DNA from: Succinivibrio dextrinosolvens DSM 3072
GTDB taxonomy: Bacteria; Pseudomonadota; Gammaproteobacteria; Enterobacterales; Succinivibrionaceae
Assembly (NCBI RefSeq): GCF_900167015.1
Contig: NZ_FUXX01000001.1
Location: 1-64,000, forward strand
DNA: 64,000 nt
Direction: 5' to 3'
Each line of letters opens with the position of its first letter. The first letter of the stretch is position 1. This document shows, piece by piece, positions 1-64,000 of the stretch. The position numbers and the translations under genes were made by a program. The notes under the pieces were generated by a model, which was not told the origin of the DNA, made no database searches, and was given only the letters and a program-made list of their open reading frames with translations.

Positions 1-113
1 CTTTTTCTAAAGCCTGCAACTTTGAGTAAACTACAGAGACCAAGAACAGAAAAAAGAGAAGAAAATGTATCAGTAAAATTGCTAGAAGAGGTATTTTTAG
101 GTATCATATTCAT
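1..113 (-). CDS. 5' part of an unidentified frame running off the left edge
   Basis: Reading leftward from an ATG at 113, an open frame of 37 codons without a stop continues past the window edge. The visible residues are polar, then FSSLFSVLGLCSLLKVAGF and basic residues. That layout resembles the N-terminus of some IS4-type transposases, but 37 residues are too few to identify it. There is no good Shine-Dalgarno sequence before the ATG. It may be a real gene start, an IS remnant or chance. Confidence 0.25.
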   Translation of the reverse strand, partial: MNMIPKNTSSSNFTDTFSSLFSVLGLCSLLKVAGFRK

Positions 114-275
114 GGTGTGTTTTTTTATGTTAACTTTTTGTTTTAGCAGATAAAATTATAACATATTAAACACACCTTTTCATCGGTATCTATCAGATAT
201 ATAAGCTTTTTTTTGCTTATAATTACACCTCTTCCCAAAAATAAATCAATACAAGTTTTTAAAGAGCATCAAACC

Positions 276-321
276 TAGAGTGAATCTAGTTTTGTTTTAA
301 ATTTCCATGTGGGAAACTAGA
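276..321 (+). promoter_or_regulatory. Structured leader: overlapping inverted repeats
   Basis: TCTAGTTT (285-292) pairs perfectly with AAACTAGA (314-321). The alternative hairpin TTTCC/GGAAA (302-306/312-316) uses part of the same bases, and CTAGA/TCTAG (276-280/285-289) is a third option. The mutually exclusive pairings lie between a TATAAT hexamer (218-223) and the first small ORF (386). Function unknown. Confidence 0.3.
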
Positions 322-385
322 GTTCAGTTATTTATTTCAACGAAAAAAAATATTTTCTACAATCAAGATAGCGAGGAGAAAATGC

Positions 386-565
386 ATGGTAAAAAAACTT
401 ACCCTCTGTAGAGACTTAAATAAGTATCGTGAACTATTTGCTGATGCACATGTTAGGTACGCGACGCCGCGTATACAAGGAGGTCAGAGAAATGTGCACA
501 GAGACTTTGTCACCACGATCTTAAACAATCAGGCAATATTGAGCACGGACCGTTACACTTTATAG
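386..565 (+). CDS. Possible small protein, 59 aa
   Basis: ATG at 386 follows AGGAG (374-378) at good spacing and opens a 59-codon frame ending in TAG at 563-565. The product is basic and soluble, with no signal peptide or membrane segment, and I recognise no family. The frame contains a GC-rich hairpin (458-473) and a perfect Shine-Dalgarno plus 10-codon mini-ORF (492-524) in another frame. Its stop codon falls in the loop of the terminator at 549-579. It could therefore be a leader rather than a protein gene. Confidence 0.3.
   Translation: MVKKLTLCRDLNKYRELFADAHVRYATPRIQGGQRNVHRDFVTTILNNQAILSTDRYTL
477..524 (+). CDS. Candidate 10-codon leader ORF with a perfect Shine-Dalgarno
   Basis: AAGGAGGT (477-484), one of the strongest ribosome-binding sites in the window, sits 7 nt before ATG 492. 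The frame encodes MCTETLSPRS and stops at 524. A GC-rich stem TACGCG/CGCGTA (458-463/468-473) is just upstream and an intrinsic terminator (549-579) just downstream. This is the geometry of a translated leader, but coding is not proven. Confidence 0.3.
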   Translation, partial: KEVREMCTETLSPRS

Positions 566-579
566 TTAACGGTTTTTTT
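549..579 (+). terminator. Intrinsic terminator/attenuator
   Basis: ACCGTTA (549-555) and TAACGGT (567-573) form a 7-bp stem with an 11-nt loop, run into by a seven-T tract (573-579). It ends the unit carrying the 386 and 492 ORFs and lies only 20 nt before the next small gene, so it could attenuate that gene. Confidence 0.6.
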
Positions 580-598
580 GTGCCCATAAGGAGCAAAC

Positions 599-787
599 AT
601 GGTCAGAGTCAAACAGTTTTTAGACGACTTTAAAAGCAGTTCTAAAAGAAGAAAGAATTCTCTAGCGCTACAGCAGTTTGAGGAATGGCAAAGACAGAAT
701 TCCAATGTCATGATCATCAGACTTGAGGAATATGGGGATAAAGGAAAAAGCTCAGTTATCTTTGTAGTATATGACGATCTGATTTAG
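599..787 (+). CDS. Small hypothetical protein, 62 aa
   Basis: ATG 599 is preceded by AAGGAG at about 6-nt spacing. The 62-aa product has a basic N-terminal half (KSSSKRRKNS) followed by an alternating hydrophobic stretch (VMIIRLEEYGD, SSVIFVVYDDLI) suggesting a small beta structure. There is no signal peptide, transmembrane helix or known motif. It lies 20 nt after an intrinsic terminator, so its expression may depend on readthrough. The good ribosome-binding site supports translation; function is unknown. Confidence 0.5.
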   Translation: MVRVKQFLDDFKSSSKRRKNSLALQQFEEWQRQNSNVMIIRLEEYGDKGKSSVIFVVYDDLI

Positions 788-852
788 CTTTTTTCAAGGT
801 CGGCTAAGGATATAAGAACAGAGATTTGTATCTCTGAAAGGCTCTGTCACAC

Positions 853-882
853 AAAAAAGAAGGTAGCATATGCTGCTACCTT
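853..882 (-). terminator. Intrinsic terminator of glycerate kinase gene
   Basis: Perfect 9-bp stem AAGGTAGCA/TGCTACCTT (860-868/874-882) with an A-run at 853-858, which is a U-tract on the minus strand. It follows the stop codon of the glycerate kinase gene. Confidence 0.8.
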
Positions 883-905
883 TGAAGAGCAATGAACATT
901 ATTTC

Positions 906-2054
906 CTATTTCAGCTTTGTACCTATCAAAACCAGTCTAATCATTCGCTCTGCGGCATCTTCCAGCATAGCCGCTGCATTCTCTATACAACTGTTAAGAC
1001 TTACAGGAGCACAAGGTGTCCCTCCTACGGCATCTATTCCATGATTATAGAGTTCTGAGGCGTCAGAGCTGATACCGCCAGAAAGACATATAACCGGAAT
1101 CTTATACTTCTTGGCAATAGCTGCAACTCCAACAGGAGCTTTACCGTTTGCTGTCTGAGAATCGGTAAAGCCTTCTCCTGTGAATACCAGATCGGCATCT
1201 TTAACGATATTTTCAAAACCGATAATATTTAAAACGAGTTCGATTCCTGGCTCCATTTTACCGTTGGCAAATAACATCAGTCCTGCACCAAGTCCGCCGG
1301 CAGCACCTGCTCCGGGAACATTTCTGATATCAGTTCCAACATCTCTTTTGGCAATAGCTGCGAAGTTTTCAAGTGCCTTATCAAGAATCTCAACATCTTC
1401 AGGAGTTGCTCCTTTCTGAGGTCCATATACAGCTGAACATCCGTTTTTTCCGCATAAAGGATTCTTTACATCTGATGCAATAAGAATTTTTGTATAGTTA
1501 AGTCTAGGATCGAGATCTCTTAAATCGATACTGTGAAGTTCTGAAAGTGCTTCTCCTCCTTTTGGAAGAATCTTTCCTTCCCGGTCAAAGAACTGTGCTC
1601 CTAAGGCCTGTGCCATACCGGCACCGCCGTCATTGGTGGCAGATCCCCCAATACCGATGATAATACAGGATGCTCCGCTATCCAGGGCCGCCTTTATTAG
1701 CTGTCCAGTACCGAATGTGGATGCCTTTTTTACGTTTCTTTTATTCTGTGGAGTGATAAGAATGCCTGAGGCTGCAGCCATTTCGATTACAGCGGTTTTA
1801 CCTTTCTCTGTAGTACAAAGTCCCCATACAGCATCAACCTTTTCTCCTAAAGGCCCTTCGACAGTGGTATGAACATACTGTCCTTTAGTCATTGATACTA
1901 TAGCTTCAACAGTTCCCTCACCACCGTCTGCAATACAGACTTTCTCGATTTGTGCGTCTTTTACTGCTTTTCTGATACCCTTTTCCATGGCTGACGCTGC
2001 CTGGACAGAGCTTAGACTTCCCTTAAATGAATCAGGGGCCAGTACAATTTTCAT
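906..2054 (-). CDS. garK: Glycerate kinase (GarK/GlxK family)
   Basis: Phosphorylates D-glycerate with ATP; family members give 2-phosphoglycerate (or 3-phosphoglycerate), linking glycerate from sugar-acid, glyoxylate or serine breakdown to glycolysis. At 382 aa it has the usual length of the type-1 family (Pfam Gly_kinase). Visible signatures are the N-terminal APDSFKG (residues 6-12), DGGEGT (43-48), the glycine-rich GGSATNDGGAGM (136-147) and FTGEGFTDSQT towards the C-terminus. AAGGAGT precedes the ATG. A consensus sigma-54 promoter lies at 2086-2101 and a perfect TGCAACA palindrome further upstream, so transcription probably requires the AAA+ activator encoded directly upstream. No glycerate-producing genes are adjacent. 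The choice between the 2- and 3-phosphate product cannot be made from sequence alone. Confidence 0.93.
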   Translation of the reverse strand: MKIVLAPDSFKGSLSSVQAASAMEKGIRKAVKDAQIEKVCIADGGEGTVEAIVSMTKGQYVHTTVEGPLGEKVDAVWGLCTTEKGKTAVIEMAAASGILITPQNKRNVKKASTFGTGQLIKAALDSGASCIIIGIGGSATNDGGAGMAQALGAQFFDREGKILPKGGEALSELHSIDLRDLDPRLNYTKILIASDVKNPLCGKNGCSAVYGPQKGATPEDVEILDKALENFAAIAKRDVGTDIRNVPGAGAAGGLGAGLMLFANGKMEPGIELVLNIIGFENIVKDADLVFTGEGFTDSQTANGKAPVGVAAIAKKYKIPVICLSGGISSDASELYNHGIDAVGGTPCAPVSLNSCIENAAAMLEDAAERMIRLVLIGTKLK

Positions 2055-2085
2055 TTAATACTCCTTAATGTATGCTTTTGGATTA

Positions 2086-2101
2086 AGCAAAAAGCATGCC
2101 A
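2086..2101 (-). promoter_or_regulatory. Sigma-54 (-24/-12) promoter of glycerate kinase gene
   Basis: On the minus strand the sequence reads TGGCATG-CTTT-TTGCT. The GG and GC elements are 10 nt apart as RpoN requires, and it differs from the consensus TGGCACG-N4-TTGCW at one base. It lies 32 nt upstream of the start codon and downstream of a likely enhancer site. Confidence 0.85.
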
Positions 2102-2153
2102 TCGGCTAATTGACTGTTTTATAAGGATTTTTATTTTAGTTGTTTTTTCTGTG

Positions 2154-2172
2154 TGCAACATAAAGTGTTGCA
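2154..2172. promoter_or_regulatory. Likely activator (enhancer) site, TGCAACA palindrome
   Basis: TGCAACA-TAAAG-TGTTGCA is a perfect inverted repeat, with a further half-site-like CGCAACAC at 2185-2192. Its centre is about 85 bp upstream of the predicted sigma-54 start. This is the usual position for a bacterial enhancer-binding protein, and the AAA+ activator gene is adjacent. Confidence 0.65.
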
Positions 2173-2192
2173 TACGTTTTTGCTCGCAACAC

Positions 2193-4118
2193 TTAATCTT
2201 TAGATTTTGCCTTAAGTTTTCTATAAATTGTGCTTCTGTCTATTCCAAGTGCACGTGCAGCTCTGCTGATATTTCCCTCTGCCTTTTCTATTGCCTGTTT
2301 AATGCGCTCAGCCTCATCAATAGGAGTCTGCTGTATCTGCTGGTTTTCTGTTTTTTCTCCGAAATCTCTGTCATCCCAGTATGTCATAAGCTGTTGAGCT
2401 GTAATTTCCTTCTGCTTTGTGACTATTACCATTCTTTCAATGAAATAGCGAAGTTCTCGAACATTTCCCGGCCAGCTATATTTCTCCATAAGATTAAGCG
2501 CATCCTTTGAGAAGGTTCTGATACGGTTATGCTTTGAGCAGTAGTGCGAGAGGAAATACTTTGAAAGAACCTGTATATCCCCGTTTCTGTTCCTCAGTGG
2601 AGGAACCTTAAAGGTTAACACCTTGAGTCTGTAGTATAGATCCTGTCTGAACTCTCCTTTATTCACCTGTTCTGCAAGAGGTTTATTGGTGGCGACAATG
2701 ATTCTGACATCAACCGGAATGTATTTGTCATCGCCAAGTCTCATAACCTGACGTTCCTGAATTACGCGGAGAAGTCTGCTCTGTGCATACATCTCCATTT
2801 CAGAGATTTCGTCCAGGAATATGGTTCCGTGATGTGCCATTTCAAAAAGACCGGCCTTGCCTTTATGTTTGGCTCCGGTAAATGCTCCTTCAACATAGCC
2901 GAACAGCTCACTTTCAAGAAGATTTACAGGAAGAGCTGCACAGTTAATTGCAACAAATGGACCGTTCTTTCTTGCTGAGGCGTTATGTATGCTCTGAGCG
3001 AAAAGCTCTTTTCCTGTACCTGATTCACCGGTAATCAGAACAGTGGTATCAACGGCAGCAAATTCACGGGCCAGTCGTTTGGTCTCTTTGATTTCAGGAG
3101 AGTCTCCAACCAGATCGTCGAAACGGTATTTTGCATAAAACTTGTTCTTGGTGACCTCATTTCGTACCTTGATTTCTGTTTCCTGAATCGTGGTAACGTC
3201 CATTACGGTAATAACTAGACTTAATACATTTGAATTGACAATTACAGGCTCAATACCGAAAGCAAGCCATTTTGAGTTCAGTTCTACAAGAATATCATGA
3301 TAGCTTTCCTTTCTGCTTTCACAGTTATCCAATGCCGTATAAAGTTCATTGAACTGAGGATTGTCTGAAAGAACCTTCCTGAGATCTAATCCTTTTACCT
3401 CATCAAATCTGATGTTAAAGAGGTTTTCAACCTGGGAGTTAACGTACTGAATCTTTCTGTCACGATTAACGTAAATCACGCCTTCACGAACGGAGTTAAC
3501 CAGCGTTATGAACTCTTCGGTATGTCGTCGTTCGTTGTTTTTGGCAAGGATAACCTTCTGCGCAGATTTAAAGGCTTCTCTTAAGGCACAGTCTCCAGAT
3601 TCAACGACCTGTGTTACAAATCCCTTTTTCGCTCCATAAGCCATTGAGGTTGCTCCACCCATGAGAATATCAGTGGATTTTTTGGGAAGAGTGTCTATGA
3701 TTCTGGTGATATCTTCTGGTGCTTCAAGCTCGCAGATTTCAAGATCAATTCCCATTATCCTGCTTAATCTCTGGATATCATTGGACATATTACTGAAGGC
3801 TAGATAGGTAATTCTGGGATGTTTAGTACCAGCCCTGATTTTTGCTTCGAAAAAGGCCTGTGCCAGATCCTGTCCTGTCACCATGATTTCAATAACCGGA
3901 ACAGATAGATTCTCCTGCATGAGCACATGTGCGATACCGTATCTTGAGATGATGGCATCTATGCTTTCAGTCTTATCCAGTACTCTGGCAAGAGTAATTG
4001 CCTCATCAATATCGCATCTGTAGAAATCAACCTGATCTTCAAGATTAAGTTCACGACAGATTTCCTTGCTTCTTTTAATCAGCCTGTTATCCGGAAGAAT
4101 GAATGCTATTTTGGTCAT
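2193..4118 (-). CDS. Sigma-54-dependent activator, PrpR-N / PAS / AAA+ / Fis-HTH
   Basis: Enhancer-binding protein that would activate RpoN promoters using ATP. Domains in order (641 aa from the ATG at 4118): PrpR-type N-terminal sensor (about 5-175, begins [11 protein letters not shown]), PAS domain (about 197-315), AAA+ domain with Walker A GESGTGKE (364-371), the sigma-54 contact loop GAFTGA (411-416) and Walker B FLDE (434-437), then a Fis-type HTH (about 611-637). I chose 4118 because the sensor domain begins there. An in-frame ATG at 4130 and upstream codons to 4187 are also open, and no start has a clear Shine-Dalgarno. TGTTGCA motifs flank its own start, suggesting autoregulation. The neighbouring glycerate kinase gene has a sigma-54 promoter and is the obvious target. 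The ligand is unknown; the PrpR N-domain family senses small organic acids or derived metabolites. Confidence 0.9.
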
Positions 4119-4132
4119 AGAAACTACCATAG

Positions 4133-4223
4133 TGTTGCATATATATAAATGTGTTGCAGAAATTGTATCAGCTTGTGCTAACAGCATTGATTTATAAGAT
4201 TAAAAATGAGATATAGTGCAACA
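4133..4223. promoter_or_regulatory. Three TGTTGCA/TGCAACA motifs before the activator gene
   Basis: TGTTGCA occurs at 4133-4139 and 4152-4158 (direct, 19 bp apart) and TGCAACA at 4217-4223. These match the arms of the perfect palindrome at 2154-2172. Their position just upstream of the activator's start suggests autoregulation. Confidence 0.5.
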
Positions 4224-4264
4224 CATTTTGAGAGGTGAGAAGAATGTAAGGATATAATTACAGG

Positions 4265-4297
4265 AAAAGAAAAAGGAGAACAGAGTAACTGTTCTCC
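4265..4297 (-). terminator. Intrinsic terminator of chemoreceptor gene
   Basis: Perfect 9-bp stem GGAGAACAG/CTGTTCTCC (4275-4283/4289-4297) followed on the minus strand by a TTTTTCTTTT tract (4265-4274). Confidence 0.85.
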
Positions 4298-4321
4298 CTG
4301 AAATAGTAATGATGAGTCTTT

Positions 4322-5926
4322 CTAAACTCGGAATCTTGCTACCATATCTCTTAGTGAGTTCAGATTGTGCACCGAGTCGTTAACCATTTCCTGTGCACTG
4401 TTAACCATTGAACGCAGTTCCTGTGATTCTCCTGTAATTCCCTGCATATTGTTTGAAATCTCTGAGGTTGCTGTTGTCTGCTCTTCAGCTGCGGTTGCAA
4501 TCTGGGTAATCTGACTGTTTACACTTGCAACCTGGTCAATGATGCTGCCCAGCATTCCCTGGATGTTGGTTGTCTGACCTGACAGAGCATCCATGTTCTG
4601 CAGAGACTGAACCATAGATTCATTTGCATTGTTTGCATCATTCTGAATCTGGGTTACCATCTTGATGATGTCCTGAGTTGATGTTGCTGTTCTGGATGCC
4701 AGAGCTCGAACCTCATCTGCCACAACAGCGAATCCTTTACCGGCTTCACCGGCACGGGCAGCCTCAATAGCAGCATTAAGAGCTAGAAGATTTGTCTGTG
4801 ATGCAATATCCTCAATGGTCTGAACAATGGTTCCGACTTTCTGTGACTGGTCTACCAGAGCCTTAATCTGCTCGGCATTCTGTCTTGTAGCTTCCACCTG
4901 AGACTGAATACTTTCAATGGTACCGTTGATTTCACTTACGCCCTGTTCGGTGGTGTTGTTTGCATGCTCAGATTCTAAAGCTGCACTCTGACAGTTCTTG
5001 GCAATATCTCCGGTTGTTGAAACCATCTCATCAGATGCGGCAGCAACAGTAACAGCTTTGCTTTCAGTGGTTTCTGCAGAGTTATTGATTTTTAGGGTGA
5101 TATTGTTTATTTCATTGAAATCAGTTACAGCTTTGGCTACGGAGTCTTTTATCTTGGAAACAAGATCATTTAATTCCTGACGCATAGCGTCGGTTGCACG
5201 AATCAGTGTTCCAAATTCATCCTTGCTGTTGGATTCAATCTTATGGGTAAGATTTCCATCTGCAATTTCTGTTGCAGCCTTAACAGCCTTATCAAGATTG
5301 TTTACGGTATAGTTTGTAACTGCATAAGCGATTAACATGGCAACAATACATGCAAAAACAAGTAGTCCAAGTGTAAAGTAGAAAGGAACCATTGATGTGT
5401 TTGATTCTATTGCCTGACCTGCCAGCTGCAAGTGTGCTTCACCAAGTTTTGACTGATTGGTTTCTGCAATTTCAAAATTTGGGTAGATTACCTTTCTGTA
5501 GACGTTGGTGACTCTCTCCTGATCTTTTTCCATAACTGCAGGAAGAAATTCTGAGTTGAATGCCTCGTTAATAGCGTTTACAGAGCCTTTGATTGCATTG
5601 GTAATCTGAGGATCTGTCTTTCCTGTCATTGCCTTCATGGAGTCCACAATGGTCTGAACTGCACCTTTGAGCTCATCTACCTGGCTGTTACTCAATGATG
5701 CAACATCCCACTGATAGTTGAAGAAAAGTTTTGATGCCTTTGTAAGAGCCTGCTGTCGATTATAGGTTCTTCCGTGCTTTACATTGATAATCTCGTGAAC
5801 ATAGCCTGCTGCATTGTTGAAGTTATTCATAATGACAAGTGCTGTGAGACCGATTATCAGTGTGAATAATATAACAAGGAAGAAACCGCCCATGACCTTA
5901 AGTTTTACTGACAGTTTATTAAACAT
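4322..5926 (-). CDS. Methyl-accepting chemotaxis protein
   Basis: Transmembrane chemoreceptor, 534 aa. TM1 is about residues 12-33. The periplasmic sensor (34-180) looks like an all-helical bundle. TM2 is about 182-203, with HAMP about 205-258. The cytoplasmic coiled coil carries the canonical CheA/CheW-binding hairpin at 370-410 ([33 protein letters not shown]). It lacks a C-terminal NWETF-type CheR/CheB docking pentapeptide, so another receptor may be needed for efficient adaptation. GAGGTG precedes the ATG and a sigma-28-like promoter lies about 100 bp upstream, which places it in the flagellar/chemotaxis regulon. The ligand cannot be deduced. It stands alone, with no che genes nearby. Confidence 0.95.
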
Positions 5927-6237
5927 CTAACACCTCATCAGGTAACTGTTTTGTAACAAAACAAAATTCTTCTCAGTTAAGAGACCTTTCATGTAAATAA
6001 GTATAGATTGTAATTTTAGAATTATTATTAATATCGGTTTACTTATTGAAAAGTTTGTTAAATTTTTTCAAATTATAAGAAGAATATTATAAGAATAATC
6101 TTTTTTTTTTACCAAAATATTCTTTGTAAAGCAATAAGTTATTATGATTTTTTACAAAAAATAGAGCCTTATAAAAAGACTATGAAAATTGTCATTTATG
6201 ATTAGTGCCTTATTTAATAATGGGAGGCATTAACTAA
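5927..6237. other. AT-rich spacer between chemoreceptor and Rpn genes
   Basis: This 311-base divergent spacer holds the chemoreceptor ribosome-binding site and a sigma-28-like promoter (6031-6057). The rest is AT-rich, with poly-T runs around 6100-6110. GGGAGG at 6221-6226 serves the plus-strand gene. I see no ORF or RNA gene. Confidence 0.6.
6031..6057 (-). promoter_or_regulatory. Sigma-28 (FliA)-like promoter for the chemoreceptor
   Basis: On the minus strand CAAACTTT-N11-ACCGATAT matches the FliA consensus TAAAGTTT-N11-GCCGATAA at 12 of 16 positions with exact spacing. It is about 105 bp upstream of the chemoreceptor ATG. Confidence 0.55.
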
Positions 6238-7191
6238 ATGAATCTTAATTTTGATTTAAAAAACAACACAAGAGTGAATTCAATTCTTGATGAAATCTCA
6301 TCAATGGGACATATCAGCACAACCAATGATGCGTTTGCAAAAAAGCTGTTTTCACACAAGGAAATACTAATAGATTTTCTTAATTCCATCCTTCAAAGAG
6401 AAGGCGATAATCTGATTTCAGATTTGGTCTACACAGATACAGAGCAGCATGCAGAGAACTCGTATGAGAAAATTTCAAGACTCGATATCTGCTGTCAGCT
6501 GATTTCAGGAGAGCAGATAGATATTGAGGTTCAGGTATCAAATGATCTTGCCTGGATTGGAAGGAGTCTGTTCTACTGGTCAAAACTTTATGCAGGTTCT
6601 CTGGTAAAGGGCGACAGCTATAGTGAACTAAAACCTGTTATCTGTATTAATCTGATGAAATTCAATATTTTTAAGGTGGAGACCCAAAAACAACCGCACA
6701 CAACTGCTAAAATCTGTAATATAAAGGACGGTGAACCTATTACGAATCTGCTTGAGCTTCACTTTCTGGAACTGCAGAAGTTCAAGAAGAAGTCGCTTTC
6801 TGAAATGAGCCGTGCGGAGAAATGGCTTGCCTATTTCTCAGGGAAACTCTCTAAAAGAGAAGAGAGTGCTATGCTGCATGACAATATTTTGGGGAAGGCA
6901 ATAAATATAAGGAATGAATTTATGAAAGATCCTGATAATTATGCTGCTTATCTGAACCGTGAGATGGAGATTCTTGATTACAAAAGCATGATGAAGCAAG
7001 AAAGATCCGAAGGTCGAGAAGAAGGTCGAGAAGAAGGTCGTGCAGAAGGACGTGCAGAAGGCCGTGTAGAAGAAAGATTAGATAACATTAAGAACTTGAT
7101 GATTAACAAAAAATTTACTGTTGAAGAAGCATTAAGTGCCTTGGGTATTCCTGAAGAAAACTGGGATTCCATAAAGAGTAAGATAAAGTAA
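6238..7191 (+). CDS. Rpn family recombination-promoting nuclease / putative transposase
   Basis: PD-(D/E)XK-superfamily nuclease of the Rpn (PDDEXK_2, formerly YhgA-like) family, 317 aa; E. coli Rpn proteins promote RecA-independent recombination. The catalytic core is visible as D83 (RLDICCQL) and E97-V-Q99 (DIEVQVSN), preceded by the family's FAKKLF segment near residues 33-38. The C-terminus contains a charged EGRxEGRxEGR stretch (about 258-278) encoded by a 12-bp tandem repeat, then a short helical tail. GGGAGG and a standalone ATG mark the start. It has no terminal inverted repeats and stands alone, so it is best seen as a dispersed multicopy family gene rather than a complete mobile element. 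Confidence 0.9.
   Translation: MNLNFDLKNNTRVNSILDEISSMGHISTTNDAFAKKLFSHKEILIDFLNSILQREGDNLISDLVYTDTEQHAENSYEKISRLDICCQLISGEQIDIEVQVSNDLAWIGRSLFYWSKLYAGSLVKGDSYSELKPVICINLMKFNIFKVETQKQPHTTAKICNIKDGEPITNLLELHFLELQKFKKKSLSEMSRAEKWLAYFSGKLSKREESAMLHDNILGKAINIRNEFMKDPDNYAAYLNREMEILDYKSMMKQERSEGREEGREEGRAEGRAEGRVEERLDNIKNLMINKKFTVEEALSALGIPEENWDSIKSKIK
7009..7068 (+). repeat. Five tandem 12-bp repeats inside the Rpn gene
   Basis: Units start at 7009, 7021, 7033, 7045 and 7057. The first two are identical GAAGGTCGAGAA and the next three are diverged (GTGCA or GTGTA ends). Each adds the four residues EGRx. The unit keeps the frame, so copy number can change without frameshift. Confidence 0.9.
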
Positions 7192-7219
7192 AAAAAATAA
7201 GGAGCTTTGAAAGCTCCTT
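7190..7219 (-). terminator. Intrinsic terminator of the polyol operon
   Basis: AAGGAGCTT/AAGCTCCTT (7199-7207/7211-7219) forms a 9-bp stem with a TGA loop. On the minus strand it runs into a T-rich tract (7190-7198). It lies after the last gene of the minus-strand operon and overlaps the end of the convergent Rpn gene. Confidence 0.85.
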
Positions 7220-7251
7220 AAATGAGGAGGTTACTGAAATTTACATTTTGA

Positions 7252-8859
7252 CTAAGAAAGGTATTTTTTCAGCGTATTGCGAACTGCACCCGGGCCTTCG
7301 ACCAATTCTTTAACCATAGTCTCAACCTTATTTCCAAGCTCTGTACTGTATAAATCCAATCCAAATATATTCTTGTTAGAAAGAATTGGTTTCAGATGGT
7401 CTTTAACTGAATCAGAATCCCCCAGTCGGACATCAGATAGTAAATCTGTAAGTTCCTTCAGCATAGGGTCAGGCGATAATTCAAACTTTTTCCCATTATC
7501 ATCTACTGCAAGAAGGTATCTCAACCAGCCAGCGATAGCCAGAGGCAGAGCAACCAGCTTATCTGTTCCGTCTGTCTTGATATGTTCTTTAATGGTATGA
7601 CCGAAACGGATGCCTACCATCTGAGAAATATCGACAGCAATTCGTGCTGAGGTGTCTCCCATATATGCATTAGGGAATCTTACATTCAGAACTTCATCCA
7701 AAAATGCTTTTGGAGAAAGAATCTTAGGATCCTCAACTACAGGAAGACCTTCTACATATCCAAGCTGCTTTGCAAGTTTTGAAAGTTCCGGATCCTTCAT
7801 GCCGTCAGCAAAGAAGGTATAGCCTAAAAGACAGTCATAGGTGCAGAGCGCGGTATGAATAGGGTTCAGACAAACTGTAACCTTCATACGTTCTGATTTG
7901 TTGACAGTCTCTCTGTCTGTCATGAAAACACCGGCCTTTTCAAAATGAGGTCTGCCGTTAGGGAATGAATCTTCTATTACCAGATACTGAGGTGCTTCGG
8001 CATTTACAAATGGAGCGATATAGGTCTTCTTGGAAGTAACCAGAACATCCATATCCTCAATACCCATATCCTTAAGATCTTTTGAAAGTGCATCTCCAGG
8101 ACGAGGGGTGATTTTATCAATCATTGACCAAGGGAAAGCTACTTTCTTTTCATCTGAGACATAGGAAAGGAAATCTTTATCTAAAAATCCCTTTTCTATC
8201 CATTTCTCGGTCATTTCCAGAACACTTTCACGAAGCTTCTTTCCATTCTGGGAAACGTTGTCCATAGAAACCAGCGCAAGAGGAGTAGCGCCAGCTTTGA
8301 ATCGTCTGTAAAGCATTGAAGTAACTATCGCCATTGCTCCGACACATCTGTCAGGACCGTTTTCAATATCGTTTTTAACGTATGGAAGATAATTACCGTC
8401 AGCTCCCTTCAGTGCATATCCCTTTTCTGTAATAGTAAAGCTTACAAGCTGAAGTTCCCTGTTGGTGAAGATTTCCTCAAGACGTTTCATTGCAGAACCG
8501 TCTTTTGTATCTGCCTTTAGAGCTTCACTAAGAGAACCCAGAATACTGAAATCTCTTCTGCCGTCCTGATGAAGTGTTGCAGCCAGAACAAGATTGTCAA
8601 AAGGTTTGTAAATCTTGTCTACAACGTCATAATCAAAGGTTTCAACACAGGTTATACCTCTGTCCAGAAGCTTTTCGGATATCAGTTTGTCAGCAATACC
8701 GCCGATAAAAATTCTGAAGATATTACCGATTCCGAAATGTACCCAGCGAGGAGAGGCAACGGTTTTACGTGTAATCTCTCGGACGTCATAGGAAGGGAGT
8801 TTTACTCCCTTTGACTCCCAGAAATCCTTATTATCAAGTGTCTCGTACGAAAGTTTCAT
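7252..8859 (-). CDS. Mannitol dehydrogenase family oxidoreductase (polyol/hexuronate type)
   Basis: NAD(P)-dependent polyol 2-dehydrogenase superfamily (MtlD/UxuB/DalD relatives), 535 aa. The N-terminal Rossmann domain carries the VHFGIGNIFR nucleotide-binding motif (about 40-49). The C-terminal domain holds the family's Lys/Asn/His active-site region, seen as MKVTVCLNPIHTALC. It is longer than E. coli UxuB, closer to the ~540-aa subgroup often annotated as fructuronate reductase. It is the last gene of the operon, 12 nt after the Zn-dehydrogenase. Next to an FGGY kinase and other polyol dehydrogenases, oxidation of a pentitol or hexitol to a ketose is more likely than hexuronate reduction, because no UxaC or UxuA gene is present. 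Substrate assignment is inference. Confidence 0.85.
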   Translation of the reverse strand: MKLSYETLDNKDFWESKGVKLPSYDVREITRKTVASPRWVHFGIGNIFRIFIGGIADKLISEKLLDRGITCVETFDYDVVDKIYKPFDNLVLAATLHQDGRRDFSILGSLSEALKADTKDGSAMKRLEEIFTNRELQLVSFTITEKGYALKGADGNYLPYVKNDIENGPDRCVGAMAIVTSMLYRRFKAGATPLALVSMDNVSQNGKKLRESVLEMTEKWIEKGFLDKDFLSYVSDEKKVAFPWSMIDKITPRPGDALSKDLKDMGIEDMDVLVTSKKTYIAPFVNAEAPQYLVIEDSFPNGRPHFEKAGVFMTDRETVNKSERMKVTVCLNPIHTALCTYDCLLGYTFFADGMKDPELSKLAKQLGYVEGLPVVEDPKILSPKAFLDEVLNVRFPNAYMGDTSARIAVDISQMVGIRFGHTIKEHIKTDGTDKLVALPLAIAGWLRYLLAVDDNGKKFELSPDPMLKELTDLLSDVRLGDSDSVKDHLKPILSNKNIFGLDLYSTELGNKVETMVKELVEGPGAVRNTLKKYLS

Positions 8860-8871
8860 GATGTCTGGTCC

Positions 8872-9918
8872 TTATTCTTCAGATGGATCAACATCAATTA
8901 AAACTTTCATGGTGCTTTCGCGATTATTATCGATGTATTCGTAAGCCTTATTGTAATCAGCAAAAGCGAACTTAGCACTCTGAAGTGGCTTCAGCTTAAT
9001 CTTACCTTCGTTTACGAATCTGATTGCATCAACGAAATCCTCGTGACGGTACATCATTGAGGTATTCAGATCCAGCTCTGAATCGTTCAGTTTTGCAAGA
9101 TCAACATTTGCCTTCTTGCCGAATACAGCAACTAAAATGATGGTGCTGCCTTTTCTTGCGTTCTGAATAGCCTGATCCATAGTGATGTCAGTGCCGGCAC
9201 ACTCATAGATAACGTCTGCCTTATCAGGACCGAAAGCTTCAACCAGAGCCTTAGCGTAGTCATCCTTCATGGTGTTGACTACATAATCTGCGCCTAATTC
9301 CTTTGCAAGAGCAAGTCTGCCGTCAGAGATATCTGTTGCAAATACTTCCTTGGCACCTAAAGCCTTAAGAGACTGAATCAGCAGAATTCCGATAGGGCCG
9401 CAGCCTAGAACAACAGCTTTAGCTCCCTTTAAATCAGGGAATCTCTTTGCAGCATGAACGGTAACAGCCAGAGGCTCCATCATTGCACCCTCAGAATAGG
9501 TCATATCCTCTGGAATTGGGGTGATTTTGCTTGAATCAACAGCAAAGAACTCACTTGCGGTACCGGTGGTCTGGAATCCCATAACCTTCAGCTTTTCACA
9601 TAGGTTATATTTGCCGTGAAGACATGGATAGCATCTGCCACAGAATACCTGAGGCTCAATAATAACTTTCTGACCAATCTTTAAGTCTTTTACATATTCG
9701 CCTAAAGCGACAATCTGTCCTGAAACCTCGTGACCCTGAGTTACAGGATATGATGTGTAAGGATGTGAGCCATGATAAACATGAATATCAGAACCGCAGA
9801 CGCCAATTTTCTTGATCTTTACCAGAACCTGATCAGGTCCAACCTTTGGTACAGGTACATCTCTAAAGGTGATTTTTCCTGGAGCGGTCATTACCTGCTG
9901 AATCATAGTCTCTTTCAT
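8872..9918 (-). CDS. Zinc-dependent alcohol dehydrogenase (xylitol/sorbitol dehydrogenase type)
   Basis: Medium-chain dehydrogenase of 348 aa that would oxidise a polyol to a ketose with NAD. Catalytic zinc ligands are C41, H63-E64 and E149. The structural zinc Cys cluster is C93, C96, C99 and C107. The Rossmann fold GCGPIG is at 172-177, and Asp196 at the end of beta-2 favours NAD over NADP. This pattern fits L-iditol/sorbitol/xylitol 2-dehydrogenases. It sits in the polyol operon between the unknown 195-aa protein and the mannitol-dehydrogenase-family enzyme, with a Shine-Dalgarno in the 51-nt gap. A xylitol-to-xylulose role suits the FGGY kinase, but other polyols are possible. Confidence 0.88.
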   Translation of the reverse strand: MKETMIQQVMTAPGKITFRDVPVPKVGPDQVLVKIKKIGVCGSDIHVYHGSHPYTSYPVTQGHEVSGQIVALGEYVKDLKIGQKVIIEPQVFCGRCYPCLHGKYNLCEKLKVMGFQTTGTASEFFAVDSSKITPIPEDMTYSEGAMMEPLAVTVHAAKRFPDLKGAKAVVLGCGPIGILLIQSLKALGAKEVFATDISDGRLALAKELGADYVVNTMKDDYAKALVEAFGPDKADVIYECAGTDITMDQAIQNARKGSTIILVAVFGKKANVDLAKLNDSELDLNTSMMYRHEDFVDAIRFVNEGKIKLKPLQSAKFAFADYNKAYEYIDNNRESTMKVLIDVDPSEE

Positions 9919-9969
9919 TTTTATACTCCTTGATATTTTGTTATTCGTTATAGGGGTGATCCCTTTTAT

Positions 9970-10557
9970 TTATTTTTTGAAATCTTGTTCCAGTTCGTTA
10001 TATCGCTGTTCACATGAAGGTTCATACGCAATCAGTTCCGCATAACATGCTTCACACCATAACGATAGTTCTTTTTCTAAGCCATATACTCGAGCTATTC
10101 CTCGTGACATTTTCCATATATCTTCAGTTGTTCTCTGAAATTTCTCGTCATCTGAAGCTTTTTTCAGTCCAAAGAAGCTTGAGGCATACTTTGCGCTTTT
10201 GCATGTTGAAAGATATCTGCGTACAGCATTTCTCATTTCAAGATACAGTTCTTCGCGCTGTTCTTCATTTAGTTCTTCTCTTAAGAAAAACTCGTCTATA
10301 GTCAGGTTAACTTCGCGCAATGTTGCCTTCTTTAGAAACTTGCGGCGATACAGGCCAGGCAGATAGACACATTTAAAAAGCCACAGATCTGCTATACGGT
10401 CAGGCTTACGTCTGAATTCAAAACGCTTTTTATAGAGTTCTCGACGGAAACTTGGTGTGTCCTTGTCAATTTCTTCTAAAAGAGCCTTTCTTTTCTCAGG
10501 ATCTAGTTCTTCAAAATATTGTCTAATCTGCTGTTCCATTTTTATTTTTTTCCTCAT
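9970..10557 (-). CDS. Uncharacterised 195-aa protein of the polyol operon
   Basis: Soluble, charged, mostly helical protein of 195 aa without signal peptide or membrane segments. It is rich in Lys, Arg and Glu (LDPEKRKALLEEIDKDTP near 19-36; REELNEEQREELYLEMRNAV near 93-112) and has Cys-containing segments near the C-terminus (LWCEACYAELIAYEPSC). I do not recognise a functional motif; it may belong to an uncharacterised DUF family seen beside sugar kinases (DUF6553 comes to mind, from memory only). Its ATG directly follows the kinase stop codon (TAGATG), with an alternative ATG six codons in. This coupling points to a job in the same pathway, such as an accessory or enzyme-assembly factor. 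That role is inference. Confidence 0.75.
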   Translation of the reverse strand: MRKKIKMEQQIRQYFEELDPEKRKALLEEIDKDTPSFRRELYKKRFEFRRKPDRIADLWLFKCVYLPGLYRRKFLKKATLREVNLTIDEFFLREELNEEQREELYLEMRNAVRRYLSTCKSAKYASSFFGLKKASDDEKFQRTTEDIWKMSRGIARVYGLEKELSLWCEACYAELIAYEPSCEQRYNELEQDFKK

Positions 10558-12159
10558 CTACCAGTTCATTGCCTTGATTGCTGACTTTTCAACTTCTAAG
10601 CCTGCAACATAATGACGGGTAAATGTTTCAAATCCTTCTACTTCCTCAGGAGTTGCCATAATTACATCTCCTTTCAGATTCTTAAAGATACGGTTGTTGA
10701 GGAAGTCCTCAAGTTTTCCTTCTTTTTTACCATCTGCCAGGTAAGCGGCCAGCAGGGCAATTCCCCAAGCTCCGCCTTCGGAAGCTGTTTCCATGACTGC
10801 AACCGGTGTATTGATAGCTGCAGACAGAATACGCTGCATAACACCAGGTGTCTTGAATAAGCCGCCGTGACCTAGTATCTGTTCGAGTTTAACACCTTCA
10901 TCCTTTAGCAGAATATCCATACCCAGCTTCACAGCGCCTAGTGAGGTATAGAGATTTGCTCTCATGAAGTTTGCAAGGTTGAATCTGCTGTCAGGCATTC
11001 TTGCAAATAATGGTCGACCTTCATTGATAAAGGTGATGTTTTCACCTGAATAATATCCGTAGGCTAACAGACCACCACAGTCCTTATCTCCTTTCATGGC
11101 ATGATTGTAAAGCTTGTAGTAAAGCTCGCCGGCATCAGCCTTTATTCCCATAAGATCACAGAATTCCTTGAACATCATTACCCATGCATTCAGGTCTGTT
11201 GTGCCGTTGTTGGCATGAGACATTGCGCAAGGGAATCCTGATGGAGTTGCTACCATATCAATCTCACGGTAAACCTTTGAAAGCTGTTTCTCTAAAACCA
11301 CCATCGCAAAGGAACTGGTACCTGCTGAAAGGTTACCGAAGCGAGGGGCAACACTGTTAGTGGCTGTCATGCCGGTTCCAGCATCCCCCTCAGGCGGACA
11401 TAAAGGAATTCCTGCTTCAAGATCTCCTGTCTTATCTAATAACTTTGAGCCCTCTGCTGTAAGTTTTCCTGCATCATCTCCTGCAACCAGAATTTTAGGG
11501 AAAACTTCTCTTATCTTCAGCTTTGAGCCTTTTGAAGAGAGCAGGGCATCAAATTTGTCCGCCATCTTCTGATCATAATCCCTGATTTCAGAATCAATTG
11601 GGAACATACCAGCACCATCACCGATTCCGATGACCTTGCAGCCTGTAAGTTTGTAATGAATCCATGCTGCAAGAGTAAATACTGAGGCCACCTTTTCTAC
11701 GTGTTCTTCCTTATCTAAAAGTCTCTGGTAGAGATGTGCAACAGACCATCTTAGAGGAATGTTGTATGAGAACAGCTCTGTAAGTTCATCTGCAGCCTCA
11801 GTGGTATTGGTATTTCTCCATGTCTGGAATGGGGCTAACTGTTTGTCATCCCTGTCCAGGGCGATATATCCGTGCATCATGGCACTAATACCGATAGCAC
11901 CGATTTTCTTTAAAGTAACCTGATATTTGTCTGCAACTTCTTTTTTCAGGTTTGCGTAGCAGTCACTAAGTCCATCCAGAGCATCTTCCAGTGAGTATGT
12001 CCATATTCCATTTACTAGAGAGTTCTCCCACTCATGAAAACCAACTGCGAGAACATTTCCCTCGTAGTCTGTAAGTACTCCCTTGATTCGGGTAGAACCA
12101 AGTTCAATTCCAAGTGCGGTTCTGCCTTCTGTAATAACTGTAGCAACTGACTTATTCAT
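10558..12159 (-). CDS. FGGY-family carbohydrate kinase (xylulokinase-like)
   Basis: ATP-dependent ketose kinase of 533 aa. The ATPase-fold phosphate loop is GIELGSTRIKGVLTD (17-31), the substrate-loop motif MMHG is at 94-97, the catalytic-base Asp is probably D259 (CPPEGDAGTG), and the second phosphate loop is NLSAGTSS. GHGGLFKTPGVMQRI near the C-terminus is the adenosine-binding region. The MHG motif and a neighbourhood full of pentitol-type dehydrogenases suggest D-xylulose or D-ribulose as substrate. It is the first enzyme gene after the transporter genes, separated from them by a long perfect stem-loop. A ribulokinase role cannot be excluded, especially as the araA locus in this window has no araB. 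Confidence 0.88.
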   Translation of the reverse strand: MNKSVATVITEGRTALGIELGSTRIKGVLTDYEGNVLAVGFHEWENSLVNGIWTYSLEDALDGLSDCYANLKKEVADKYQVTLKKIGAIGISAMMHGYIALDRDDKQLAPFQTWRNTNTTEAADELTELFSYNIPLRWSVAHLYQRLLDKEEHVEKVASVFTLAAWIHYKLTGCKVIGIGDGAGMFPIDSEIRDYDQKMADKFDALLSSKGSKLKIREVFPKILVAGDDAGKLTAEGSKLLDKTGDLEAGIPLCPPEGDAGTGMTATNSVAPRFGNLSAGTSSFAMVVLEKQLSKVYREIDMVATPSGFPCAMSHANNGTTDLNAWVMMFKEFCDLMGIKADAGELYYKLYNHAMKGDKDCGGLLAYGYYSGENITFINEGRPLFARMPDSRFNLANFMRANLYTSLGAVKLGMDILLKDEGVKLEQILGHGGLFKTPGVMQRILSAAINTPVAVMETASEGGAWGIALLAAYLADGKKEGKLEDFLNNRIFKNLKGDVIMATPEEVEGFETFTRHYVAGLEVEKSAIKAMNW

Positions 12160-12219
12160 AATTTTTCCTGTTTGTCTTTCTCTGTAGATTATTATTATTT
12201 TTGTCTGTTTTGTTTGGGG

Positions 12220-12249
12220 TATCCGATACAGAGCGCGCTGTATCGGATA
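12220..12249 (-). other. Intercistronic stem-loop between transporter and kinase genes
   Basis: TATCCGATACAG (12220-12231) and CTGTATCGGATA (12238-12249) form a perfect 12-bp stem with an AGCGCG loop. No U-tract follows on the transcribed strand (CCCCAAAC follows), so this looks like an mRNA-processing or stability element rather than a terminator. Confidence 0.7.
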
Positions 12250-12259
12250 GTTCTTTTAT

Positions 12260-13207
12260 TTATCTCTTACGACGCTTCTTGGACATACAGTCGATACCTA
12301 CGGCAACTGCCAGTACCAGACCTTTTACCACCATCTGGGTGTATTCACTTACGTCCATCAGAATCATGCCGTTGGTCAGAGAGCCGATAATCAGCACACC
12401 TGCAATCACACCTGACATGGAACCAACACCACCGTATACTGATACACCGCCCAGTACTACGCAGGTGATAACATCGAACTCCAGTCCCTTACCTACGGTG
12501 CTCTGTGCTGAGTTTGCTCTTGATAGCAGCACGATACCTGCAAGTCCTGCGAAGAATCCTGAGAATGCATAGATCAGATACTTAACGCGGTTTACACGAA
12601 TTCCAGACAGCTCTGCAGCTTCCTCGTTACCACCAATTGCATAGAAGTAACGGCCGAAATAGGTCTTGTTCAGGATAAAGCTACCTAGTGCAAAGCAGAC
12701 AACCATCAGAATTGCGCAGATTGGAAGAATCTCAAATGCTGACCAGCGACCGAAAATACCGAAAGCTGAATCAAATCCTGCAATTGGACGACCACCTGAA
12801 ATCAGATAGGCAACACCCTCAAATACAGTCTGAGATGCGAATGTGGCAATCAGAGCTGGGATACCTACTGCAGCAACCATGACCGCATTGATAAGACCGA
12901 TACCGGTGGCCATGATTAAGGAAATTGCAACAGCAACCCACATATTTACACCGGCAGCTACCATCAGCCAGGCACAAACCACGTTAACCAGAGTGATGAT
13001 TGAGCCGATTGACAGGTCAATGTCTGCAATCAGAATAACGAAGGTCATACCGATTGCAGCGATTCCATAGTAGGAAACCTGACGAGAGATGTTGATAATG
13101 TTTCTTCCTGTAATAAAGGTTCCATCACTGGCAATTGCGAAGATAATGATTTCGGCGATGAAAACCAGCCAGATTGCGTTCTGTTTTAAAAAGTTTGCGT
13201 TTAACAT
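12260..13207 (-). CDS. Sugar ABC transporter permease (RbsC family)
   Basis: Inner-membrane permease of the ribose/xylose/galactose (CUT2) class, 315 aa, with roughly eight to ten hydrophobic segments. It has the typical motifs ISRQVSYYGIAAIGMTFVIL, DIDLSIGS and ELSGIRVNRVKYLIYAFSG, the last being the cytoplasmic loop that contacts the ATPase. It directly abuts the ATPase gene and lies upstream of the kinase. It probably forms a homodimer with the RbsA-type ATPase and imports a polyol or pentose for the dehydrogenases and kinase of the same operon. Confidence 0.93.
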   Translation of the reverse strand: MLNANFLKQNAIWLVFIAEIIIFAIASDGTFITGRNIINISRQVSYYGIAAIGMTFVILIADIDLSIGSIITLVNVVCAWLMVAAGVNMWVAVAISLIMATGIGLINAVMVAAVGIPALIATFASQTVFEGVAYLISGGRPIAGFDSAFGIFGRWSAFEILPICAILMVVCFALGSFILNKTYFGRYFYAIGGNEEAAELSGIRVNRVKYLIYAFSGFFAGLAGIVLLSRANSAQSTVGKGLEFDVITCVVLGGVSVYGGVGSMSGVIAGVLIIGSLTNGMILMDVSEYTQMVVKGLVLAVAVGIDCMSKKRRKR

Positions 13208-14728
13208 TTATAGAGACTCCTTTGCCCCATCTGTAATACCGGATGCATACTGCATAATCTTGTCAGAGTCGAACTCTTCTTTCTGTAGCTCACCTGTCAT
13301 GCGATTTTCAGCAAGAACAATGATGCGATCCGACATTCCCATTAACTCTTCCATTTCTGATGAAATCATCAGCACACTGCGTCCTGATTCAACCAGCTCA
13401 TTGATAAGTTTGTAGATTTCATATTTGGCACCTACGTCAATACCACGAGTTGGCTCATCGAAAATAATCAGTTCACAGTCAGCTGCCAGCCATTTTCCTA
13501 AAATAACTTTCTGCTGATTACCACCAGAAAGATTCTTCACCAGCTGGTTCAGTGTTGGACACTTAATCTGAATTTCCTCACGGTACTTTTCAGCGATTTC
13601 TTTCTCTTTTCTGGAATTGATTACGCTTAACTTTGAAATACGCTCATAAATAGGCATATTGATATTGTTCTTGATGGAAATTCCTAAAAGAGCACCATGA
13701 CGTTTTCTGTCTTCCGGTACCAGGGCTATTCCAAGATCAATTGCCTCTCTAGGGGATTGAGGATTGATTTCCTTTCCATTGAAAAGAATGGTTCCTGACT
13801 CTTTTTGCTTTGCTCCGAAAATAATCTCAGCAAGCTCGGTTCTTCCTGCACCTACCAGACCACCTAAGCCTAAAACCTCACCGGCATGCAGCTGTAGAGA
13901 GATATCCTTGTCTCCATTACCGGTTACATTCTTAAGCTCAAGTACCACCTTATCCTTGTTAACGCAGCTCTTGCGTGGAGGGTATTTCTGAGTAAGCTCA
14001 CGGCCAACCATCAGCTTGATGAGTTCATCTACGGTGGCTTCAGGAGTAATCAGGGTAGTAACATATTCACCGTCACGGATAACCTCAATTCTGTCTGATA
14101 ATCTGAAGATTTCCTCAAGACGATGAGAAATATAAATGATGGATACGCCTTTCTTTCTTAAAAGCTCAACAACCTTAAACATATTTTCAACTTCGTTTGA
14201 GGTTAGAGGAGCACTTGGCTCATCCATAATCAGAACCTGTGCGTTCTGCTGAATTGCTTTGGCAATCTCAATCATCTGCTGATAACCTACGGTAAGGTTT
14301 TTTACCAGCTCTTTTGGATTGATTTTTATATGCAGCTGATCAAAGGCCTTCTGGGCTTCTCTTTCCATAGCTGCTCTGTCAATTATCATTCCCTTGCGGA
14401 TTGGTCTGCCTAGAAATAGGTTTTCTGCTGCAGAGAGTTCTCCAACGTTATTGAACTCCTGATAGATAACTGCAACTCCGTTCTCAGCTGCAAGCTGAGG
14501 ACTCATTCTGTCGAATTCTTTTCCGTTTACGCGGATCTTTCCTGATGTTGGAATTTCTGCACCGGTACAGCATTTGATCAGTGTGGATTTACCTGCACCG
14601 TTCTCGCCGATAAGACCTAAAACCTCACCTTTTCTTAGTCTGAGAGTAACGTCTTTTAAGGCAACTACACCAGGGTATTCCTTTCTTATATGTTCAAGTT
14701 CCAGAACATAGTTCTCGCTCATTCCCAA
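13208..14728 (-). CDS. Sugar ABC transporter ATP-binding protein (RbsA family)
   Basis: Double-domain ATPase of the CUT2 class, 506 aa. The first domain has Walker A GENGAGKST and Walker B VLIMDEPS with a degenerate signature (LTVGYQQ). The second has a degenerate P-loop (GLVGAGRTE), the signature LSGGNQQKV and Walker B LIIFDEPTRG. This mix of canonical and degenerate sites is normal for RbsA/XylG/MglA. TTGGGAATG-type spacing and AAGGAG upstream mark the start. The ATPase follows the binding-protein gene after a hairpin and abuts the permease gene. Confidence 0.95.
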   Translation of the reverse strand: MGMSENYVLELEHIRKEYPGVVALKDVTLRLRKGEVLGLIGENGAGKSTLIKCCTGAEIPTSGKIRVNGKEFDRMSPQLAAENGVAVIYQEFNNVGELSAAENLFLGRPIRKGMIIDRAAMEREAQKAFDQLHIKINPKELVKNLTVGYQQMIEIAKAIQQNAQVLIMDEPSAPLTSNEVENMFKVVELLRKKGVSIIYISHRLEEIFRLSDRIEVIRDGEYVTTLITPEATVDELIKLMVGRELTQKYPPRKSCVNKDKVVLELKNVTGNGDKDISLQLHAGEVLGLGGLVGAGRTELAEIIFGAKQKESGTILFNGKEINPQSPREAIDLGIALVPEDRKRHGALLGISIKNNINMPIYERISKLSVINSRKEKEIAEKYREEIQIKCPTLNQLVKNLSGGNQQKVILGKWLAADCELIIFDEPTRGIDVGAKYEIYKLINELVESGRSVLMISSEMEELMGMSDRIIVLAENRMTGELQKEEFDSDKIMQYASGITDGAKESL

Positions 14729-14739
14729 TCTCCTTATGC

Positions 14740-14767
14740 AAGCCTTCCCATCTGTGTGAGAAGGCTT
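14740..14767 (-). other. Stem-loop between binding-protein and ATPase genes
   Basis: AAGCCTTC/GAAGGCTT (14740-14747/14760-14767) with a 12-nt loop. The T-run lies on the plus-strand side, so on the transcribed strand it is preceded by A's and followed by the ATPase ribosome-binding site. It probably protects the binding-protein message, a common way to make more binding protein than transporter. Confidence 0.5.
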
Positions 14768-14795
14768 TTTTTTGTTCTGTTTGGCTAATTATTTT

Positions 14796-15824
14796 TTATT
14801 TCATGCCAGAACTAATCTTCTCAACATTTTCCTTGGTAATAGGAGCTACACCACGGATTACGTTGTGCTCAGGAAGCTTGTTCTCAAGAATTAAAGCGAA
14901 CATGCTTGCACAGCTGGTAGCTGTATCAACGTCTGAACCCTCGAAACCGATGATGCCCTTAGCAGGATAGGTTGGATCTGACAGGTGCTGTAACTGCTGC
15001 TTGGTTACGTCAGTTGTAAATACACCCATATCCTCTGGGATCTTGCCGTTGGTTGCGATCTGTAAAGCTTCATCAGCACCGATCATAGGACCTGCACCGA
15101 TACCAGTTACAACCTTGCAGTCTGGTTCACGCTGTAAAATAGTTTCGATTGCAGTCTGAGCCTCGTTTGGACGAAGTGCAGCCTGGCTTGCAACGATCTC
15201 ATACTTGCCGTCAGCAACGTTCTTCATACCCTCACGGATACCTTCCTCACGCTCTAACAGGATCTTGGTCTGTGGGAAGCCTAGAACTGCAACCTTTGCC
15301 TTCTTGTCGGTTGAGTAGTGCTCGTTGATGAAATTACCTGCAAGCTCACCGATTGCAATACCAAGGTTGGTGTTGTTTAGAATCCAGTTGCCGTCGGTAT
15401 TGGTCATAGGATCATCCCAGCACATAACCTTGATGCCCTGCTTTCTTGCCTCAGCACATGCATCTTCAACTGCAGCTGCATCTGATGGGTGAACCAGAAT
15501 GAAATCACAGCCTGATGAAATGAAGTTCTCGATCTGTGCTACCTGCTTTGCTGACTTGTCGTCACACTCAACAATGGTGAATTTTGCACCGTTAGCGCTT
15601 AGAACATCCTCTAAAGCAGCCATAACACCTGCCCAGTATGCGTTACGCAGTGACTGAATGGTAATACCGATCTTCTTGCCCTTTAATGCACTCAGATTAG
15701 CCTTTGCATAGAACTCAGGACTTGCCTGAATACCCTGAGTTTCGCTGGTTGTTGCAGCGAAAGAAGGTGCTGTAAATGCTAATGTAGCTGCACAGAAAAG
15801 TGCTGATAGTAAAGTTTTTTTCAT
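14796..15824 (-). CDS. Periplasmic sugar/polyol-binding protein (RbsB family)
   Basis: Periplasmic binding protein of the Peripla_BP_4 class, 342 aa from the ATG at 15824. I prefer this start because it follows TGGAG and begins a clear signal peptide (MKKTLLSALFCAATLAFTAPSFA, cleavage near residue 23); the frame stays open to 15896, overlapping the SDR gene. Mature-domain motifs include LKGKKIGITIQSLRNAYWAGV, SSGCDFILVHPSDAAAVEDAC and GKIPEDMGVFTTDVTKQQ. It is the second gene of the polyol operon, between the SDR and the ATPase. It should deliver the polyol to the permease encoded downstream. Confidence 0.93.
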   Translation of the reverse strand: MKKTLLSALFCAATLAFTAPSFAATTSETQGIQASPEFYAKANLSALKGKKIGITIQSLRNAYWAGVMAALEDVLSANGAKFTIVECDDKSAKQVAQIENFISSGCDFILVHPSDAAAVEDACAEARKQGIKVMCWDDPMTNTDGNWILNNTNLGIAIGELAGNFINEHYSTDKKAKVAVLGFPQTKILLEREEGIREGMKNVADGKYEIVASQAALRPNEAQTAIETILQREPDCKVVTGIGAGPMIGADEALQIATNGKIPEDMGVFTTDVTKQQLQHLSDPTYPAKGIIGFEGSDVDTATSCASMFALILENKLPEHNVIRGVAPITKENVEKISSGMK

Positions 15825-15870
15825 TTGTAAACTCCATGTATGTTTGTATGTAGTACTCTTTCGAGCGAGA

Positions 15871-16650
15871 TTAGAAGCAGGTGAATGCACCGTCAACTAT
15901 TACGTCAGAACCTGTTGTAAATGAGCTTGCATCAGATGCAAGATATAAGGTTACAGACTGTAATTCCTCTGGTTCGCCTAAGCGATGCATTGGGGCCATC
16001 TCATTCCAGGTCTTGATTAGTGGAATCAGAGTAGGTGAAGCCTTTACCAGCTCAGTTCCGATATAGCCTGGGCTGATTGAATTTACGCGGATTCCGTGTT
16101 TTGCCCATTCAATTGCTAAGGACTTGGTTAACTGGATTACACCGGCCTTTGATGCGTTATAAGCGCACTGTGGCTGAGGTACGTTAACGATGTGAGCTGA
16201 CATTGAAGCGGTATTGATGATAGAGCCCTTAATGCCTTTTTTGATCATGTATTTGCCAGCTGCCTGAGCGGTTAGGAATACACCGGTAAGGTTAATATTG
16301 ATAACCTTGCTCCACTGGTCAAATGTCATTTTGTCTGCTTCTGCATTGATGCAGATGCCTGCATTGCAGAAAGCGATATCTAATCTGCCGAATTCCTGAT
16401 CGATAACATCTATAAGGTTGTTTACACTCTCAGGATTTGTTACGTCGGTTTTAACTGCAATGCTCTTTACCTTGTACTCCTCGCTGATGAATTTAGCGGT
16501 TTTCTGTGCCTCTGCTTCATCTAAATCAGCGATAACAATGTTTGCTCCAGCCTGTGCAAAGCCCTCTGAAACAGCTTTACCAATACCACGAGCGCCACCG
16601 GTTACAAATGCAGTTTTACCTGTTAACTTAAACTTATCTACAATATTCAT
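15871..16650 (-). CDS. SDR-family oxidoreductase (polyol 2-dehydrogenase-like)
   Basis: Classical short-chain dehydrogenase, 259 aa. The cofactor loop TGGARGIG is at 17-24, D42 after beta-2 suggests NAD, the NAG motif is at 96-98, and the catalytic residues are S149, Y164 and K168. Overall pattern resembles D-arabinitol 2-dehydrogenase and sorbose/sorbitol dehydrogenases. It is the first gene of the polyol operon, directly downstream of the ROK-type operator region. Together with the Zn-enzyme and the mannitol-dehydrogenase-family enzyme it gives the operon three structurally unrelated polyol dehydrogenases. The exact substrate is not determinable here. Confidence 0.88.
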   Translation of the reverse strand: MNIVDKFKLTGKTAFVTGGARGIGKAVSEGFAQAGANIVIADLDEAEAQKTAKFISEEYKVKSIAVKTDVTNPESVNNLIDVIDQEFGRLDIAFCNAGICINAEADKMTFDQWSKVININLTGVFLTAQAAGKYMIKKGIKGSIINTASMSAHIVNVPQPQCAYNASKAGVIQLTKSLAIEWAKHGIRVNSISPGYIGTELVKASPTLIPLIKTWNEMAPMHRLGEPEELQSVTLYLASDASSFTTGSDVIVDGAFTCF

Positions 16651-16754
16651 GAAGATAACTCCCTATTTACATATATTTGTTTGTGTGTTTAAAAATTTTT
16701 CTGTAATAATTTCTATAAAAGTGAAATTACTTATTTTTGTTATTTTGTTGTTTT

Positions 16755-16811
16755 TTACTTTAGCAAAGTAATTTTAATAAAGTAACTTTTATTATATGAC
16801 TTTATATAAGT
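16755..16811. promoter_or_regulatory. Probable ROK-regulator operators in the divergent spacer
   Basis: TTACTTT-AGC-AAAGTAA (16755-16771) is a perfect palindrome, and ACTTT-ATA-TAAGT (16799-16811) is a one-mismatch copy 42 bp away, about four helical turns. The overlapping AAAGTAACTTT lies between them. The same 13-mer occurs three times upstream of the orphan binding protein. The sites lie between the SDR-led operon and the ROK gene. Confidence 0.65.
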
Positions 16812-16948
16812 TATTTGATAGAAGTCATAAATCGTGTAAAATACCTCAAAAAAATGTGATTTATAACGTGTTTTCTGGCTTTCTTCTGTACTTTTGATTT
16901 CTTTTATACGGTACAGTGAATTTATGAAAGCTATTAAAGGATGAAGTT

Positions 16949-18121
16949 GTGAACGATTTTTATATTGACCCAAAAAGACAAAATAAGGAAAGAATTCTCG
17001 GTCTGTTTTTTCAGCATGATGCATTGTCAAAACCACAGATCGCAGAGTTGACAGGTTTCAGCCTGCCAACAATCAATGGTCATATGAAAGATCTCGAGAA
17101 TATGGGTATGATTGGTCCCGGAGAACTTATGGATTCTTCTGGCGGCAGACCTGCAATTTCCTACAGACTTCAACCTAGATCCAAGTTAGCTCTAGGTGCG
17201 GAAATCAGAAAAGACTTTATAAAGATTTGCTTATGCGACCTGAAAGGTGAAGTGGTAAAACTCTGGAACATCGGTGTTGAATACAAAAACGAAAAAGCCT
17301 ATTCAGTTAAACTTAATTCGCTTCTAAAGGAAGCAATCTCAACATGTGGTTATCCACTTGATAATATCCTTGGAATCGGTATCTCCATTCAGGGTGTTGT
17401 CAGCAAGGATGGAACAGAGATTATTTTCTCTAAGATTCTTGATACATCAGAGCTGGATATTGATGTTATCAGAAAGGATATCTCGATTCCTGTCCGTCTG
17501 TGTCATGATGTAAAGACTGCTGCTCTGGCAGAACTTTGGCATAATAGAAAAGTTTCAAACGGTATATACATTGCTCTTTCAGAGCATCTTGGCGGTGCCC
17601 TGATCAAGAGCCGCTGTATAGAACATGGTCGTTCTGGATATGCAGGATCATGGGATCATATAACCTATTCGACAAAAGGAAAGCTCTGCTATTGCGGTAG
17701 ACGTGGCTGTATAGATACCTACTGCAATTTTGCTACCTTATTTGATGGTGAAAGCATTCCCGATTTCTTTTTTAAACTTCGTGAGGAAAAATCAAAATCT
17801 CATGAAGAGCGATGGAGAAAATATCTTTCCACAATTGCGTTTGGTCTGTATCAGACCTGGTTGATTCTGGAGAGAAGGATCATCCTGGGCGGTGATCTTT
17901 CAATGTGGCTAATTCCTGATGATGTAGCCTTTATTGAAAATGAGATCATCAACAGAAGTACATTTACCTGCAAGCCTGGTTTTGTAATTAAGTCCAGAGT
18001 TGAGCATCATGCAAGTGCCATTGGAGCTGCACTTCCTTATCTGGCTGAAGAAATTCCGGAGTATGTAAGACCAATCGAGTCCTGGTCAACGTACTGTAAA
18101 CCTGAAACAGTTGAATTTTAA
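16949..18121 (+). CDS. ROK-family transcriptional regulator
   Basis: XylR/NagC-type regulator, 390 aa, starting at a GTG with AAGGA upstream. An N-terminal winged-helix DNA-binding domain (about 14-57; ALSKPQIAELTGFSLPTINGHMKDLE) is followed by a ROK sugar-binding domain. The zinc-type cysteine motif is visible as C247-x-C249-G-x2-G-C254, though the usual following Glu is an Asp two positions on (IDTYC). Divergent placement next to the polyol operon, and a palindrome repeated in that spacer and upstream of the orphan binding protein, make it the likely repressor (or activator) of both. The inducer is presumably the polyol or ketose. Confidence 0.9.
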   Translation: MNDFYIDPKRQNKERILGLFFQHDALSKPQIAELTGFSLPTINGHMKDLENMGMIGPGELMDSSGGRPAISYRLQPRSKLALGAEIRKDFIKICLCDLKGEVVKLWNIGVEYKNEKAYSVKLNSLLKEAISTCGYPLDNILGIGISIQGVVSKDGTEIIFSKILDTSELDIDVIRKDISIPVRLCHDVKTAALAELWHNRKVSNGIYIALSEHLGGALIKSRCIEHGRSGYAGSWDHITYSTKGKLCYCGRRGCIDTYCNFATLFDGESIPDFFFKLREEKSKSHEERWRKYLSTIAFGLYQTWLILERRIILGGDLSMWLIPDDVAFIENEIINRSTFTCKPGFVIKSRVEHHASAIGAALPYLAEEIPEYVRPIESWSTYCKPETVEF

Positions 18122-18152
18122 AAACATAAAAAATAGTCAAGGAGTAAATTAA

Positions 18153-19115
18153 ATGAATCCATACATTGGACATGAATCTCAGTTATATGGTGTTGAGGAA
18201 CACCGTCTTGTAGGTGGAAAGGGCGACGGCATGCGCCTGTTTGAGGTTCATAATGGTAAAGGTATTGACCTTACTGTTTGCGCAGACAGATGTGCAGATA
18301 TTTCAAGACTGCGCTTTAAAGGTCAGAACATGAGCTATATGACAGCCTGCGGTTATGTTGCACCTGCATACTATGACAGTATTGGCGCAAACTGGCTGAA
18401 TTCTTTTACTGCAGGCTTTCTGACTACCTGCGGATTCCAGAATGTCGGTATTCCTAACGAGGATGAAGGTGAAGAGCTTCCTCTGCATGGTTCAATTGGC
18501 AATACTCCTTGTGAGCATATCTATTACCGAGAGGAAGGTGATGAGTTATGCATATATGCAACTGTTAAGGATGAGACCATTTTTGGCAGAAAACTGGTTT
18601 TAGAGCGTAAGATCAGCGTTTCAACCAAGGAAAATGTAATTGTTATTACTGATAAGATTCTAAACTGTGGTGATAAGGATGAGCAGGTAGGTATCCTTTA
18701 CCACATGAATATGGGCTATCCACTCCTAGATGAGGACAGCATCATCACTATTCCGTCAAATCAGGTTATTGCTCGTAATGCCCACGCTCAGGAAGATATT
18801 GAGAACTGGATGAAGGTTCAGAAACCAACTGAGCACTATGAGGAGCGCTGCTATTATCATTATTTCAAGGATGGAAAGGGCTATGCTTCAATCGAGCAGC
18901 CAAAGATTGGAACCAAACTTGAGATTACATATGATGCTAAAGAGCTTGATCATTTTGTTCAGTGGAAGATGATGGGCGTACGTGATTATGTAATGGGCCT
19001 TGAGTGTGGTAACACCCTTCCAGAGGGAAGAGCTGAAATGCGTAAGCGCGGTCAGCTTAAGTTTGTAAAACCAGGTGAATCCTTAAATTACAAGGTAACC
19101 ATAAGATTAAGCTAG
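18153..19115 (+). CDS. DUF4432 / aldose-1-epimerase-like protein
   Basis: Galactose-mutarotase-fold protein of 320 aa in the DUF4432 family. It starts NPYIGHESQLYGV. Possible active-site positions are LPLHGSIGN (His near residue 112), YHMNMGYPLL (His near 188) and GLECGN (Glu near 285), comparable to the His/His/Glu set of mutarotases. It lies 31 nt after the ROK gene, with a Shine-Dalgarno AAGGAG, and is therefore co-transcribed with the regulator and opposite to the polyol operon. A role in anomer or epimer conversion of the imported sugar is plausible; no member of this family is firmly assigned to my knowledge. Confidence 0.85.
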   Translation: MNPYIGHESQLYGVEEHRLVGGKGDGMRLFEVHNGKGIDLTVCADRCADISRLRFKGQNMSYMTACGYVAPAYYDSIGANWLNSFTAGFLTTCGFQNVGIPNEDEGEELPLHGSIGNTPCEHIYYREEGDELCIYATVKDETIFGRKLVLERKISVSTKENVIVITDKILNCGDKDEQVGILYHMNMGYPLLDEDSIITIPSNQVIARNAHAQEDIENWMKVQKPTEHYEERCYYHYFKDGKGYASIEQPKIGTKLEITYDAKELDHFVQWKMMGVRDYVMGLECGNTLPEGRAEMRKRGQLKFVKPGESLNYKVTIRLS

Positions 19116-19167
19116 TCTGATGTTCTTCTCCGTTGTTGCAGCATATCATTTCGACGGAGAATTATAA

Positions 19168-19202
19168 GGCCAGTGAGGAGAGTTCCCCACTGGCCCTTTT
19201 TT
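19168..19202 (+). terminator. Intrinsic terminator after the ROK-DUF4432 pair
   Basis: GGCCAGTG/CACTGGCC (19168-19175/19188-19195) with inner GG/CC pairing, followed by CTTTTTT. A second, U-tract-less 8-bp hairpin (TTCTCCGT/ACGGAGAA) precedes it. Confidence 0.9.
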
Positions 19203-19222
19203 CATACTCTTCTAAGTTAAAA

Positions 19223-20272
19223 CTATTTTGAAAGCTCTTCGATCAGGAAGTCAATATTGCGGTTCTTGTAAGTCTCACAGTTATCTTTTGTGATTAGTTT
19301 CTGTGGAGTTACGACAACACGTGGTACCTTCTGTCCACTGATTACACGGGCAGCAACCTGCACTGCAATTGCACCTGTTACTTCAGGGAAGGAGTCAACT
19401 GTTCCTGTAAGCTCGCCTTTTGCAATAGATTCGTAGGCAAGTGAAATACCATCTGTTCCAAATACTGCAATCTTACCTAAAAGATCATGTTTCTTAAGGG
19501 TATCAACAGCTCCAAGTGCCATAATGTCATTGTGGCAGTAAATACCGATAATGTTAGGGTGTTTCTTTAGGATTTCTTCAGTAACCTTCTGAGCGTCCTC
19601 AAATACCCAGTTACCGCAAACCTGCTCTACAACCTTGAAGTCATGATTCTTTTTCAGTGTGTTGATAAAACCGCGTGAACGCTGAGTTGTTGCATAGACT
19701 AAAGGTAAACCTTCAATTACTGCAACCTCGCCGCCTTTAGGATATTTCTCCAGGAACCATTCAGCTACGTCCATGCCGTTACGATAATGCATGCCGCCAA
19801 CAAAATAGCGGGTCTGAGGTATAACTGCGTCTGACACATTGATTAGCGGGATCTTTGCCTTTAAAGCCTCTTCGAAAGGAAGCTGCAGGGTAACATCAGT
19901 CTGAGGAGATGCTAGAATTGCAGTTACATTCTTTGCAATCAGTGTTTCTGCAATATTGAGCTGGCCTAAAGGATCTTCCTCGTTCTGAGCTGCAAGATAG
20001 TCCAGCTTTACGCCCATCTTATCTGCCATGAACTTATATCCTTTTCCGATATTCTGCCAGAATTCAATATCTTTGGTTTTTGCTATTGCTCCTAATACAG
20101 TTTTTTGTGGAAATGCAGGAGTCTTTCCTAACTGTACATCAAGCTTCTGCCAGCTGATACGATCTGCTTCTGTATCTGGACTGAGGTTTGTTATTTCTGC
20201 GCTTAATGCGGTAAGAGAAGTGAAAGCAAGAGAAGCAAATAATAACTTAATTGCGGTTTTTACGTTTTTCAT
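19223..20272 (-). CDS. Orphan periplasmic sugar-binding protein
   Basis: Periplasmic binding protein of the Peripla_BP_4/LacI-like class, 349 aa from ATG 20272 (signal peptide to about residue 25, ending TALSA). The open frame extends to 20308, but the signal sequence fixes the start. Motifs include IAETLIAKNVTAILASPQTD, VAVIEGLPLVYATTQRSRGF and HPNIIGIYCHNDIMALGAVD. It has no permease or ATPase gene beside it. Three copies of the 13-bp palindrome found before the polyol operon lie 195-240 bp upstream, so it probably belongs to the ROK regulon and shares the RbsA/C-type transporter, or serves as a sensor-type binding protein in the manner of TorT. The Shine-Dalgarno is weak. Confidence 0.88.
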   Translation of the reverse strand: MKNVKTAIKLLFASLAFTSLTALSAEITNLSPDTEADRISWQKLDVQLGKTPAFPQKTVLGAIAKTKDIEFWQNIGKGYKFMADKMGVKLDYLAAQNEEDPLGQLNIAETLIAKNVTAILASPQTDVTLQLPFEEALKAKIPLINVSDAVIPQTRYFVGGMHYRNGMDVAEWFLEKYPKGGEVAVIEGLPLVYATTQRSRGFINTLKKNHDFKVVEQVCGNWVFEDAQKVTEEILKKHPNIIGIYCHNDIMALGAVDTLKKHDLLGKIAVFGTDGISLAYESIAKGELTGTVDSFPEVTGAIAVQVAARVISGQKVPRVVVTPQKLITKDNCETYKNRNIDFLIEELSK

Positions 20273-20691
20273 AGAGCACCATAAATCAAACAAGGCAAAA
20301 GTAACCAAGTCTGTTCCTTTTGCAGTAAGGACAATTTTCTATTCAGAAAATCTATAAGGAAATTCACTTTGAATTATAGGTTAATATTTTTACCTGTAAA
20401 GCGTATTTTTTATGAATATTCCTTAATCGGGATCTAATCATAAATGATATTTAAAGGATTTAAAAGACTTTATGAAAGTGACTTTTATAAAATGGATATG
20501 ACTTTTATAAAGTGTAATTTATATGCAAAAAGAAAATAACTTTCAGACAATAGTAAGATCTTAATGGATTATTGAAAATTTATTTCTAATGGTGATTATT
20601 AGAGATTATTAGAAAGGTATATATCCTTTCATACATAAACATTTGTATGAAAGGATGGATATGTAAGTAGATTTTTTGAAATATGATTTTG
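20273..20691. other. Regulatory spacer upstream of the orphan binding protein
   Basis: Apart from the three operators (20467-20513) it contains a perfect 12-bp hairpin, ATCCTTTCATAC/GTATGAAAGGAT (20623-20634/20645-20656). The hairpin lies just after the beta-glucosidase stop on the minus strand but has only a weak U-rich tail (ATATATACCTTT). No ORF or RNA gene is evident. Confidence 0.6.
20467..20513. promoter_or_regulatory. Three tandem 13-bp palindromes (ROK-type operator cluster)
   Basis: ACTTTATGAAAGT (20467-20479, perfect arms), ACTTTTATAAAAT (20481-20493, one mismatch) and ACTTTTATAAAGT (20501-20513, perfect arms). They match the motif in the divergent spacer at 16755-16811. Confidence 0.65.
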
Positions 20692-22023
20692 CTACAGATT
20701 AGCTCCATTTGAGGCAATCACATCTCTATACCAGTAAGCTGAATCTTTTAGGATTCTCTTCTGGGTGCGGTAGTCAATGTAGATCAGACCGAATCTAGGA
20801 TCGTAACCTTCCGCCCATTCGTAGTTATCCATGATTGACCAGTAGATATACCCCAAAAGCTTATATCCTTCATCTGCTGCTTTCTTTGCTGCAAGCAGGT
20901 GTCTGTGAATATAGTCAATTCTCTGAGGATCATGTACCTTACCGTCCAGCATTACAAAATCATTGTTGCTCATGCCGTTTTCTGTAATCAGTACTGGAAG
21001 ATTGTATCTTTCATTAAGGAATCTTATTGCCCAGTACATGCAATCTGGATCGATAGGCCAGTCAAGAGAGTTTCTTGGACAGCCAATATACTCATTGGTT
21101 TCATATGGTTCATTACCAACCTTGTGTCCTGCGGCTATGTAAATATTGAATCCCAGGAAGTCCAAAGGCTCTTTTATCTCTAAAAGCTCTGCATAGGTAA
21201 AAAGTGGCTTACCGAAATACTCTTCAAGACCTACGGGATTCTTTCCCAGAACAACAGGATCAATCCACCATCCTGTTGAGAATGGTCCTTTGATGTCGTT
21301 TGAGAATGTCTTCTCATATGCAGTTCTGATCGCTTCCTCTGAATCATTTTCTGGTTTAAAGATAGGTCCTGTTGGAGCAAAACCTACTACAGGAGTTGTC
21401 TTTGCGTATTCTCTAATCACCTTTACTGCCTTTGCATGGGCAAAGAGTACATTTCTTGTGCATGGATAGAGTGCATTCTTATCATGAAGGAATGGGGCAT
21501 GGGTTGCGCCAAAATAACTGATACCGATAAAACAGTTAGGCTCGTTAATGGTCATCCAGTATTTTACCTTGTCAGATAAAGCCTCGACTACAACCTTAAC
21601 GTACTGTGCAAACCATTCAGGTGATTCGTCATTCTGCCATCCGCCTTTCTTATATAGCTCATAAGGCAGATCCCAGTGATAAAGAGTAATCATTGGTTCG
21701 ATACCTGCCTTTTGCAGTAAATCAACGAGCTTTCTGTAGAAATTCAGTCCTTTCTGATTAACACTGCCTGTACCTTCAGGCATAATTCTTGGCCAGCTTA
21801 CAGAAAATCTGTAGTATTTCAGACCGATTTTCTTCATGTTCTCAACATCTTCTTCAAGACGGTGATAATGGTCGCATGCAACATGAGGAGAATCATTGTG
21901 TTTGGTATGTCCGTCGTAAAGAACATCCCAGATGCTTAGTCCTTTTCCGTCCTCGTTATAAGCTCCTTCGACCTGAGTAGCTGCAGAAGCTGCTCCCCAT
22001 ATGAAATCAGATTTGAACGCCAT
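20692..22023 (-). CDS. bglA: GH1 beta-glucosidase
   Basis: Retaining glycoside hydrolase of family 1, 443 aa from ATG 22023 (MAFKSDFIWGAASAATQVEG is the standard family start; the open frame extends to 22074). The acid/base Glu is E161 in TINEP and the nucleophile is E348 in ITENG. There is no signal peptide, so it acts in the cytoplasm on imported beta-glucosides such as cellobiose. The residues after the nucleophile do not settle the choice between plain and 6-phospho substrates, and no PTS genes are visible, which favours non-phosphorylated substrates. It follows no transporter directly and its link to the ROK regulon is unproven. Confidence 0.93.
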   Translation of the reverse strand: MAFKSDFIWGAASAATQVEGAYNEDGKGLSIWDVLYDGHTKHNDSPHVACDHYHRLEEDVENMKKIGLKYYRFSVSWPRIMPEGTGSVNQKGLNFYRKLVDLLQKAGIEPMITLYHWDLPYELYKKGGWQNDESPEWFAQYVKVVVEALSDKVKYWMTINEPNCFIGISYFGATHAPFLHDKNALYPCTRNVLFAHAKAVKVIREYAKTTPVVGFAPTGPIFKPENDSEEAIRTAYEKTFSNDIKGPFSTGWWIDPVVLGKNPVGLEEYFGKPLFTYAELLEIKEPLDFLGFNIYIAAGHKVGNEPYETNEYIGCPRNSLDWPIDPDCMYWAIRFLNERYNLPVLITENGMSNNDFVMLDGKVHDPQRIDYIHRHLLAAKKAADEGYKLLGYIYWSIMDNYEWAEGYDPRFGLIYIDYRTQKRILKDSAYWYRDVIASNGANL

Positions 22024-22238
22024 ATTTTTCCCTTTTTTTAAGAAAATTTTCTGTTGATACTTATAATAGAGCATTTAAAAAGCTTGGGGGGATCAAAAAA
22101 CGTCAGTGTTCAAAGATCTGAAGATTTGTGTTTATAAATAAGAGTTAATTTCAGAGTCTTTCTAGAACAAGGAAACAGTTAGATCTAGAATATTGCAGAT
22201 ATACAAATAATTAACTTAGAGCAAATTAAATAATAAGT

Positions 22239-23606
22239 ATGCCGTTTGTCCGTTTTCTGATCCTTGCCGTCTGTATTAACTCGTTTTGCGGCTCATTTAT
22301 GGGATCTTCGATTTTTATCGCAATTCCTGCTCTGTCCAGTGATTTTGGAGTACCACCAGAGTATATAACAGCTGTTATAAACGCATATGTTATTGCTGTA
22401 ACTGCCTTTCTGGTTCCTACAATTGCCATAGTTCAGAGGATCGGTCATAAAAGGGGATTTGTTCTAGGCTCGCTGGTATCTGCCGTAACCTCGGTAATGA
22501 TTGCCTTTTCACCCAATTTCTATTCACTGATTGTCTTTCGAACTCTGCAGGGATTATCTAATGCCTTTATATTCAGTACCACCTATGCTCTTTTAATCGA
22601 TAATATTGATAACAAGTCCAAGGGTAGTGCTATAGGAATGACAACAGCATGTGTTTATGCCGGTATCTCATGCGCACCTTTTTTAGGTGGTTTTCTTACT
22701 GACAACATTGGCTGGTGGTCGATGTTTATTATTAGCGCCTTCGGTAACTTCTCAGCTGCGCTATTGTGCAGAAGTATTCCTACTGATAGTCCTGAACCTC
22801 ACAAGATCCCTTATCTTAAGGGAATACTATCACTTGTAGGATTTGTAACCTTCTTTACAGGTCTTTCCATGTTTATAAACAACAGGGATGGATTCTATCT
22901 TCTTGGTGTAGGAATTGTTCTTCTGTGTATTTATGTTTACAGAGAGCTTACAACCAGAAATCCTCTACTAAATATAATCCTGATTATTGAGAACAGAGTT
23001 TTGAACGGAAGTCTTCTAAGCTCAATGTTCCATTATCTTGCTACCTTTGCTATAACGATGCTATTATCAATGCATCTTCAGCTTATAAATGGCTACTCCG
23101 CATCAATGGCTGGTATTATTCTGGTCATTCAGCCTGTGGTTCAGTGCCTCGTATCTCCTTTTGCAGGAAAGGCTGCCGACAGATATTCTCCACATATGAT
23201 TTCCTTTATAGGACTTCTGATCTCAGGCTCATCCTTATTTATTCTAAGTTTCATAGAGCCTAAAACTCCTTTTTATCTTATAGCATTAGCTCAGTTCCTA
23301 TCTGGACTTGGTTTTGGTCTGTTCTCTGCACCTAACTCAACTATCATCATGAGTTCTGTTCCTCGCGAATACTATGCTATGGGTTCTGGAATGCAGGCAC
23401 TGGTTAGAAACAGTGGCATGGCATTATGTATGGCTATGGTTACCTCGGTTCTGTTCTATGCCATTACCTCAGAAGAGGGCACAACTCTTTATATAAGAGA
23501 GCTTTCAATGGCAATGCAGATTATCTTCTCCTTATCTGCTGTACTTACACTGGTATCTGCACTGTTCCTTTTCAGAAGTTTTAAAGCATTAAGAAAAACC
23601 GCTTAA
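22239..23606 (+). CDS. MFS transporter, DHA2-like drug exporter
   Basis: Major facilitator of 455 aa with about 12-14 hydrophobic segments. It shows the antiporter-type motifs between TM2 and TM3 (RIGHKRGFVLG) and RTLQGLSNAFIFSTTYALLID. Of the well-known families it most resembles DHA2 (EmrB/QacA) proton-driven exporters, but it is shorter than typical EmrB and has no EmrA partner. The product starts MPFVRFLILAVCINSF with an immediate first membrane segment. I see no clear Shine-Dalgarno. Substrate unknown. Confidence 0.85.
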   Translation: MPFVRFLILAVCINSFCGSFMGSSIFIAIPALSSDFGVPPEYITAVINAYVIAVTAFLVPTIAIVQRIGHKRGFVLGSLVSAVTSVMIAFSPNFYSLIVFRTLQGLSNAFIFSTTYALLIDNIDNKSKGSAIGMTTACVYAGISCAPFLGGFLTDNIGWWSMFIISAFGNFSAALLCRSIPTDSPEPHKIPYLKGILSLVGFVTFFTGLSMFINNRDGFYLLGVGIVLLCIYVYRELTTRNPLLNIILIIENRVLNGSLLSSMFHYLATFAITMLLSMHLQLINGYSASMAGIILVIQPVVQCLVSPFAGKAADRYSPHMISFIGLLISGSSLFILSFIEPKTPFYLIALAQFLSGLGFGLFSAPNSTIIMSSVPREYYAMGSGMQALVRNSGMALCMAMVTSVLFYAITSEEGTTLYIRELSMAMQIIFSLSAVLTLVSALFLFRSFKALRKTA

Positions 23607-23724
23607 ATATCAGTTTTATTCGATCTTTTACTGAGAGTGTGCACACGCTTTGAACGGATTGGAATTTCTGTGTTTTCCCATATGTGCTAGTATTCTCTCT
23701 TGAGGTATTTATAAGGAGTGCAAA

Positions 23725-24231
23725 ATGCAGGAAGAAAAAGAGTCAAAGGACGAACAGCATCCTGTCAGTCTTAAGTGGATTCGACGTTATTTTAAAATTG
23801 CAGAGCAGGTAAGCTCATGGTCAAAGGATCCTTCATCAAAAATCGGTGCAATTATCGTTGGTGATAAAGGCCAGATTATTTCCCAGGGGTATAACGGTTT
23901 CCCTCGAGGTGTTGATGATTCCGATGAGAGATACAATCAGAGAGAAATAAAATACAAACTTGTTGTACATGCCGAAATGAACGCTATTCTAAATGCGCTT
24001 TATAACGGTTCATCCGTAGATGGTGCAACCCTGTATGTTCACAATCTTCCGGTCTGTCATGAGTGCGCCAAGGCAATCATTCAGGCAGGTATTGCCAGAG
24101 TTTATATTGATACCAACATCAATGAGCGCTGGCAGGAGAGCTGGCACTATACCAAGACCATGTTCTCTGAGGCAAAAGTTGAATGCTATTACTTCAACGA
24201 GAGTGATGGCTCAATCACAAGACAGTGTTAA
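23725..24231 (+). CDS. Deoxycytidylate (dCMP) deaminase
   Basis: Zinc-dependent cytidine-deaminase-fold enzyme of 168 aa converting dCMP to dUMP for dTTP synthesis (ComEB/DCTD family). The zinc and proton-transfer site is H82-A-E84, with C111 and C114 completing the zinc ligands (CHEC, where most family members have PCxxC). The N-terminal SSKIGAIIVGDKGQIISQGYNG segment is typical. It starts 15 nt after AAGGAG-like TAAGGAGTG. It stands alone between an MFS gene and OmpA. Presence of dCMP deaminase is unusual for classic enterobacteria, which use dCTP deaminase, but is found in other gammaproteobacteria. Confidence 0.92.
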   Translation: MQEEKESKDEQHPVSLKWIRRYFKIAEQVSSWSKDPSSKIGAIIVGDKGQIISQGYNGFPRGVDDSDERYNQREIKYKLVVHAEMNAILNALYNGSSVDGATLYVHNLPVCHECAKAIIQAGIARVYIDTNINERWQESWHYTKTMFSEAKVECYYFNESDGSITRQC

Positions 24232-24247
24232 AAATCAGTTTTTAACA
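24226..24247 (+). terminator. Weak hairpin at the dCMP deaminase stop codon
   Basis: TGTTAAAAA/TTTTTAACA (24226-24234/24239-24247) is a perfect 9-bp AT-rich stem overlapping the stop codon. A strong U-tract is lacking; GATTCTATTTTCT follows. Function as terminator is uncertain. Confidence 0.4.
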
Positions 24248-24773
24248 GATTCTATTTTCTGATCAGATTTTCCATTCTTTATTAGTTACTGACAAAATTG
24301 TCAGATTTTGTCAGTAACGCGTCATCTGTATTCTATAATTTTCAGATTGTTGTTTGATATTTTGATAATGTGAAATCCGTCATATAAATCTTTGTAAAAA
24401 AATGCAGTGGTTTTATTGCATAAAACCTTAGAAAATGACATTTATATCATTATCGAAAAAGAGCTATTTTTTTGTGCAATAGTATAATTTAATATACAAA
24501 TCAAAAAGTTAATCTGAAATTTTTTATTAATTTTTTTTTGACAAAAAAAAGCAAAAAATTTTTATTCAAAAAAATATTGTTTCAGTAACTTAAAAAAAAA
24601 TGTGAATTTATTTTGCAAGAAATAATGTATAAAAGTAGTGAAAAGTCAAATGTAAAATGTGACGGGGATTTAATATTTGTAAAATAAAGTGCTAGGATAA
24701 TCCGGCTTTTAAAACGCGTTTTATAAAAAAATACTTAAAAAAAAATTTAAAAAAAGACGGGTATGTGTGTACT
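24232..24773. other. Very AT-rich 540-bp promoter region of ompA
   Basis: This spacer contains a 14-bp perfect inverted repeat (24285-24318) and many A- and T-tracts suggestive of curved DNA. A candidate sigma-70 promoter TTGACA (24538-24543)-N17-TTTATT (24561-24566) points toward ompA, which would give a leader of about 200 nt. No ORF is apparent. Confidence 0.55.
24285..24318. repeat. Perfect 14-bp inverted repeat with nested palindrome
   Basis: GTTACTGACAAAAT (24285-24298) and ATTTTGTCAGTAAC (24305-24318) flank a 6-nt loop; TGACAA-AA-TTGTCA (24290-24303) is a second palindrome inside. No U-tract follows. It may be an operator, a stable RNA hairpin or a remnant. Confidence 0.8.
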
Positions 24774-25820
24774 ATGTTAAAAAATTTACTTTGTTCGATT
24801 CTTTCTATTGGTGTTCTTGTTCTTTCAACTAACGTAAGCGCAGCTCTACAGGACAGCTGGACTTTTGGTCTTGGCGGTGGCTGGGCTCATGCCTATGATC
24901 ATAAAATAGGTACAAAATACAAATTCGGTGAATACACCTACACCACTTCAATTCAGAATGATGGCTACGGTATCAAGTCTTATGCTGAAAGAAATTTTAA
25001 AGACTGGTTCGGTATTGGTTTAGGTTATAACTACATTAAGGATCAGAAGATTGTTTTCACCTGCGAAAACTGCAGATTCCGTATGGAGGACCATTACAAT
25101 ATCGTTGAGCTTTATTCTCGCTTTGCAAAGCCAATCGATGATAAGGGCTCAGATGTTTTCTTCAAGATTGGTCCTACCTATAACTGGCATTCATTCAATC
25201 ATGAGACCCACAGTGTATGGGGTGGCGTAGCCGGTGTTGGTGTCCAGTATGCATTTACACCAAAGTTCAGCATCCGTGGTGGTTATGATTATTTCTACAG
25301 AGCTGCTGATCGTACCTTCCATCCTGATGATGACAGAAATACCCGTATTGATCAGGGCCTTCTGTACTTATCATTCCAGTACACTATTCAGGATGAGAAG
25401 CACAATGTTCCTGTAGCAAAGAGAGCTGAAAAGAAATCTGAGAAGATGATTCATACTTTAGATGCTGGTATTCTGTTCCCATTCGACAGCTCAGTTCTGT
25501 CTGACGAGGGTAAGGAAGCAGTTTCAACCATCATCAAGTCATCAGAGCAGTTTGAGGAGCCTGAGTTCGAGGTTTACGGCTACACCGACCGTATGGGCTC
25601 AGATGCATATAATGAAAAACTATCCCAGAATCGTGCTGAATCAGTTTCTGCTGAGTTTGCAAATCAGGGAATCACCACCAAGGTTGCACAGGGAAAGGGT
25701 AAAGCAAATCCTGTAACTGGTGACAAGTGTGCAAATATCAAGTCACGTAAGCCTTTAATTGACTGTCTTGCTGCAGACAGAAGAGTTGAAGTTGTTGTAA
25801 CAGGCAAAACATCTAAATAA
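24774..25820 (+). CDS. ompA: OmpA-family outer-membrane protein
   Basis: Outer-membrane porin/anchor of 348 aa. The signal peptide ends near residue 23 (STNVSA). An eight-stranded beta-barrel follows (about 25-200; alternating aromatic segments such as TFGLGGGWAHAYD), then a periplasmic OmpA domain (about 225-345; ILFPFDSSVLSDEG, VYGYTDRMGSDAYNEKLSQNRAESV, CLAADRRVEVVV) that binds peptidoglycan. The conserved domain Cys pair is present (DKCANIK, LIDCLA). I start at ATG 24774; a GTG at 24765 is in frame. The long AT-rich upstream region and two downstream terminators suit a highly expressed gene. Confidence 0.95.
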   Translation: MLKNLLCSILSIGVLVLSTNVSAALQDSWTFGLGGGWAHAYDHKIGTKYKFGEYTYTTSIQNDGYGIKSYAERNFKDWFGIGLGYNYIKDQKIVFTCENCRFRMEDHYNIVELYSRFAKPIDDKGSDVFFKIGPTYNWHSFNHETHSVWGGVAGVGVQYAFTPKFSIRGGYDYFYRAADRTFHPDDDRNTRIDQGLLYLSFQYTIQDEKHNVPVAKRAEKKSEKMIHTLDAGILFPFDSSVLSDEGKEAVSTIIKSSEQFEEPEFEVYGYTDRMGSDAYNEKLSQNRAESVSAEFANQGITTKVAQGKGKANPVTGDKCANIKSRKPLIDCLAADRRVEVVVTGKTSK

Positions 25821-25841
25821 TCAACACTGATTGAAGTTCAT

Positions 25842-25875
25842 CATCCGCATCATTTCTTGTTGCGGATGTTTTTTT
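25842..25875 (+). terminator. Intrinsic terminator of ompA
   Basis: CATCCGCA/TGCGGATG (25842-25849/25861-25868) followed by seven T's. Confidence 0.92.
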
Positions 25876-25903
25876 GACTTAACTCCGGTTAAGTCTTTTT
25901 TTT
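25876..25903 (+). terminator. Second, tandem terminator after ompA
   Basis: GACTTAAC/GTTAAGTC (25876-25883/25888-25895) with a TCCG loop and eight T's (25896-25903). It directly follows the first terminator and overlaps the 3' end of the convergent endA gene. Confidence 0.9.
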
Positions 25904-26675
25904 ACTCTGAGACTTTTCCTGTAACCGAGTGAGGATGGCGGATCCTTAGTTCACACTGCTCTGTTACAAAAGGATTGTCGTTCCCCTGAATCTTTTTGAT
26001 CATGTAATTACGCTTGCATTCATCATCAGTAGGCTTATAGGTATGATTCCATGATCTGTAAAGCCTCATGTGCTCTGAATCTAAAGGCAGGTTATAACGT
26101 TTATTCATGTAAAGATATGCTCTTGCGATAATACCTTTAGAGCGCTCTGTAGGCTGAGCCTGATAACTGCTTCTGTTAAAAAACATCCTGCAGCTGCCGT
26201 ATCCATCAGGATTGTCTGGATTTCTGATTTTTTCAACAAACGAATAACTGCTGCGATCCTTGTTAACTTCACCAATTGCAGGGTAAAGGTTATGCAGATC
26301 TGATTCAATAAGCTTGAATCTCTCATCCGTTTCTTCGCAGTTGTTACGCCCCTGACCTTTCTCTACCTTAGTCCAGCAGTTCATCTTATGGGCAAATTCC
26401 CATACTGGAACGATATGCTCGGCTTCAATTCTGTTGCCTCGCTCATAGTCATTTGCTATCTGATATCCGCAGCTTTCAAGATCTGGCTTATAACCACCGC
26501 TTTTGGGAAAGGTAATTCTGCATCCACAGTAAAGAGTTTCAGGTTTATTGAGTTTGCTGAAGATTCTGACCATCTGCTTTTTCGCTTCTCTAAAATCAGC
26601 AGGTCGCTCCTCGGCATAAGCCTGTATGGAGGAGATTAGAACACAGGACATTAAAGCTGTAATAAGTTTTTTCAT
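25902..26675 (-). CDS. endA: Endonuclease I (EndA-type periplasmic nuclease)
   Basis: Non-specific DNA endonuclease of the endonuclease I / Vvn family, 257 aa from ATG 26675 with a signal peptide ending near residue 21 (IQAYA), so it acts in the periplasm or outside. The His-Me finger core is visible as IEAEHIVPVWEF (catalytic H87) and LHNLYPAIGEVNKDRSSYSF (metal-binding Asn near 139). Six or more Cys residues suggest disulfides, in keeping with the DsbA encoded elsewhere in the window. A TTG at 26687 is in frame but less likely as the start. It is convergent with ompA. Confidence 0.93.
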   Translation of the reverse strand: MKKLITALMSCVLISSIQAYAEERPADFREAKKQMVRIFSKLNKPETLYCGCRITFPKSGGYKPDLESCGYQIANDYERGNRIEAEHIVPVWEFAHKMNCWTKVEKGQGRNNCEETDERFKLIESDLHNLYPAIGEVNKDRSSYSFVEKIRNPDNPDGYGSCRMFFNRSSYQAQPTERSKGIIARAYLYMNKRYNLPLDSEHMRLYRSWNHTYKPTDDECKRNYMIKKIQGNDNPFVTEQCELRIRHPHSVTGKVSE

Positions 26676-26814
26676 TGAACCATCCAAATCATCAGAAGCA
26701 AAATGATTTTGCTATCGGTGCAGTATAGATGTATTTTCTTAGAAAAACTCTAGTATTTGTAACATGTTGGAATTTATATTTCTGAACAAGGTAGAATCTG
26801 CGATGGGGAAGGGA

Positions 26815-26847
26815 ATATAAAAAAAATCCTGCACATCTGTGCAGGAT
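26815..26847 (-). terminator. Intrinsic terminator of the TRAP operon
   Basis: Perfect 10-bp stem ATCCTGCACA/TGTGCAGGAT (26826-26835/26838-26847) with an A-run at 26819-26826 giving the U-tract on the minus strand. Confidence 0.9.
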
Positions 26848-26863
26848 ATGAGGAGAATTTCCC

Positions 26864-28144
26864 TTAATGCATCATTTCTGGGACGAAGGTGATGATTGAT
26901 GGGAAATATGTCAGAACGAGTAAATCGACAATGAACATTGCCAGGTAAGGCAGGATCTTTGCGGTTACCTTGTCCACTGAAATACCTGTAATTGATGACA
27001 CAACGAACAGATCCAGTCCAACAGGTGGAGTTACGCAGCCGATAGCCAGGTTAACAACCATCAGTACACCGAAGAACATTGGATCGATTCCCATGCCTAC
27101 AGCTACAGGCAGCAGAATTGGGGTAAGAATAACCACTGCAGCAGATGCGTTAACAAGAGTACCGATAATCAGTAACAGAACGTTAATCATCATCAGGAAT
27201 ACGAACTTGTTGTCAGTTACGCTTGCAAAGAACTCTGCCAGCATGTGAGGCACATGAGCATTGGTTAGAATCCATCCGAACAGGTTTGCGGCACCTACAA
27301 CGAACATAATCATTGTAGTGTTATAAGCTGCATTTAATAGAGTCTTAGGAAGATCCTTCCACTTTAACTCCTTGTAAATGAACAGTCCTACAAATGCACC
27401 GTATACAGCAGCAACAGCTGCAGCCTCTGTTGGAGTGAACAGACCAAGATAGATACCACCCAGGATGATAACAGGCATCATCAGTGCCCAGAAACATTCC
27501 TTGAATGATTTAGCTACCTTGATAATTGAAAATGAACCTTCTCCGCTGTATCCGTTTTTCTTGGAAATAAACCAGGAAACGATACACATGGTGATACCCA
27601 TTAAGATACCAGGAGCAAAACCTGCCATGAACAGATCTGCAACGGATACGTTTGCAATGGAGCCGTAAACAACCATGGTGATTGATGGTGGAATAATAAT
27701 GCCTACCGTTCCACCAGCCGCTACCACAGCTGCCGCGAAGGCTCGAGGATAGCCACGACGTTCCATTTCATCGATCATTGATGCACCGATAGCTGCGGTT
27801 GTTGCTGCAGAAGAACCTGACAGAGCAGCGAAGAACATACCTGCAACTGAAACCACAAGTGCCAGACCACCTGATAGAGAGCCTACCAGAGACATAGAGA
27901 AATCAACGATACGTTTGGTAACACCGCCATCAGACATGAAAGCACCTGCCAGCATGAAGAAAGGCACTGCCATGAATGAGAAGGAGTCTACAGATGTGAA
28001 CATACGCTGTACGATAACCAGAAGCGGAGGCATATGTTCGCCGAAGAATAATCCTGCTGCAGATGCCAGTCCCAGACCAACACCGATTGAGGCGCCGGTT
28101 ACCAGAATGACTGCAAAGGATACTAAAACGATTAAAAGAACCAT
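26864..28144 (-). CDS. dctM: TRAP transporter large permease (DctM family)
   Basis: Large membrane subunit of a tripartite ATP-independent periplasmic transporter, 426 aa, with about 12 hydrophobic segments and DctM signatures (FMAVPFFMLAGAFMSDGG, SGSSAATTAAIGASMIDEMERRGY, GGTVGIIIPPSITMVVYG, NLAIGCVTPPVGLDLFV). It is driven by a sodium or proton gradient. It is the last gene of the dctP-Q-M operon, 18 nt after the small subunit gene. The substrate class (C4-dicarboxylate, sugar acid or other organic acid) is set by the binding protein and cannot be fixed here. Confidence 0.95.
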   Translation of the reverse strand: MVLLIVLVSFAVILVTGASIGVGLGLASAAGLFFGEHMPPLLVIVQRMFTSVDSFSFMAVPFFMLAGAFMSDGGVTKRIVDFSMSLVGSLSGGLALVVSVAGMFFAALSGSSAATTAAIGASMIDEMERRGYPRAFAAAVVAAGGTVGIIIPPSITMVVYGSIANVSVADLFMAGFAPGILMGITMCIVSWFISKKNGYSGEGSFSIIKVAKSFKECFWALMMPVIILGGIYLGLFTPTEAAAVAAVYGAFVGLFIYKELKWKDLPKTLLNAAYNTTMIMFVVGAANLFGWILTNAHVPHMLAEFFASVTDNKFVFLMMINVLLLIIGTLVNASAAVVILTPILLPVAVGMGIDPMFFGVLMVVNLAIGCVTPPVGLDLFVVSSITGISVDKVTAKILPYLAMFIVDLLVLTYFPSIITFVPEMMH

Positions 28145-28162
28145 ATCTACCTAAGCTCCTTA

Positions 28163-28657
28163 TTATTCACTGCCCTTTGGCTTAATCTCTGAGGCAGGAG
28201 TCTGCAGAGTCTTGATTAAATTGATGATTACATAAATAAGCATCACTGCACAGCCAAATGGAATTACAACATATACATATGACATAGGGAGCTGCATTGC
28301 TGGTGAGGTCTGGAAGCTGGTTCTTGCAACCATGATGCAACCGTAGTACACCATGATCCCTAGGAAAATAATTGAGAATATGTCGGCGACAATATTTAAG
28401 AACTTAAGTGTTGCTCCCTTAACGCGACTGGTTAAGGTTTCAATGCACATATGTCCGCCGTAGCTTGCTACAAGAGGCATTGAAAGGAAAACAACCCAAA
28501 CGAATAGATAACGGGCAAGTTCCTCGCCCCATGCAGGAGTCCAGCTGAATACATATCTGGTAATAACCTGAATAAAAACCAGAACCAGCATCAGTCCGTT
28601 TGCGAATGTAACCAGAAGCTTTAGGAATTTCTCTAATGCCTGAAATAAAGCTAGCAT
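28163..28657 (-). CDS. dctQ: TRAP transporter small permease (DctQ family)
   Basis: Small membrane subunit of 164 aa with four hydrophobic segments (about 17-38, 49-66, 88-108, 127-148) and the DctQ hallmarks RYVFSWTPAWGEELARYLFVWVVFL and SYGGHMCIETL. It bridges the binding protein and the large permease in the inner membrane. It lies between dctP and dctM in the same orientation. Confidence 0.93.
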   Translation of the reverse strand: MLALFQALEKFLKLLVTFANGLMLVLVFIQVITRYVFSWTPAWGEELARYLFVWVVFLSMPLVASYGGHMCIETLTSRVKGATLKFLNIVADIFSIIFLGIMVYYGCIMVARTSFQTSPAMQLPMSYVYVVIPFGCAVMLIYVIINLIKTLQTPASEIKPKGSE

Positions 28658-28681
28658 AAAATCATCCTTGAATTCTGTTTG

Positions 28682-28706
28682 AAAAAATCCTCGCCCGAAG
28701 GCGAGG
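28682..28706 (-). terminator. Terminator-like hairpin between dctP and dctQ
   Basis: On the minus strand CCTCGCC-TTCG-GGCGAGG has a UUCG tetraloop and is followed by ATTTTTT. It sits between the binding-protein stop and the permease genes, so partial termination would give excess binding protein. Confidence 0.75.
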
Positions 28707-28716
28707 AATTAGGTTT

Positions 28717-29691
28717 TTATTTTACGTTTACGATTGCGTCGATTGTTTCGTTACCGTATTTCTTAGAGTAAAGTTCCCAGACGCTCTTGGTTGCATCGAT
28801 GAATGCCTGCTTATCAACATCGTCGTTGATCTCTGCACCACCTTCAACAATGGTCTTTGCAAACTTGTCCTCTAAATCACGGCATAACTGACGCTGCCAG
28901 TCCTTGGTCTCTAAAGCAGCCTTGGTAATGATTTCCTTCTGGCTGTCATTTAAGCCATCCCATGCGAACTTACTGATTAGAACTACTTCAGGAGCATAGG
29001 TGTGAGCTGTTAGAGAAACGTACTTCTGAACTTCGTAGAAGTGCTTGGTAGCAATCTGGCTTAATGGGTTTTCCTGACCGTCGATAACACCCTTCTGAAG
29101 TGCTGTATAAAGCTCACTCATTGCCATTGGGGTTGGGCTTGCCTTTAAAGCCTTCATAAGTTCGATATATACAGGCTGCTCCATAACACGAACCTTCAGA
29201 CCTTCCATGTCTTTAGGAGTTCTGATTGGGCGCTTGTTGTTGGTCATGTGACGAATACCGTTTTCCCACATTGCAAGGGTAATCATGCCTTTTGGCTCAA
29301 CATATTTCTTGCACAGATCCATACCTATGGTATCAAGTGCCTTATATGCATGATCGGTGTCTCTGAATAGGAATGGAAGATCGAATACTGAAACTTCTGG
29401 AGCAAAGTTTCCTAATACTGCGGTACCAGTCAGGGTCATTTCAACAGTGCCAAGGGTTAAGCCCTCAACAAGGTCACGCTGGTTTCCTAGCTGTGATGAT
29501 GGGAATACCTGAACTTCAATATCTCCCTTTGAATAGTCCTTAACAAGTTCTGCAAAATGGTCTGCACCCATACCGTATGGGTTGGTTGGTTCTGCAATAT
29601 GGCCAAGTTTAAGAGTAACTGAAGCGGCATTGGCAGCATTTAGGGTAAACATACATGCAGCAATGCAGGTTGCAACTAAACGAAACTTCAT
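28717..29691 (-). CDS. dctP: TRAP transporter substrate-binding protein (DctP family)
   Basis: Periplasmic solute-binding protein, 324 aa from ATG 29691, with AGGAG upstream and a signal peptide ending near residue 22 (NAANA); the frame stays open to 29802. DctP motifs are LKLGHIAEPTNPYGMGADHFAEL, GQENPLSQI and GLKVRVMEQPVY, where the Arg typically contacts the substrate carboxylate. Expected ligands are carboxylates such as C4-dicarboxylates or sugar acids. It is the first and probably most highly expressed gene of the TRAP operon. Confidence 0.94.
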   Translation of the reverse strand: MKFRLVATCIAACMFTLNAANAASVTLKLGHIAEPTNPYGMGADHFAELVKDYSKGDIEVQVFPSSQLGNQRDLVEGLTLGTVEMTLTGTAVLGNFAPEVSVFDLPFLFRDTDHAYKALDTIGMDLCKKYVEPKGMITLAMWENGIRHMTNNKRPIRTPKDMEGLKVRVMEQPVYIELMKALKASPTPMAMSELYTALQKGVIDGQENPLSQIATKHFYEVQKYVSLTAHTYAPEVVLISKFAWDGLNDSQKEIITKAALETKDWQRQLCRDLEDKFAKTIVEGGAEINDDVDKQAFIDATKSVWELYSKKYGNETIDAIVNVK

Positions 29692-30011
29692 ATGAGCTCC
29701 TATATATCTGTTTAAACGTAATAAAAACCTTATAAAGAAAGTTTCAGATATGTTTAAAAAACGTCCTAAGGCCCGTCTAATAAAACATACATCCGTTGTC
29801 AAAATTAAAATTTAGGCGGTGAATAGTCAAGAAACATCAGTATTTACGTATAACAACTGATACGTTCTTCACAATTGCTTTATTTAAAAAAGATTTATTT
29901 TGAAGTTGGTCACTTTAAGGTCGTAAGGTTTTTGGAGAAAAAAAAAGCCTGCAGCCGTGAGCCATGGACTGCAGGCAAAAATCATAAAGACTTGAAACTA
30001 ATTAACTGAAA
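29692..30011. other. Spacer between araA and the TRAP operon
   Basis: This holds the araA terminator (29940-29976), the dctP ribosome-binding site and an inverted repeat ATCAGT/ACTGAT (29836-29841/29856-29861). The repeat is about 145-170 bp before dctP and may be an operator. No ORF or RNA gene seen. Confidence 0.5.
29940..29976 (-). terminator. Intrinsic terminator of araA
   Basis: GCCTGCAG/CTGCAGGC (29947-29954/29969-29976) followed on the minus strand by a long T-run (29938-29946). Confidence 0.9.
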
Positions 30012-31457
30012 TTACTTGTAATACTCAGTAGCCATCTTCTCAAGATCTGCTTCTGTAGTATCCTCTCCGATGCAGATTAACTCAGTGCCGGTTAATTTAG
30101 CGAACAGAGCAATATCCTCACGGGTCAGAGCTGTAGATACAACGCTGTGGTGAGCACCACCTGCATAGCACCAGCCAGCAGTACCAATACGGAAGTTTGG
30201 CTTGTGACGGTACATGATTCTTGCTACAGGTAGTTTTGGCATTGGCTTAGGCTGCTTTACAAGCTCGATATCAGCACAGATGATTCTGAAGTGAGTGCCC
30301 ATATCAACAAGGGTAACCTGAATACCATCACCCTCAACACCGTCAAAGATCAGACGAGCAGGATCAGCCTTGCCGCCGATACCTAGAGGAAGAACATCAA
30401 TCTCTGGCTTGGTAGCTGCGAAGGTTACTGGAACCTCAAGCATGTGAGAAGCAAGCTCAAGCTCTTTACCCTCGGTCAGATCGTAGGTGTAATCCTCGAT
30501 GAAGCCGGTTGCACCCTTGCGGCCTTCTGCCATGTTCATAAGAACTGCTGATAGTGCAGAGATCTTGTAGTCACCCTCTGGACCAAAGCCGATGCCCTTG
30601 CCCATCAGATTCTGAGCTGCAATACCAGGCAGCTGTTTTAGACCGTGCAGATCCTGGAAGGTGTCGGCAAATGCGCCTAGCTTTCTTGCAGACAGGAACT
30701 TCTCCAGACCAACCTCATAGCGAGCCTGTTCACGAACAGCTTCGATATTGCTGGTCTTCATGGTGTACTTTGAGGTGTACTCGTTCATCTTGGTATCAAT
30801 TTCGGCTTCTGAAACAGCATTGATTTCCTGAACTAAATCACCTAGAGCGAAGTAGTTGCACTCCCAGCCGTAACGGATCTGAGACTCAACACGATCACCG
30901 TCGGTAACAGCAACTTCACGCATGTTGTTACCAAATGAAGCAACCTTAAGATGTCTTGAGAAGTTGATTGCACGTGCAACGTCAACGAATCTTGAAATTC
31001 TGTCGATAACGTCCTGATGCTCGTAGTAGCCTGCAACAACCTGGTGAGGGATACGCAGACGTGCGAGAATGAAGCCGTACTCACGGTCACCGTGAGCTGC
31101 CTGGTTCAGATTCATGAAATCCATGTCGATTTCGTCGTATGGAAGCTTCTCATTTGCCTGAGTGTGAAGGTGAATCAGAGGCTTGCGAAGCTCCTGTAAA
31201 CCCTTAATCCACATCTTAGCAGGTGAGAAGGTGTGCATCCAGGTCATAACACCGATACAGTCATCATCAGTGCTTACCTTTCTCATGTCTGCAATACAGG
31301 TCTCTGAATTAACAACTGTTGGAAGTAGTTCAACCTTAACGCCCTGAAGCTTCTTGTTGAAGAACTCTGTCATTCTAGCTGCATCTGCTGCAACCTGTTT
31401 TAAGCATTCATCACCGTATAGGTCCTGTGAACCAACAACGAAATATAACTTAGCCAT
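30012..31457 (-). CDS. araA: L-arabinose isomerase
   Basis: Converts L-arabinose to L-ribulose with a Mn2+ ion; cytoplasmic. At 481 aa it is slightly shorter than E. coli AraA. Family signatures are [11 protein letters not shown] at the start, [51 protein letters not shown] split across 95-130, [27 protein letters not shown] (containing metal-binding Glu) and [20 protein letters not shown] (catalytic His region). It follows the second permease of a sugar ABC importer in the same orientation, after a terminator-like palindrome. No araB or araD is present in the window, so the pathway is completed elsewhere or by other kinases. Confidence 0.97.
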   Translation of the reverse strand: [481 protein letters not shown]

Positions 31458-31510
31458 AATTGATGTTTATCCTTAAATGAATTTGATTAAAAATTTTTAT
31501 TGTTTCAAAA

Positions 31511-31534
31511 AACACCCCGCAAATATTTGCGGGG
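31511..31534 (-). terminator. Terminator-like palindrome between permease and araA
   Basis: CCCCGCAAAT/ATTTGCGGGG (31515-31534) is a perfect 20-bp palindrome. On the minus strand it is followed by GTGTTTTTT, enough for at least partial termination before araA. Confidence 0.7.
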
Positions 31535-31540
31535 GAACTG

Positions 31541-32578
31541 CTACTTGATAACGTGAATTGCTTTTCTGTCAGCAAAGATTGCTACGAAGATTAAGAATAC
31601 GATACCTTCGATTAACTGCATCATTGGGATGCTGAAGCCAATCATGTTCAGGCCTGAGTTCAGAACTACGAACAGTAGTGAACCAACAATGAAGTTACCG
31701 AATCTTGCCATAGCACCACCAGAAATTGGCATACCACCTAAAACCAGAGCGATAAGGATCTGAGTCTCTAACTGGTTACCACCTGATGAAGTTACTGAAC
31801 CATTCTTGATTGAAAGAATGAATGCAGCGAAACCGGTGATTGCACCTGATAGAACGTATACCAGGAACTTGATTCTGTCGGTACGGATACCTGAGAATTT
31901 TGCTGCCTTTTCACCTGCACCGATAGCCTTCAGATAGGTACCGAACTTGGTGAAGCAGAAGAATACGAAACCTACTGCAACAACTGCTGCTGTACAGCCA
32001 ACCTTAAGAGCGGTGCTGTCTAGCTCAATCAGTTCGAATGAACCTGCAACTGGAGCTTCTGTAGTCAGATATTTGATTAAGCCTCTGAACAGGAACATGG
32101 TACAGATTGTTACAATGAAGGATTTGATTTTACGGTTAACGTAGAAGTATCCGTTGATTGCACCTATTGCTGCACCGGTCAGAATACCGCCGATGATTGC
32201 AAGTGGAACACTGTACTGAGACAGTGAGCAGACCACAATTGCGGACAGACCCAGAATAGAACCCTGAGAGAAGTCCAGACCGCCCATGGTCATGATGAAG
32301 AACACGCCCATTGAAGCAATCATGATTACGTATACCTGAGACATAGCCAGTGGTAGCTTATGCATCATCTTTCCGTCGGTCAGGAAGTTGAACAGGAAGA
32401 ATACTAAAACAAGTCCAACGATTGGCAGTAATGAGCGAATCATTCTCATTCTGCGAAGTTTTTTCTGTTCCAGATCTTTCTTGTTGTTATTCTGATCTTT
32501 GTTTCCTAGTGTGTCTGACATGGTCTGGCTCCTTAAACCAATATCTAAGTTCGTATTGTTTGTTGCAATGTCTGTCAT
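31541..32578 (-). CDS. Sugar ABC transporter permease 2 (RbsC/YjfF family)
   Basis: CUT2-class permease of 345 aa, with about 60 hydrophilic N-terminal residues rich in Asn and Lys before the first membrane segment, then eight to ten segments. Motifs: FFIMTMGGLDFSQGSILG and AKFSGIRTDRIKFLVYVLSGAITG. It pairs with a different permease encoded two genes upstream, so the importer is heteromeric like E. coli YtfT/YjfF. The neighbouring arabinose isomerase gene makes L-arabinose, or an arabinose-containing oligosaccharide, the likely substrate. Confidence 0.92.
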   Translation of the reverse strand: MTDIATNNTNLDIGLRSQTMSDTLGNKDQNNNKKDLEQKKLRRMRMIRSLLPIVGLVLVFFLFNFLTDGKMMHKLPLAMSQVYVIMIASMGVFFIMTMGGLDFSQGSILGLSAIVVCSLSQYSVPLAIIGGILTGAAIGAINGYFYVNRKIKSFIVTICTMFLFRGLIKYLTTEAPVAGSFELIELDSTALKVGCTAAVVAVGFVFFCFTKFGTYLKAIGAGEKAAKFSGIRTDRIKFLVYVLSGAITGFAAFILSIKNGSVTSSGGNQLETQILIALVLGGMPISGGAMARFGNFIVGSLLFVVLNSGLNMIGFSIPMMQLIEGIVFLIFVAIFADRKAIHVIK

Positions 32579-32594
32579 TTCTTATATTTCTCCG

Positions 32595-34094
32595 TTAAAC
32601 CATCATTGAGATCAGGCTGTTTTCATTCAGTTCACGAGAACGTGGAAGCTCACCCTTTAATGCACCGTCCTTCATAATAATGATGCGGTCGCACATTCCA
32701 ATAAGCTCCATCAGCTCCTCAGAAATCATGATGATTGACTTACCCTGTTTTCTCATGCGGTCCATCAGCTGGTAAATATCCTGCTTTACCTTGATATCGA
32801 TACCACGGGTAGGTGAATCGAGTACCACGATGTCTGAACCTTTACCAATCCAGCGAGCCAGAACAACCTTCTGCTTGTTACCGCCGGACAGCTCAGATAC
32901 AAACTGATCGGTATTTACCATCTTTACAGACATTTCCTTTGCATAATCGATTGCAAACTTTTTAATCTTGCCCCAGTTAAGAATACCGGCATTATTTGAT
33001 AATTCATCCAGTGAAGGCATTGCAATGTTGTCACGGATACTCTGATTTAAAACAACAGACTCGTTATCTCTATCCTTAGATGTATATGCGATAGAGTGAG
33101 AAATTGCTGTTGGAATATCGTTAATCTGAGTGCCGTCAGCAAGTACTACAGAACCTTCTCTGTCAAAGCTTGCACCGAAAATTGCCTTTCCGATTTCATG
33201 CATGCCAGACTCTGACAGACCACCGAATCCAAGAATCTCACCTTTATGAAGATCAAAACTTACGTTTGAAATCAGACCTGGAACGGTTACATTCTTAACT
33301 GATAACACAACCTCATCGCTTACCTTCTCACCGTAGTCAGAACGGTAGTAGTCACCGGTAACCTCACGGCCTACCATCAGTTTCTTCAGATCATCCTCGG
33401 TTACATCCTTACTCTTTACTGTATCGATGTATTCACCGTCACGAAGAATGGTGATGGTATCTGACTTAGCCAGAATTTCTGGTAAATCGTGAGAAATGAA
33501 GATAACTGTATTTCCCTGTTCACGGATGCGGTTCATGTGCTTGTAAAGCTCTTCACGACCTTCCTGAGACAGAGCAGTAGTGGTCTCATCGATAACTACA
33601 ATCTTTGGATTGAAGTAGGTAGCCTTTACGATTTCAATCAGCTTTCTCTCTTCGAAGTTGTAGTTGTCTACAAGATCGTCAGCCTTGATGAAATCAAATC
33701 CGTATTCCTTTAACAGGCGGTTAGCCTCAGCATTCATTGCAGGAGTGTTTCTGAAACCGTAGGTGATGAATCTTTCCTCATGACCTAAAAAGATGTTCTC
33801 AGCAACGGTTAGACCTGATAGTGTTCCTAATTCCTGAACGATGATTGAAACGCCTCTGTTGTTTGCATCTACCTGATTCTTTGGATGGATATCCTCACCG
33901 TCCAGAGTAAAGGTACCGCTTTCCATTGGGTAGATACCGGTTAACATGTTGGTCATGGTTGACTTACCAGAACCGTTTTCACCGATAAGTGCGTGAACTT
34001 CGCCCTTGTTGATATCAAAAGATACGTTGTTAAGTGCTCTGTTGATACCGAAATGTTTGGTAATGTTTCTTACTTGTAATCTAACTTCGCTCAT
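32595..34094 (-). CDS. Sugar ABC transporter ATP-binding protein (AraG/RbsA family)
   Basis: Double ABC domain protein of 499 aa. Domain 1: Walker A GENGSGKST, Walker B IVVIDETTTALS, and an unusual signature (YNFEERKLIEI in place of LSVGQ). Domain 2: degenerate P-loop GLSESGMHE, signature LSGGNKQKV, Walker B IVVLDSPTRG with Ser in place of the usual Glu. Only one composite site may hydrolyse ATP, as is usual for this family. It lies between the two permease genes, with 14- and 16-nt gaps, in the arabinose transport operon. Confidence 0.93.
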   Translation of the reverse strand: MSEVRLQVRNITKHFGINRALNNVSFDINKGEVHALIGENGSGKSTMTNMLTGIYPMESGTFTLDGEDIHPKNQVDANNRGVSIIVQELGTLSGLTVAENIFLGHEERFITYGFRNTPAMNAEANRLLKEYGFDFIKADDLVDNYNFEERKLIEIVKATYFNPKIVVIDETTTALSQEGREELYKHMNRIREQGNTVIFISHDLPEILAKSDTITILRDGEYIDTVKSKDVTEDDLKKLMVGREVTGDYYRSDYGEKVSDEVVLSVKNVTVPGLISNVSFDLHKGEILGFGGLSESGMHEIGKAIFGASFDREGSVVLADGTQINDIPTAISHSIAYTSKDRDNESVVLNQSIRDNIAMPSLDELSNNAGILNWGKIKKFAIDYAKEMSVKMVNTDQFVSELSGGNKQKVVLARWIGKGSDIVVLDSPTRGIDIKVKQDIYQLMDRMRKQGKSIIMISEELMELIGMCDRIIIMKDGALKGELPRSRELNENSLISMMV

Positions 34095-34108
34095 TTTTCT
34101 TATCCTTA

Positions 34109-35059
34109 TTACTTAACGATTTCGCCCTTAGATACCTTGGTGGTCAGTGTGATGATTACCAGCAGAGCTAGACCTGTGATAACGTCCTGAATTGCTGTAG
34201 GAGCACCAAGAGAAATGAAGCCGAAGAAGATGATGTTAACAATGAACTCACCCAGGATAATTGCCTGAAGAGGAATTCCGTATTTCATGAATGCCAAACC
34301 GAAGAAGCATCCCATTGTTGGTACGAAGTTACGTGCCATTGATGACATGCCGGTTGCAGCAACCATTGATGAACCGTAGCTGATGGTTAGAACAGCCATA
34401 GCACCGAAGAATGCACCTGAAAGGATGAATGCATAAACCTTGAACTTATCAACGTTGATACCCATGTTCTTTGCTACGAACTCGTCAGAACCGATTGCGT
34501 AGGTATAGGTACCGAACTTGGTGTAGTTTAGAACACCGTATGCAATGATAAAGGTAACAACAGCAAGAATAATGTTACCTGGCATAGAACCGAATGCACG
34601 TAGTGATGAAGGTAGAGTCTGAACTACGCCGCCAGCCATATAGTTAGCAATTGACTCGTAAATCAGAGCAAGACCTGCAGTAACAATCATTGATGGAATA
34701 CGGAGCTTAACATATAGAACACCGTTTACCAGGCCAACTAAAGCACCTGTTGCGATTGCGCCGGCAATCAGACCTGTGTAACCCATCTGGAAGTGAGTAG
34801 CCAGCTGACAACCGACAACTGCTGACAGGATGATGTTGGCACCGATAGAAAAGTCGAACAGACCCATGTCCATCACGAAATAGAATCCAATTGCGCCAAC
34901 TGTTGCAATTAAACTTGCCTGAAAGTAGTTAAGTAGATTGTCTGGTGATCCGAAATTATCTGGAGTTAAAACTTTGAATATAGCCCAGGATAGAAATACC
35001 AGCGCTACTAAAACTATGTAACCTTTAGTTGCACCGGAGAGATTTTTTATTCCAGTCAT
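34109..35059 (-). CDS. Sugar ABC transporter permease 1 (RbsC family)
   Basis: CUT2-class permease of 316 aa with eight to ten hydrophobic segments. Conserved elements are FYFVMDMGLFDFSIGANIILSAVVG and AKNMGINVDKFKVYAFILSGAFFGAMAV. It is the first gene of the minus-strand operon permease-ATPase-permease-araA and is divergent from the binding-protein gene across a 600-bp regulatory spacer. Two non-identical permeases predict a heterodimeric membrane channel. Confidence 0.92.
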   Translation of the reverse strand: MTGIKNLSGATKGYIVLVALVFLSWAIFKVLTPDNFGSPDNLLNYFQASLIATVGAIGFYFVMDMGLFDFSIGANIILSAVVGCQLATHFQMGYTGLIAGAIATGALVGLVNGVLYVKLRIPSMIVTAGLALIYESIANYMAGGVVQTLPSSLRAFGSMPGNIILAVVTFIIAYGVLNYTKFGTYTYAIGSDEFVAKNMGINVDKFKVYAFILSGAFFGAMAVLTISYGSSMVAATGMSSMARNFVPTMGCFFGLAFMKYGIPLQAIILGEFIVNIIFFGFISLGAPTAIQDVITGLALLVIITLTTKVSKGEIVK

Positions 35060-35197
35060 GATGTTGATTCCTTTTTTGCATGTGAGGTAAAACCTGACAT
35101 GGGTTTGTTTTTAGTTGAGGCAGAAGCCTTTTGTTGTATCCATGCACATTTGTGCATTTCTGTTAGTTTCAGTGTAAACGAAATTCGATTTAAAATC

Positions 35198-35213
35198 TCG
35201 TAAACGGTTACGA
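35198..35213. promoter_or_regulatory. LacI/GalR-like operator of the arabinose operon
   Basis: TCGTAA-ACGG-TTACGA has perfect 6-bp arms and resembles the TGTAANCGNTTACA class bound by LacI-family regulators. It lies 139-154 bp before the permease start on the minus strand, in a plausible promoter position. Confidence 0.6.
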
Positions 35214-35532
35214 TAATATATGAATATGCACAAAATTTAATTAAATTTGGTTGTTTTTTTGAATCAAATCACATAAACAATTAAAAATCATATATCTTAC
35301 AAAGCATTAGAAATGCTTGTTCTATCTGCGTCCGTATAGCATTTGTGAATTGGTTTCATTGTAAATACGCAATTTTATGAAAAAACTAAAACTATTTACA
35401 TTTTGTTCTGTCAAGAATTATTTATTTGTCACAGGATATACAAAAGTAAACTTTAAGAAATTTTGTAACTAATTGAAAGATAAGGTATTTATGTTTTTAT
35501 CTGAATTATGTGCAAAAATACTTTTCTAAATT

Positions 35533-35556
35533 TGTGATCTCCGCACACGTTTACGA
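35533..35556. promoter_or_regulatory. CRP-like site overlapping a partial operator before the binding-protein gene
   Basis: TGTGA-TCTCCG-CACAC (35533-35548) matches one arm of the CRP consensus fully and the other partly. CCGCAC-ACGT-TTACGA (35541-35556) shares a full arm with the palindrome at 35198. Both are about 100-120 bp before ATG 35656. Confidence 0.45.
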
Positions 35557-35655
35557 CAAAAAACTTAGTATTATTTACACATGTATTGAGCGGGGTAACT
35601 CGCCATTACCTGCAACCAATATTACGTTGCCAATCAAACATTGAAGGATAAGTAT

Positions 35656-36795
35656 ATGAAATTTACTATGAAAAAATTTGCAAAAGCAATTGCTTGCGCA
35701 GCTGTTGCTACTACAATTGCATCTTTCAGCACCACTGCAAGTGCAATTGAGAATAAGGACATCAAAATCGGTGTTTCAATCTGGTCATCAACTGATGTTC
35801 TAGGTTCATGCTGTAAGAAAGTTCTTGATGCTGCTGCTTCTGCACTAGGTGTTCAGGTTCAGTACATCGACCAGGCTCACGTATCAGAGAAGGTTACTGC
35901 TTCTGTAGAACAGTTAGCAGCTGCTGGCTGTCAGGGTATCATTATCTGTAACTCTTCAGATACTGAAATGACATCTGCAATCAAGACCGCAAATGACAAT
36001 GAAGTTTATCTAACTCAGTTCTTCCGTATTATTTCTAAGGATGCAAGCCCAGCTATCTACAAGATGGCAGAGAAATCACCATACTACATCGGTGCAGTTC
36101 ACGAGAACGAGCCTGATAACGGTGAGAAGTTAGTAGGTATACTATTAGATAAGGGCTGCCGTAACATTGGTCTGATTGGCTGGGAGCAGGGTGATGCAAC
36201 CTGGTTAGGCCGTTGGGCAGGTTATAAGGCTGGCGTTGAGAAGTGGAACAAGGATCATCCAAACGATAAGGCTGTTCTATCAGATCCACAGTATGCAGGT
36301 ACAACTTCAGAAGGTGGTTCAAAGGCTGCTGAAGCTTTAATGGCTGCAAATCCTAAGCTAGACGCTCTAATCCCAGCTGGTGGTGGCGGTGACCCATTAC
36401 AGGGTGCTATTGCTGCTGTTGAGCGTGCAGGCAAGACCGGTAAGATCCAGATCGTTTCAACCGACTTCCTACCTGATTTAGGTGAGAGATTAAAGAACGG
36501 CTCAATGGCTGGTCAGTCAGGCGGTCACTACTGCGATCCTCTATTTGCCTTCATGATGACCTACAACGCAATCAAGGGCAACTACAAGGACTTCGAGGGT
36601 AAGTTTGAAGATGTTAACTTCCCATACCTATACGTATCATCACCAGATGACTACGCTGAGTACGAGAAGTACTTCGTTGAGAAGTTACCATACACTGCTG
36701 AAGAGTTCGTTGAAATGTCTAAGCTAGACATGGAAGGCTTAAAGGCAACTGCTGCTAAACTATCTATCCAGGACGCAGCAGCTCGTTCAGCTAAG
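35656..36795 (+). CDS. Periplasmic sugar-binding protein (probably arabinose)
   Basis: Peripla_BP_4-class binding protein of 379-380 aa. Start ATG 35656 follows AAGGA, and the signal peptide ends near residue 30 (STTASA); a TTG at 35641 is in frame. Motifs: IKIGVSIWSSTDVLGSCCKKVL, AAAGCQGIIICNSSDTEM, GCRNIGLIGWEQGDATWLGRW and ALIPAGGGGDPLQGAI. The coding sequence uses a narrow codon set, suggesting very high expression. It is divergent from the permease-ATPase-permease-araA operon and is its obvious ligand receptor. The stop codon TAA ends at 36798. Confidence 0.93.
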
Positions 36796-36828
36796 TAATA
36801 TCCAAAACTCATTTTAAATAACGTAATG

Positions 36829-36856
36829 CTCCGGCCCTCAAAAGCCGGAGTTTTTT
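36829..36856 (+). terminator. Intrinsic terminator of the binding-protein gene
   Basis: CTCCGGC/GCCGGAG (36829-36835/36844-36850) followed by TTTTTT (36851-36856). It overlaps the end of the convergent tetR-type gene. Confidence 0.9.
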
Positions 36857-37430
36857 AATTGTAAATCTTGAAAAGAACGTTGTTTAGAAGTTCTATGAGT
36901 TCTTTTTTCTCAAAGTCAAACTCTCCACTCATCCATTTATTGATAACTCCGATAAAACCGCAGATTGCAAAGGTTCCCTCGATAATATCCTGTTTGAGCT
37001 CCTTTTCATCTGAATGAGAGTAATCGCAGCTTATATATTTTTTCAGAAAGATATCAACGGCACGTGCTGTAAACTCACCGTTTGAATTTCTTATTAAAAG
37101 TAGAATCTGTTTCTTGTTTTTTTCAAAGTAATCAATCATATAGACAATAAGACAGCTTACATTCTCGATTTTTTTCTGCTGTGCATTCTGGTCATATATT
37201 TTTGCCATGTGGGCAATGGCTTCATCCTCAATAGCCATTACCAGATCTTCAATACTTCTGTAGTGCTGGTAGAAGGTGCCTCTACCTAAAAGCGCATGTC
37301 TTGAGATTTCTGCAACTGTGATTTCATTGGATTTTTTATGCTCAATCAGATGAAAAAAGCTTTCTCTGATTGCCAGTTCGGTCTTTTTGAACCTCAGATC
37401 TTCCTTCATAGTCATTTGTCCATATGTCAT
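36855..37430 (-). CDS. TetR-family regulator of the adjacent RND pump
   Basis: TetR/AcrR-type repressor of 191 aa. An N-terminal HTH (about 17-64; AIRESFFHLIEHKKSNEITVAEISRHALLGRGTFYQHYRS) is followed by a helical ligand domain ending IELLNNVLFKIYN. Alternative starts exist at the Met codons 6 and 8. It is divergent from the MFP/RND gene pair, and two copies of a TAATGNACA-N2-TGTNCATTA palindrome lie between them, so it most likely represses the pump and itself. Confidence 0.88.
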   Translation of the reverse strand: MTYGQMTMKEDLRFKKTELAIRESFFHLIEHKKSNEITVAEISRHALLGRGTFYQHYRSIEDLVMAIEDEAIAHMAKIYDQNAQQKKIENVSCLIVYMIDYFEKNKKQILLLIRNSNGEFTARAVDIFLKKYISCDYSHSDEKELKQDIIEGTFAICGFIGVINKWMSGEFDFEKKELIELLNNVLFKIYN

Positions 37431-37452
37431 AGTGCACTGCTTTATTAAATTT

Positions 37453-37558
37453 TAATGAACAGTTGTACATTAAGTGTTTATTATCTTACAGATCAGCCTT
37501 ACCTATCATTGAAGATTTACCTATAGTTTATATACTTTTAATGAACAGGTGTTTAATA
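37453..37558. promoter_or_regulatory. Two TetR-type operators between regulator and pump genes
   Basis: TAATGAACAGTTGTACATTA (37453-37472) is a 20-bp palindrome with one mismatched pair per arm. TAATGAACAGGTGTTTAATA (37539-37558) shares its left arm exactly and its right arm partly. They are 86 bp apart. Confidence 0.65.
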
Positions 37559-37637
37559 TCATACTACTGTAATTTATCTACCTGATTTTAAGACTAATTT
37601 TGTTTTATAAACTGGCAAATTTACTAAGGGATTTCTG

Positions 37638-38720
37638 ATGAATTTAACACGTAAGCATTACCTCATTGGAATTGCAGTTACCGTGCTTTTTGCGGTTTTT
37701 GCGATTTTCAATCTGGGAATCAGCAGAGAGCAGACTCAAACTGAAGCTTTGCCTATAAGAGTAAAGGCTATGACAATGTCTTCTGATATGATGTCATCAT
37801 CTCTGATTTATGCTGGTGAAATTCACAGTAAATTTGAAACTCCGCTTTCTTTTCAGGTGGGAGGAAAGATTCAGGAGCGTCTTGTTGAAGTTGGAGATCG
37901 CGTAAGTAAAGGTCAGGTTCTTTTAACTCTTGATAAGAAGGATCTTGAACAGAGTATCCGCAATGCAGATGCCAAGGTAAAGAATGCGAGATCAGCGCTG
38001 GATCTTGCCAGAAAGAATCTTGATAGATATAAAAAACTTCTAAGTGCAGGTGCTGTAAGTCGTTTATCATATGATCAGTGTCAGCACGAGTATAAATCTG
38101 CTCTATCAGCTTTAGAACAGGCAAATGCCAACTATGAGGAATGCCGAAATCAGCTTAATTACGCTGAATTAAAGGCAGACAGAGACGGTATTATTATTCA
38201 GACCTATGCAGATCCGGGACAGGTTGTAAATACAGGTACAACTGTACTTACCCTTGCAGTCAGTTCAAATCTTCAGGCTCAGTTCAATGTTCCTGAGCAG
38301 ACAGTCTCAACACTTAAGATAGGTTCACCAGTAAAAATCAGTTCAAATTACAGTTCTGATGAGATTGATGGCTCAATCTTCGAAATCTCTCCTATTGCAG
38401 ATGACAGAACACATACCTTCAAGGTAAAGGCATCATTTGAGGATAACGGTGCCTTAAAACTTGGTATGACCGTCAGAGTGTTATTGGATGCAGATGCCGG
38501 CAGTATTTCAAACTTTATCCCTCGCTCTGCAGTTACCGCAATCAATGGTGAAAGCGGTGTCTATACCATTGAAAACAATAAAGCCATATTCAAAAAGGTC
38601 TCTCTGGGTAGTCTTAAGGAAGATAAGGTTGAAATTAAATCTGGTCTGAATCAGGGAGATGTTATTATCACAGCCGGAGCCAACAGACTTCACGACGGTC
38701 AGATTGTGGAGATTATGTAA
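37638..38720 (+). CDS. RND efflux periplasmic adaptor (MFP) subunit
   Basis: Membrane-fusion protein of 360 aa. An N-terminal hydrophobic anchor (about 8-26, no lipobox) is followed by the biotinyl-lipoyl half-motif (SFQVGGKIQERLVEVGDRVSKGQVL), an alpha-hairpin coiled coil (about 105-170), the second lipoyl half (ADRDGIIIQTYADPGQVVNTGTTVLTLA) and beta-barrel/membrane-proximal domains. It would connect the RND pump to a TolC-type outer-membrane channel not present in this window. Its TAA overlaps the pump's ATG by one base (TAATG), giving translational coupling. It is divergent from a TetR-family gene and preceded by its likely operators. Confidence 0.92.
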   Translation: MNLTRKHYLIGIAVTVLFAVFAIFNLGISREQTQTEALPIRVKAMTMSSDMMSSSLIYAGEIHSKFETPLSFQVGGKIQERLVEVGDRVSKGQVLLTLDKKDLEQSIRNADAKVKNARSALDLARKNLDRYKKLLSAGAVSRLSYDQCQHEYKSALSALEQANANYEECRNQLNYAELKADRDGIIIQTYADPGQVVNTGTTVLTLAVSSNLQAQFNVPEQTVSTLKIGSPVKISSNYSSDEIDGSIFEISPIADDRTHTFKVKASFEDNGALKLGMTVRVLLDADAGSISNFIPRSAVTAINGESGVYTIENNKAIFKKVSLGSLKEDKVEIKSGLNQGDVIITAGANRLHDGQIVEIM

Positions 38721-41700
38721 TGCGCTTTAATCTTGCACAATGGAGTCTTTCTCATAAGGCTCTGATCTATTTTTTTTCTGCTCTTCTTATGGTTTCAGGT
38801 GTATTTTCCTACCTTTCTTTAGGCAGAATGGAAGATCCAGACTATACCATCAGGCAGATGGTTATCTATACACAGTGGCAGGGAGCAACCGCAAAACAGG
38901 TTGAGGAACAGGTTACAGATGTTCTTGAAAAAAGGCTTCAGGATCTTGAAAAGCTTGATCATATAGAAAGCTATTCTATGCCTGGTCAGAGCATTATCTA
39001 TGTTAATCTTAAGGATTCTGTAAACAAGCAGGATATTCGTCGACTCTGGACTGACGCACGCAATCTGGTTATCTCTGAAACTCCAAATCTGCCTTCAGGT
39101 GCGGCAACTCCTCAGGTAAATGATCACTTTGATGATGTTTACGGAATGATTTACGCCTTAACCGCAGATGACGGTTATACCATGCGCGATATGAAAAATG
39201 AGGCGGAGAAAATAAAGGCTGCTGTTCTAAATCTCAAACAGACCAAAAAGGTAATGCTGATAGGAGACAGAACCCAGTGTATATATGCAGATGCAGATCC
39301 TTATGTAATGATGAAATCAGATGTCAGCGTATCTGATATCAAAAAACTGATTCAGAGTGAAAATACCGTAACAGATTCAGGCATCATCTCTGGTCAGAAG
39401 GATATGATTCCTTTAAGGCTGAATAACAACTTTAAATCAGAAAAAGAACTTTCCCTGCTTCCTATAAATAAAAACGGAAGGGTCATAAGATTATCCGATA
39501 TTCTCAATATCAGAAACACTTACGTTGAGACAGGTGAAAAATCATTTTTCTATAACGGAGAACCTGCCATCGGTATAGCCGTATCAATGGTATCCGGTGA
39601 GAATATCATTGATTTTGGAGATGAGCTTAATAAGGTCGTAAAAGAGTGTAGTGCCTCTTTACCTGCCGGAATGGAACTGCACAAGGTTGCAGATCAGGCA
39701 AAGAACGTTGATAGCGCAATTTTCAGCTTTGTTCGCTGTCTTGTTGAGGCTTTGATCATTATTTTCGGTGTAAGTATCTTCAGTCTGGGAACTCACGCCG
39801 GACTTGTTGTTGCCATGTGCATTCCTCTGGTGCTTGCCATTACCTTTTCCATCATGTATTACATGGGGATTGATCTGCAGAGTGTTTCTTTAGGCGGTCT
39901 TATCATTGGTCTGGGGCTTCTCGTTGATGATGCGATGATTGTAATTGAAATGATTATCGTAAAACTGCAGGAAGGTCTGGGAAAGGTAGAAGCTGCTGTG
40001 GTTGCCTTCAGCGAAACTGCAATTCCAATGCTTACAGGAACCCTTATTACCTGTGCAGGCTTTATTCCTGTGGCACTTGCTGAAGGTTCAGCATCTGAAT
40101 TCTGCTGCACTCTTTTCTACGTCATAAGTATTGCACTGATTGTCTCCTGGTTTGTTGCAGGTCTGGCTACTCCTCTTTTTGCTTATCATCTGATTTCTGA
40201 TGTATCTAAAAGGAAGGAAAGTCGTCTATCCGGTTTCATTAAGCGTTTCAGGGCAGAGTATAGAAAACTTCTGATCTTTTGTATTGAAAATAGAATTTCT
40301 GTTCTGATTTCAGTGTCTGTCCTTTTTGTACTATGCGCATTTGGCTTTACTCAGCTTCGTACTGAGTTCTTCCCTGCATCCTCTCATCCTGAACTGGTTT
40401 TAAGAATGGAGCTTCCTGCAGGTGCTTCCTATCAGAACAGTGAGGAAGTTGCGGCACGTTTTGCAAAGGAAATCAGCAACAGCGAGAATCTTGAGTATTA
40501 CTCCTATACAGTAGGAGAGGGAAATCCAAGATTTGTGCTTACTTTCTCTCCTGCCAATGCAAAACCAAATATGGCTGAATTCATTATGGTTGCAAAGGGA
40601 ATAGAGGAGAGAGCAAGTCTTGAAAAGGAAGTAAAGGCTCTAATCCGCGACCGTTTCCCAGAGGTTATCGGTCACACTCTGCTTATTGTTACAGGCTCTC
40701 CTACAGAGTATGCCGTTACATTCAGAGTTCAGGGGCCAGATCTTAACAAGGTCAGAACAATAACGTCAGATCTCGAGAAAATAATGTATTCATATGACAG
40801 CCTTCTTAACATCAGAAAGAAGGGTGGAGAGGAGATGATAAGCCTGGATACTAAGACTCAGAATCTGAAATTAAAGCAGCTCGGACTTACATCAGGCTCT
40901 CTTGCCCAGCAGATAAAGCTTCTAACCTCAGGAGAGATAATCAGTTCAATTCAGGACAGGGATGTAACCATACCAATTATCTTTAGATTAAAGGCTGTGA
41001 ATGCAGATATCTATCAGACTATATCTGATATGCCGATCGAGCTTCCAGACGGAAAGAAACTGAGTCTTTCTTCTGTTGCAAATCTTGAAGCGGGAGTAGA
41101 AGAGGCTAATATCCTTAGAAGAGATAGACTTCCTGCCGTAAAAATCTGCGCGGAGGTAAGAGATGGTCTTAGCGGTGATGATGTAACTGCTCAGATCTAC
41201 AGTGATATCAAGGAATTCAGAAAGAGTCTGCCTAGGGGATACAGCATCGAGCTTGATGGAGGTCTTGAGGATAGCCAGAAGAATACAGCCTCATTCCTTG
41301 CTCCTGCGCCTGTTATGGCAATTTCAATTCTCGTAATTCTGATGCTGGAGCTGCAGAGTATCAAGAAAGTAATGATCACTCTGCTTACAGCTCCTCTGGG
41401 AATCATAGGAGTGACAATTGGCCTTGGTATAACAGGAAGACCTGTTGGGTTCGTTGTTATATTAGGTCTGTTGGCTCTGTTTGGAATTATTATCAGAAAT
41501 TCTGTAATTCTGATGGATCAGATTGAGAAGCATATTAAAGAAGGAATGAGTATCTATGATTCTCTTATCAGTGCATCAATCAGCAGATTAAGACCTATTA
41601 TGCTTACCGCTATGGCAGCAATTCTGGCGATGATTCCTCTGGCTACAAATGCTCTGTGGGGGCCAATGGCAACTGCTATGGCGTTTGGTCTGCTGTTTGC

Positions 41701-41770
41701 CACAGTCCTGACACTGCTGGTTCTTCCTGCGATGTACGCTCAAGTATATCTCAAGGAGAATAACAGATGA
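38720..41770 (+). CDS. RND efflux transporter permease
   Basis: Inner-membrane proton-driven pump of 1016 aa. Two symmetric halves each have a TM helix followed by a large periplasmic loop (QWQGATAKQVEEQVTDVLEKRL in the first) and a TM bundle. The proton-relay segment GGLIIGLGLLVDDAMIVIEMI carries the Asp pair in TM4, and LLALFGIIIRNSVILMDQIE is the TM10 equivalent. It is closer to the VexF/YegN-like branch lacking AcrB's long C-terminal tail than to the AcrB encoded further on. Likely exports hydrophobic or amphiphilic compounds; substrate unknown. Confidence 0.93.
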   Translation: MRFNLAQWSLSHKALIYFFSALLMVSGVFSYLSLGRMEDPDYTIRQMVIYTQWQGATAKQVEEQVTDVLEKRLQDLEKLDHIESYSMPGQSIIYVNLKDSVNKQDIRRLWTDARNLVISETPNLPSGAATPQVNDHFDDVYGMIYALTADDGYTMRDMKNEAEKIKAAVLNLKQTKKVMLIGDRTQCIYADADPYVMMKSDVSVSDIKKLIQSENTVTDSGIISGQKDMIPLRLNNNFKSEKELSLLPINKNGRVIRLSDILNIRNTYVETGEKSFFYNGEPAIGIAVSMVSGENIIDFGDELNKVVKECSASLPAGMELHKVADQAKNVDSAIFSFVRCLVEALIIIFGVSIFSLGTHAGLVVAMCIPLVLAITFSIMYYMGIDLQSVSLGGLIIGLGLLVDDAMIVIEMIIVKLQEGLGKVEAAVVAFSETAIPMLTGTLITCAGFIPVALAEGSASEFCCTLFYVISIALIVSWFVAGLATPLFAYHLISDVSKRKESRLSGFIKRFRAEYRKLLIFCIENRISVLISVSVLFVLCAFGFTQLRTEFFPASSHPELVLRMELPAGASYQNSEEVAARFAKEISNSENLEYYSYTVGEGNPRFVLTFSPANAKPNMAEFIMVAKGIEERASLEKEVKALIRDRFPEVIGHTLLIVTGSPTEYAVTFRVQGPDLNKVRTITSDLEKIMYSYDSLLNIRKKGGEEMISLDTKTQNLKLKQLGLTSGSLAQQIKLLTSGEIISSIQDRDVTIPIIFRLKAVNADIYQTISDMPIELPDGKKLSLSSVANLEAGVEEANILRRDRLPAVKICAEVRDGLSGDDVTAQIYSDIKEFRKSLPRGYSIELDGGLEDSQKNTASFLAPAPVMAISILVILMLELQSIKKVMITLLTAPLGIIGVTIGLGITGRPVGFVVILGLLALFGIIIRNSVILMDQIEKHIKEGMSIYDSLISASISRLRPIMLTAMAAILAMIPLATNALWGPMATAMAFGLLFATVLTLLVLPAMYAQVYLKENNR

Positions 41771-41835
41771 GATTGCAGGTTCTGATGTAATTTAAGATTG
41801 CTTTTTCAAGCGGGAAGGCATATAGAAGAATGAGA

Positions 41836-41871
41836 AACTCCGCAGGGGATATAACCTCTGCGGAGTTTTTT
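41836..41871 (+). terminator. Intrinsic terminator of the MFP-RND operon
   Basis: Perfect 10-bp stem AACTCCGCAG/CTGCGGAGTT (41836-41845/41858-41867) with further inner pairing, followed by TTTTTT. It also lies at the end of the convergent symporter gene, where its minus-strand tail (TTTCTCATTC) is weaker. Confidence 0.88.
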
Positions 41872-41874
41872 GTA

Positions 41875-43278
41875 CTAGCCGAACTTAATTCCGAACAGCT
41901 GAGTTATCATGATGAAGATAATCAGTAGAGGAATAATATACTTCAGCAGAATCAGGAATGGACCAACAAGAGTGAACTTGAAGGCACCGTTTGAGGTAAG
42001 TTCCTGAATTAGCTGTGATCTCTGCATTCTGTAGCCAACGAACAGTGATGCACCTAAACCGGTTAATGGAAGGATGATCTGTGCTGTGAAGAAGTCTAGG
42101 AAGTCGAAGAAGTTCATTCCGAAGAATATCTTAACATCCCATGGACCGTATGACAGAGATGCAGCAACACCGATGATGAAAGTACCGATGGTTACTACTA
42201 AAGCAGCTGTACGTCTTGAAAGATTTGCTCTCTCTGCGATGAATGCGGTACCAACCTCATGTAGGAAAATACATGAAGTAATAGCAGCTACCAGCAGAAT
42301 CAGGTAGAAAGCTGAAGGAATAATCCAGTTGAAGAATGGCATGGTGTGCAGTGCACTGTGGAATACGTTTGGTAATGAAATAAATACCAGACCTGCACCT
42401 GCTGATGGCTCAACACCTGCAACTGAGAATACTGCAGGGAAGATAATCAGACCTGCCATTAGAGCAACCAGTGTATCAAGACCTGCTACAGATAATGCTG
42501 TACGGGTCAGGTTAACCTCTGATCTGAAGTATGATGCATAAGTAACAATACCCATACCTAAAGAGAATGAGTAGAAGCACTGACCTAAAGCTGCAAGCCA
42601 AACATCTGGATTCTTGATAGCTTCAAAATCTGGCTTGAACAGGAATGCGTATGCATCTGATGCACCAGGCATTGTTGCAGCAAAGATAACCAGCATTACC
42701 ATGATTACGAATAGAGCTGGAACTAAAAGCTTTGAAGATCTCTCAATACCCTTCTGTACACCACAGACAATAATGCCGTGGATAATAGCAAGTACGATAA
42801 ACAGTGCAACAATTGGCTTCCAAGGATTGGAGATAAAGCCAACAAAGTGGTCTGTAAACACATCTTTGCCTGCTTCAGCTGTTGCCTGAATTGCAGCTAA
42901 ATCATTAAAGGTTCCTGTTACAGAATCCCATGCATAATACAGAACCCAACCAACAACCACGTTGTAGTAGCACAGAATAATAGTTGCAACAGCAACAGAA
43001 CCGAAACCAACGAATTTCCAGAATGAGTTTGGTGCAAGAACGCTGTAAGCGTTACCTACGTTAGCTCTGGAATGACGACCTATTGAAAATTCTGCAATTA
43101 AAAGTGGAATTCCGAAAGAAATAATAATCAGGAAATACACTAGTAAAAAGGCTGAACCTCCGTTTTCACCACACTGAGTAGGAAAACGCCAGATGTTACC
43201 TAAACCGATAGCAGAACCGGCAGCGGCTAGCAATCCACCTAATTTAGATGAAAAGCCTACACGTTTTGTAGAAGTCAT
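41875..43278 (-). CDS. Sodium:neurotransmitter symporter (NSS/SNF family) transporter
   Basis: Sodium-dependent amino-acid transporter of the LeuT/TnaT family, 467 aa with 11-12 hydrophobic segments. The unwound TM1 motif GSAIGLGNIWRFPTQCGENGGSAFLLVY (about 17-44) forms the sodium and substrate sites. GYSFSLGMGIVTYASYF-type TM6 sequence is present as YSFSLGMGIVTYASY. Bacterial homologues take up tryptophan, tyrosine or other amino acids. AGGTAAG precedes the ATG. It is monocistronic, convergent with the RND operon. Confidence 0.95.
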   Translation of the reverse strand: MTSTKRVGFSSKLGGLLAAAGSAIGLGNIWRFPTQCGENGGSAFLLVYFLIIISFGIPLLIAEFSIGRHSRANVGNAYSVLAPNSFWKFVGFGSVAVATIILCYYNVVVGWVLYYAWDSVTGTFNDLAAIQATAEAGKDVFTDHFVGFISNPWKPIVALFIVLAIIHGIIVCGVQKGIERSSKLLVPALFVIMVMLVIFAATMPGASDAYAFLFKPDFEAIKNPDVWLAALGQCFYSFSLGMGIVTYASYFRSEVNLTRTALSVAGLDTLVALMAGLIIFPAVFSVAGVEPSAGAGLVFISLPNVFHSALHTMPFFNWIIPSAFYLILLVAAITSCIFLHEVGTAFIAERANLSRRTAALVVTIGTFIIGVAASLSYGPWDVKIFFGMNFFDFLDFFTAQIILPLTGLGASLFVGYRMQRSQLIQELTSNGAFKFTLVGPFLILLKYIIPLLIIFIMITQLFGIKFG

Positions 43279-43591
43279 AGTCTTACCTAATAATTGAATA
43301 AATACTACTTACTTATCTAGTCTGATAAATCAAAGCGTTAAATTATACTGTTTTATCAGAGAAAAAATAAAGTGCTATTTCATTTAGCAAATAACGAATA
43401 TTTTTGAAATATTGAGAGTTATTTTAGTTTCTTAGAGTGGTAAAAAAAACGATTATATGGATTTGCTTAATTTTGGTGCAGAAAATTACATGTATGTTTT
43501 GTTATGAGTGCAGGGTGGTTTCTCGTCTGGTGCATCATACTTGGGACAGATGTAAAAAAGGCTAACATATAATCGTTAGCCTTTCTGAAAA
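43279..43591. other. Spacer upstream of the NSS symporter gene
   Basis: This holds the symporter ribosome-binding site, an AT-only palindrome AATATTT/AAATATT (43397-43413) and the flavodoxin terminator (43554-43584). No ORF or RNA gene seen. Confidence 0.5.
43554..43584 (-). terminator. Intrinsic terminator of the flavodoxin gene
   Basis: AAGGCTAAC/GTTAGCCTT (43558-43566/43575-43583) followed on the minus strand by a TTTTTT tract. Confidence 0.88.
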
Positions 43592-44101
43592 CTATAAACC
43601 TAGAAGAGGTTTTATCTGACTGCACCATTCTTTGATTCGCTCGTCAGTCAGTTCTGGCTGATTATCCTCATCAATTGCCAGTCCAACAAATCTGTCGTGA
43701 TCTAATAAAGGAAGAGGGCTTGTGAAGTCATAGCCAACAGTAGGCCAGAATCCGATAAAGTTTGCTCCTCTGTACTGGAAGGTCTCATAGAGCATACCCA
43801 TACCGTCAAGGAAAGTATCAGGATATCCTACCTGATCACCTGTACCGAACAGTGCGACTGTCTTGCCTGTAAAGTCCATCTTCTGTAACTTAGGCATGAA
43901 GTCATTCCAGTCTTCCTGAAGCTCACCGATACTCCATGTAGAAGTACCGATAATCAGTTTCTGGTATTGTTCCATCTTGTCGCCATCTTTGCTGATATTG
44001 TAGATATCAACCTTATCAGCGCCAAGCTCATTTACAATTTTCTGGGCAACCTCACCGGTTACGCCAGTATAAGTTCCATAAAAGAGTGCTACTTCTTTCA
44101 T
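43592..44101 (-). CDS. fldA: Flavodoxin (long-chain)
   Basis: FMN electron carrier of 169 aa from ATG 44101 (the frame is open to 44131). The FMN phosphate loop is GTYTGVTG (9-16), the FMN-stacking region is TSTWSIGELQEDWNDFM, and GTGDQVGYPDTFLDGMGML is the second isoalloxazine loop. The extra segment around RGANFIGFWPTVGYDFTSPLPLLDHDRFVGLAID marks the long-chain class. In anaerobes it serves pyruvate:flavodoxin oxidoreductase, IspG/H and radical-SAM enzyme activation. It is monocistronic. Confidence 0.95.
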   Translation of the reverse strand: MKEVALFYGTYTGVTGEVAQKIVNELGADKVDIYNISKDGDKMEQYQKLIIGTSTWSIGELQEDWNDFMPKLQKMDFTGKTVALFGTGDQVGYPDTFLDGMGMLYETFQYRGANFIGFWPTVGYDFTSPLPLLDHDRFVGLAIDEDNQPELTDERIKEWCSQIKPLLGL

Positions 44102-44300
44102 ATATAAACCGCTTAAAAATATAACCAACATGTGAATTATATTTTTTAGAGATTAAATAAAAAAGAGTTTTTGCTAACCTTTATCACTTTCGATTAAAAA
44201 TGTTTAAATTCTTTGAAATGTGATTTCTGAGAGGTGAGAATCCGCTGTTTAAAGATTTGGCTTTTTATTAAAAAAACAGATAATTTCTTATATAAAAGTA

Positions 44301-44349
44301 AAAAAATGGCCCTTTTTCATGATTTTTTTCGAAAAAGAGCCATTTTTTT
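44301..44349 (-). terminator. Long hairpin terminator of hpt
   Basis: AAAAAATGGC/GCCATTTTTT (44301-44310/44339-44348) with an inner CTTTTTC/GAAAAAG pair; A- and T-runs on both sides make it active in either direction. Confidence 0.85.
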
Positions 44350-44358
44350 GAAAAGTAA

Positions 44359-44898
44359 TTATTCTTCTTTGATTACAGCTTCGTATACAGCTGGAAGATT
44401 GCGGTATCTGCCATCAAAGTCCATACCGTAACCTAAGATAAAGCCCTTATCCAGCTCAAATCCATAGTAATCAATGGTAACATCTACTTCACGGCGTTCT
44501 TTTTTATTGATTAGAGCACATAACTTAACAGACTTTGCTCCACGCTCGATGAATACTTCCTTAACCTTCTTCATGGTCAGACCTGAATCAATCAGATCCT
44601 CAATGATAAGAACATTCTTACCTGCCATGTTGAATTTAACGTCTTCAATAATCTTTACAACGCCTGAAGTCTCAGTTGCACTGCCGTATGAAGATACACG
44701 CATGAAATCAAGTGAAACTCTGGTGGAATCAATATTCTTCAGCAGGTCTGAGAAGAAGATAACGGCTCCGCTTAGAACACCAACGCAAATGAAGTCCTGA
44801 CCTTCGTAGTCGCGTGTAATCTGCTCACCTAGCTCTTTAACTCTCTTCTGAATCTGCTCTGCAGTAAATACTGGCTTTAATTCCTGAATTGTAATCAT
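44359..44898 (-). CDS. hpt: Hypoxanthine phosphoribosyltransferase
   Basis: Purine salvage enzyme of 179 aa making IMP (and usually GMP) from the base and PRPP. The PRPP-binding motif VLIIEDLIDSGLT is at 96-108. The flexible-loop region SYGSATETSG (70-79) and the base-binding segment GFELDKGFILGYGMDFDGRYRNLPAV are characteristic. It stands alone with its own extended -10 promoter about 125 bp upstream and a structured leader between. Confidence 0.96.
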   Translation of the reverse strand: MITIQELKPVFTAEQIQKRVKELGEQITRDYEGQDFICVGVLSGAVIFFSDLLKNIDSTRVSLDFMRVSSYGSATETSGVVKIIEDVKFNMAGKNVLIIEDLIDSGLTMKKVKEVFIERGAKSVKLCALINKKERREVDVTIDYYGFELDKGFILGYGMDFDGRYRNLPAVYEAVIKEE

Positions 44899-45250
44899 AA
44901 TGAAAACTCCAGACAGGCTGTTCCTGTAGGTTATATTCTGGCAGAGAGGATCGCTCTCGTACCTGTAAAAATCTCTGTCTTATCACAATAGTATGGTTTA
45001 CTATCGGAAAATTTGAAGGGCTAATTATAGCACCATTGGGCTGATAAATCGAAAAATGTGATGAAAATTACAATATTTTAACCTAACACACAGGATTATA
45101 TGGTTTTAATTACGATAGGTTAGTCATGAATTGAATTAGAAATGGGCTATGAAACTTTACTTTACTAACCTAATTAAAAAAATCCTCAGCACTGGCTGAG
45201 GATTAGTTCAACATCTCAAATTACACATTAAATATGTAAGGAGTGAGTAA
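44899..45250. other. Promoter and structured leader of hpt; spacer to DUF805 gene
   Basis: On the minus strand TGCTATAAT (-10 at 45024-45029) is an extended -10 promoter with a weak -35 17 nt upstream. The roughly 118-nt leader can fold: CAGAGA pairs with TCTCTG enclosing GAGAG/CTCTC, then ACAGG/CCTGT. The DUF805 terminator lies at 45174-45204. No ORF. Confidence 0.5.
45174..45204 (-). terminator. Intrinsic terminator of the DUF805 gene
   Basis: Perfect 10-bp stem AATCCTCAGC/GCTGAGGATT (45181-45190/45195-45204) with a U-tract on the minus strand (45176-45182). Confidence 0.9.
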
Positions 45251-45706
45251 TTAAGCCTGAACTGTAGCGTTCTGCTCGGTAAATACGTAAGGACCTTCAC
45301 CGTATTTGTTAGCTCCCTGAGTACCAGGGAAGATGAAGTAGATTGAAAGGGCAATACCGCCAATTGCACCAATAATCATAAGGAACATGCCGAAGTACAT
45401 CATTCCGCTGCTTGATGCAGCGATACCGATTCCCATAATTACAGCTCCAACTAGAATGAACAGAGTTGGGCCAAGCAGTAACCAGCCGCTTCTGCCAAGA
45501 TCATGACAGCGTCTGATTGCTACTGTAAATGTAGGAACCATAAGTGCTACAGAAAGCAGAATTCCTAAGTAAGGAATAAAGTTGAAGATAAAGTTTGCTA
45601 TGTAGCAGAACAGCGCAAACCACCAGTACTCTGAGCGACTGGCTCTACCCTGAATAGAAAAGCATTTCTGCAATAAGCAGGTTTTGATGGATTCAACGAA
45701 AGTCAT
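45251..45706 (-). CDS. DUF805 family membrane protein
   Basis: Inner-membrane protein of 151 aa from ATG 45706, with GGGGA upstream; the frame is open to 45763, but DUF805 proteins begin with the soluble segment seen here. The family core is FSIQGRASRSEYWWFALFC followed by three or four membrane segments (about 29-47, 49-66, 82-103, 108-130) and the conserved AIRRCHDLGRSGW loop. The C-terminal FPGTQGANKYGEGP is also typical. The family's function is not established. Confidence 0.92.
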   Translation of the reverse strand: MTFVESIKTCLLQKCFSIQGRASRSEYWWFALFCYIANFIFNFIPYLGILLSVALMVPTFTVAIRRCHDLGRSGWLLLGPTLFILVGAVIMGIGIAASSSGMMYFGMFLMIIGAIGGIALSIYFIFPGTQGANKYGEGPYVFTEQNATVQA

Positions 45707-46013
45707 ATATTTCCCCAAACTTTCAATGTGATTGTTAAATACCTCATAAGTAATTGCCTGCAACTGAAAATGTCTGTTTGAAAATAATTTTAATTATTAT
45801 GTATTGATGAATTAAAATTTTTTACATTTTAGGTTGCGCCATGACTTTACTCTCTGAAAATTAGCGCAAAATTAGATATAGTAAATTCAGTATATATGCA
45901 CTTTTATAGATGTGATTAATATAAAAATAATTCTTAACAAGAATAATTCTCAATAAGTAAAAATTATTATACAAATACAGGGATCATGTATGTGAACAGT
46001 AATTTTTTTTCCA

Positions 46014-46078
46014 GAGCGTGAGAATTTAATCATGGTAAATCGACAGCCATTTCTTTATTATTTCCTCACGTTCTTTTT
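46014..46078 (+). promoter_or_regulatory. Hairpin with T-rich tail just before the 382-aa gene
   Basis: GAGCGTGAG (46014-46022) and CTCACGTTC (46065-46073) pair over 9 positions (one G-U), followed by TTTTT. The loop of 42 nt is long for a terminator, but its closing arm sits 22 nt before the ATG, so it could act as an attenuator or translation switch. Confidence 0.35.
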
Positions 46079-46085
46079 AATTTAG
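46032..46085 (+). CDS. Candidate 17-aa leader peptide
   Basis: ATG 46032 opens MVNRQPFLYYFLTFFLI and stops at TAG 46085, ten bases before the next start. Four Phe, two Tyr and three Leu codons crowd its second half, where the descending arm of the hairpin lies, as in attenuator leaders such as PheL. The ribosome-binding site is weak (GTGAG). Confidence 0.3.
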   Translation: MVNRQPFLYYFLTFFLI

Positions 46086-46095
46086 AGATAGTTAT

Positions 46096-47244
46096 ATGAG
46101 CAGTTTTATTGTAGATGAAAGCAAGTTCATGATTTCAGATGAAGAAAGTAATGCTTTTTTTACATCTGAGTATAAGCTTGCATCTGGCATTGTTATCGGT
46201 GAACTTGAAGATGAGTCTGATTCATGGCAGCTTTATATAAGTGCTGACGGCAGACATTACATTCTGGCTGTCCTTCCTGAGCTTCATGATAAATGGGTTG
46301 CATCAAGACTTCTTAAAGACAGAGATTTTGAGTGTATTGAAGTAGATTCAAGAAAGATTTACCTTCTGTTTTCATCATCAGTTCACAGAGTTACAAGACT
46401 AACCAATATCAGAATCAATAAGTCTCTGCGTTATGCTTATGCTCTTTTCTCTGCTTTTATTCATACAAGACAGCTTGATCTTGATTCAAATCTTAGAGAC
46501 GGTCTGTATTTTGAATCCCGTTCCGTTATTCTTCCAACATACTCTCTTGTAGGAAAGGTCTCAGACAGATGTCTTTTTGAAAATGCTCTAAGAGGTAAGA
46601 ATGATCCTGAGAAGCTGACTGCACCTGATGGTCTTAATGATTCAGTCTCATACTTCTATTTCAGAAAATGTCTGACTGAACACGGTTTTACTCTTAACGA
46701 GAATGAACCTCTTTTTGAAACAGGAGAGATTGTTGATGATTTCCTGCTTGGAGAAGAGAGTAATTCAATGATTACAGCTCCACTTATTATCAGAGATCAC
46801 TATCAGCTTTTTGATACAACATCAGACAGCTACATTCTGATGATTGACAGTCTGTGGGGAGAAGCTCTGATATCTTCAAATATTGTTAATCAGATTCAGA
46901 TGAATTCCTTCCCTATAAATTCAAAGAGATATTTCGTCTTATCCTTCAAAAAGGATCAGATCATTGAGTGTATGAATGACAGACACGGTGGTCTTAACAA
47001 GGAGAATGCTTTCGAACTTACAGAGGCAATCAGAAGAACCAGAACTCTTCTTCCTGAGTGCGATCTTACCAGTGCACTTTATATCCAGAAGCTTGGATAT
47101 CTGCTGCCAGAGAAGTTTACCAATGCTGATAATACAAATGACAGGGAACTTCTGGTTGACTGTCTGTCACATGGCCCATTTGCAATGGCTCCTCTGATGG
47201 ATGATATCAATCACGATCTGGTGACAATTCTGGTTCACCAGTAA
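46096..47244 (+). CDS. Hypothetical protein, 382 aa
   Basis: Soluble, acidic protein of 382 aa with no signal peptide, membrane segment or motif I recognise. It seems to contain repeated beta-rich sections: residues about 28-110 (WQLYISADGRHYILAVLPELHDKWV, KIYLLFSSSVHRVTRLTNIRINKSL) and about 230-300 (DSYILMIDSLWGEALISSNIV, KRYFVLSFKKDQIIECM), hinting at an internal duplication. Its C-terminus ends DDINHDLVTILVHQ. A weak AGAGATAG precedes the ATG. It is convergent with acrB and preceded by a hairpin and aromatic-rich mini-ORF. Function unknown; probably lineage-restricted. Confidence 0.75.
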   Translation: MSSFIVDESKFMISDEESNAFFTSEYKLASGIVIGELEDESDSWQLYISADGRHYILAVLPELHDKWVASRLLKDRDFECIEVDSRKIYLLFSSSVHRVTRLTNIRINKSLRYAYALFSAFIHTRQLDLDSNLRDGLYFESRSVILPTYSLVGKVSDRCLFENALRGKNDPEKLTAPDGLNDSVSYFYFRKCLTEHGFTLNENEPLFETGEIVDDFLLGEESNSMITAPLIIRDHYQLFDTTSDSYILMIDSLWGEALISSNIVNQIQMNSFPINSKRYFVLSFKKDQIIECMNDRHGGLNKENAFELTEAIRRTRTLLPECDLTSALYIQKLGYLLPEKFTNADNTNDRELLVDCLSHGPFAMAPLMDDINHDLVTILVHQ

Positions 47245-47258
47245 CAATCTCTTCAAGC

Positions 47259-47287
47259 AAAAAAAAACGGCCACAAAATGTGGCCGT
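47259..47287 (-). terminator. Intrinsic terminator of the acrAB operon
   Basis: ACGGCCACA/TGTGGCCGT (47267-47275/47279-47287) with an AAA loop and nine A's upstream on the plus strand, giving a strong U-tract on the minus strand. Confidence 0.93.
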
Positions 47288-47306
47288 GATTGTAAGTAAT
47301 CATTAA

Positions 47307-50300
47307 CTATTCTTCTTCTTTTGCCTCATTTATCTGAGAAACAAGTTTCTCCTGATGAATCTTAGCTTTTTCCTGTTTTACATCTGCAGGAACATACTTG
47401 GTGAAGTATCTCATGATCAGAACGAAGAATACAGGAACATAGAAGATTGCAAGAACTGTAGCTGTCAGCATACCACCGATAACGCAGATACCGATTTCGT
47501 TACGTCCTGCGGCACCAGCACCAGATGATACTGCAAGAGGAAGCACACCCAGAATAAATGCCATAGAAGTCATAATAATTGGGCGGAAACGAAGTCTTGC
47601 TGCATGCACAACTGCCTCGGTCAGTCTTTCACCTCGGTCATACAGATCTTTTGCGAATTCCACAATCAGAATTGCGTTCTTAGATGCAAGACCCACTGTG
47701 GTCAGAAGTCCAACCTGGAAGTATACGTCGTTGGTTAGCGAAGTAATAAATGGAACGTACTGTGTCAGGACAGCTGCACCAATTGCACCGATAATACCTA
47801 AAGGTACAACCAGCATAACAGCAAAAGGAATTGACCAGCTTTCGTACAGTGCTGCCAGAGATAGGAAAACAACCAGCAGTGATACTAAGTAAAGCATAGG
47901 TCCCTGAGCACCAGCCAGTCTTTCCTGATAGGATACGCCTGACCATGAAATGCCATAGCCTGGAGGCAGAACTTCCTTAGCGATTCGTTCCATCTCATCC
48001 ATAGCCTGACCAGAGGATACTCCCGGAACAGCAGAACCCTGAATTTCCATTGCAGACAGACCGTTGAATCTTTCCAGACGTGGTGAACCGTATGTCCACT
48101 CCATGGTTACGAAAGCACTGAATGGAACCATGCTGCCATTGTTGCTCTTTACGTACCACTTCTTCAGATCGTTCTCTGTCATACGATCTTTTGCCATACC
48201 CTGGATATAGACTTTTTTAACACGGTTTCTATCCATGAAGTTATCGGTATAAGAGGAACCCCATGCTGTTGAGAAGGTCTGATTAATGTCTGCAGGTGAA
48301 AGACCTAAAGACATAGCCTTTTCATAATCAATTTTAATTTTCAGCTGAGGTGTGTCATCCATACCGTTGGCACGAACCTGAGTTAGCATCTTTGACTGAG
48401 ATGCTGCATATAAAAGCTGATTTCTTGCCTCTGTCAGCTTCTCATGTCCCTGAGATGCACCATCAACAAGGAAGAAGTCGAAACCGTCTGCAGTACCTAA
48501 TTCTGGAATTGCAGGAATATTGAACGCAAAGGCCAGACCATCACGAATTCCTCCTAACAGAGGCATCTGAGCGCGGTTTGAAATCATATCAGGATGCTGT
48601 GATCTTGAGGTTCTCTCAGACCAGTCCTTGAGCTTAATGAATCCCATACCGGTATTCTGTCCCTGACCTGCAAAAGAGAAGCCTGCTACGGTAAGAATAC
48701 TCTCTACGTTTTCTGTTTCGGCATTCAGGAAGTAATCTGCTACCTGTTTCAGTACACCTTCGGTTTTCTCCTTGGTAGAACCTGCTGGCAGACTTACCAT
48801 CGTCAGAAGCACACCCTGGTCTTCACTTGGAAGGAATGCTGTAGGAATTCTGGTGAAACCGAATACCAGTGCAACACAGATAATAGTGTAGTAAACCAGA
48901 TATCTTCCGATTCTTTGAACGATTACAATCACCATGTCCTGATATTTCTTTGAAACATAGGCAAAGAACTTATTCCACAGGGCAATGATTCTGCGTACTG
49001 GCTCATATAGCTTGTCAAATCTGTAGACAATATATGTAAACAGGTTACGTTTCTTTGGCTTGTATCCTGGAGGTAAAAGGATAGTTGCACAAAGAGCTGG
49101 TGTCAGAACAATTGCGATGAATACTGACAGCACCATGGCTGATACGATGGTGATTGAGAACTGACGATAGATAATACCGGTAGAACCACCGAAAAATGCC
49201 ATAGGTACAAATACTGCGGACAGAACCAGCGCAATACCAATCAGAGCACCTGTAATTTCATCCATGGATTTTACGGTTGCCTGTTTAGGTGTCAGGTTAG
49301 GTTCTTCGTGAAGAATACGTTCAACGTTCTCCACCACAACAATTGCGTCATCAACCAGAAGACCGATTGCCAGTACCAGACCGAACATGGTCAGGGTATT
49401 AATGGAGAATCCGAATGCCTGCATGATGGCAAAGGTACCTAGCAGAACAACAGGAACTGTAATGGAAGGAATCAGGGTTGCACGGAAGTTCTGCATGAAC
49501 AGATACATAACTATAACAACCAGCAGAATAGCCTCGAATAATGTGTGGTATACCTCATTGATAGACACTTCGATGAATTCTGTTGTATCGTAAGGGTATG
49601 TCAGTTCAACCCAGTCAGGGAAGTACTGAGCCTTCTCATTTACGACTTCCTTTACTCTCTTAGCTGTTTCAAGCGCATTTGCTCCTGAAGCCAGCATGAT
49701 AGCAAGACCGGAAGATGCTTTTCCGTTGAACTTACTGCTTGTGTTGTAAGATTCTGAACCCAGCTCAATCTTTGCTACATCCTTCAGTTTTACCTTGGTA
49801 CCGTCAGGATTTACCTTAAGAAGAATGTTTTCAAACTGCTCTACGTTCTCCAGTCTCTTCTGACCTGAGATTGTATAGGTATAAAGCTGACCGGGAACAG
49901 CAGGAGTTCCACCTAGAGAACCGTATGTAACCTGAGCATTCTGAGCCTGAAGAGCAGCAGAAACTTCACCTGCTGAGATAGCGTAGTTGTTCAGTTTCTC
50001 TGGATCAAGCCATATACGCATTGCATACTGAGCACCGAAAACCTGCAGAGAACCTACACCGTCAACACGAGATAGAGGTTCTTTAAGATTTGTCTCCATG
50101 TAGTCAGAGATATCGGTTGATGTATGCTCTGTATCAGTAGCAGCTAAAGATACAATAAGCAGGAAAGCATCGGTTGACTTGGATACGTCAACACCGTTCT
50201 GCTGAACAGTTGTTGGCAGCTGTGACTGAGTCTGCTGCATCTTGTTCTGAACCTGAACCTGTGCAATATCGGCATTGGTACCTGGTTCAAATGTAATTTC

Positions 50301-50570
50301 GATGCTAGAGTTACCAAACGAATCGGATGATGAACTCATATACATGTAACCATCAAGACCGGTCATGTTCTGTTCGATAATCTGTGTAACAGATCTTTCA
50401 ACAGTCTGAGCATCAGCGCCAGGATATGTTGATCTGATGGATACTGAAGGTGGTGCAATTGTAGGATACTGTGATACAGGCAGTGTATTAACTGCAAAAA
50501 TACCTGCAAGCATAATACAGATTGCAATCACCCATGCGAAAATAGGTCGATTAATAAAAAAACGAGCCAT
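47307..50570 (-). CDS. acrB: AcrB-type RND multidrug efflux pump
   Basis: HAE1-family pump of 1087 aa, of typical AcrB/MexB length. It starts [24 protein letters not shown], has the porter-loop signature [43 protein letters not shown] split over 32-75, the proton-relay [23 protein letters not shown] (Asp pair) in TM4 and [25 protein letters not shown] with Lys in TM10. A charged C-terminal tail ([13 protein letters not shown]) extends beyond TM12. It follows acrA by 19 nt and is controlled by the divergent TetR gene. It needs a TolC channel encoded elsewhere. Confidence 0.96.
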
Positions 50571-50589
50571 CTGTTATTATTCCTCGTTA

Positions 50590-51768
50590 CTATTTATTCT
50601 GCTGCTGTTGTTGAGGCTGCTGTCCGTTCTGAGGAGCCTGACCTGGAATAATAGGTGTTACAGGTACACCTGGACGGATCTTCTGGGTGTTGCTGGTGAT
50701 GACCTTGTCACCTTCCTTTAATCCTTCCAGAACTACATATGCATTCTCGGTCTGAGCACCTAGCTTAACGTTGATTCTCTGAACCTGGCTCTGCTCATTT
50801 ACTGCATATATATAGGTGATACCGTTGGCCTCACGCTGAACACCGTTTGCTGCAACGGTAAGCGCATTTGGCATTACACCCTGATTGATTTCGCCACGAA
50901 GGAAGATTCCTGGTAGCAGAATATGCTCTGGATTTGGAACTAAAGCTCTCAGATTAACCATGCCTGTTGACTCATCAACACTCATTTCTGCAAATTCAAT
51001 GGTACCTGGATGAGCATATTTGGTTCCGTCTGACAGATAGATGTCAACAGTTGCTTTACCGTCATTTAACAGCTTGCCTTCTGTCAGATTCTTACGTAAT
51101 AAGATGTTTTCCTCTGCAGTCTGACCCAGGTCAACATAAATAGGGTCCAGCTGCTGAATGGTTGTCATAGCAGTAACCTGACCTGATGAAACAAGAGCTC
51201 CCTCGGTTATATCTGAACGGCTGATTGTTCCTGTAATAGGGGCGTATACCTTTGTATATGCAAGATTGATATTAGCTGTAGCAAGGCTTGCCTCAGCTGA
51301 TTTAACATTTGCGTTTGCAGTCAGGTAAGCTGCCTGCGCATCATCATAATCCTGCTTACTTACAGCCTTCTTTTCTAACAGACTTCTGTATCTTTCTGCC
51401 TTCAGTCTGCTTGAGTGAAGAGTTGCCTTTGCACTTGCGAGGGCTGCTTCAGCTGATTTTACATTTGCCTCATATACAGATGGATCAATCTGATACAGCT
51501 GATCTCCCTGTTTAACAATAGAACCTTCAACGAATAAGCGTTTTTGAAGAATTCCTGTAACCTGAGGTCTAACCTCAGCCTTACGGGTTGCGGATGCTCT
51601 TCCGGTTAGACGTGAAATAACTGCGACATCTGCCTTCTTTACCAGAGTAACGTCAACTGGTAGGGCTCCATGCTGCTGGTCTTCTGACTTACCACATCCT
51701 GCTAATGAAAGGATTGCCACTGCAATCGCACAAGGTAATATGAATTTGTTTGCTCTGAACAATAACAT
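50590..51768 (-). CDS. acrA: AcrA-type periplasmic adaptor lipoprotein
   Basis: Membrane-fusion protein of 392 aa from ATG 51768; the frame is open to 51837 but the signal sequence fixes the start. The lipobox LAGC has the lipidated Cys at 25. Domains follow the usual order: barrel (VTLVKKADVAVISRLTGRASATRKAEVRPQVTG split), lipoyl half (EGSIVKQGDQLYQIDPSVYEA), alpha-hairpin coiled coil (about 95-165), second lipoyl half (VYAPITGTISRSDITEGALVSSGQ) and C-terminal membrane-proximal domain. A low-complexity tail of Gln/Asn/Pro (residues about 378-392) ends the protein. Confidence 0.94.
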   Translation of the reverse strand: MLLFRANKFILPCAIAVAILSLAGCGKSEDQQHGALPVDVTLVKKADVAVISRLTGRASATRKAEVRPQVTGILQKRLFVEGSIVKQGDQLYQIDPSVYEANVKSAEAALASAKATLHSSRLKAERYRSLLEKKAVSKQDYDDAQAAYLTANANVKSAEASLATANINLAYTKVYAPITGTISRSDITEGALVSSGQVTAMTTIQQLDPIYVDLGQTAEENILLRKNLTEGKLLNDGKATVDIYLSDGTKYAHPGTIEFAEMSVDESTGMVNLRALVPNPEHILLPGIFLRGEINQGVMPNALTVAANGVQREANGITYIYAVNEQSQVQRINVKLGAQTENAYVVLEGLKEGDKVITSNTQKIRPGVPVTPIIPGQAPQNGQQPQQQQQNK

Positions 51769-52141
51769 ACACAAGGGTCCTATGGATAATGAGGTGTTAT
51801 TCTTATTAATAGAGTGAAAGTTTGCATAAAATTGCAAGCTGTAATTATGCTACTTAAATCTCATTTTGTTACTAAACACAAATAAGACAATTGTATGTCT
51901 ATTGTAGAAAAACTCGTAATTTTTTCAAACTGTTATGTTTTTTGGTGAAAAAAAAGCGCATTTATTATGTTGTCGCATTTTTATCGATATTTTTTTATTT
52001 TGAGAGCTAACTTATGCATTGTAAAAGCAATTCTTGATAAGAATTTCCTATAAACATTGACAAATGAGGTAGATTTCATAAAATTTCAGATAGATTTACA
52101 TACAGAATTTTGAATTTTGTTCATATATATAAGGTGGTTTT
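51769..52141. promoter_or_regulatory. acrA-acrR divergent region with candidate AcrR sites
   Basis: Two places share the half-site ACATACA known from the E. coli AcrR operator (TACATACA). One is TACATACA at 52097-52104, just before acrR. The other is AGACA-ATTGTA-TGTCT (51885-51900), whose minus strand reads AGACATACAATTGTCT. The remainder is AT-rich without ORFs. Confidence 0.4.
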
Positions 52142-52777
52142 ATGCCTCGCAGAACTCAGGAAGATTCTCTAGCAACCAGAAAAAAAATCTTAGAGAGTGC
52201 TCAAAGACTTTTTACCCGTAGAGGCTATGAAAGAACCAGTCTATCCGATATAGCAAAATATGCAGGTGTTACCAGAGGTGCAATCTACTGGCATTTTGAA
52301 AATAAGGAAGAACTCTTGGTAAATCTGATGGACTTCATTGATACAGAGAAGTTCTCCATCCAGCTTCTACATGATGCTGCAGATCCTGCTGAGCCGGATC
52401 CTCTATCAAAGCTTAAGACCTGTATAAAATCAATGGTAGACGAGGAAAGCAACAAGTTTATCAGTTCATCTCTGATGTCAATGATTATCTCTATTATGAA
52501 CGGTTCTGCTGGAAATGATATTGTACGAGCCAAGGTTCTTGAATTTATCAAGGCAAGACATGAGCTTATGAACAAGATTTTAAGAAACTGTATTGCTAAA
52601 GGTCAGCTTCCTGCAAATCTTGCTATTGCAACTGCGGCAGAACATCTTGCTATGTTCTGTGTCGGCTTCTTCCATCAGTCAAGACTGGGATATACAGAGA
52701 ATATTAAGAAACACTTTGAATATTTCATCGACAGAGAATTTGAAGAAATAAAGCTTCTTACAGTTGCTTCACTATAA
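52142..52777 (+). CDS. acrR: AcrR-like TetR-family regulator
   Basis: TetR-family repressor of 211 aa, close in length to E. coli AcrR (215). The HTH (about 12-58) reads TRKKILESAQRLFTRRGYERTS, LSDIAKYAGVTRGAIYWHFENKEELL, and the family's TetR_C-AcrR ligand domain follows. It is divergent from acrAB and would repress both. GGTGG upstream is a fair ribosome-binding site. Confidence 0.93.
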   Translation: MPRRTQEDSLATRKKILESAQRLFTRRGYERTSLSDIAKYAGVTRGAIYWHFENKEELLVNLMDFIDTEKFSIQLLHDAADPAEPDPLSKLKTCIKSMVDEESNKFISSSLMSMIISIMNGSAGNDIVRAKVLEFIKARHELMNKILRNCIAKGQLPANLAIATAAEHLAMFCVGFFHQSRLGYTENIKKHFEYFIDREFEEIKLLTVASL

Positions 52778-52790
52778 ATGATTTCTTATA

Positions 52791-52837
52791 AAAAAATACC
52801 TGACATACTAAACTATAGTCTGTCAGGTATTTTTTTA
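52791..52837. terminator. Bidirectional terminator between acrR and yciA
   Basis: ATACCTGACA/TGTCAGGTAT (52796-52805/52821-52830) with T's on the plus side (52830-52837) and A's on the other, serving both convergent genes. Confidence 0.92.
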
Positions 52838-52847
52838 CTATCCTAAA

Positions 52848-53333
52848 CTATTTTAGAGTGCCGTCACTGTTCAGACCTACTCTTGCAGCATCAATTCCCT
52901 TTTCAGCAACAATTTTAGCTGTTGGTGGCAGTGGTTTGGGTTTTCCGTCCTTATCAACACTTACATAAATGAAGTTAGCCTCTGTAACCAGATATCTCTC
53001 TGCATGCTCATCAGTAGGGGATACAATGAATTTTTTAACCCAGATTTCCATGTGAACCTTTAGCGAGGTATTGCCAACATGTGTGCATTTTCCATAACAG
53101 CAGACAATATCTCCAACAGCTACCGGTTTTAAAAATGACATGCCCTCAACGGCTACAGTTACAACTCTTCCGTTGGCAACTTCTCTGGCAAGAAGGGCGC
53201 CTGCTATATCCATCTGTGACATAATCCATCCGCCGAAAATATCTCCAGCAGGATTAGTATCGCCTGGCATTGCAAGTGTTCTTAATAATAGGTTTCCTAC
53301 AGGAGGATGTTCTCTTTGTAAGCAGTTATCCAT
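52848..53333 (-). CDS. yciA: Acyl-CoA thioesterase (YciA-type hotdog fold)
   Basis: Hydrolyses acyl-CoA to free acid and CoA; E. coli YciA is broad-specificity and is linked to membrane composition. At 161 aa it is a single hotdog domain with the active-site segment NPAGDIFGGWIMSQMDIAG (catalytic Asp near residue 42). The second strand set includes EGMSFLKPVAVGDIVCCYG and HVGNTSLKVHMEIWV. It is convergent with acrR and divergent from the squalene-synthase-like gene. Confidence 0.94.
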   Translation of the reverse strand: MDNCLQREHPPVGNLLLRTLAMPGDTNPAGDIFGGWIMSQMDIAGALLAREVANGRVVTVAVEGMSFLKPVAVGDIVCCYGKCTHVGNTSLKVHMEIWVKKFIVSPTDEHAERYLVTEANFIYVSVDKDGKPKPLPPTAKIVAEKGIDAARVGLNSDGTLK

Positions 53334-53422
53334 GATATACTTCTACCTAAATCTTTTTTTATATTAATAGTATTGCTGACTGTATCATTATAGAAAATTT
53401 TGCGCGACGGGATATTTTCAAA

Positions 53423-54445
53423 GTGTTAACTGAAATTGATTTTTCTTCTCAGCAGGAACACCTGAGAAATGTTTCAAGAACATTTGCTCTTACGATTCCT
53501 ATGCTCCCAGAGGCATTAATTGATTATATATCAAATGCTTATCTTTTATGTAGAATTGCTGACACCGTAGAGGATGATCCTAAGGCACAGGTAGAAAAGA
53601 AAATCTCATGGTTAAAGTCTTTTTCTCTATTCTGTAAAGAAGGCTTTAATGATGAGATGGAGCTTTTAAAACTTCATAAACAGGCTGTTGATCTGGTTCA
53701 TGATGGAGCTGTGGATAAGGAATTTGCCTTAATCGAGGATATGCCTGCAGTAATTAAAAGAACTCTAGGCTTTCCTATCAAGGTTAGAAACATCCTTTCA
53801 AAGGGAGTTTCAATCCTGTCGCTTGGTATGTCCAGATCTCTTGAAGGTACAGAGATTAGAAATATAAATGATGTAGATCATTACTGTTATTATGTTGCCG
53901 GTGTCGTAGGTGAACTTCTTGCTGCTCTATTTTCCGAGCATAATCATGATATAGATAAGAAGGCTCTGATGGATCTCTCTGTAAGTTTTGGAGAAGGTCT
54001 TCAGCTTACAAATATTCTCAAGGACAGACTTGTAGATAAGGATAGAGATGCCTGTTTCCTACCTATAGCCAGGGATGGCTCTAATTCAGCCGAGGTTATA
54101 AAGGAATATCTTGCCATCTGTCAGGGACACCTTGATGATGCACTGAGTTTTATTCTCAGGATCCCTACAAAAGAAAGTGGAATAAGATTATTCTGTCTGC
54201 TCAACATTGCTATGGCAACTGCAACCTTGAAACTTCTCAATGATGCAGATCCTGAAACAGACAGGATTGTTAAAATTTCAAGAAAGACCGTCAAAATACT
54301 TTATATTTTAAGTAAAATGGTCGTGAAGAATAATTTTCTTACAAGGATGTTCTTTTATTATATAAGTCGTGGGGTTAAAAGAACAAAGCGAGATCCTCAT
54401 GAACTGCGTAACAGAGTATCCTGCTGGGAAAGATTGCCTTTTTAA
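53423..54445 (+). CDS. Squalene/phytoene synthase-family protein
   Basis: Trans-isoprenyl diphosphate synthase (head-to-head), 340 aa. Motifs of squalene synthase are all visible: SRTFALTIP (18-26), the first Asp motif D47-TVE-D51, YCYYVAGVVGEL (154-165), and the second Asp motif NILKD-RLVD (197-205) followed by ACFLP. The YxxYVAGxxG pattern resembles eukaryotic-type squalene synthase more than phytoene synthase. The start is a GTG with little Shine-Dalgarno. The C-terminal part is hydrophobic and basic, so peripheral membrane binding is likely. No hopanoid or carotenoid genes are near; dsbA follows 14 nt downstream. The product (squalene, dehydrosqualene or other) is unknown. Confidence 0.88.
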   Translation: MLTEIDFSSQQEHLRNVSRTFALTIPMLPEALIDYISNAYLLCRIADTVEDDPKAQVEKKISWLKSFSLFCKEGFNDEMELLKLHKQAVDLVHDGAVDKEFALIEDMPAVIKRTLGFPIKVRNILSKGVSILSLGMSRSLEGTEIRNINDVDHYCYYVAGVVGELLAALFSEHNHDIDKKALMDLSVSFGEGLQLTNILKDRLVDKDRDACFLPIARDGSNSAEVIKEYLAICQGHLDDALSFILRIPTKESGIRLFCLLNIAMATATLKLLNDADPETDRIVKISRKTVKILYILSKMVVKNNFLTRMFFYYISRGVKRTKRDPHELRNRVSCWERLPF

Positions 54446-54459
54446 TTAAGGATTGATTG

Positions 54460-55077
54460 ATGTTTAAGAATGCGTTTAAAGTTGTTCTGACTTTATTAGT
54501 CTGTGTCTTATTTGCAAACAGTGTTAATGCAAAGGAATACAAACTTGGTACTGATTATAAGATTGTAACTGAGAATATAACCACTACTCCTCAGATCAGG
54601 GAGTTTTTCTCATTCTTCTGTTCTCACTGTTTTGCTCTTGATCCAAGTTTTAACGAGATTAAAAAGGCTTTTGAGGGTAAGGCCGAGTATATATACAATC
54701 CAGTCGGAATCATTGGCGGAGATGTTGGTGTAGAAACTCAGAGAGCCTATGCTGTTGCCTTGAATATCGGCATTGGCGAGGAATTTAGAGAAGAGCTTTT
54801 TGAAAGAATTCATGTAAAAGAGCAGTATCCTGAAGATCCTTCATATTTTGCAGATCTGTTTGAAAGCCTTGGTGTTTCAAAAGACCGCTATGAGCAGGAA
54901 TCAAAGTCATTTATTACTGCAGCCAAGATTTCAGAGTTTGACAGATATACCAAGGAATATGGCATTGAGGCTGTTCCTGAGATTGTTGTTAACGGAAAGT
55001 ATCTGGCAATGACAGATAATATTGATACAGCAGAACAGTACATTGATCTGATTAAATACCTGCTGACTCTAAAGTAG
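54460..55077 (+). CDS. dsbA: Thiol:disulfide interchange protein DsbA
   Basis: Periplasmic disulfide oxidase of 205 aa from ATG 54460 (AAGGA upstream; a TTG at 54457 is in frame). The signal peptide ends near residue 24 (NSVNA). The thioredoxin-fold active site is C54-S-H-C57, where E. coli has CPHC; the His is kept, so a strongly oxidising protein is still expected. The cis-Pro loop is AVPEIVV near residue 178. It follows the squalene-synthase-like gene by 14 nt and may be co-transcribed. Its partner DsbB is not in the window. Confidence 0.93.
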   Translation: MFKNAFKVVLTLLVCVLFANSVNAKEYKLGTDYKIVTENITTTPQIREFFSFFCSHCFALDPSFNEIKKAFEGKAEYIYNPVGIIGGDVGVETQRAYAVALNIGIGEEFREELFERIHVKEQYPEDPSYFADLFESLGVSKDRYEQESKSFITAAKISEFDRYTKEYGIEAVPEIVVNGKYLAMTDNIDTAEQYIDLIKYLLTLK

Positions 55078-55086
55078 AAAAACAAA

Positions 55087-55112
55087 AAGGCTAAACATCT
55101 TCGTTTAGCCTT
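55087..55112 (-). terminator. Terminator between dsbA and the lipoprotein gene
   Basis: AAGGCTAAA/TTTAGCCTT (55087-55095/55104-55112) with A's at 55084-55088, a U-tract for the minus-strand gene; on the plus side the tail is only weakly U-rich. Confidence 0.75.
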
Positions 55113-55126
55113 ACTCCATTTTTTCC

Positions 55127-55891
55127 TTATCTTATTTCTTTAATAAAATCCTGATAATTCAATCTGTTTTTTACCTTTACCAGTGTTCCCTTAGGTACCA
55201 CAAACTCACTTAGTCCAATGTTGTTTTTAGAGTAATGGTTCCAGTCATAACTGTATCCAAGCTGAGTGAATGGGAATCCTGGACTTGACTTATATGCTCT
55301 GTCTTTCTGTTCTTCGAACCATTTTCTGTATTCTGAATCTGTATTTGCCGGAAACTCAAGTGAGGCTACTCTGTCACAGGTTTCTCGGTCTTTGGATGGC
55401 CTGAAAACTGACTCTGCATCCGCATAGAATTCAACCATTACAGAATTTGTTGAATCACCGGGCATTCCCAGCAGCTGCAGCATTCTGATTTTTTTTGCTT
55501 TATCGTTAAGTCCAGCAAACTCATCCTTAAATTTTTTCCATTCGGAAGGAACACTGACCCAGCAGTCAACCCTAACCGTAAATGCATCATTGGACATCCA
55601 GTACTTGAGAACCTCTTCTTTTATGAGCGTAGTTACAAGCACCATTTTCTTATTGTTAACGGTAATCCATTCCTGTTGTGAATTATCTTCGGGGGATTTG
55701 ATTTCCGTAAGTCCGTTGTATATTCTGCTTTGTGCCGGAATGACAGCATCTATAACTGCATTCTGGTAATCACAGGAAAGCAGGTATGAATTTTCATAAT
55801 AATCGCGACTTCCTGCAGAAATATCTGAAGATGTATGTGTGCAGGCTGATAAAACTAGGATCAGGGAACAAAACAGAGTGATTATTTTCAT
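55127..55891 (-). CDS. Hypothetical lipoprotein
   Basis: Exported protein of 254 aa from ATG 55891, with a lipobox LSAC (lipidated Cys17) after a hydrophobic signal; the frame is open to 55912. The mature part has no family I recognise. Residues about 35-140 look like a beta-rich domain (NAVIDAVIPAQSRIYNGLTEI, KKMVLVTTLIKEEVLKYW, FTVRVDCWVSVPSEWKKF). The C-terminal region includes EFVVPKGTLVKVKNRLNYQDF. Two Cys pairs could form disulfides. It is convergent with dsbA. Confidence 0.8.
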   Translation of the reverse strand: MKIITLFCSLILVLSACTHTSSDISAGSRDYYENSYLLSCDYQNAVIDAVIPAQSRIYNGLTEIKSPEDNSQQEWITVNNKKMVLVTTLIKEEVLKYWMSNDAFTVRVDCWVSVPSEWKKFKDEFAGLNDKAKKIRMLQLLGMPGDSTNSVMVEFYADAESVFRPSKDRETCDRVASLEFPANTDSEYRKWFEEQKDRAYKSSPGFPFTQLGYSYDWNHYSKNNIGLSEFVVPKGTLVKVKNRLNYQDFIKEIR

Positions 55892-56075
55892 ATTTTGGCT
55901 CAAATTAGACAAAAGACAGCCAGAGTCAGATAAAGTTTATGCTTAAATAATAAAAGAAAAAAAATACCTATATTGATAGATATGTCATAGAAACGAGTAC
56001 GTCATCATTTTGGAGCCTTTTCGCAGTTTGTTTTCGTTCTACATTTTTATTTGAGTTTCCTGGAAGGAGTTTCTT

Positions 56076-56702
56076 ATGCGTGATATGTCACTATCTTTTG
56101 ACAAAATAATTTCTGGCTTCAAATGGAACAGATCTCCAAAAGACTATGTTCTAAAAGATAATCAGATCCTGATTACAACAGCTCCTCATACAGATCTCTG
56201 GCAACGAACCTACTATCATTTTCAGAACGATAATGCGCCTGTTTTTCAGATGGATTCAGATGAACTGTTTTTCTCCTTTATCGTTAAAACTGAGTTCATG
56301 GATAGTCACCACAGATTTGATCAGTGCGGTGTGGTTCTATATCTTGACGGAGAAAACTGGGCAAAGGCTTCTGTTGAATTTGAAAACTCTGAATTTTCTC
56401 ACCTTGGAAGTGTTGTAACTAATCATGGTTATTCTGATTGGGCAACAACAGAAATATCTTCTGACGTGAAAAGCATGTGGTACCGCCTAAGCAGAAGAGA
56501 GGATGATTTCTGTATAGAATGTTCAGATGACGGACTTAAATGGAAACAGATGCGGATTTTTCATTTGTTTGAAGCAAATAAGAAAATCAGATTCGGAATA
56601 TATGCCTGTTCTCCTGAGGAGTCTTCATTCACTGCTGTATTCAGTGAAATGCGTCTTTGTGAGTGTGCCTGGAAAGCTCATGATGGTCAAAAGCCAGATT
56701 AA
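56076..56702 (+). CDS. DUF1349 domain-containing protein (YesU-like)
   Basis: Cytoplasmic protein of 208 aa filling one DUF1349 concanavalin-like beta-sandwich. Signatures: LITTAPHTDLWQRTYYHF, DQCGVVLYLDGENWAKASVEF, LGSVVTNHGYSDWAT and FCIECSDDGLKWKQMRIFHLF. Members are often linked to carbohydrate metabolism in Firmicutes, and the fold suggests glycan binding, but no activity is established. AAGGAG precedes the ATG. It stands alone, convergent with the acyltransferase gene. Confidence 0.9.
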   Translation: MRDMSLSFDKIISGFKWNRSPKDYVLKDNQILITTAPHTDLWQRTYYHFQNDNAPVFQMDSDELFFSFIVKTEFMDSHHRFDQCGVVLYLDGENWAKASVEFENSEFSHLGSVVTNHGYSDWATTEISSDVKSMWYRLSRREDDFCIECSDDGLKWKQMRIFHLFEANKKIRFGIYACSPEESSFTAVFSEMRLCECAWKAHDGQKPD

Positions 56703-56733
56703 AAAAAGAGATACCTTGTGTGTAAGGTATCTC
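56701..56733 (-). terminator. Terminator of the acyltransferase gene
   Basis: Perfect 10-bp stem GAGATACCTT/AAGGTATCTC (56708-56717/56724-56733) with seven A's (56701-56707) giving the U-tract on the minus strand. Confidence 0.88.
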
Positions 56734-56768
56734 CATTTCAAATATCTTAAAAAAACAATAAATCTGGC

Positions 56769-57725
56769 TTATTGTTTACTGCTCTGTTCCTTATAATCAG
56801 CTTCCATCTGATCTATAACAAGATCTTTCTTCTCCCACAGCTCACGCAGATACATGGTGAAGTCGTGCTTGAAGGTCTTATCCTCAAGGTAGTTACCGCG
56901 CAGACGATCGTTCTTTTCAAGAATTTCAATGTTTACATAAACATTCTTGATTCTGCCGAACATCATATCCATGAATGCTCCTTTGGAGTTCTCTGGATAG
57001 TAGAATGTGGTGTTGAAGATATACTCAACCTCATCGTAAATCTCTGATAAGGCAACTCCCAAAGATGCAGCCTTTGGTGGCATAAGATGTCTGTAGGTGG
57101 ATTTTGCCTTTTTGGCTTTTTCCGGGGTGTAACGTGTTCCCTCACAGAAGTTGATAAGTGAGGATGGGAATTTAACCAGCTCACGGCAGACCTTCTTGGT
57201 GGTCTCAACATCCTTGGTTCTTAGGGCTGGATTCTTTAAAAGCTTCTCTTTTGGATATCTTTTGAGAAAAGGCATACCAAGGGTATAGCAGGCAAGTCCT
57301 ACAAAAGGAATATAGATAAGATTCTGCTTCATGAAGAATTTAGTGATTGGAATTCTTCCTCCATATACGGCACCGATAAAAAGAATATCAAGCCAGCTTA
57401 TATGGTTTGACAGAACAATGCAGGATTTACGTGTAGATGGGATCTCGTCTCCTGTTATATGCCATCTGATGTCATTTGTAAGAGACATGAGCATTCTGTT
57501 ATCAACAACCCATATTTTATATAGATAGTAGTTACAGCTATCTACAAATTTCTTGATGAAATCAAATGGCAGAAGAATCTTTACTATTCCCAGTAGCAGA
57601 ATAGGTGTGGCGATCAGGATTACATTAAATGCAATCAGTAAGCTGTTAATAATAAACAGCAGTGGGCCAGGTAAAAAAGACAACATATTTTTATATAACC
57701 TTTGGTATTGGATAATTGAGCTCAC
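56769..57725 (-). CDS. PlsC/YihG-like acyltransferase
   Basis: Membrane-bound LPLAT-family acyltransferase, up to 318 aa. One or two N-terminal hydrophobic segments (about 20-52) precede the catalytic H108-x4-D113 motif (NHISWLD), the FMKQ segment and the substrate-phosphate motif EGTR (195-198). Length and N-terminal layout fit the YihG branch, which modifies phospholipid acyl composition. The start is uncertain: GTG at 57725 or ATG at 57686 (MLSFLPGP), the latter nearer to homologues. It is divergent from the ilv operon. Confidence 0.88.
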   Translation of the reverse strand: MSSIIQYQRLYKNMLSFLPGPLLFIINSLLIAFNVILIATPILLLGIVKILLPFDFIKKFVDSCNYYLYKIWVVDNRMLMSLTNDIRWHITGDEIPSTRKSCIVLSNHISWLDILFIGAVYGGRIPITKFFMKQNLIYIPFVGLACYTLGMPFLKRYPKEKLLKNPALRTKDVETTKKVCRELVKFPSSLINFCEGTRYTPEKAKKAKSTYRHLMPPKAASLGVALSEIYDEVEYIFNTTFYYPENSKGAFMDMMFGRIKNVYVNIEILEKNDRLRGNYLEDKTFKHDFTMYLRELWEKKDLVIDQMEADYKEQSSKQ

Positions 57726-57932
57726 ATTCTACCACTTTTTGAGCATAATTTTATTTTTGCAAAAAAAGGAACATAATATTAACTATGTTTCATTTTTTGA
57801 GATATAATCGATCTAACAATCGAATTCATAAAATTGCTTCAGACCATGATTTATTTGGCAAAAATGGTTTGAACAAGATGATAGACTTTTCAGAACTTAT
57901 GTTCAGTTGAAATTAACAAAAGGGGATTAAAA

Positions 57933-58862
57933 ATGAACTCAGATGCAACTAAGTTTATATGGTTCAACGGAAAAATGGTTCCATGGGCAGATGCTAAGGT
58001 ACACGTTACTGCTCACGCTCTTCACTATGGTTCAGCTGTGTTTGAGGGAATTCGTGCTTACAAGACTGCAAAGGGCCCTCAGATTTTCCGTCTGAAGGAG
58101 CACATTGACAGATTATTCAACTCAGCAAAGATCTACAGATTCCCTGTTGCTCAGACTAAAGAAGAAATCATGGATGCCTGCAAGAAGGTAATCACTGAGA
58201 ACGATCTTGAATTTGGTTACATCCGTCCTCTGATCTTCATGGGTGAAGTTGGTCTTGGAGTTAAGTTCAAGAAAGGTGTAAACGCTGACGCTATGGTTTG
58301 TGCTCTTCCTTGGGGTGCTTACTTAGGTGAGGAAGGTCTTAAGAAAGGTATTAAGGCATGTGTTTCTTCATGGCGTCGTCTCGCTCCTGATACAATTCCT
58401 ACAGAGGCTAAGGCTGCCGGTAACTATCTGTCATCAATTCTGATCGCCAATGAGTGCACCAACAACGGTTATACCGAGGCAATCGCTCTAGATTCAAACG
58501 GTTATGTATCAGAAGGTTCAGGTGAGAACGTATTCTTTGTTAAGGATAACGTAATCTACACCGCTCCAACCACAGCTGGTCTGCTACCAGGTATTACCCG
58601 TGATGCTGTTATCAAGGTAGCTCAGGATTTAGGCTATGAGGTTCGTACTCAGCCTCTTCCTCGCGAGTTTGTTTACCTGGCTGACGAAATGTTCTTTACC
58701 GGTACCGCTGCAGAGATTACCCCAATTGCTTCTGTTGACGGCATCGATGTTGGTCAAGGTTACAGAGGTCCTGTTACCGAGAAGCTTCAGAACGCATTCT
58801 TCGCAATCGTAAGAGGCGAGACTGAGGATAAGTATGGCTGGCTAACCCCTTGCAAAGCCTAA
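57933..58862 (+). CDS. ilvE: Branched-chain amino-acid aminotransferase
   Basis: PLP enzyme making leucine, isoleucine and valine from their 2-keto acids. At 309 aa it has exactly E. coli IlvE length. The PLP Lys is K160 (EAKAAGNYL). Other class-IV signatures are VTAHALHYGSAVFEGIRAY (25-43), SEGSGENVFFV and TTAGLLPGITRDAVI. AAGGGG precedes the ATG, with TATAAT (57803-57808) as a possible -10 upstream. First gene of an ilvE-ilvD-ilvA cluster; ilvG/M, found upstream in E. coli, are absent. Confidence 0.97.
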   Translation: MNSDATKFIWFNGKMVPWADAKVHVTAHALHYGSAVFEGIRAYKTAKGPQIFRLKEHIDRLFNSAKIYRFPVAQTKEEIMDACKKVITENDLEFGYIRPLIFMGEVGLGVKFKKGVNADAMVCALPWGAYLGEEGLKKGIKACVSSWRRLAPDTIPTEAKAAGNYLSSILIANECTNNGYTEAIALDSNGYVSEGSGENVFFVKDNVIYTAPTTAGLLPGITRDAVIKVAQDLGYEVRTQPLPREFVYLADEMFFTGTAAEITPIASVDGIDVGQGYRGPVTEKLQNAFFAIVRGETEDKYGWLTPCKA

Positions 58863-58876
58863 TAAAAACAATAAAG

Positions 58877-58898
58877 ACTGCTCCTTTAATGGAGCAGT
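58877..58898 (+). other. Intercistronic hairpin between ilvE and ilvD
   Basis: ACTGCTCC/GGAGCAGT (58877-58884/58891-58898) with a TTTAAT loop and no U-tract (TCTGTCTG follows). Probably modulates mRNA stability or readthrough in the operon. Confidence 0.6.
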
Positions 58899-58961
58899 TC
58901 TGTCTGATAACAATAAATCACATGCATCAGTAAAAATGCGCAGATAAAAAGGAAACCGCAT

Positions 58962-60812
58962 ATGTCAAACAACTATCGTTCTAAGGTAACCTACGAAGGG
59001 AAAATAATGGCCGGTGCCCGTGCATTGTGGAAAGCAACCGGTGTAAAGGATAGTGATTTTGGAAAGCCAATTATTGCGGTTGCAAACTCTTTTACACAGT
59101 TTGTTCCAGGTCATGTTCATCTACACGAAATCGGTCAGCTGGTTGTTAAGGAAATTGAAAAGGCAGGTGGTATTGCCAAAGAATTCAATACCATTGCGGT
59201 TGATGACGGTATTGCAATGGGCCACACCGGCATGCTTTATTCTCTTCCAAGCCGCGATATTATTGCTGACTCAGTTGAATACATGGTAAATGCTCATAAG
59301 GCTGATGCTCTGGTATGTATTTCAAACTGCGATAAAGTAACTCCTGGCATGCTGATGGCTTCAATGAGACTGAATATTCCTGTAATCTTTGTTTCAGGCG
59401 GTCCTATGGAAGCTGGTCGTATGGATGGCTGTGATCACAAGGTTGATCTGATTGATGCCATGATCGTTTCAGCAGAACCAAATGTTACTGATGAAGAGGT
59501 TCGTGCGGTTGAATCTGCTGCATGTCCAACCTGCGGTTCATGCTCAGGTATGTTTACCGCAAACTCAATGAATTCACTGACCGAGGCTTTAGGCTTATCA
59601 CTGCCTGGCAACGGTTCACTTGTTGCAACTCACGAATACAGAAAGCAGCTGTTTGTTAAGGCTGCTCAGAGAATTGTGGAAATGGCCAAGGCTCATTACG
59701 AGCATGGTGACAATTCTGTACTTCCACGATCAATTGCAACCAAGAACACTTTTGAAAATGCTATGAGCCTTGATATTGCAATGGGCGGTTCAACCAATAC
59801 CGTTCTGCATCTTCTGGCTGTAGCTCAGGAAGCCGGTGTTGATTTCACCATGGCAGACATTGACAGATTATCAAGAAAGGTTCCTCATATCTGTAAGATG
59901 TCTCCTTCAACTCCTCTGTGGCACATGGAAGACCTTCACAATGCCGGTGGTATCATGAATATCATGGCACAGCTTAAGAAAAAGGGACTTCTTCACGAGG
60001 ACTCAAGAACTGTTCTGGGAATGTCTATCGGTGAGCAGATCGACAAGTATGATCTTGAAAAATCACCTTCAGAGGAAGTTAAGCAGTTCTACAAGGCATG
60101 TGCCGGTGGAAAGTACAACATCAAGGCTTTCTCTCAGAATAACACCACAGATAAGCTTGATACTGACAGAGTTAACGGCTGTATCCATGACGTTGACCAC
60201 GCCTACTCTAAGGATGGTGGTCTTGCTGTTCTATACGGTAATCTTGCAGAGAACGGCTGTATTGTTAAAACAGCCGGTGTTGATTCATCAATCCTGAAGT
60301 TTGTTGGTCCTGCAAGAATATTCGAAAGCCAGGAAGATGGAGTAGAGGGTATTTTAGGCGGTAAGGTTAAGGAAGGCGATGTTGTAATCATTCGTTATGA
60401 GGGACCTCGTGGCGGTCCAGGTATGCAGGAGATGCTATACCCAACCTCATATATAAAGTCAGTTGGTTTAGGAAAGAAATGTGCTCTTGTAACCGACGGA
60501 AGATTCTCTGGTGGTTCATCAGGTCTTTCAATCGGACATGTTTCTCCTGAGGCTGCAAATGGTGGAAATATCGGACTATTAGAAGAAAACGATTTAATCG
60601 AAATCGATATTCCAAACAGAACCATTCGTATGGCTGTTTCAGACGAGGAACTTGCAGCAAGACGTGCAAAGATGGAAGCAAAGGGGAAGAATGCATGGCA
60701 GCCTGTTAACCGTGACCGAGAGATTACTTTTGCTCTTAAGGCTTACGGTAAACTTGCATCAAGTGCAGATAAAGGCGGCGTGCGTGACCGCAGTAAACTA
60801 GAAGGTCTATAG
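58962..60812 (+). CDS. ilvD: Dihydroxy-acid dehydratase
   Basis: Iron-sulfur dehydratase converting 2,3-dihydroxy-isovalerate and -methylvalerate to the 2-keto acids, 616 aa (same as E. coli). Cluster and metal ligands: [12 protein letters not shown] and [17 protein letters not shown]. The signature [25 protein letters not shown] and the C-terminal [30 protein letters not shown] (in parts) are standard. It lies 100 nt after ilvE and 3 nt before ilvA, so it is translationally close to ilvA. The cluster is oxygen-sensitive in E. coli, unproblematic for an anaerobe. Confidence 0.98.
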
Positions 60813-60815
60813 TAT

Positions 60816-62342
60816 ATGGCAGAAAAACAGTTAGATGCTCAGGGCTATCTTAAGAAAACTCTTTTAGCCCGTATTTATGATTTAGTTAAGGTTACACCTC
60901 TGCAGAGTCTTGATTCACTGTCATCAAGACTTGGTGTAAATGTACTATTAAAAAGAGAAGATTATCAGAAGATCCATTCTTTCAAGCTTCGCGGTGCATA
61001 TCATAAGATCAAGAATCTTGATGAGGCTGCCTTAAAGTCCGGTATTATTACCGCATCTGCCGGTAACCATGCACAGGGCGTTGCTCTTTCAGCAAAGAAA
61101 CTTGGAATCAAGGCTGTAATTGTAATGCCTACAACTACACCTGATCTTAAGATTGATGCTGTAAGAAACTATGGTGCAGAAGTGGTTCTTTATGGTGACA
61201 GCTTCAATGAGTCATATGATTATGCTCAGCAGCTGTCAAAAAAGAAGAATCTGACCATGATTCCTCCTTACGATGATCCTGATGTTATCGCAGGTCAGGG
61301 CACAATCGCTCATGAAATCATCGGACAGTGTGACAGCATTGATACCATTTATGTACAGATCGGCGGTGGCGGTCTTGCTGCCGGTATTGCAGCTTATATC
61401 AAGGCAATTCTTCCTCACATCAAGGTTATCGGTGTTGAGGCTGAAGGTTCTGCATGTATGAAGGCTGCTCTAAAGGCTGGTTCTCCTGTTGATATCGGTT
61501 ATGTTTCCCACTTTGCTGACGGTGTTGCTGTAAGCAAGGCTGGTACAGAGACATTCAGAGTACTGAGCAAGTATCTTGATGACATCATTACCTGTTCAAA
61601 TGATGAGATCTGTGCTGCCATGAAGGATATCTTTGATGATACCCGTGCTATTGCAGAGCCAAGTGGAGCCTTATCTCTTGCTGGTCTTAAGAAATACGTT
61701 CGCGAGAACAACATCAAGTCTGGCAATCATATTGCAATTCTGTCTGGTGCCAATGTTAAGTTCCATTCATTACGTATGGTTGCAGAGCGCTGTGACGTTG
61801 GTGAGATGTCTGAGGGCATTCTGTCTGTTGAAATTCCAGAGAAGATCGGAGCCTTCCTTGACCTGGTCAAGTCTTTAGGCGACCGTGTGGTAACAGAATT
61901 TAGTTACAGATATAATACTGAAGACAGAGCACGTGTATTTGCATCAGTTGAACTTACTGAGGGTAAGAAAGAGCTTAACGATATCTGTAAGTCTCTAAAG
62001 AAGAATGGATATCTGGTTACTGACCTTACCGACGATGGTCTTGCAAAGGATCATATCCGTTATATGGTTGGCGGACATCCTTCATCAAAGCTTAATGAAA
62101 GACTGTTCTTATTTGAGTTCCCTGCAACTTCAAATGCGCTGTTAAGATTCCTTGAAACTCTGGGAGATTCATATAATATTACTCTGTTCCACTTCCGTAT
62201 TACCGGTCTGGAGTTCTGCTCAGTACTGTGCGGACTGGATGTTACTGATAAGGAAGAGGGCGTAAATGAGTTTATCAAGGCTATTAACTACCCTGTAGAA
62301 GAGGTAACCTCAAATACAGCTTATCAGCAGCTTGTAAGGTAA
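60816..62342 (+). CDS. ilvA: Threonine ammonia-lyase, biosynthetic
   Basis: PLP enzyme turning threonine into 2-ketobutyrate, the first step of isoleucine synthesis; 508 aa. PLP Lys is K57 (SFKLRGAYHKI), the phosphate-side loop SAGNHAQG is at 81-88 and the Gly-rich phosphate cradle IGGGGLAAG near 190. The C-terminal third carries two ACT-like regulatory domains (from about 330), so it is the long, isoleucine-inhibited biosynthetic form rather than catabolic TdcB. It starts 3 nt after ilvD. Confidence 0.97.
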   Translation: MAEKQLDAQGYLKKTLLARIYDLVKVTPLQSLDSLSSRLGVNVLLKREDYQKIHSFKLRGAYHKIKNLDEAALKSGIITASAGNHAQGVALSAKKLGIKAVIVMPTTTPDLKIDAVRNYGAEVVLYGDSFNESYDYAQQLSKKKNLTMIPPYDDPDVIAGQGTIAHEIIGQCDSIDTIYVQIGGGGLAAGIAAYIKAILPHIKVIGVEAEGSACMKAALKAGSPVDIGYVSHFADGVAVSKAGTETFRVLSKYLDDIITCSNDEICAAMKDIFDDTRAIAEPSGALSLAGLKKYVRENNIKSGNHIAILSGANVKFHSLRMVAERCDVGEMSEGILSVEIPEKIGAFLDLVKSLGDRVVTEFSYRYNTEDRARVFASVELTEGKKELNDICKSLKKNGYLVTDLTDDGLAKDHIRYMVGGHPSSKLNERLFLFEFPATSNALLRFLETLGDSYNITLFHFRITGLEFCSVLCGLDVTDKEEGVNEFIKAINYPVEEVTSNTAYQQLVR

Positions 62343-62350
62343 TTATTTAT

Positions 62351-62785
62351 ATGAAGAAGCTTATTTCACTATTTCTGATGATGTTTTCTCTGTGTTCATA
62401 TGCTGCAGTTGAAGACTTCGAGGAGATTGTAGTCGGAAATAAGGCTTCTTATATAAACGAGCAGGGAGGTAAGATGGCCTCTCTGCAGATTCTTGACCCA
62501 ATCATCAATCTCTCTACTACCAAGCAGTATGCTCAGTATATGATGGATACCTACCGGGGATGGGATCTGAAGGCTGTTGTTGACTTAAGAGGCTTTGCCT
62601 TTAAGTATGTTGACAATGCTCCATGCTCAGGTCTGATTTCCTACTTTGACGGAAGATCATATCTTTTCTTCCAGGCCTGTGGAAACTTTGAGAAGGATGA
62701 ACTTACTGCTCTTTACAGGAAGGCAAATCAGGCCTTGAAGGTAAGCGAAATTCTTAAGCTTCAATCAAGACCTAATCTGTACTGA
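62351..62785 (+). CDS. Small exported protein of unknown function
   Basis: 144 aa with a clear signal peptide (MKKLISLFLMMFSLCSYA, cleavage near 18). The mature part is about 125 residues with two Cys (PCSGLISYF and FQACGNF) that could form a disulfide. I recognise no family. It starts 8 nt after ilvA and may share its transcript, though a functional link to branched-chain amino acids is not evident. Sequence around 62545-62720 (LKAVVDLRGFAFKYVDN, GLISYFDGRSYLFFQACG) looks beta-rich. Confidence 0.8.
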   Translation: MKKLISLFLMMFSLCSYAAVEDFEEIVVGNKASYINEQGGKMASLQILDPIINLSTTKQYAQYMMDTYRGWDLKAVVDLRGFAFKYVDNAPCSGLISYFDGRSYLFFQACGNFEKDELTALYRKANQALKVSEILKLQSRPNLY

Positions 62786-62788
62786 TCC

Positions 62789-63658
62789 TTACTTGTTTAA
62801 GGTTGCCAGTTCCTTTTCATATTCTTCATCTGAAACTGCATCCAGCCATTCGTTAGATGTGTTTTCTCCTGATACTTCTACAGCAAGGTGAGAGAAATAT
62901 CCGTCAGGAGCTGCTCCGTGCCAGTGTTTTACGTTAGCAGGAATATTGATAACATCTCCAGGCAGTATTTTTACGATAGGCTTTCCTTCCTCTTTATATA
63001 AACCTACACCGGCAACGCCGATTAGAATCTGACCGCCACCTTTGGTTGCATGGTGAATATGCCAGTTATTTCTACAGGATGGTTCAAAGGTAACATTGAA
63101 GATTCCGACCTGTTCTGTGGATAAAGGTGCAAGATAACTCTTTTTGGTAAAGTATTTGGCGTAGGCTTCATTGTATTTGCCCACAGGGAAGAACATTCCC
63201 TGCTGATACTCAGCAAGTTCTGGAGGTAACTCTGAGTCTGTTTTTTCCTTTTCCTCTGTCCAGACCTCTTTTGCAAGATTGAAAGCTGCCCAGGCTTTTG
63301 GCCATCCGGCATAGAATGAGATATGAGTAATGGCTGCTGCAATCTCCTTTCTTGTTACTCCATTCTTTTTGGCATTCTCAAGATGATATTTTAAGGAGCT
63401 GTCGGTAATACCGGAAGAAACGAGCGCGACCACGGTAATGAGACTTCTGGTTTTTAGTGTTAAATCCTGATTGTTCCAGTTCTCTCCAAATAAAACATCG
63501 TCATTATAGTGTGCAAATTCAGGGGCAAACTGTCCTAATACTGTTCTTCCTGCGGTCTGTGTTACTTTTTTATTCATATTCTGATTATCTCCTTGAGGAA
63601 TTGCATAAACGTTCATGATTCCACCAAAAAGCAGTCCGACAAATAAAGTCTTTTTCAT
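62789..63658 (-). CDS. Exported carboxymuconolactone decarboxylase-like / cupin fusion
   Basis: Two-domain protein of 289 aa from ATG 63658 (signal peptide to about residue 19, NVYA; an upstream ATG at 63679 is in frame). An AhpD-like CMD domain (about 35-130; LTLKTRSLITVVALVSSGITDSSLKYHLENAKKNGVT in parts, ITHISFYAGWPKAWAA) lacks the CxxC of peroxidase-type members. A cupin domain (about 180-275) has metal-type His motifs NWHIHHA and KHWHGAAPD. Such fusions are annotated as carboxymuconolactone decarboxylase family proteins and may act on quinones or reactive carbonyls; this is not established. It is followed upstream by an alpha/beta-hydrolase gene in the same orientation, probably one operon. 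Confidence 0.87.
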   Translation of the reverse strand: MKKTLFVGLLFGGIMNVYAIPQGDNQNMNKKVTQTAGRTVLGQFAPEFAHYNDDVLFGENWNNQDLTLKTRSLITVVALVSSGITDSSLKYHLENAKKNGVTRKEIAAAITHISFYAGWPKAWAAFNLAKEVWTEEKEKTDSELPPELAEYQQGMFFPVGKYNEAYAKYFTKKSYLAPLSTEQVGIFNVTFEPSCRNNWHIHHATKGGGQILIGVAGVGLYKEEGKPIVKILPGDVINIPANVKHWHGAAPDGYFSHLAVEVSGENTSNEWLDAVSDEEYEKELATLNK

Positions 63659-63725
63659 GAATGATTTTAAATTTCTCATCTTTTATCTCTTCAGTTTAAA
63701 TTGACGTTAAGACTCTTCCTGATGA

Positions 63726-64000
63726 TTATTTTGAAAAAATATTGTCAGCAAATTCTGAAAAATCACTGAATGACTCTTTAGTTTGTGGTAATTCAGGAAG
63801 AACTAAAGGGAAATCGTGCGGCATTCCTTTATAAACCTTAAGTTCAGAATAAACATTAGCTTTATCTAGAGCTTCCTTTAGCATTACACTGTCTGAATAT
63901 AGAAGTTCATAGCTTCCTGTCTGAATCAGCATAGGAGGTAGTCCCTTAAGATCTGCATATAATGGAGACAGTCGAGGGTCCTCTGGTTTTATGCCGTTGG
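63726..64000 (-). CDS. Alpha/beta hydrolase, C-terminal part (truncated by window edge)
   Basis: The last 90 or so residues of an alpha/beta-hydrolase-fold enzyme (HSL/Abhydrolase_3 esterase type). The frame continues past the right edge, so the true start is outside the window; the ATG at 63932 is internal. Visible signatures are DPRLSPLYADLKGLPPMLIQ, then the acidic catalytic residue region (YELLYSDS) and the catalytic His in GMPHDFPL. It is 67 nt upstream of the CMD/cupin gene on the same strand, which suggests a shared transcript. An esterase or lipase activity on small acyl esters is the usual role of the family. Confidence 0.85.
   Translation of the reverse strand, partial: NGIKPEDPRLSPLYADLKGLPPMLIQTGSYELLYSDSVMLKEALDKANVYSELKVYKGMPHDFPLVLPELPQTKESFSDFSEFADNIFSK

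Follow-up and report, generated by a model that had tools for sequence, protein, structure and literature searches.

A putative ROK regulon with a tiled 27-bp operator, linking a polyol operon to an orphan binding protein gene in Succinivibrio dextrinosolvens

A ROK-family regulator of Succinivibrio dextrinosolvens DSM 3072 quite likely controls a divergent, SDR-led polyol operon, a solitary periplasmic binding protein gene (SBP2) and, probably, its own gene, acting through tiled operators. The same palindromic motif is found beside the ROK gene, the polyol operon and SBP2, which argues that the ROK protein probably controls both targets. What is observed in this model is the motif, together with its position, conservation and tie to a ROK orthologue. 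The regulon is well supported, though unproven, and would be a system of a common type whose tiled operator is neatly built. It provides a candidate regulon and operator for a Succinivibrionaceae polyol pathway, tied to a known type of ROK operator. In Thermotoga, comparative genomics has revealed ROK proteins that locally regulate operons for the import and catabolism of sugars, though of other sugars than those considered here (PMC3750489). Our literature search, with subscription journals mostly outside its coverage, returned no description of this Succinivibrionaceae polyol ROK regulon.

A ROK gene divergent from a polyol operon

The window, i.e. the whole stretch of 64,000 nucleotides that was analyzed, is part of contig 36 of a genome of 2.67 Mb in 104 contigs. 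It contains an SDR-led operon, which includes its own ABC importer and diverges from the ROK gene, and the SBP2 gene further on:

7252-8859, minus strand: mannitol-dehydrogenase-family enzyme of 535 aa (open frame; a 98% identical homologue in locus L044 has PF08125 and PF01232)
8872-9918, minus strand: zinc MDR dehydrogenase (domain search)
9970-10557, minus strand: DUF6553 protein (domain search)
10558-12159, minus strand: divergent FGGY sugar kinase (PF02782, 1.7e-34)
12260-13207, minus strand: CUT2-type permease (PF02653)
13208-14728, minus strand: CUT2-type ABC ATPase (domain search)
14796-15824, minus strand: SBP1, periplasmic binding protein belonging to the ABC importer that the operon encodes (PF13407)
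15871-16650, minus strand: SDR polyol-type dehydrogenase, which leads the operon and is paired with the ROK gene in all spacers read
16949-18121, plus strand: ROK-family regulator with winged HTH, GTG start (PF00480, 7.9e-26; PF13412, 9.2e-07)
18153-19115, plus strand: DUF4432 protein, 3' of the ROK gene (PF14486, 1.5e-87)
19223-20272, minus strand: SBP2, the orphan periplasmic binding protein, closest to binders of allose and ribose, below equivalog cutoffs

The regulator has the architecture of a ROK transcription factor, with an N-terminal winged HTH and a C-terminal ROK domain that both scored above cutoff. NagC and Mlc of E. coli likewise combine the ROK fold with a winged HTH, and the best NCBIfam equivalog was NagC (82 bits against a cutoff of 650; Mlc, 67 against 530), with both cutoffs missed. 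The operator of NagC and Mlc differs from the array described below. SBP2 has a Peripla_BP_4 domain (PF13407, 8e-48) and, judged by eye, a signal-like N-terminus.

A 27-bp palindrome is the specific signal

A preliminary description of this DNA had proposed that a 13-bp palindrome, ACTTT-N3-AAAGT, defines the regulon, with two copies in the SDR/ROK spacer and three before the SBP2 gene. When the window was searched for ACTTTNNNAAAGT with at most 1 mismatch, copies started at 16757, 16771 and 16799 in the spacer and at 20467, 20481 and 20501 upstream of SBP2. The three copies before SBP2 were thus recovered, and the spacer count rose from two to three; the spacings that had been given, 42 bp in the spacer and 14 and 20 bp before SBP2, agree with these positions.

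By itself, the 13-mer count is weak, as 8 copies at this threshold were observed in the window versus 4.85 expected, and 6 of 100 shuffles reached 8. A genome-wide search, which the preliminary description had called for, showed that the 13-mer is not specific: the exact sequence occurred 8 times and was rarer than its reversed control (15 times). Three of these 8 are sites of the spacer or of the SBP2 upstream region; 3 of the remaining 5 lie inside open frames, and none of the 5 has a 14-bp partner with fewer than 4 mismatches. For want of enrichment, the lone 13-mer was rejected as a genome-wide signature.

The specific signal is formed by two 13-mers in a 14-bp register, which together make the 27-bp palindrome ACTTTnnnAAAgtnacTTTnnnAAAGT (also given as ACTTTNNNAAAGTNACTTTNNNAAAGT). 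With up to 3 mismatches, this doublet matched the whole genome at 16757-16783 and at 20467-20493, each with 1 mismatch, and a third doublet was absent at this threshold; the reversed control matched once. None of 2000 dinucleotide shuffles reached the observed match, either for the spacer or for the SBP2 upstream region. An inverted-repeat search recovered the window copy as 16755-16785, with 13-nt arms around a 5-nt centre. A conserved palindrome tied to the ROK gene and present before SBP2 therefore stands, with the doublet taking the place of the 13-mer as the specific unit. The concern that the motif may be frequent by chance in AT-rich DNA holds for the 13-mer and fails for the doublet. 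The elements of the two arrays and their surroundings are as follows:

16757-16783, no strand: candidate operator O1, 27 bp, made of 13-mers at 16757-16769 and 16771-16783, 14 bp apart
16785-16811, no strand: second unit pair O2, a degenerate unit (16785-16797) and 16799-16811 in the 14-bp register, 4 mismatches as a 27-mer
16791-16796, minus strand: TATAAT within the array, proposed as the -10 box of the SDR operon
16813-16825, no strand: possible fifth, degenerate unit in the same 14-bp register, 3 mismatches, overlapping the CRP-like site
16814-16829, minus strand: CRP-like site adjoining the array, 2 of 10 mismatches
20362-20374, no strand: palindrome ATTCA-N3-TGAAT on the -10/+1 region of the SBP2 promoter, kept in 5 of 5 close genomes
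20373-20400, minus strand: predicted SBP2 promoter TTTACA-16-TATAAT (TATAAT at 20373-20378), score 11/12, with both hexamers conserved in all 5 close genomes
20467-20493, no strand: 27-bp candidate operator before the orphan binding protein gene (motif search)
20501-20513, no strand: single perfect 13-mer, 20 bp from its neighbor

The units thus start in a 14-bp register at 16757, 16771, 16785 (degenerate) and 16799, and again at 20467 and 20481, followed by 20501 at 20 bp. This register was also apparent in other genomes. Among 26 units with at most 1 mismatch, 23 had a partner (at most 3 mismatches) at 14 bp, against 0 to 4 at 16 other offsets; this count covered 12 regions, namely ten spacers, the window's SBP2 upstream region and the upstream region of an aldolase gene in genome G044 (the latter found via the doublet itself), and left out the window's four close relatives and locus L052. 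Over 14 genomes, doublets with at most 3 mismatches numbered 32, versus 13 for the reversed control.

The binding unit and its likeness to the XylR operator

The plan of the doublet resembles the operator of group-1 XylR, a ROK repressor of a sugar pathway in Clostridium acetobutylicum, C. beijerinckii and Alkaliphilus metalliredigens, whose 25-bp consensus is ACTTattAAAnnnnnTTTaaAAAgt and for which binding in C. acetobutylicum was demonstrated by EMSA (PMC2873477). Both follow the inverted-repeat plan ACTT...AAA-N5-TTT...AAGT, with sites ahead of the pathway genes and of the regulator. Here, too, a T/A-rich inverted repeat, as is typical of ROK operators, lies near the regulator and the pathway genes. 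The doublet is 27 bp rather than 25 bp long, with one more base per arm, while the AAA-N5-TTT core is common to both. The likeness is one of operator plan and ROK family, however, as XylR serves the xylose isomerase pathway, and the available text does not mention 14-bp tiling. No xylose isomerase was found among the proteins of the operon, the FGGY kinase reached 111 bits against a XylB cutoff of 380, and the clustering with xylose isomerase and xylulokinase that typifies XylR is not seen in this locus. The kinase likewise had no match among PDB sequences at 1e-12.

Together with the N5-centred palindromes of the window and of L052, a Synergistaceae MAG whose ROK|SDR spacer carries a palindrome with 14-nt arms and the same N5 centre, with different arm letters, the XylR-like plan makes the 27-bp palindrome the likely operator, of which a 13-mer is one half. 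The operator unit would then consist of two 13-mers 14 bp apart around the AAA-N5-TTT core. Alternatively, one ROK dimer may bind each 13-mer, with neighbors cooperating at 14 bp, a reading that we consider possible, if the less probable one. The four arms are about equally conserved (0.89, 0.80, 0.87 and 0.83), so that the outer arms are not favored over the inner ones, and the lone perfect 13-mer before SBP2 keeps its 20-bp spacing in 5 of 5 close genomes; both features suggest that the 13-mer may itself be the unit. In addition, G019, G013, G018 and, if the degenerate unit is counted, the window contain at least three units in one register. Against a 13-mer unit, 23 of 26 good units have a 14-bp partner, and the XylR operator and the L052 palindrome each span about 25 to 33 bp with a single N5 centre.

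The preferred 27-bp operator would itself allow for tiling. Each 13-mer is palindromic, so any two neighbors at 14 bp form a full operator, and consecutive operators would overlap. We tentatively propose a tunable array, in which runs of 3 to 5 units act as overlapping operators for cooperative ROK dimers, promoter boxes are placed in the weak units, and the second array sets the uptake or sensing of a second ligand. Another ROK repressor reportedly has closely packed tandem operators at one promoter, with a spacing that differs from that of the array found here.

A likely SDR promoter inside the array

In the window and in five relatives (G039, G031, G045, G030 and G046), a TATAAT facing the SDR gene was read by eye in the weakest unit of the array. 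Similarly, G018, G013 and G019 have a TTGCAA facing the SDR gene in a weak unit, 16 bp before TATACT, TAGACT or TAAACT (by eye). A promoter scan did not list the proposed SDR promoter, since no good -35 box precedes the TATAAT, and promoter-like sites in the scan were no commoner than in shuffles. The SDR promoter boxes are therefore an inference.

Likely promoter boxes inside the array make simple repression of the SDR operon by the ROK protein likely. The array covers the likely core promoter, and bound ROK protein would thus keep RNA polymerase off; a sugar or polyol ligand would release the protein and turn the operon on. The inferred part of the model comprises this binding, the promoters, the direction of control, the ligand and the action at SBP2.

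A CRP-like site adjoins the array, as judged by the CRP consensus. By the same consensus, most spacers have such a site near the array, with 0 to 3 of 10 mismatches for the best one and a perfect match in G401. A strict class II CRP geometry was rejected for the window's site: its centre lies about 25.5 bp from the TATAAT, versus a class II centre-to--10 distance of 29.5 bp, and we therefore claim only a CRP-like site. The arrangement fits a catabolite-activated promoter that is blocked by the ROK protein.

Possible control of SBP2 from a distance

Before SBP2, the array is placed differently. In 5 of 5 close genomes, 65-66 bp of poorly conserved DNA separate it from the -35 box of the predicted SBP2 promoter, which it precedes. 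Relative to the likely start site of SBP2, it is located some 110-140 bp upstream. The promoter scan of this region gave 4 sites against 3.7 in shuffles. The distance suggests that ROK control of SBP2 acts from afar, and the ROK protein on the distant array could either activate or repress; ROK proteins such as NagC are known for upstream activation or looping. If true, a tiled array at a fixed distance before SBP2 would let one factor set the uptake or sensing of a second ligand.

It is improbable that these sites serve something other than SBP2, such as the GH1 gene that ends nearby or a DNA loop with the SDR spacer at a distance of 3.7 kb, even though 66 bp from the -35 box is far for direct repression. 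The GH1 gene lies upstream on the same strand and is missing from the L044 neighborhood, in which the array is kept. The constant distance between array and promoter across poorly conserved DNA also argues for SBP2 as the target.

The palindrome ATTCA-N3-TGAAT on the SBP2 promoter was found 10 times in five genomes: 5 matches were the SBP2 promoters, and the other 5 were scattered, with 1 mismatch.

The doublet follows the ROK orthologue

ROK matches at 1e-40 were present in 17 of 56 genomes of the family, and an orthologue (at least 39% identity) in 12 of 56, next to 8 paralogous matches of 28-31%. ROK proteins of 87-89% identity are encoded by S. dextrinosolvens ACV-10, by a Succinivibrio MAG from the rumen and by the genome of an uncultured Succinatimonas. 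Outside the family, relatives of 36-38% identity were found in two genomes of another family of the same order, and one of 33% in L052. The SDR partner is 72-98% identical to that of the window in 13 motif-bearing relatives and 63% in L052.

The doublet was detected with at most 3 mismatches in 14 of 15 ROK|SDR spacers (12 genomes of the family and 2 of another), as well as in 5 of 5 SBP2 upstream regions of close genomes. For 13 of the 14 spacers, none of 2000 shuffles matched; for the remaining one (L047, in G046), 2 of 2000 did. The spacer without a doublet is that of L052, with the most distant ROK protein (best, 7 mismatches). None of the 8 regions upstream of paralogous ROK genes carries the doublet (best, 6-10 mismatches); the 6 mismatches of L026 were equalled by 3% of its shuffles.

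All 9 one-mismatch doublets of the 56 family genomes belong to the 12 that have an orthologue; the other 44 contain none. Allowing 2 mismatches gave 23 matches, of which 17 lie in 8 of the 12 genomes with an orthologue and 6 in 4 of the 44 others (reversed control, 1); the remaining orthologue genomes, G037, G046, G022 and G013, have a match only at 3 mismatches. The 6 doublets in genomes without an orthologue, all with 2 mismatches, comprise 3 that overlap open frames, 1 in a terminator-like hairpin (by eye) and 2 that are intergenic, beside unrelated-looking genes.

This distribution makes it very unlikely that a conserved regulator other than the ROK protein binds the array. Such a regulator could be imagined from the CRP-like site beside the array and the separate palindrome on the SBP2 promoter, and ROK binding is itself a prediction; yet the motif tracks the ROK orthologue in 14 of 15 spacers from two families, the 44 family genomes that lack this orthologue have no one-mismatch doublet, and the plan fits a ROK operator. 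That the motif is chance AT-rich palindromic sequence can practically be dismissed, for although the reversed control outnumbers the 13-mer, whose enrichment in the window is slight, the doublet statistics and the conservation across genera refute chance for the doublet.

Outside the ROK and SBP2 loci, nine extra doublets were found (one each in G045 and G013, three in G019 and four in G044), 4 of them inside open frames and the rest between or beside genes. Only one looked relevant, an aldolase site in G044. A 2-mismatch doublet in G044, which may or may not be relevant, lies ahead of a HAD phosphatase gene.

Substrate of the operon

The relevant G044 site, a 1-mismatch doublet and the strongest extra site of that genome, precedes genes for an FSA/TalC-type aldolase and a transketolase, and hints at a substrate draining into pentose phosphates. 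The SDR operons of G401, G044, G018, G013 and G019 encode a free-standing EIIA domain besides a GPH-type symporter (MFS_2); in that of G219, the symporter comes without the EIIA domain. G401, G219 and G044 were also found to have an FGGY kinase. Taken together, the enzymes and transporters of the operon and the G044 site suggest that the substrate is a polyol, which is oxidized and phosphorylated into the pentose phosphate pool.

Origin and role of the orphan binding protein

No ATPase or permease gene was found beside SBP2 in the window, G039, G031, G045 or G030. The genome's 21 Peripla_BP_4 matches include 4 that resemble LacI-type regulators, 7 near permeases and 10 (SBP2 among them) that look solitary and have signal-like N-termini, with about 1.5 kb read on each side and two of the ten near contig ends. 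All 10 CUT2 permease domains found are near 7 other binding proteins, including one encoded at 35641-36795 of the window, which is transcribed divergently from its permease genes. None of these 10 is thus left over as a spare permease for SBP2, which fits importer sharing and sensing alike.

Relatives of SBP2 with about 50% identity are accompanied by their own ATPase and permease in G020, G037, G030, G019, G013 and G018, and partly in G017 (contig end). Their loci also encode a TIM-barrel protein, an RpiR regulator and a PfkB kinase, families that were tested in G037 and judged elsewhere by similar N-termini. No doublet with up to 4 mismatches was seen in these seven stretches. In G030, the ATPase beside the SBP2 relative is split over two frames. 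G046 has an SBP2-like gene (54-56% identical) that is also solitary, with no doublet on its contig. Compared with three relatives, the window's SBP2 has diverged by 21-22%, as against about 1% or less for SBP1. Given this divergence and the relatives beside importers of their own, SBP2 probably derives from another importer, and now shares an importer or feeds a sensor. The regulon offers a handle on why this genome keeps many binding proteins without adjacent importers.

The substitution rates, as used for genes other than the permease, showed a high dS for several genes. The genome also has 10 matches to chemoreceptor signalling domains.

Sequences around the likely promoter of the solitary binding protein

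The -10/+1 region of the likely promoter of the solitary periplasmic binding protein gene (SBP2) is overlain by a second palindrome, ATTCA-N3-TGAAT (window 20362-20374), which is kept in all 5 close genomes and may be a site for a second regulator. In the alignment, an invariant block, ACTATTGTCTG, also lies upstream of the putative SBP2 operator array in 5 of 5 close genomes.

Operator-like sequences in other genomes

In a relative carrying an orthologue of the ROK regulator (G044), the 27-bp doublet, the putative ROK operator, recurs at further places, among them:

L092 2163-2189, doublet with 1 mismatch, upstream of genes for an FSA/TalC-type aldolase and a transketolase
L093 3543-3569, intergenic doublet with 2 mismatches, preceding a HAD phosphatase gene

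In the ROK/SDR spacer of a Synergistaceae MAG, two 14-nt arms flank a 5-nt centre to form an almost perfect palindrome (L052 931-963), whose letters differ from those of the window doublet.

Transport and kinase genes

Elsewhere, the position of the window's ABC importer is taken by a GPH-type symporter and an adjoining free-standing EIIA-Glc-type domain:

L073 4607-6435
L074 5915-7719
L050 255-2064
L051 7014-8815
L053 645-2480

A PDB sequence search with the FGGY kinase (window 10558-12159) gave no match at 1e-12. Another CUT2 operon (window 30015-36795) encodes two permeases and an ATPase, with a divergent binding protein gene; its first gene was judged by eye to be arabinose-isomerase-like.

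Among the 17 non-LacI Peripla_BP_4 proteins of the organism's own genome, 10 appeared solitary, with no adjoining ABC importer genes (L104, L106, L107, L108, L112, and L115-L119). The same genome has 10 chemoreceptor domain matches.
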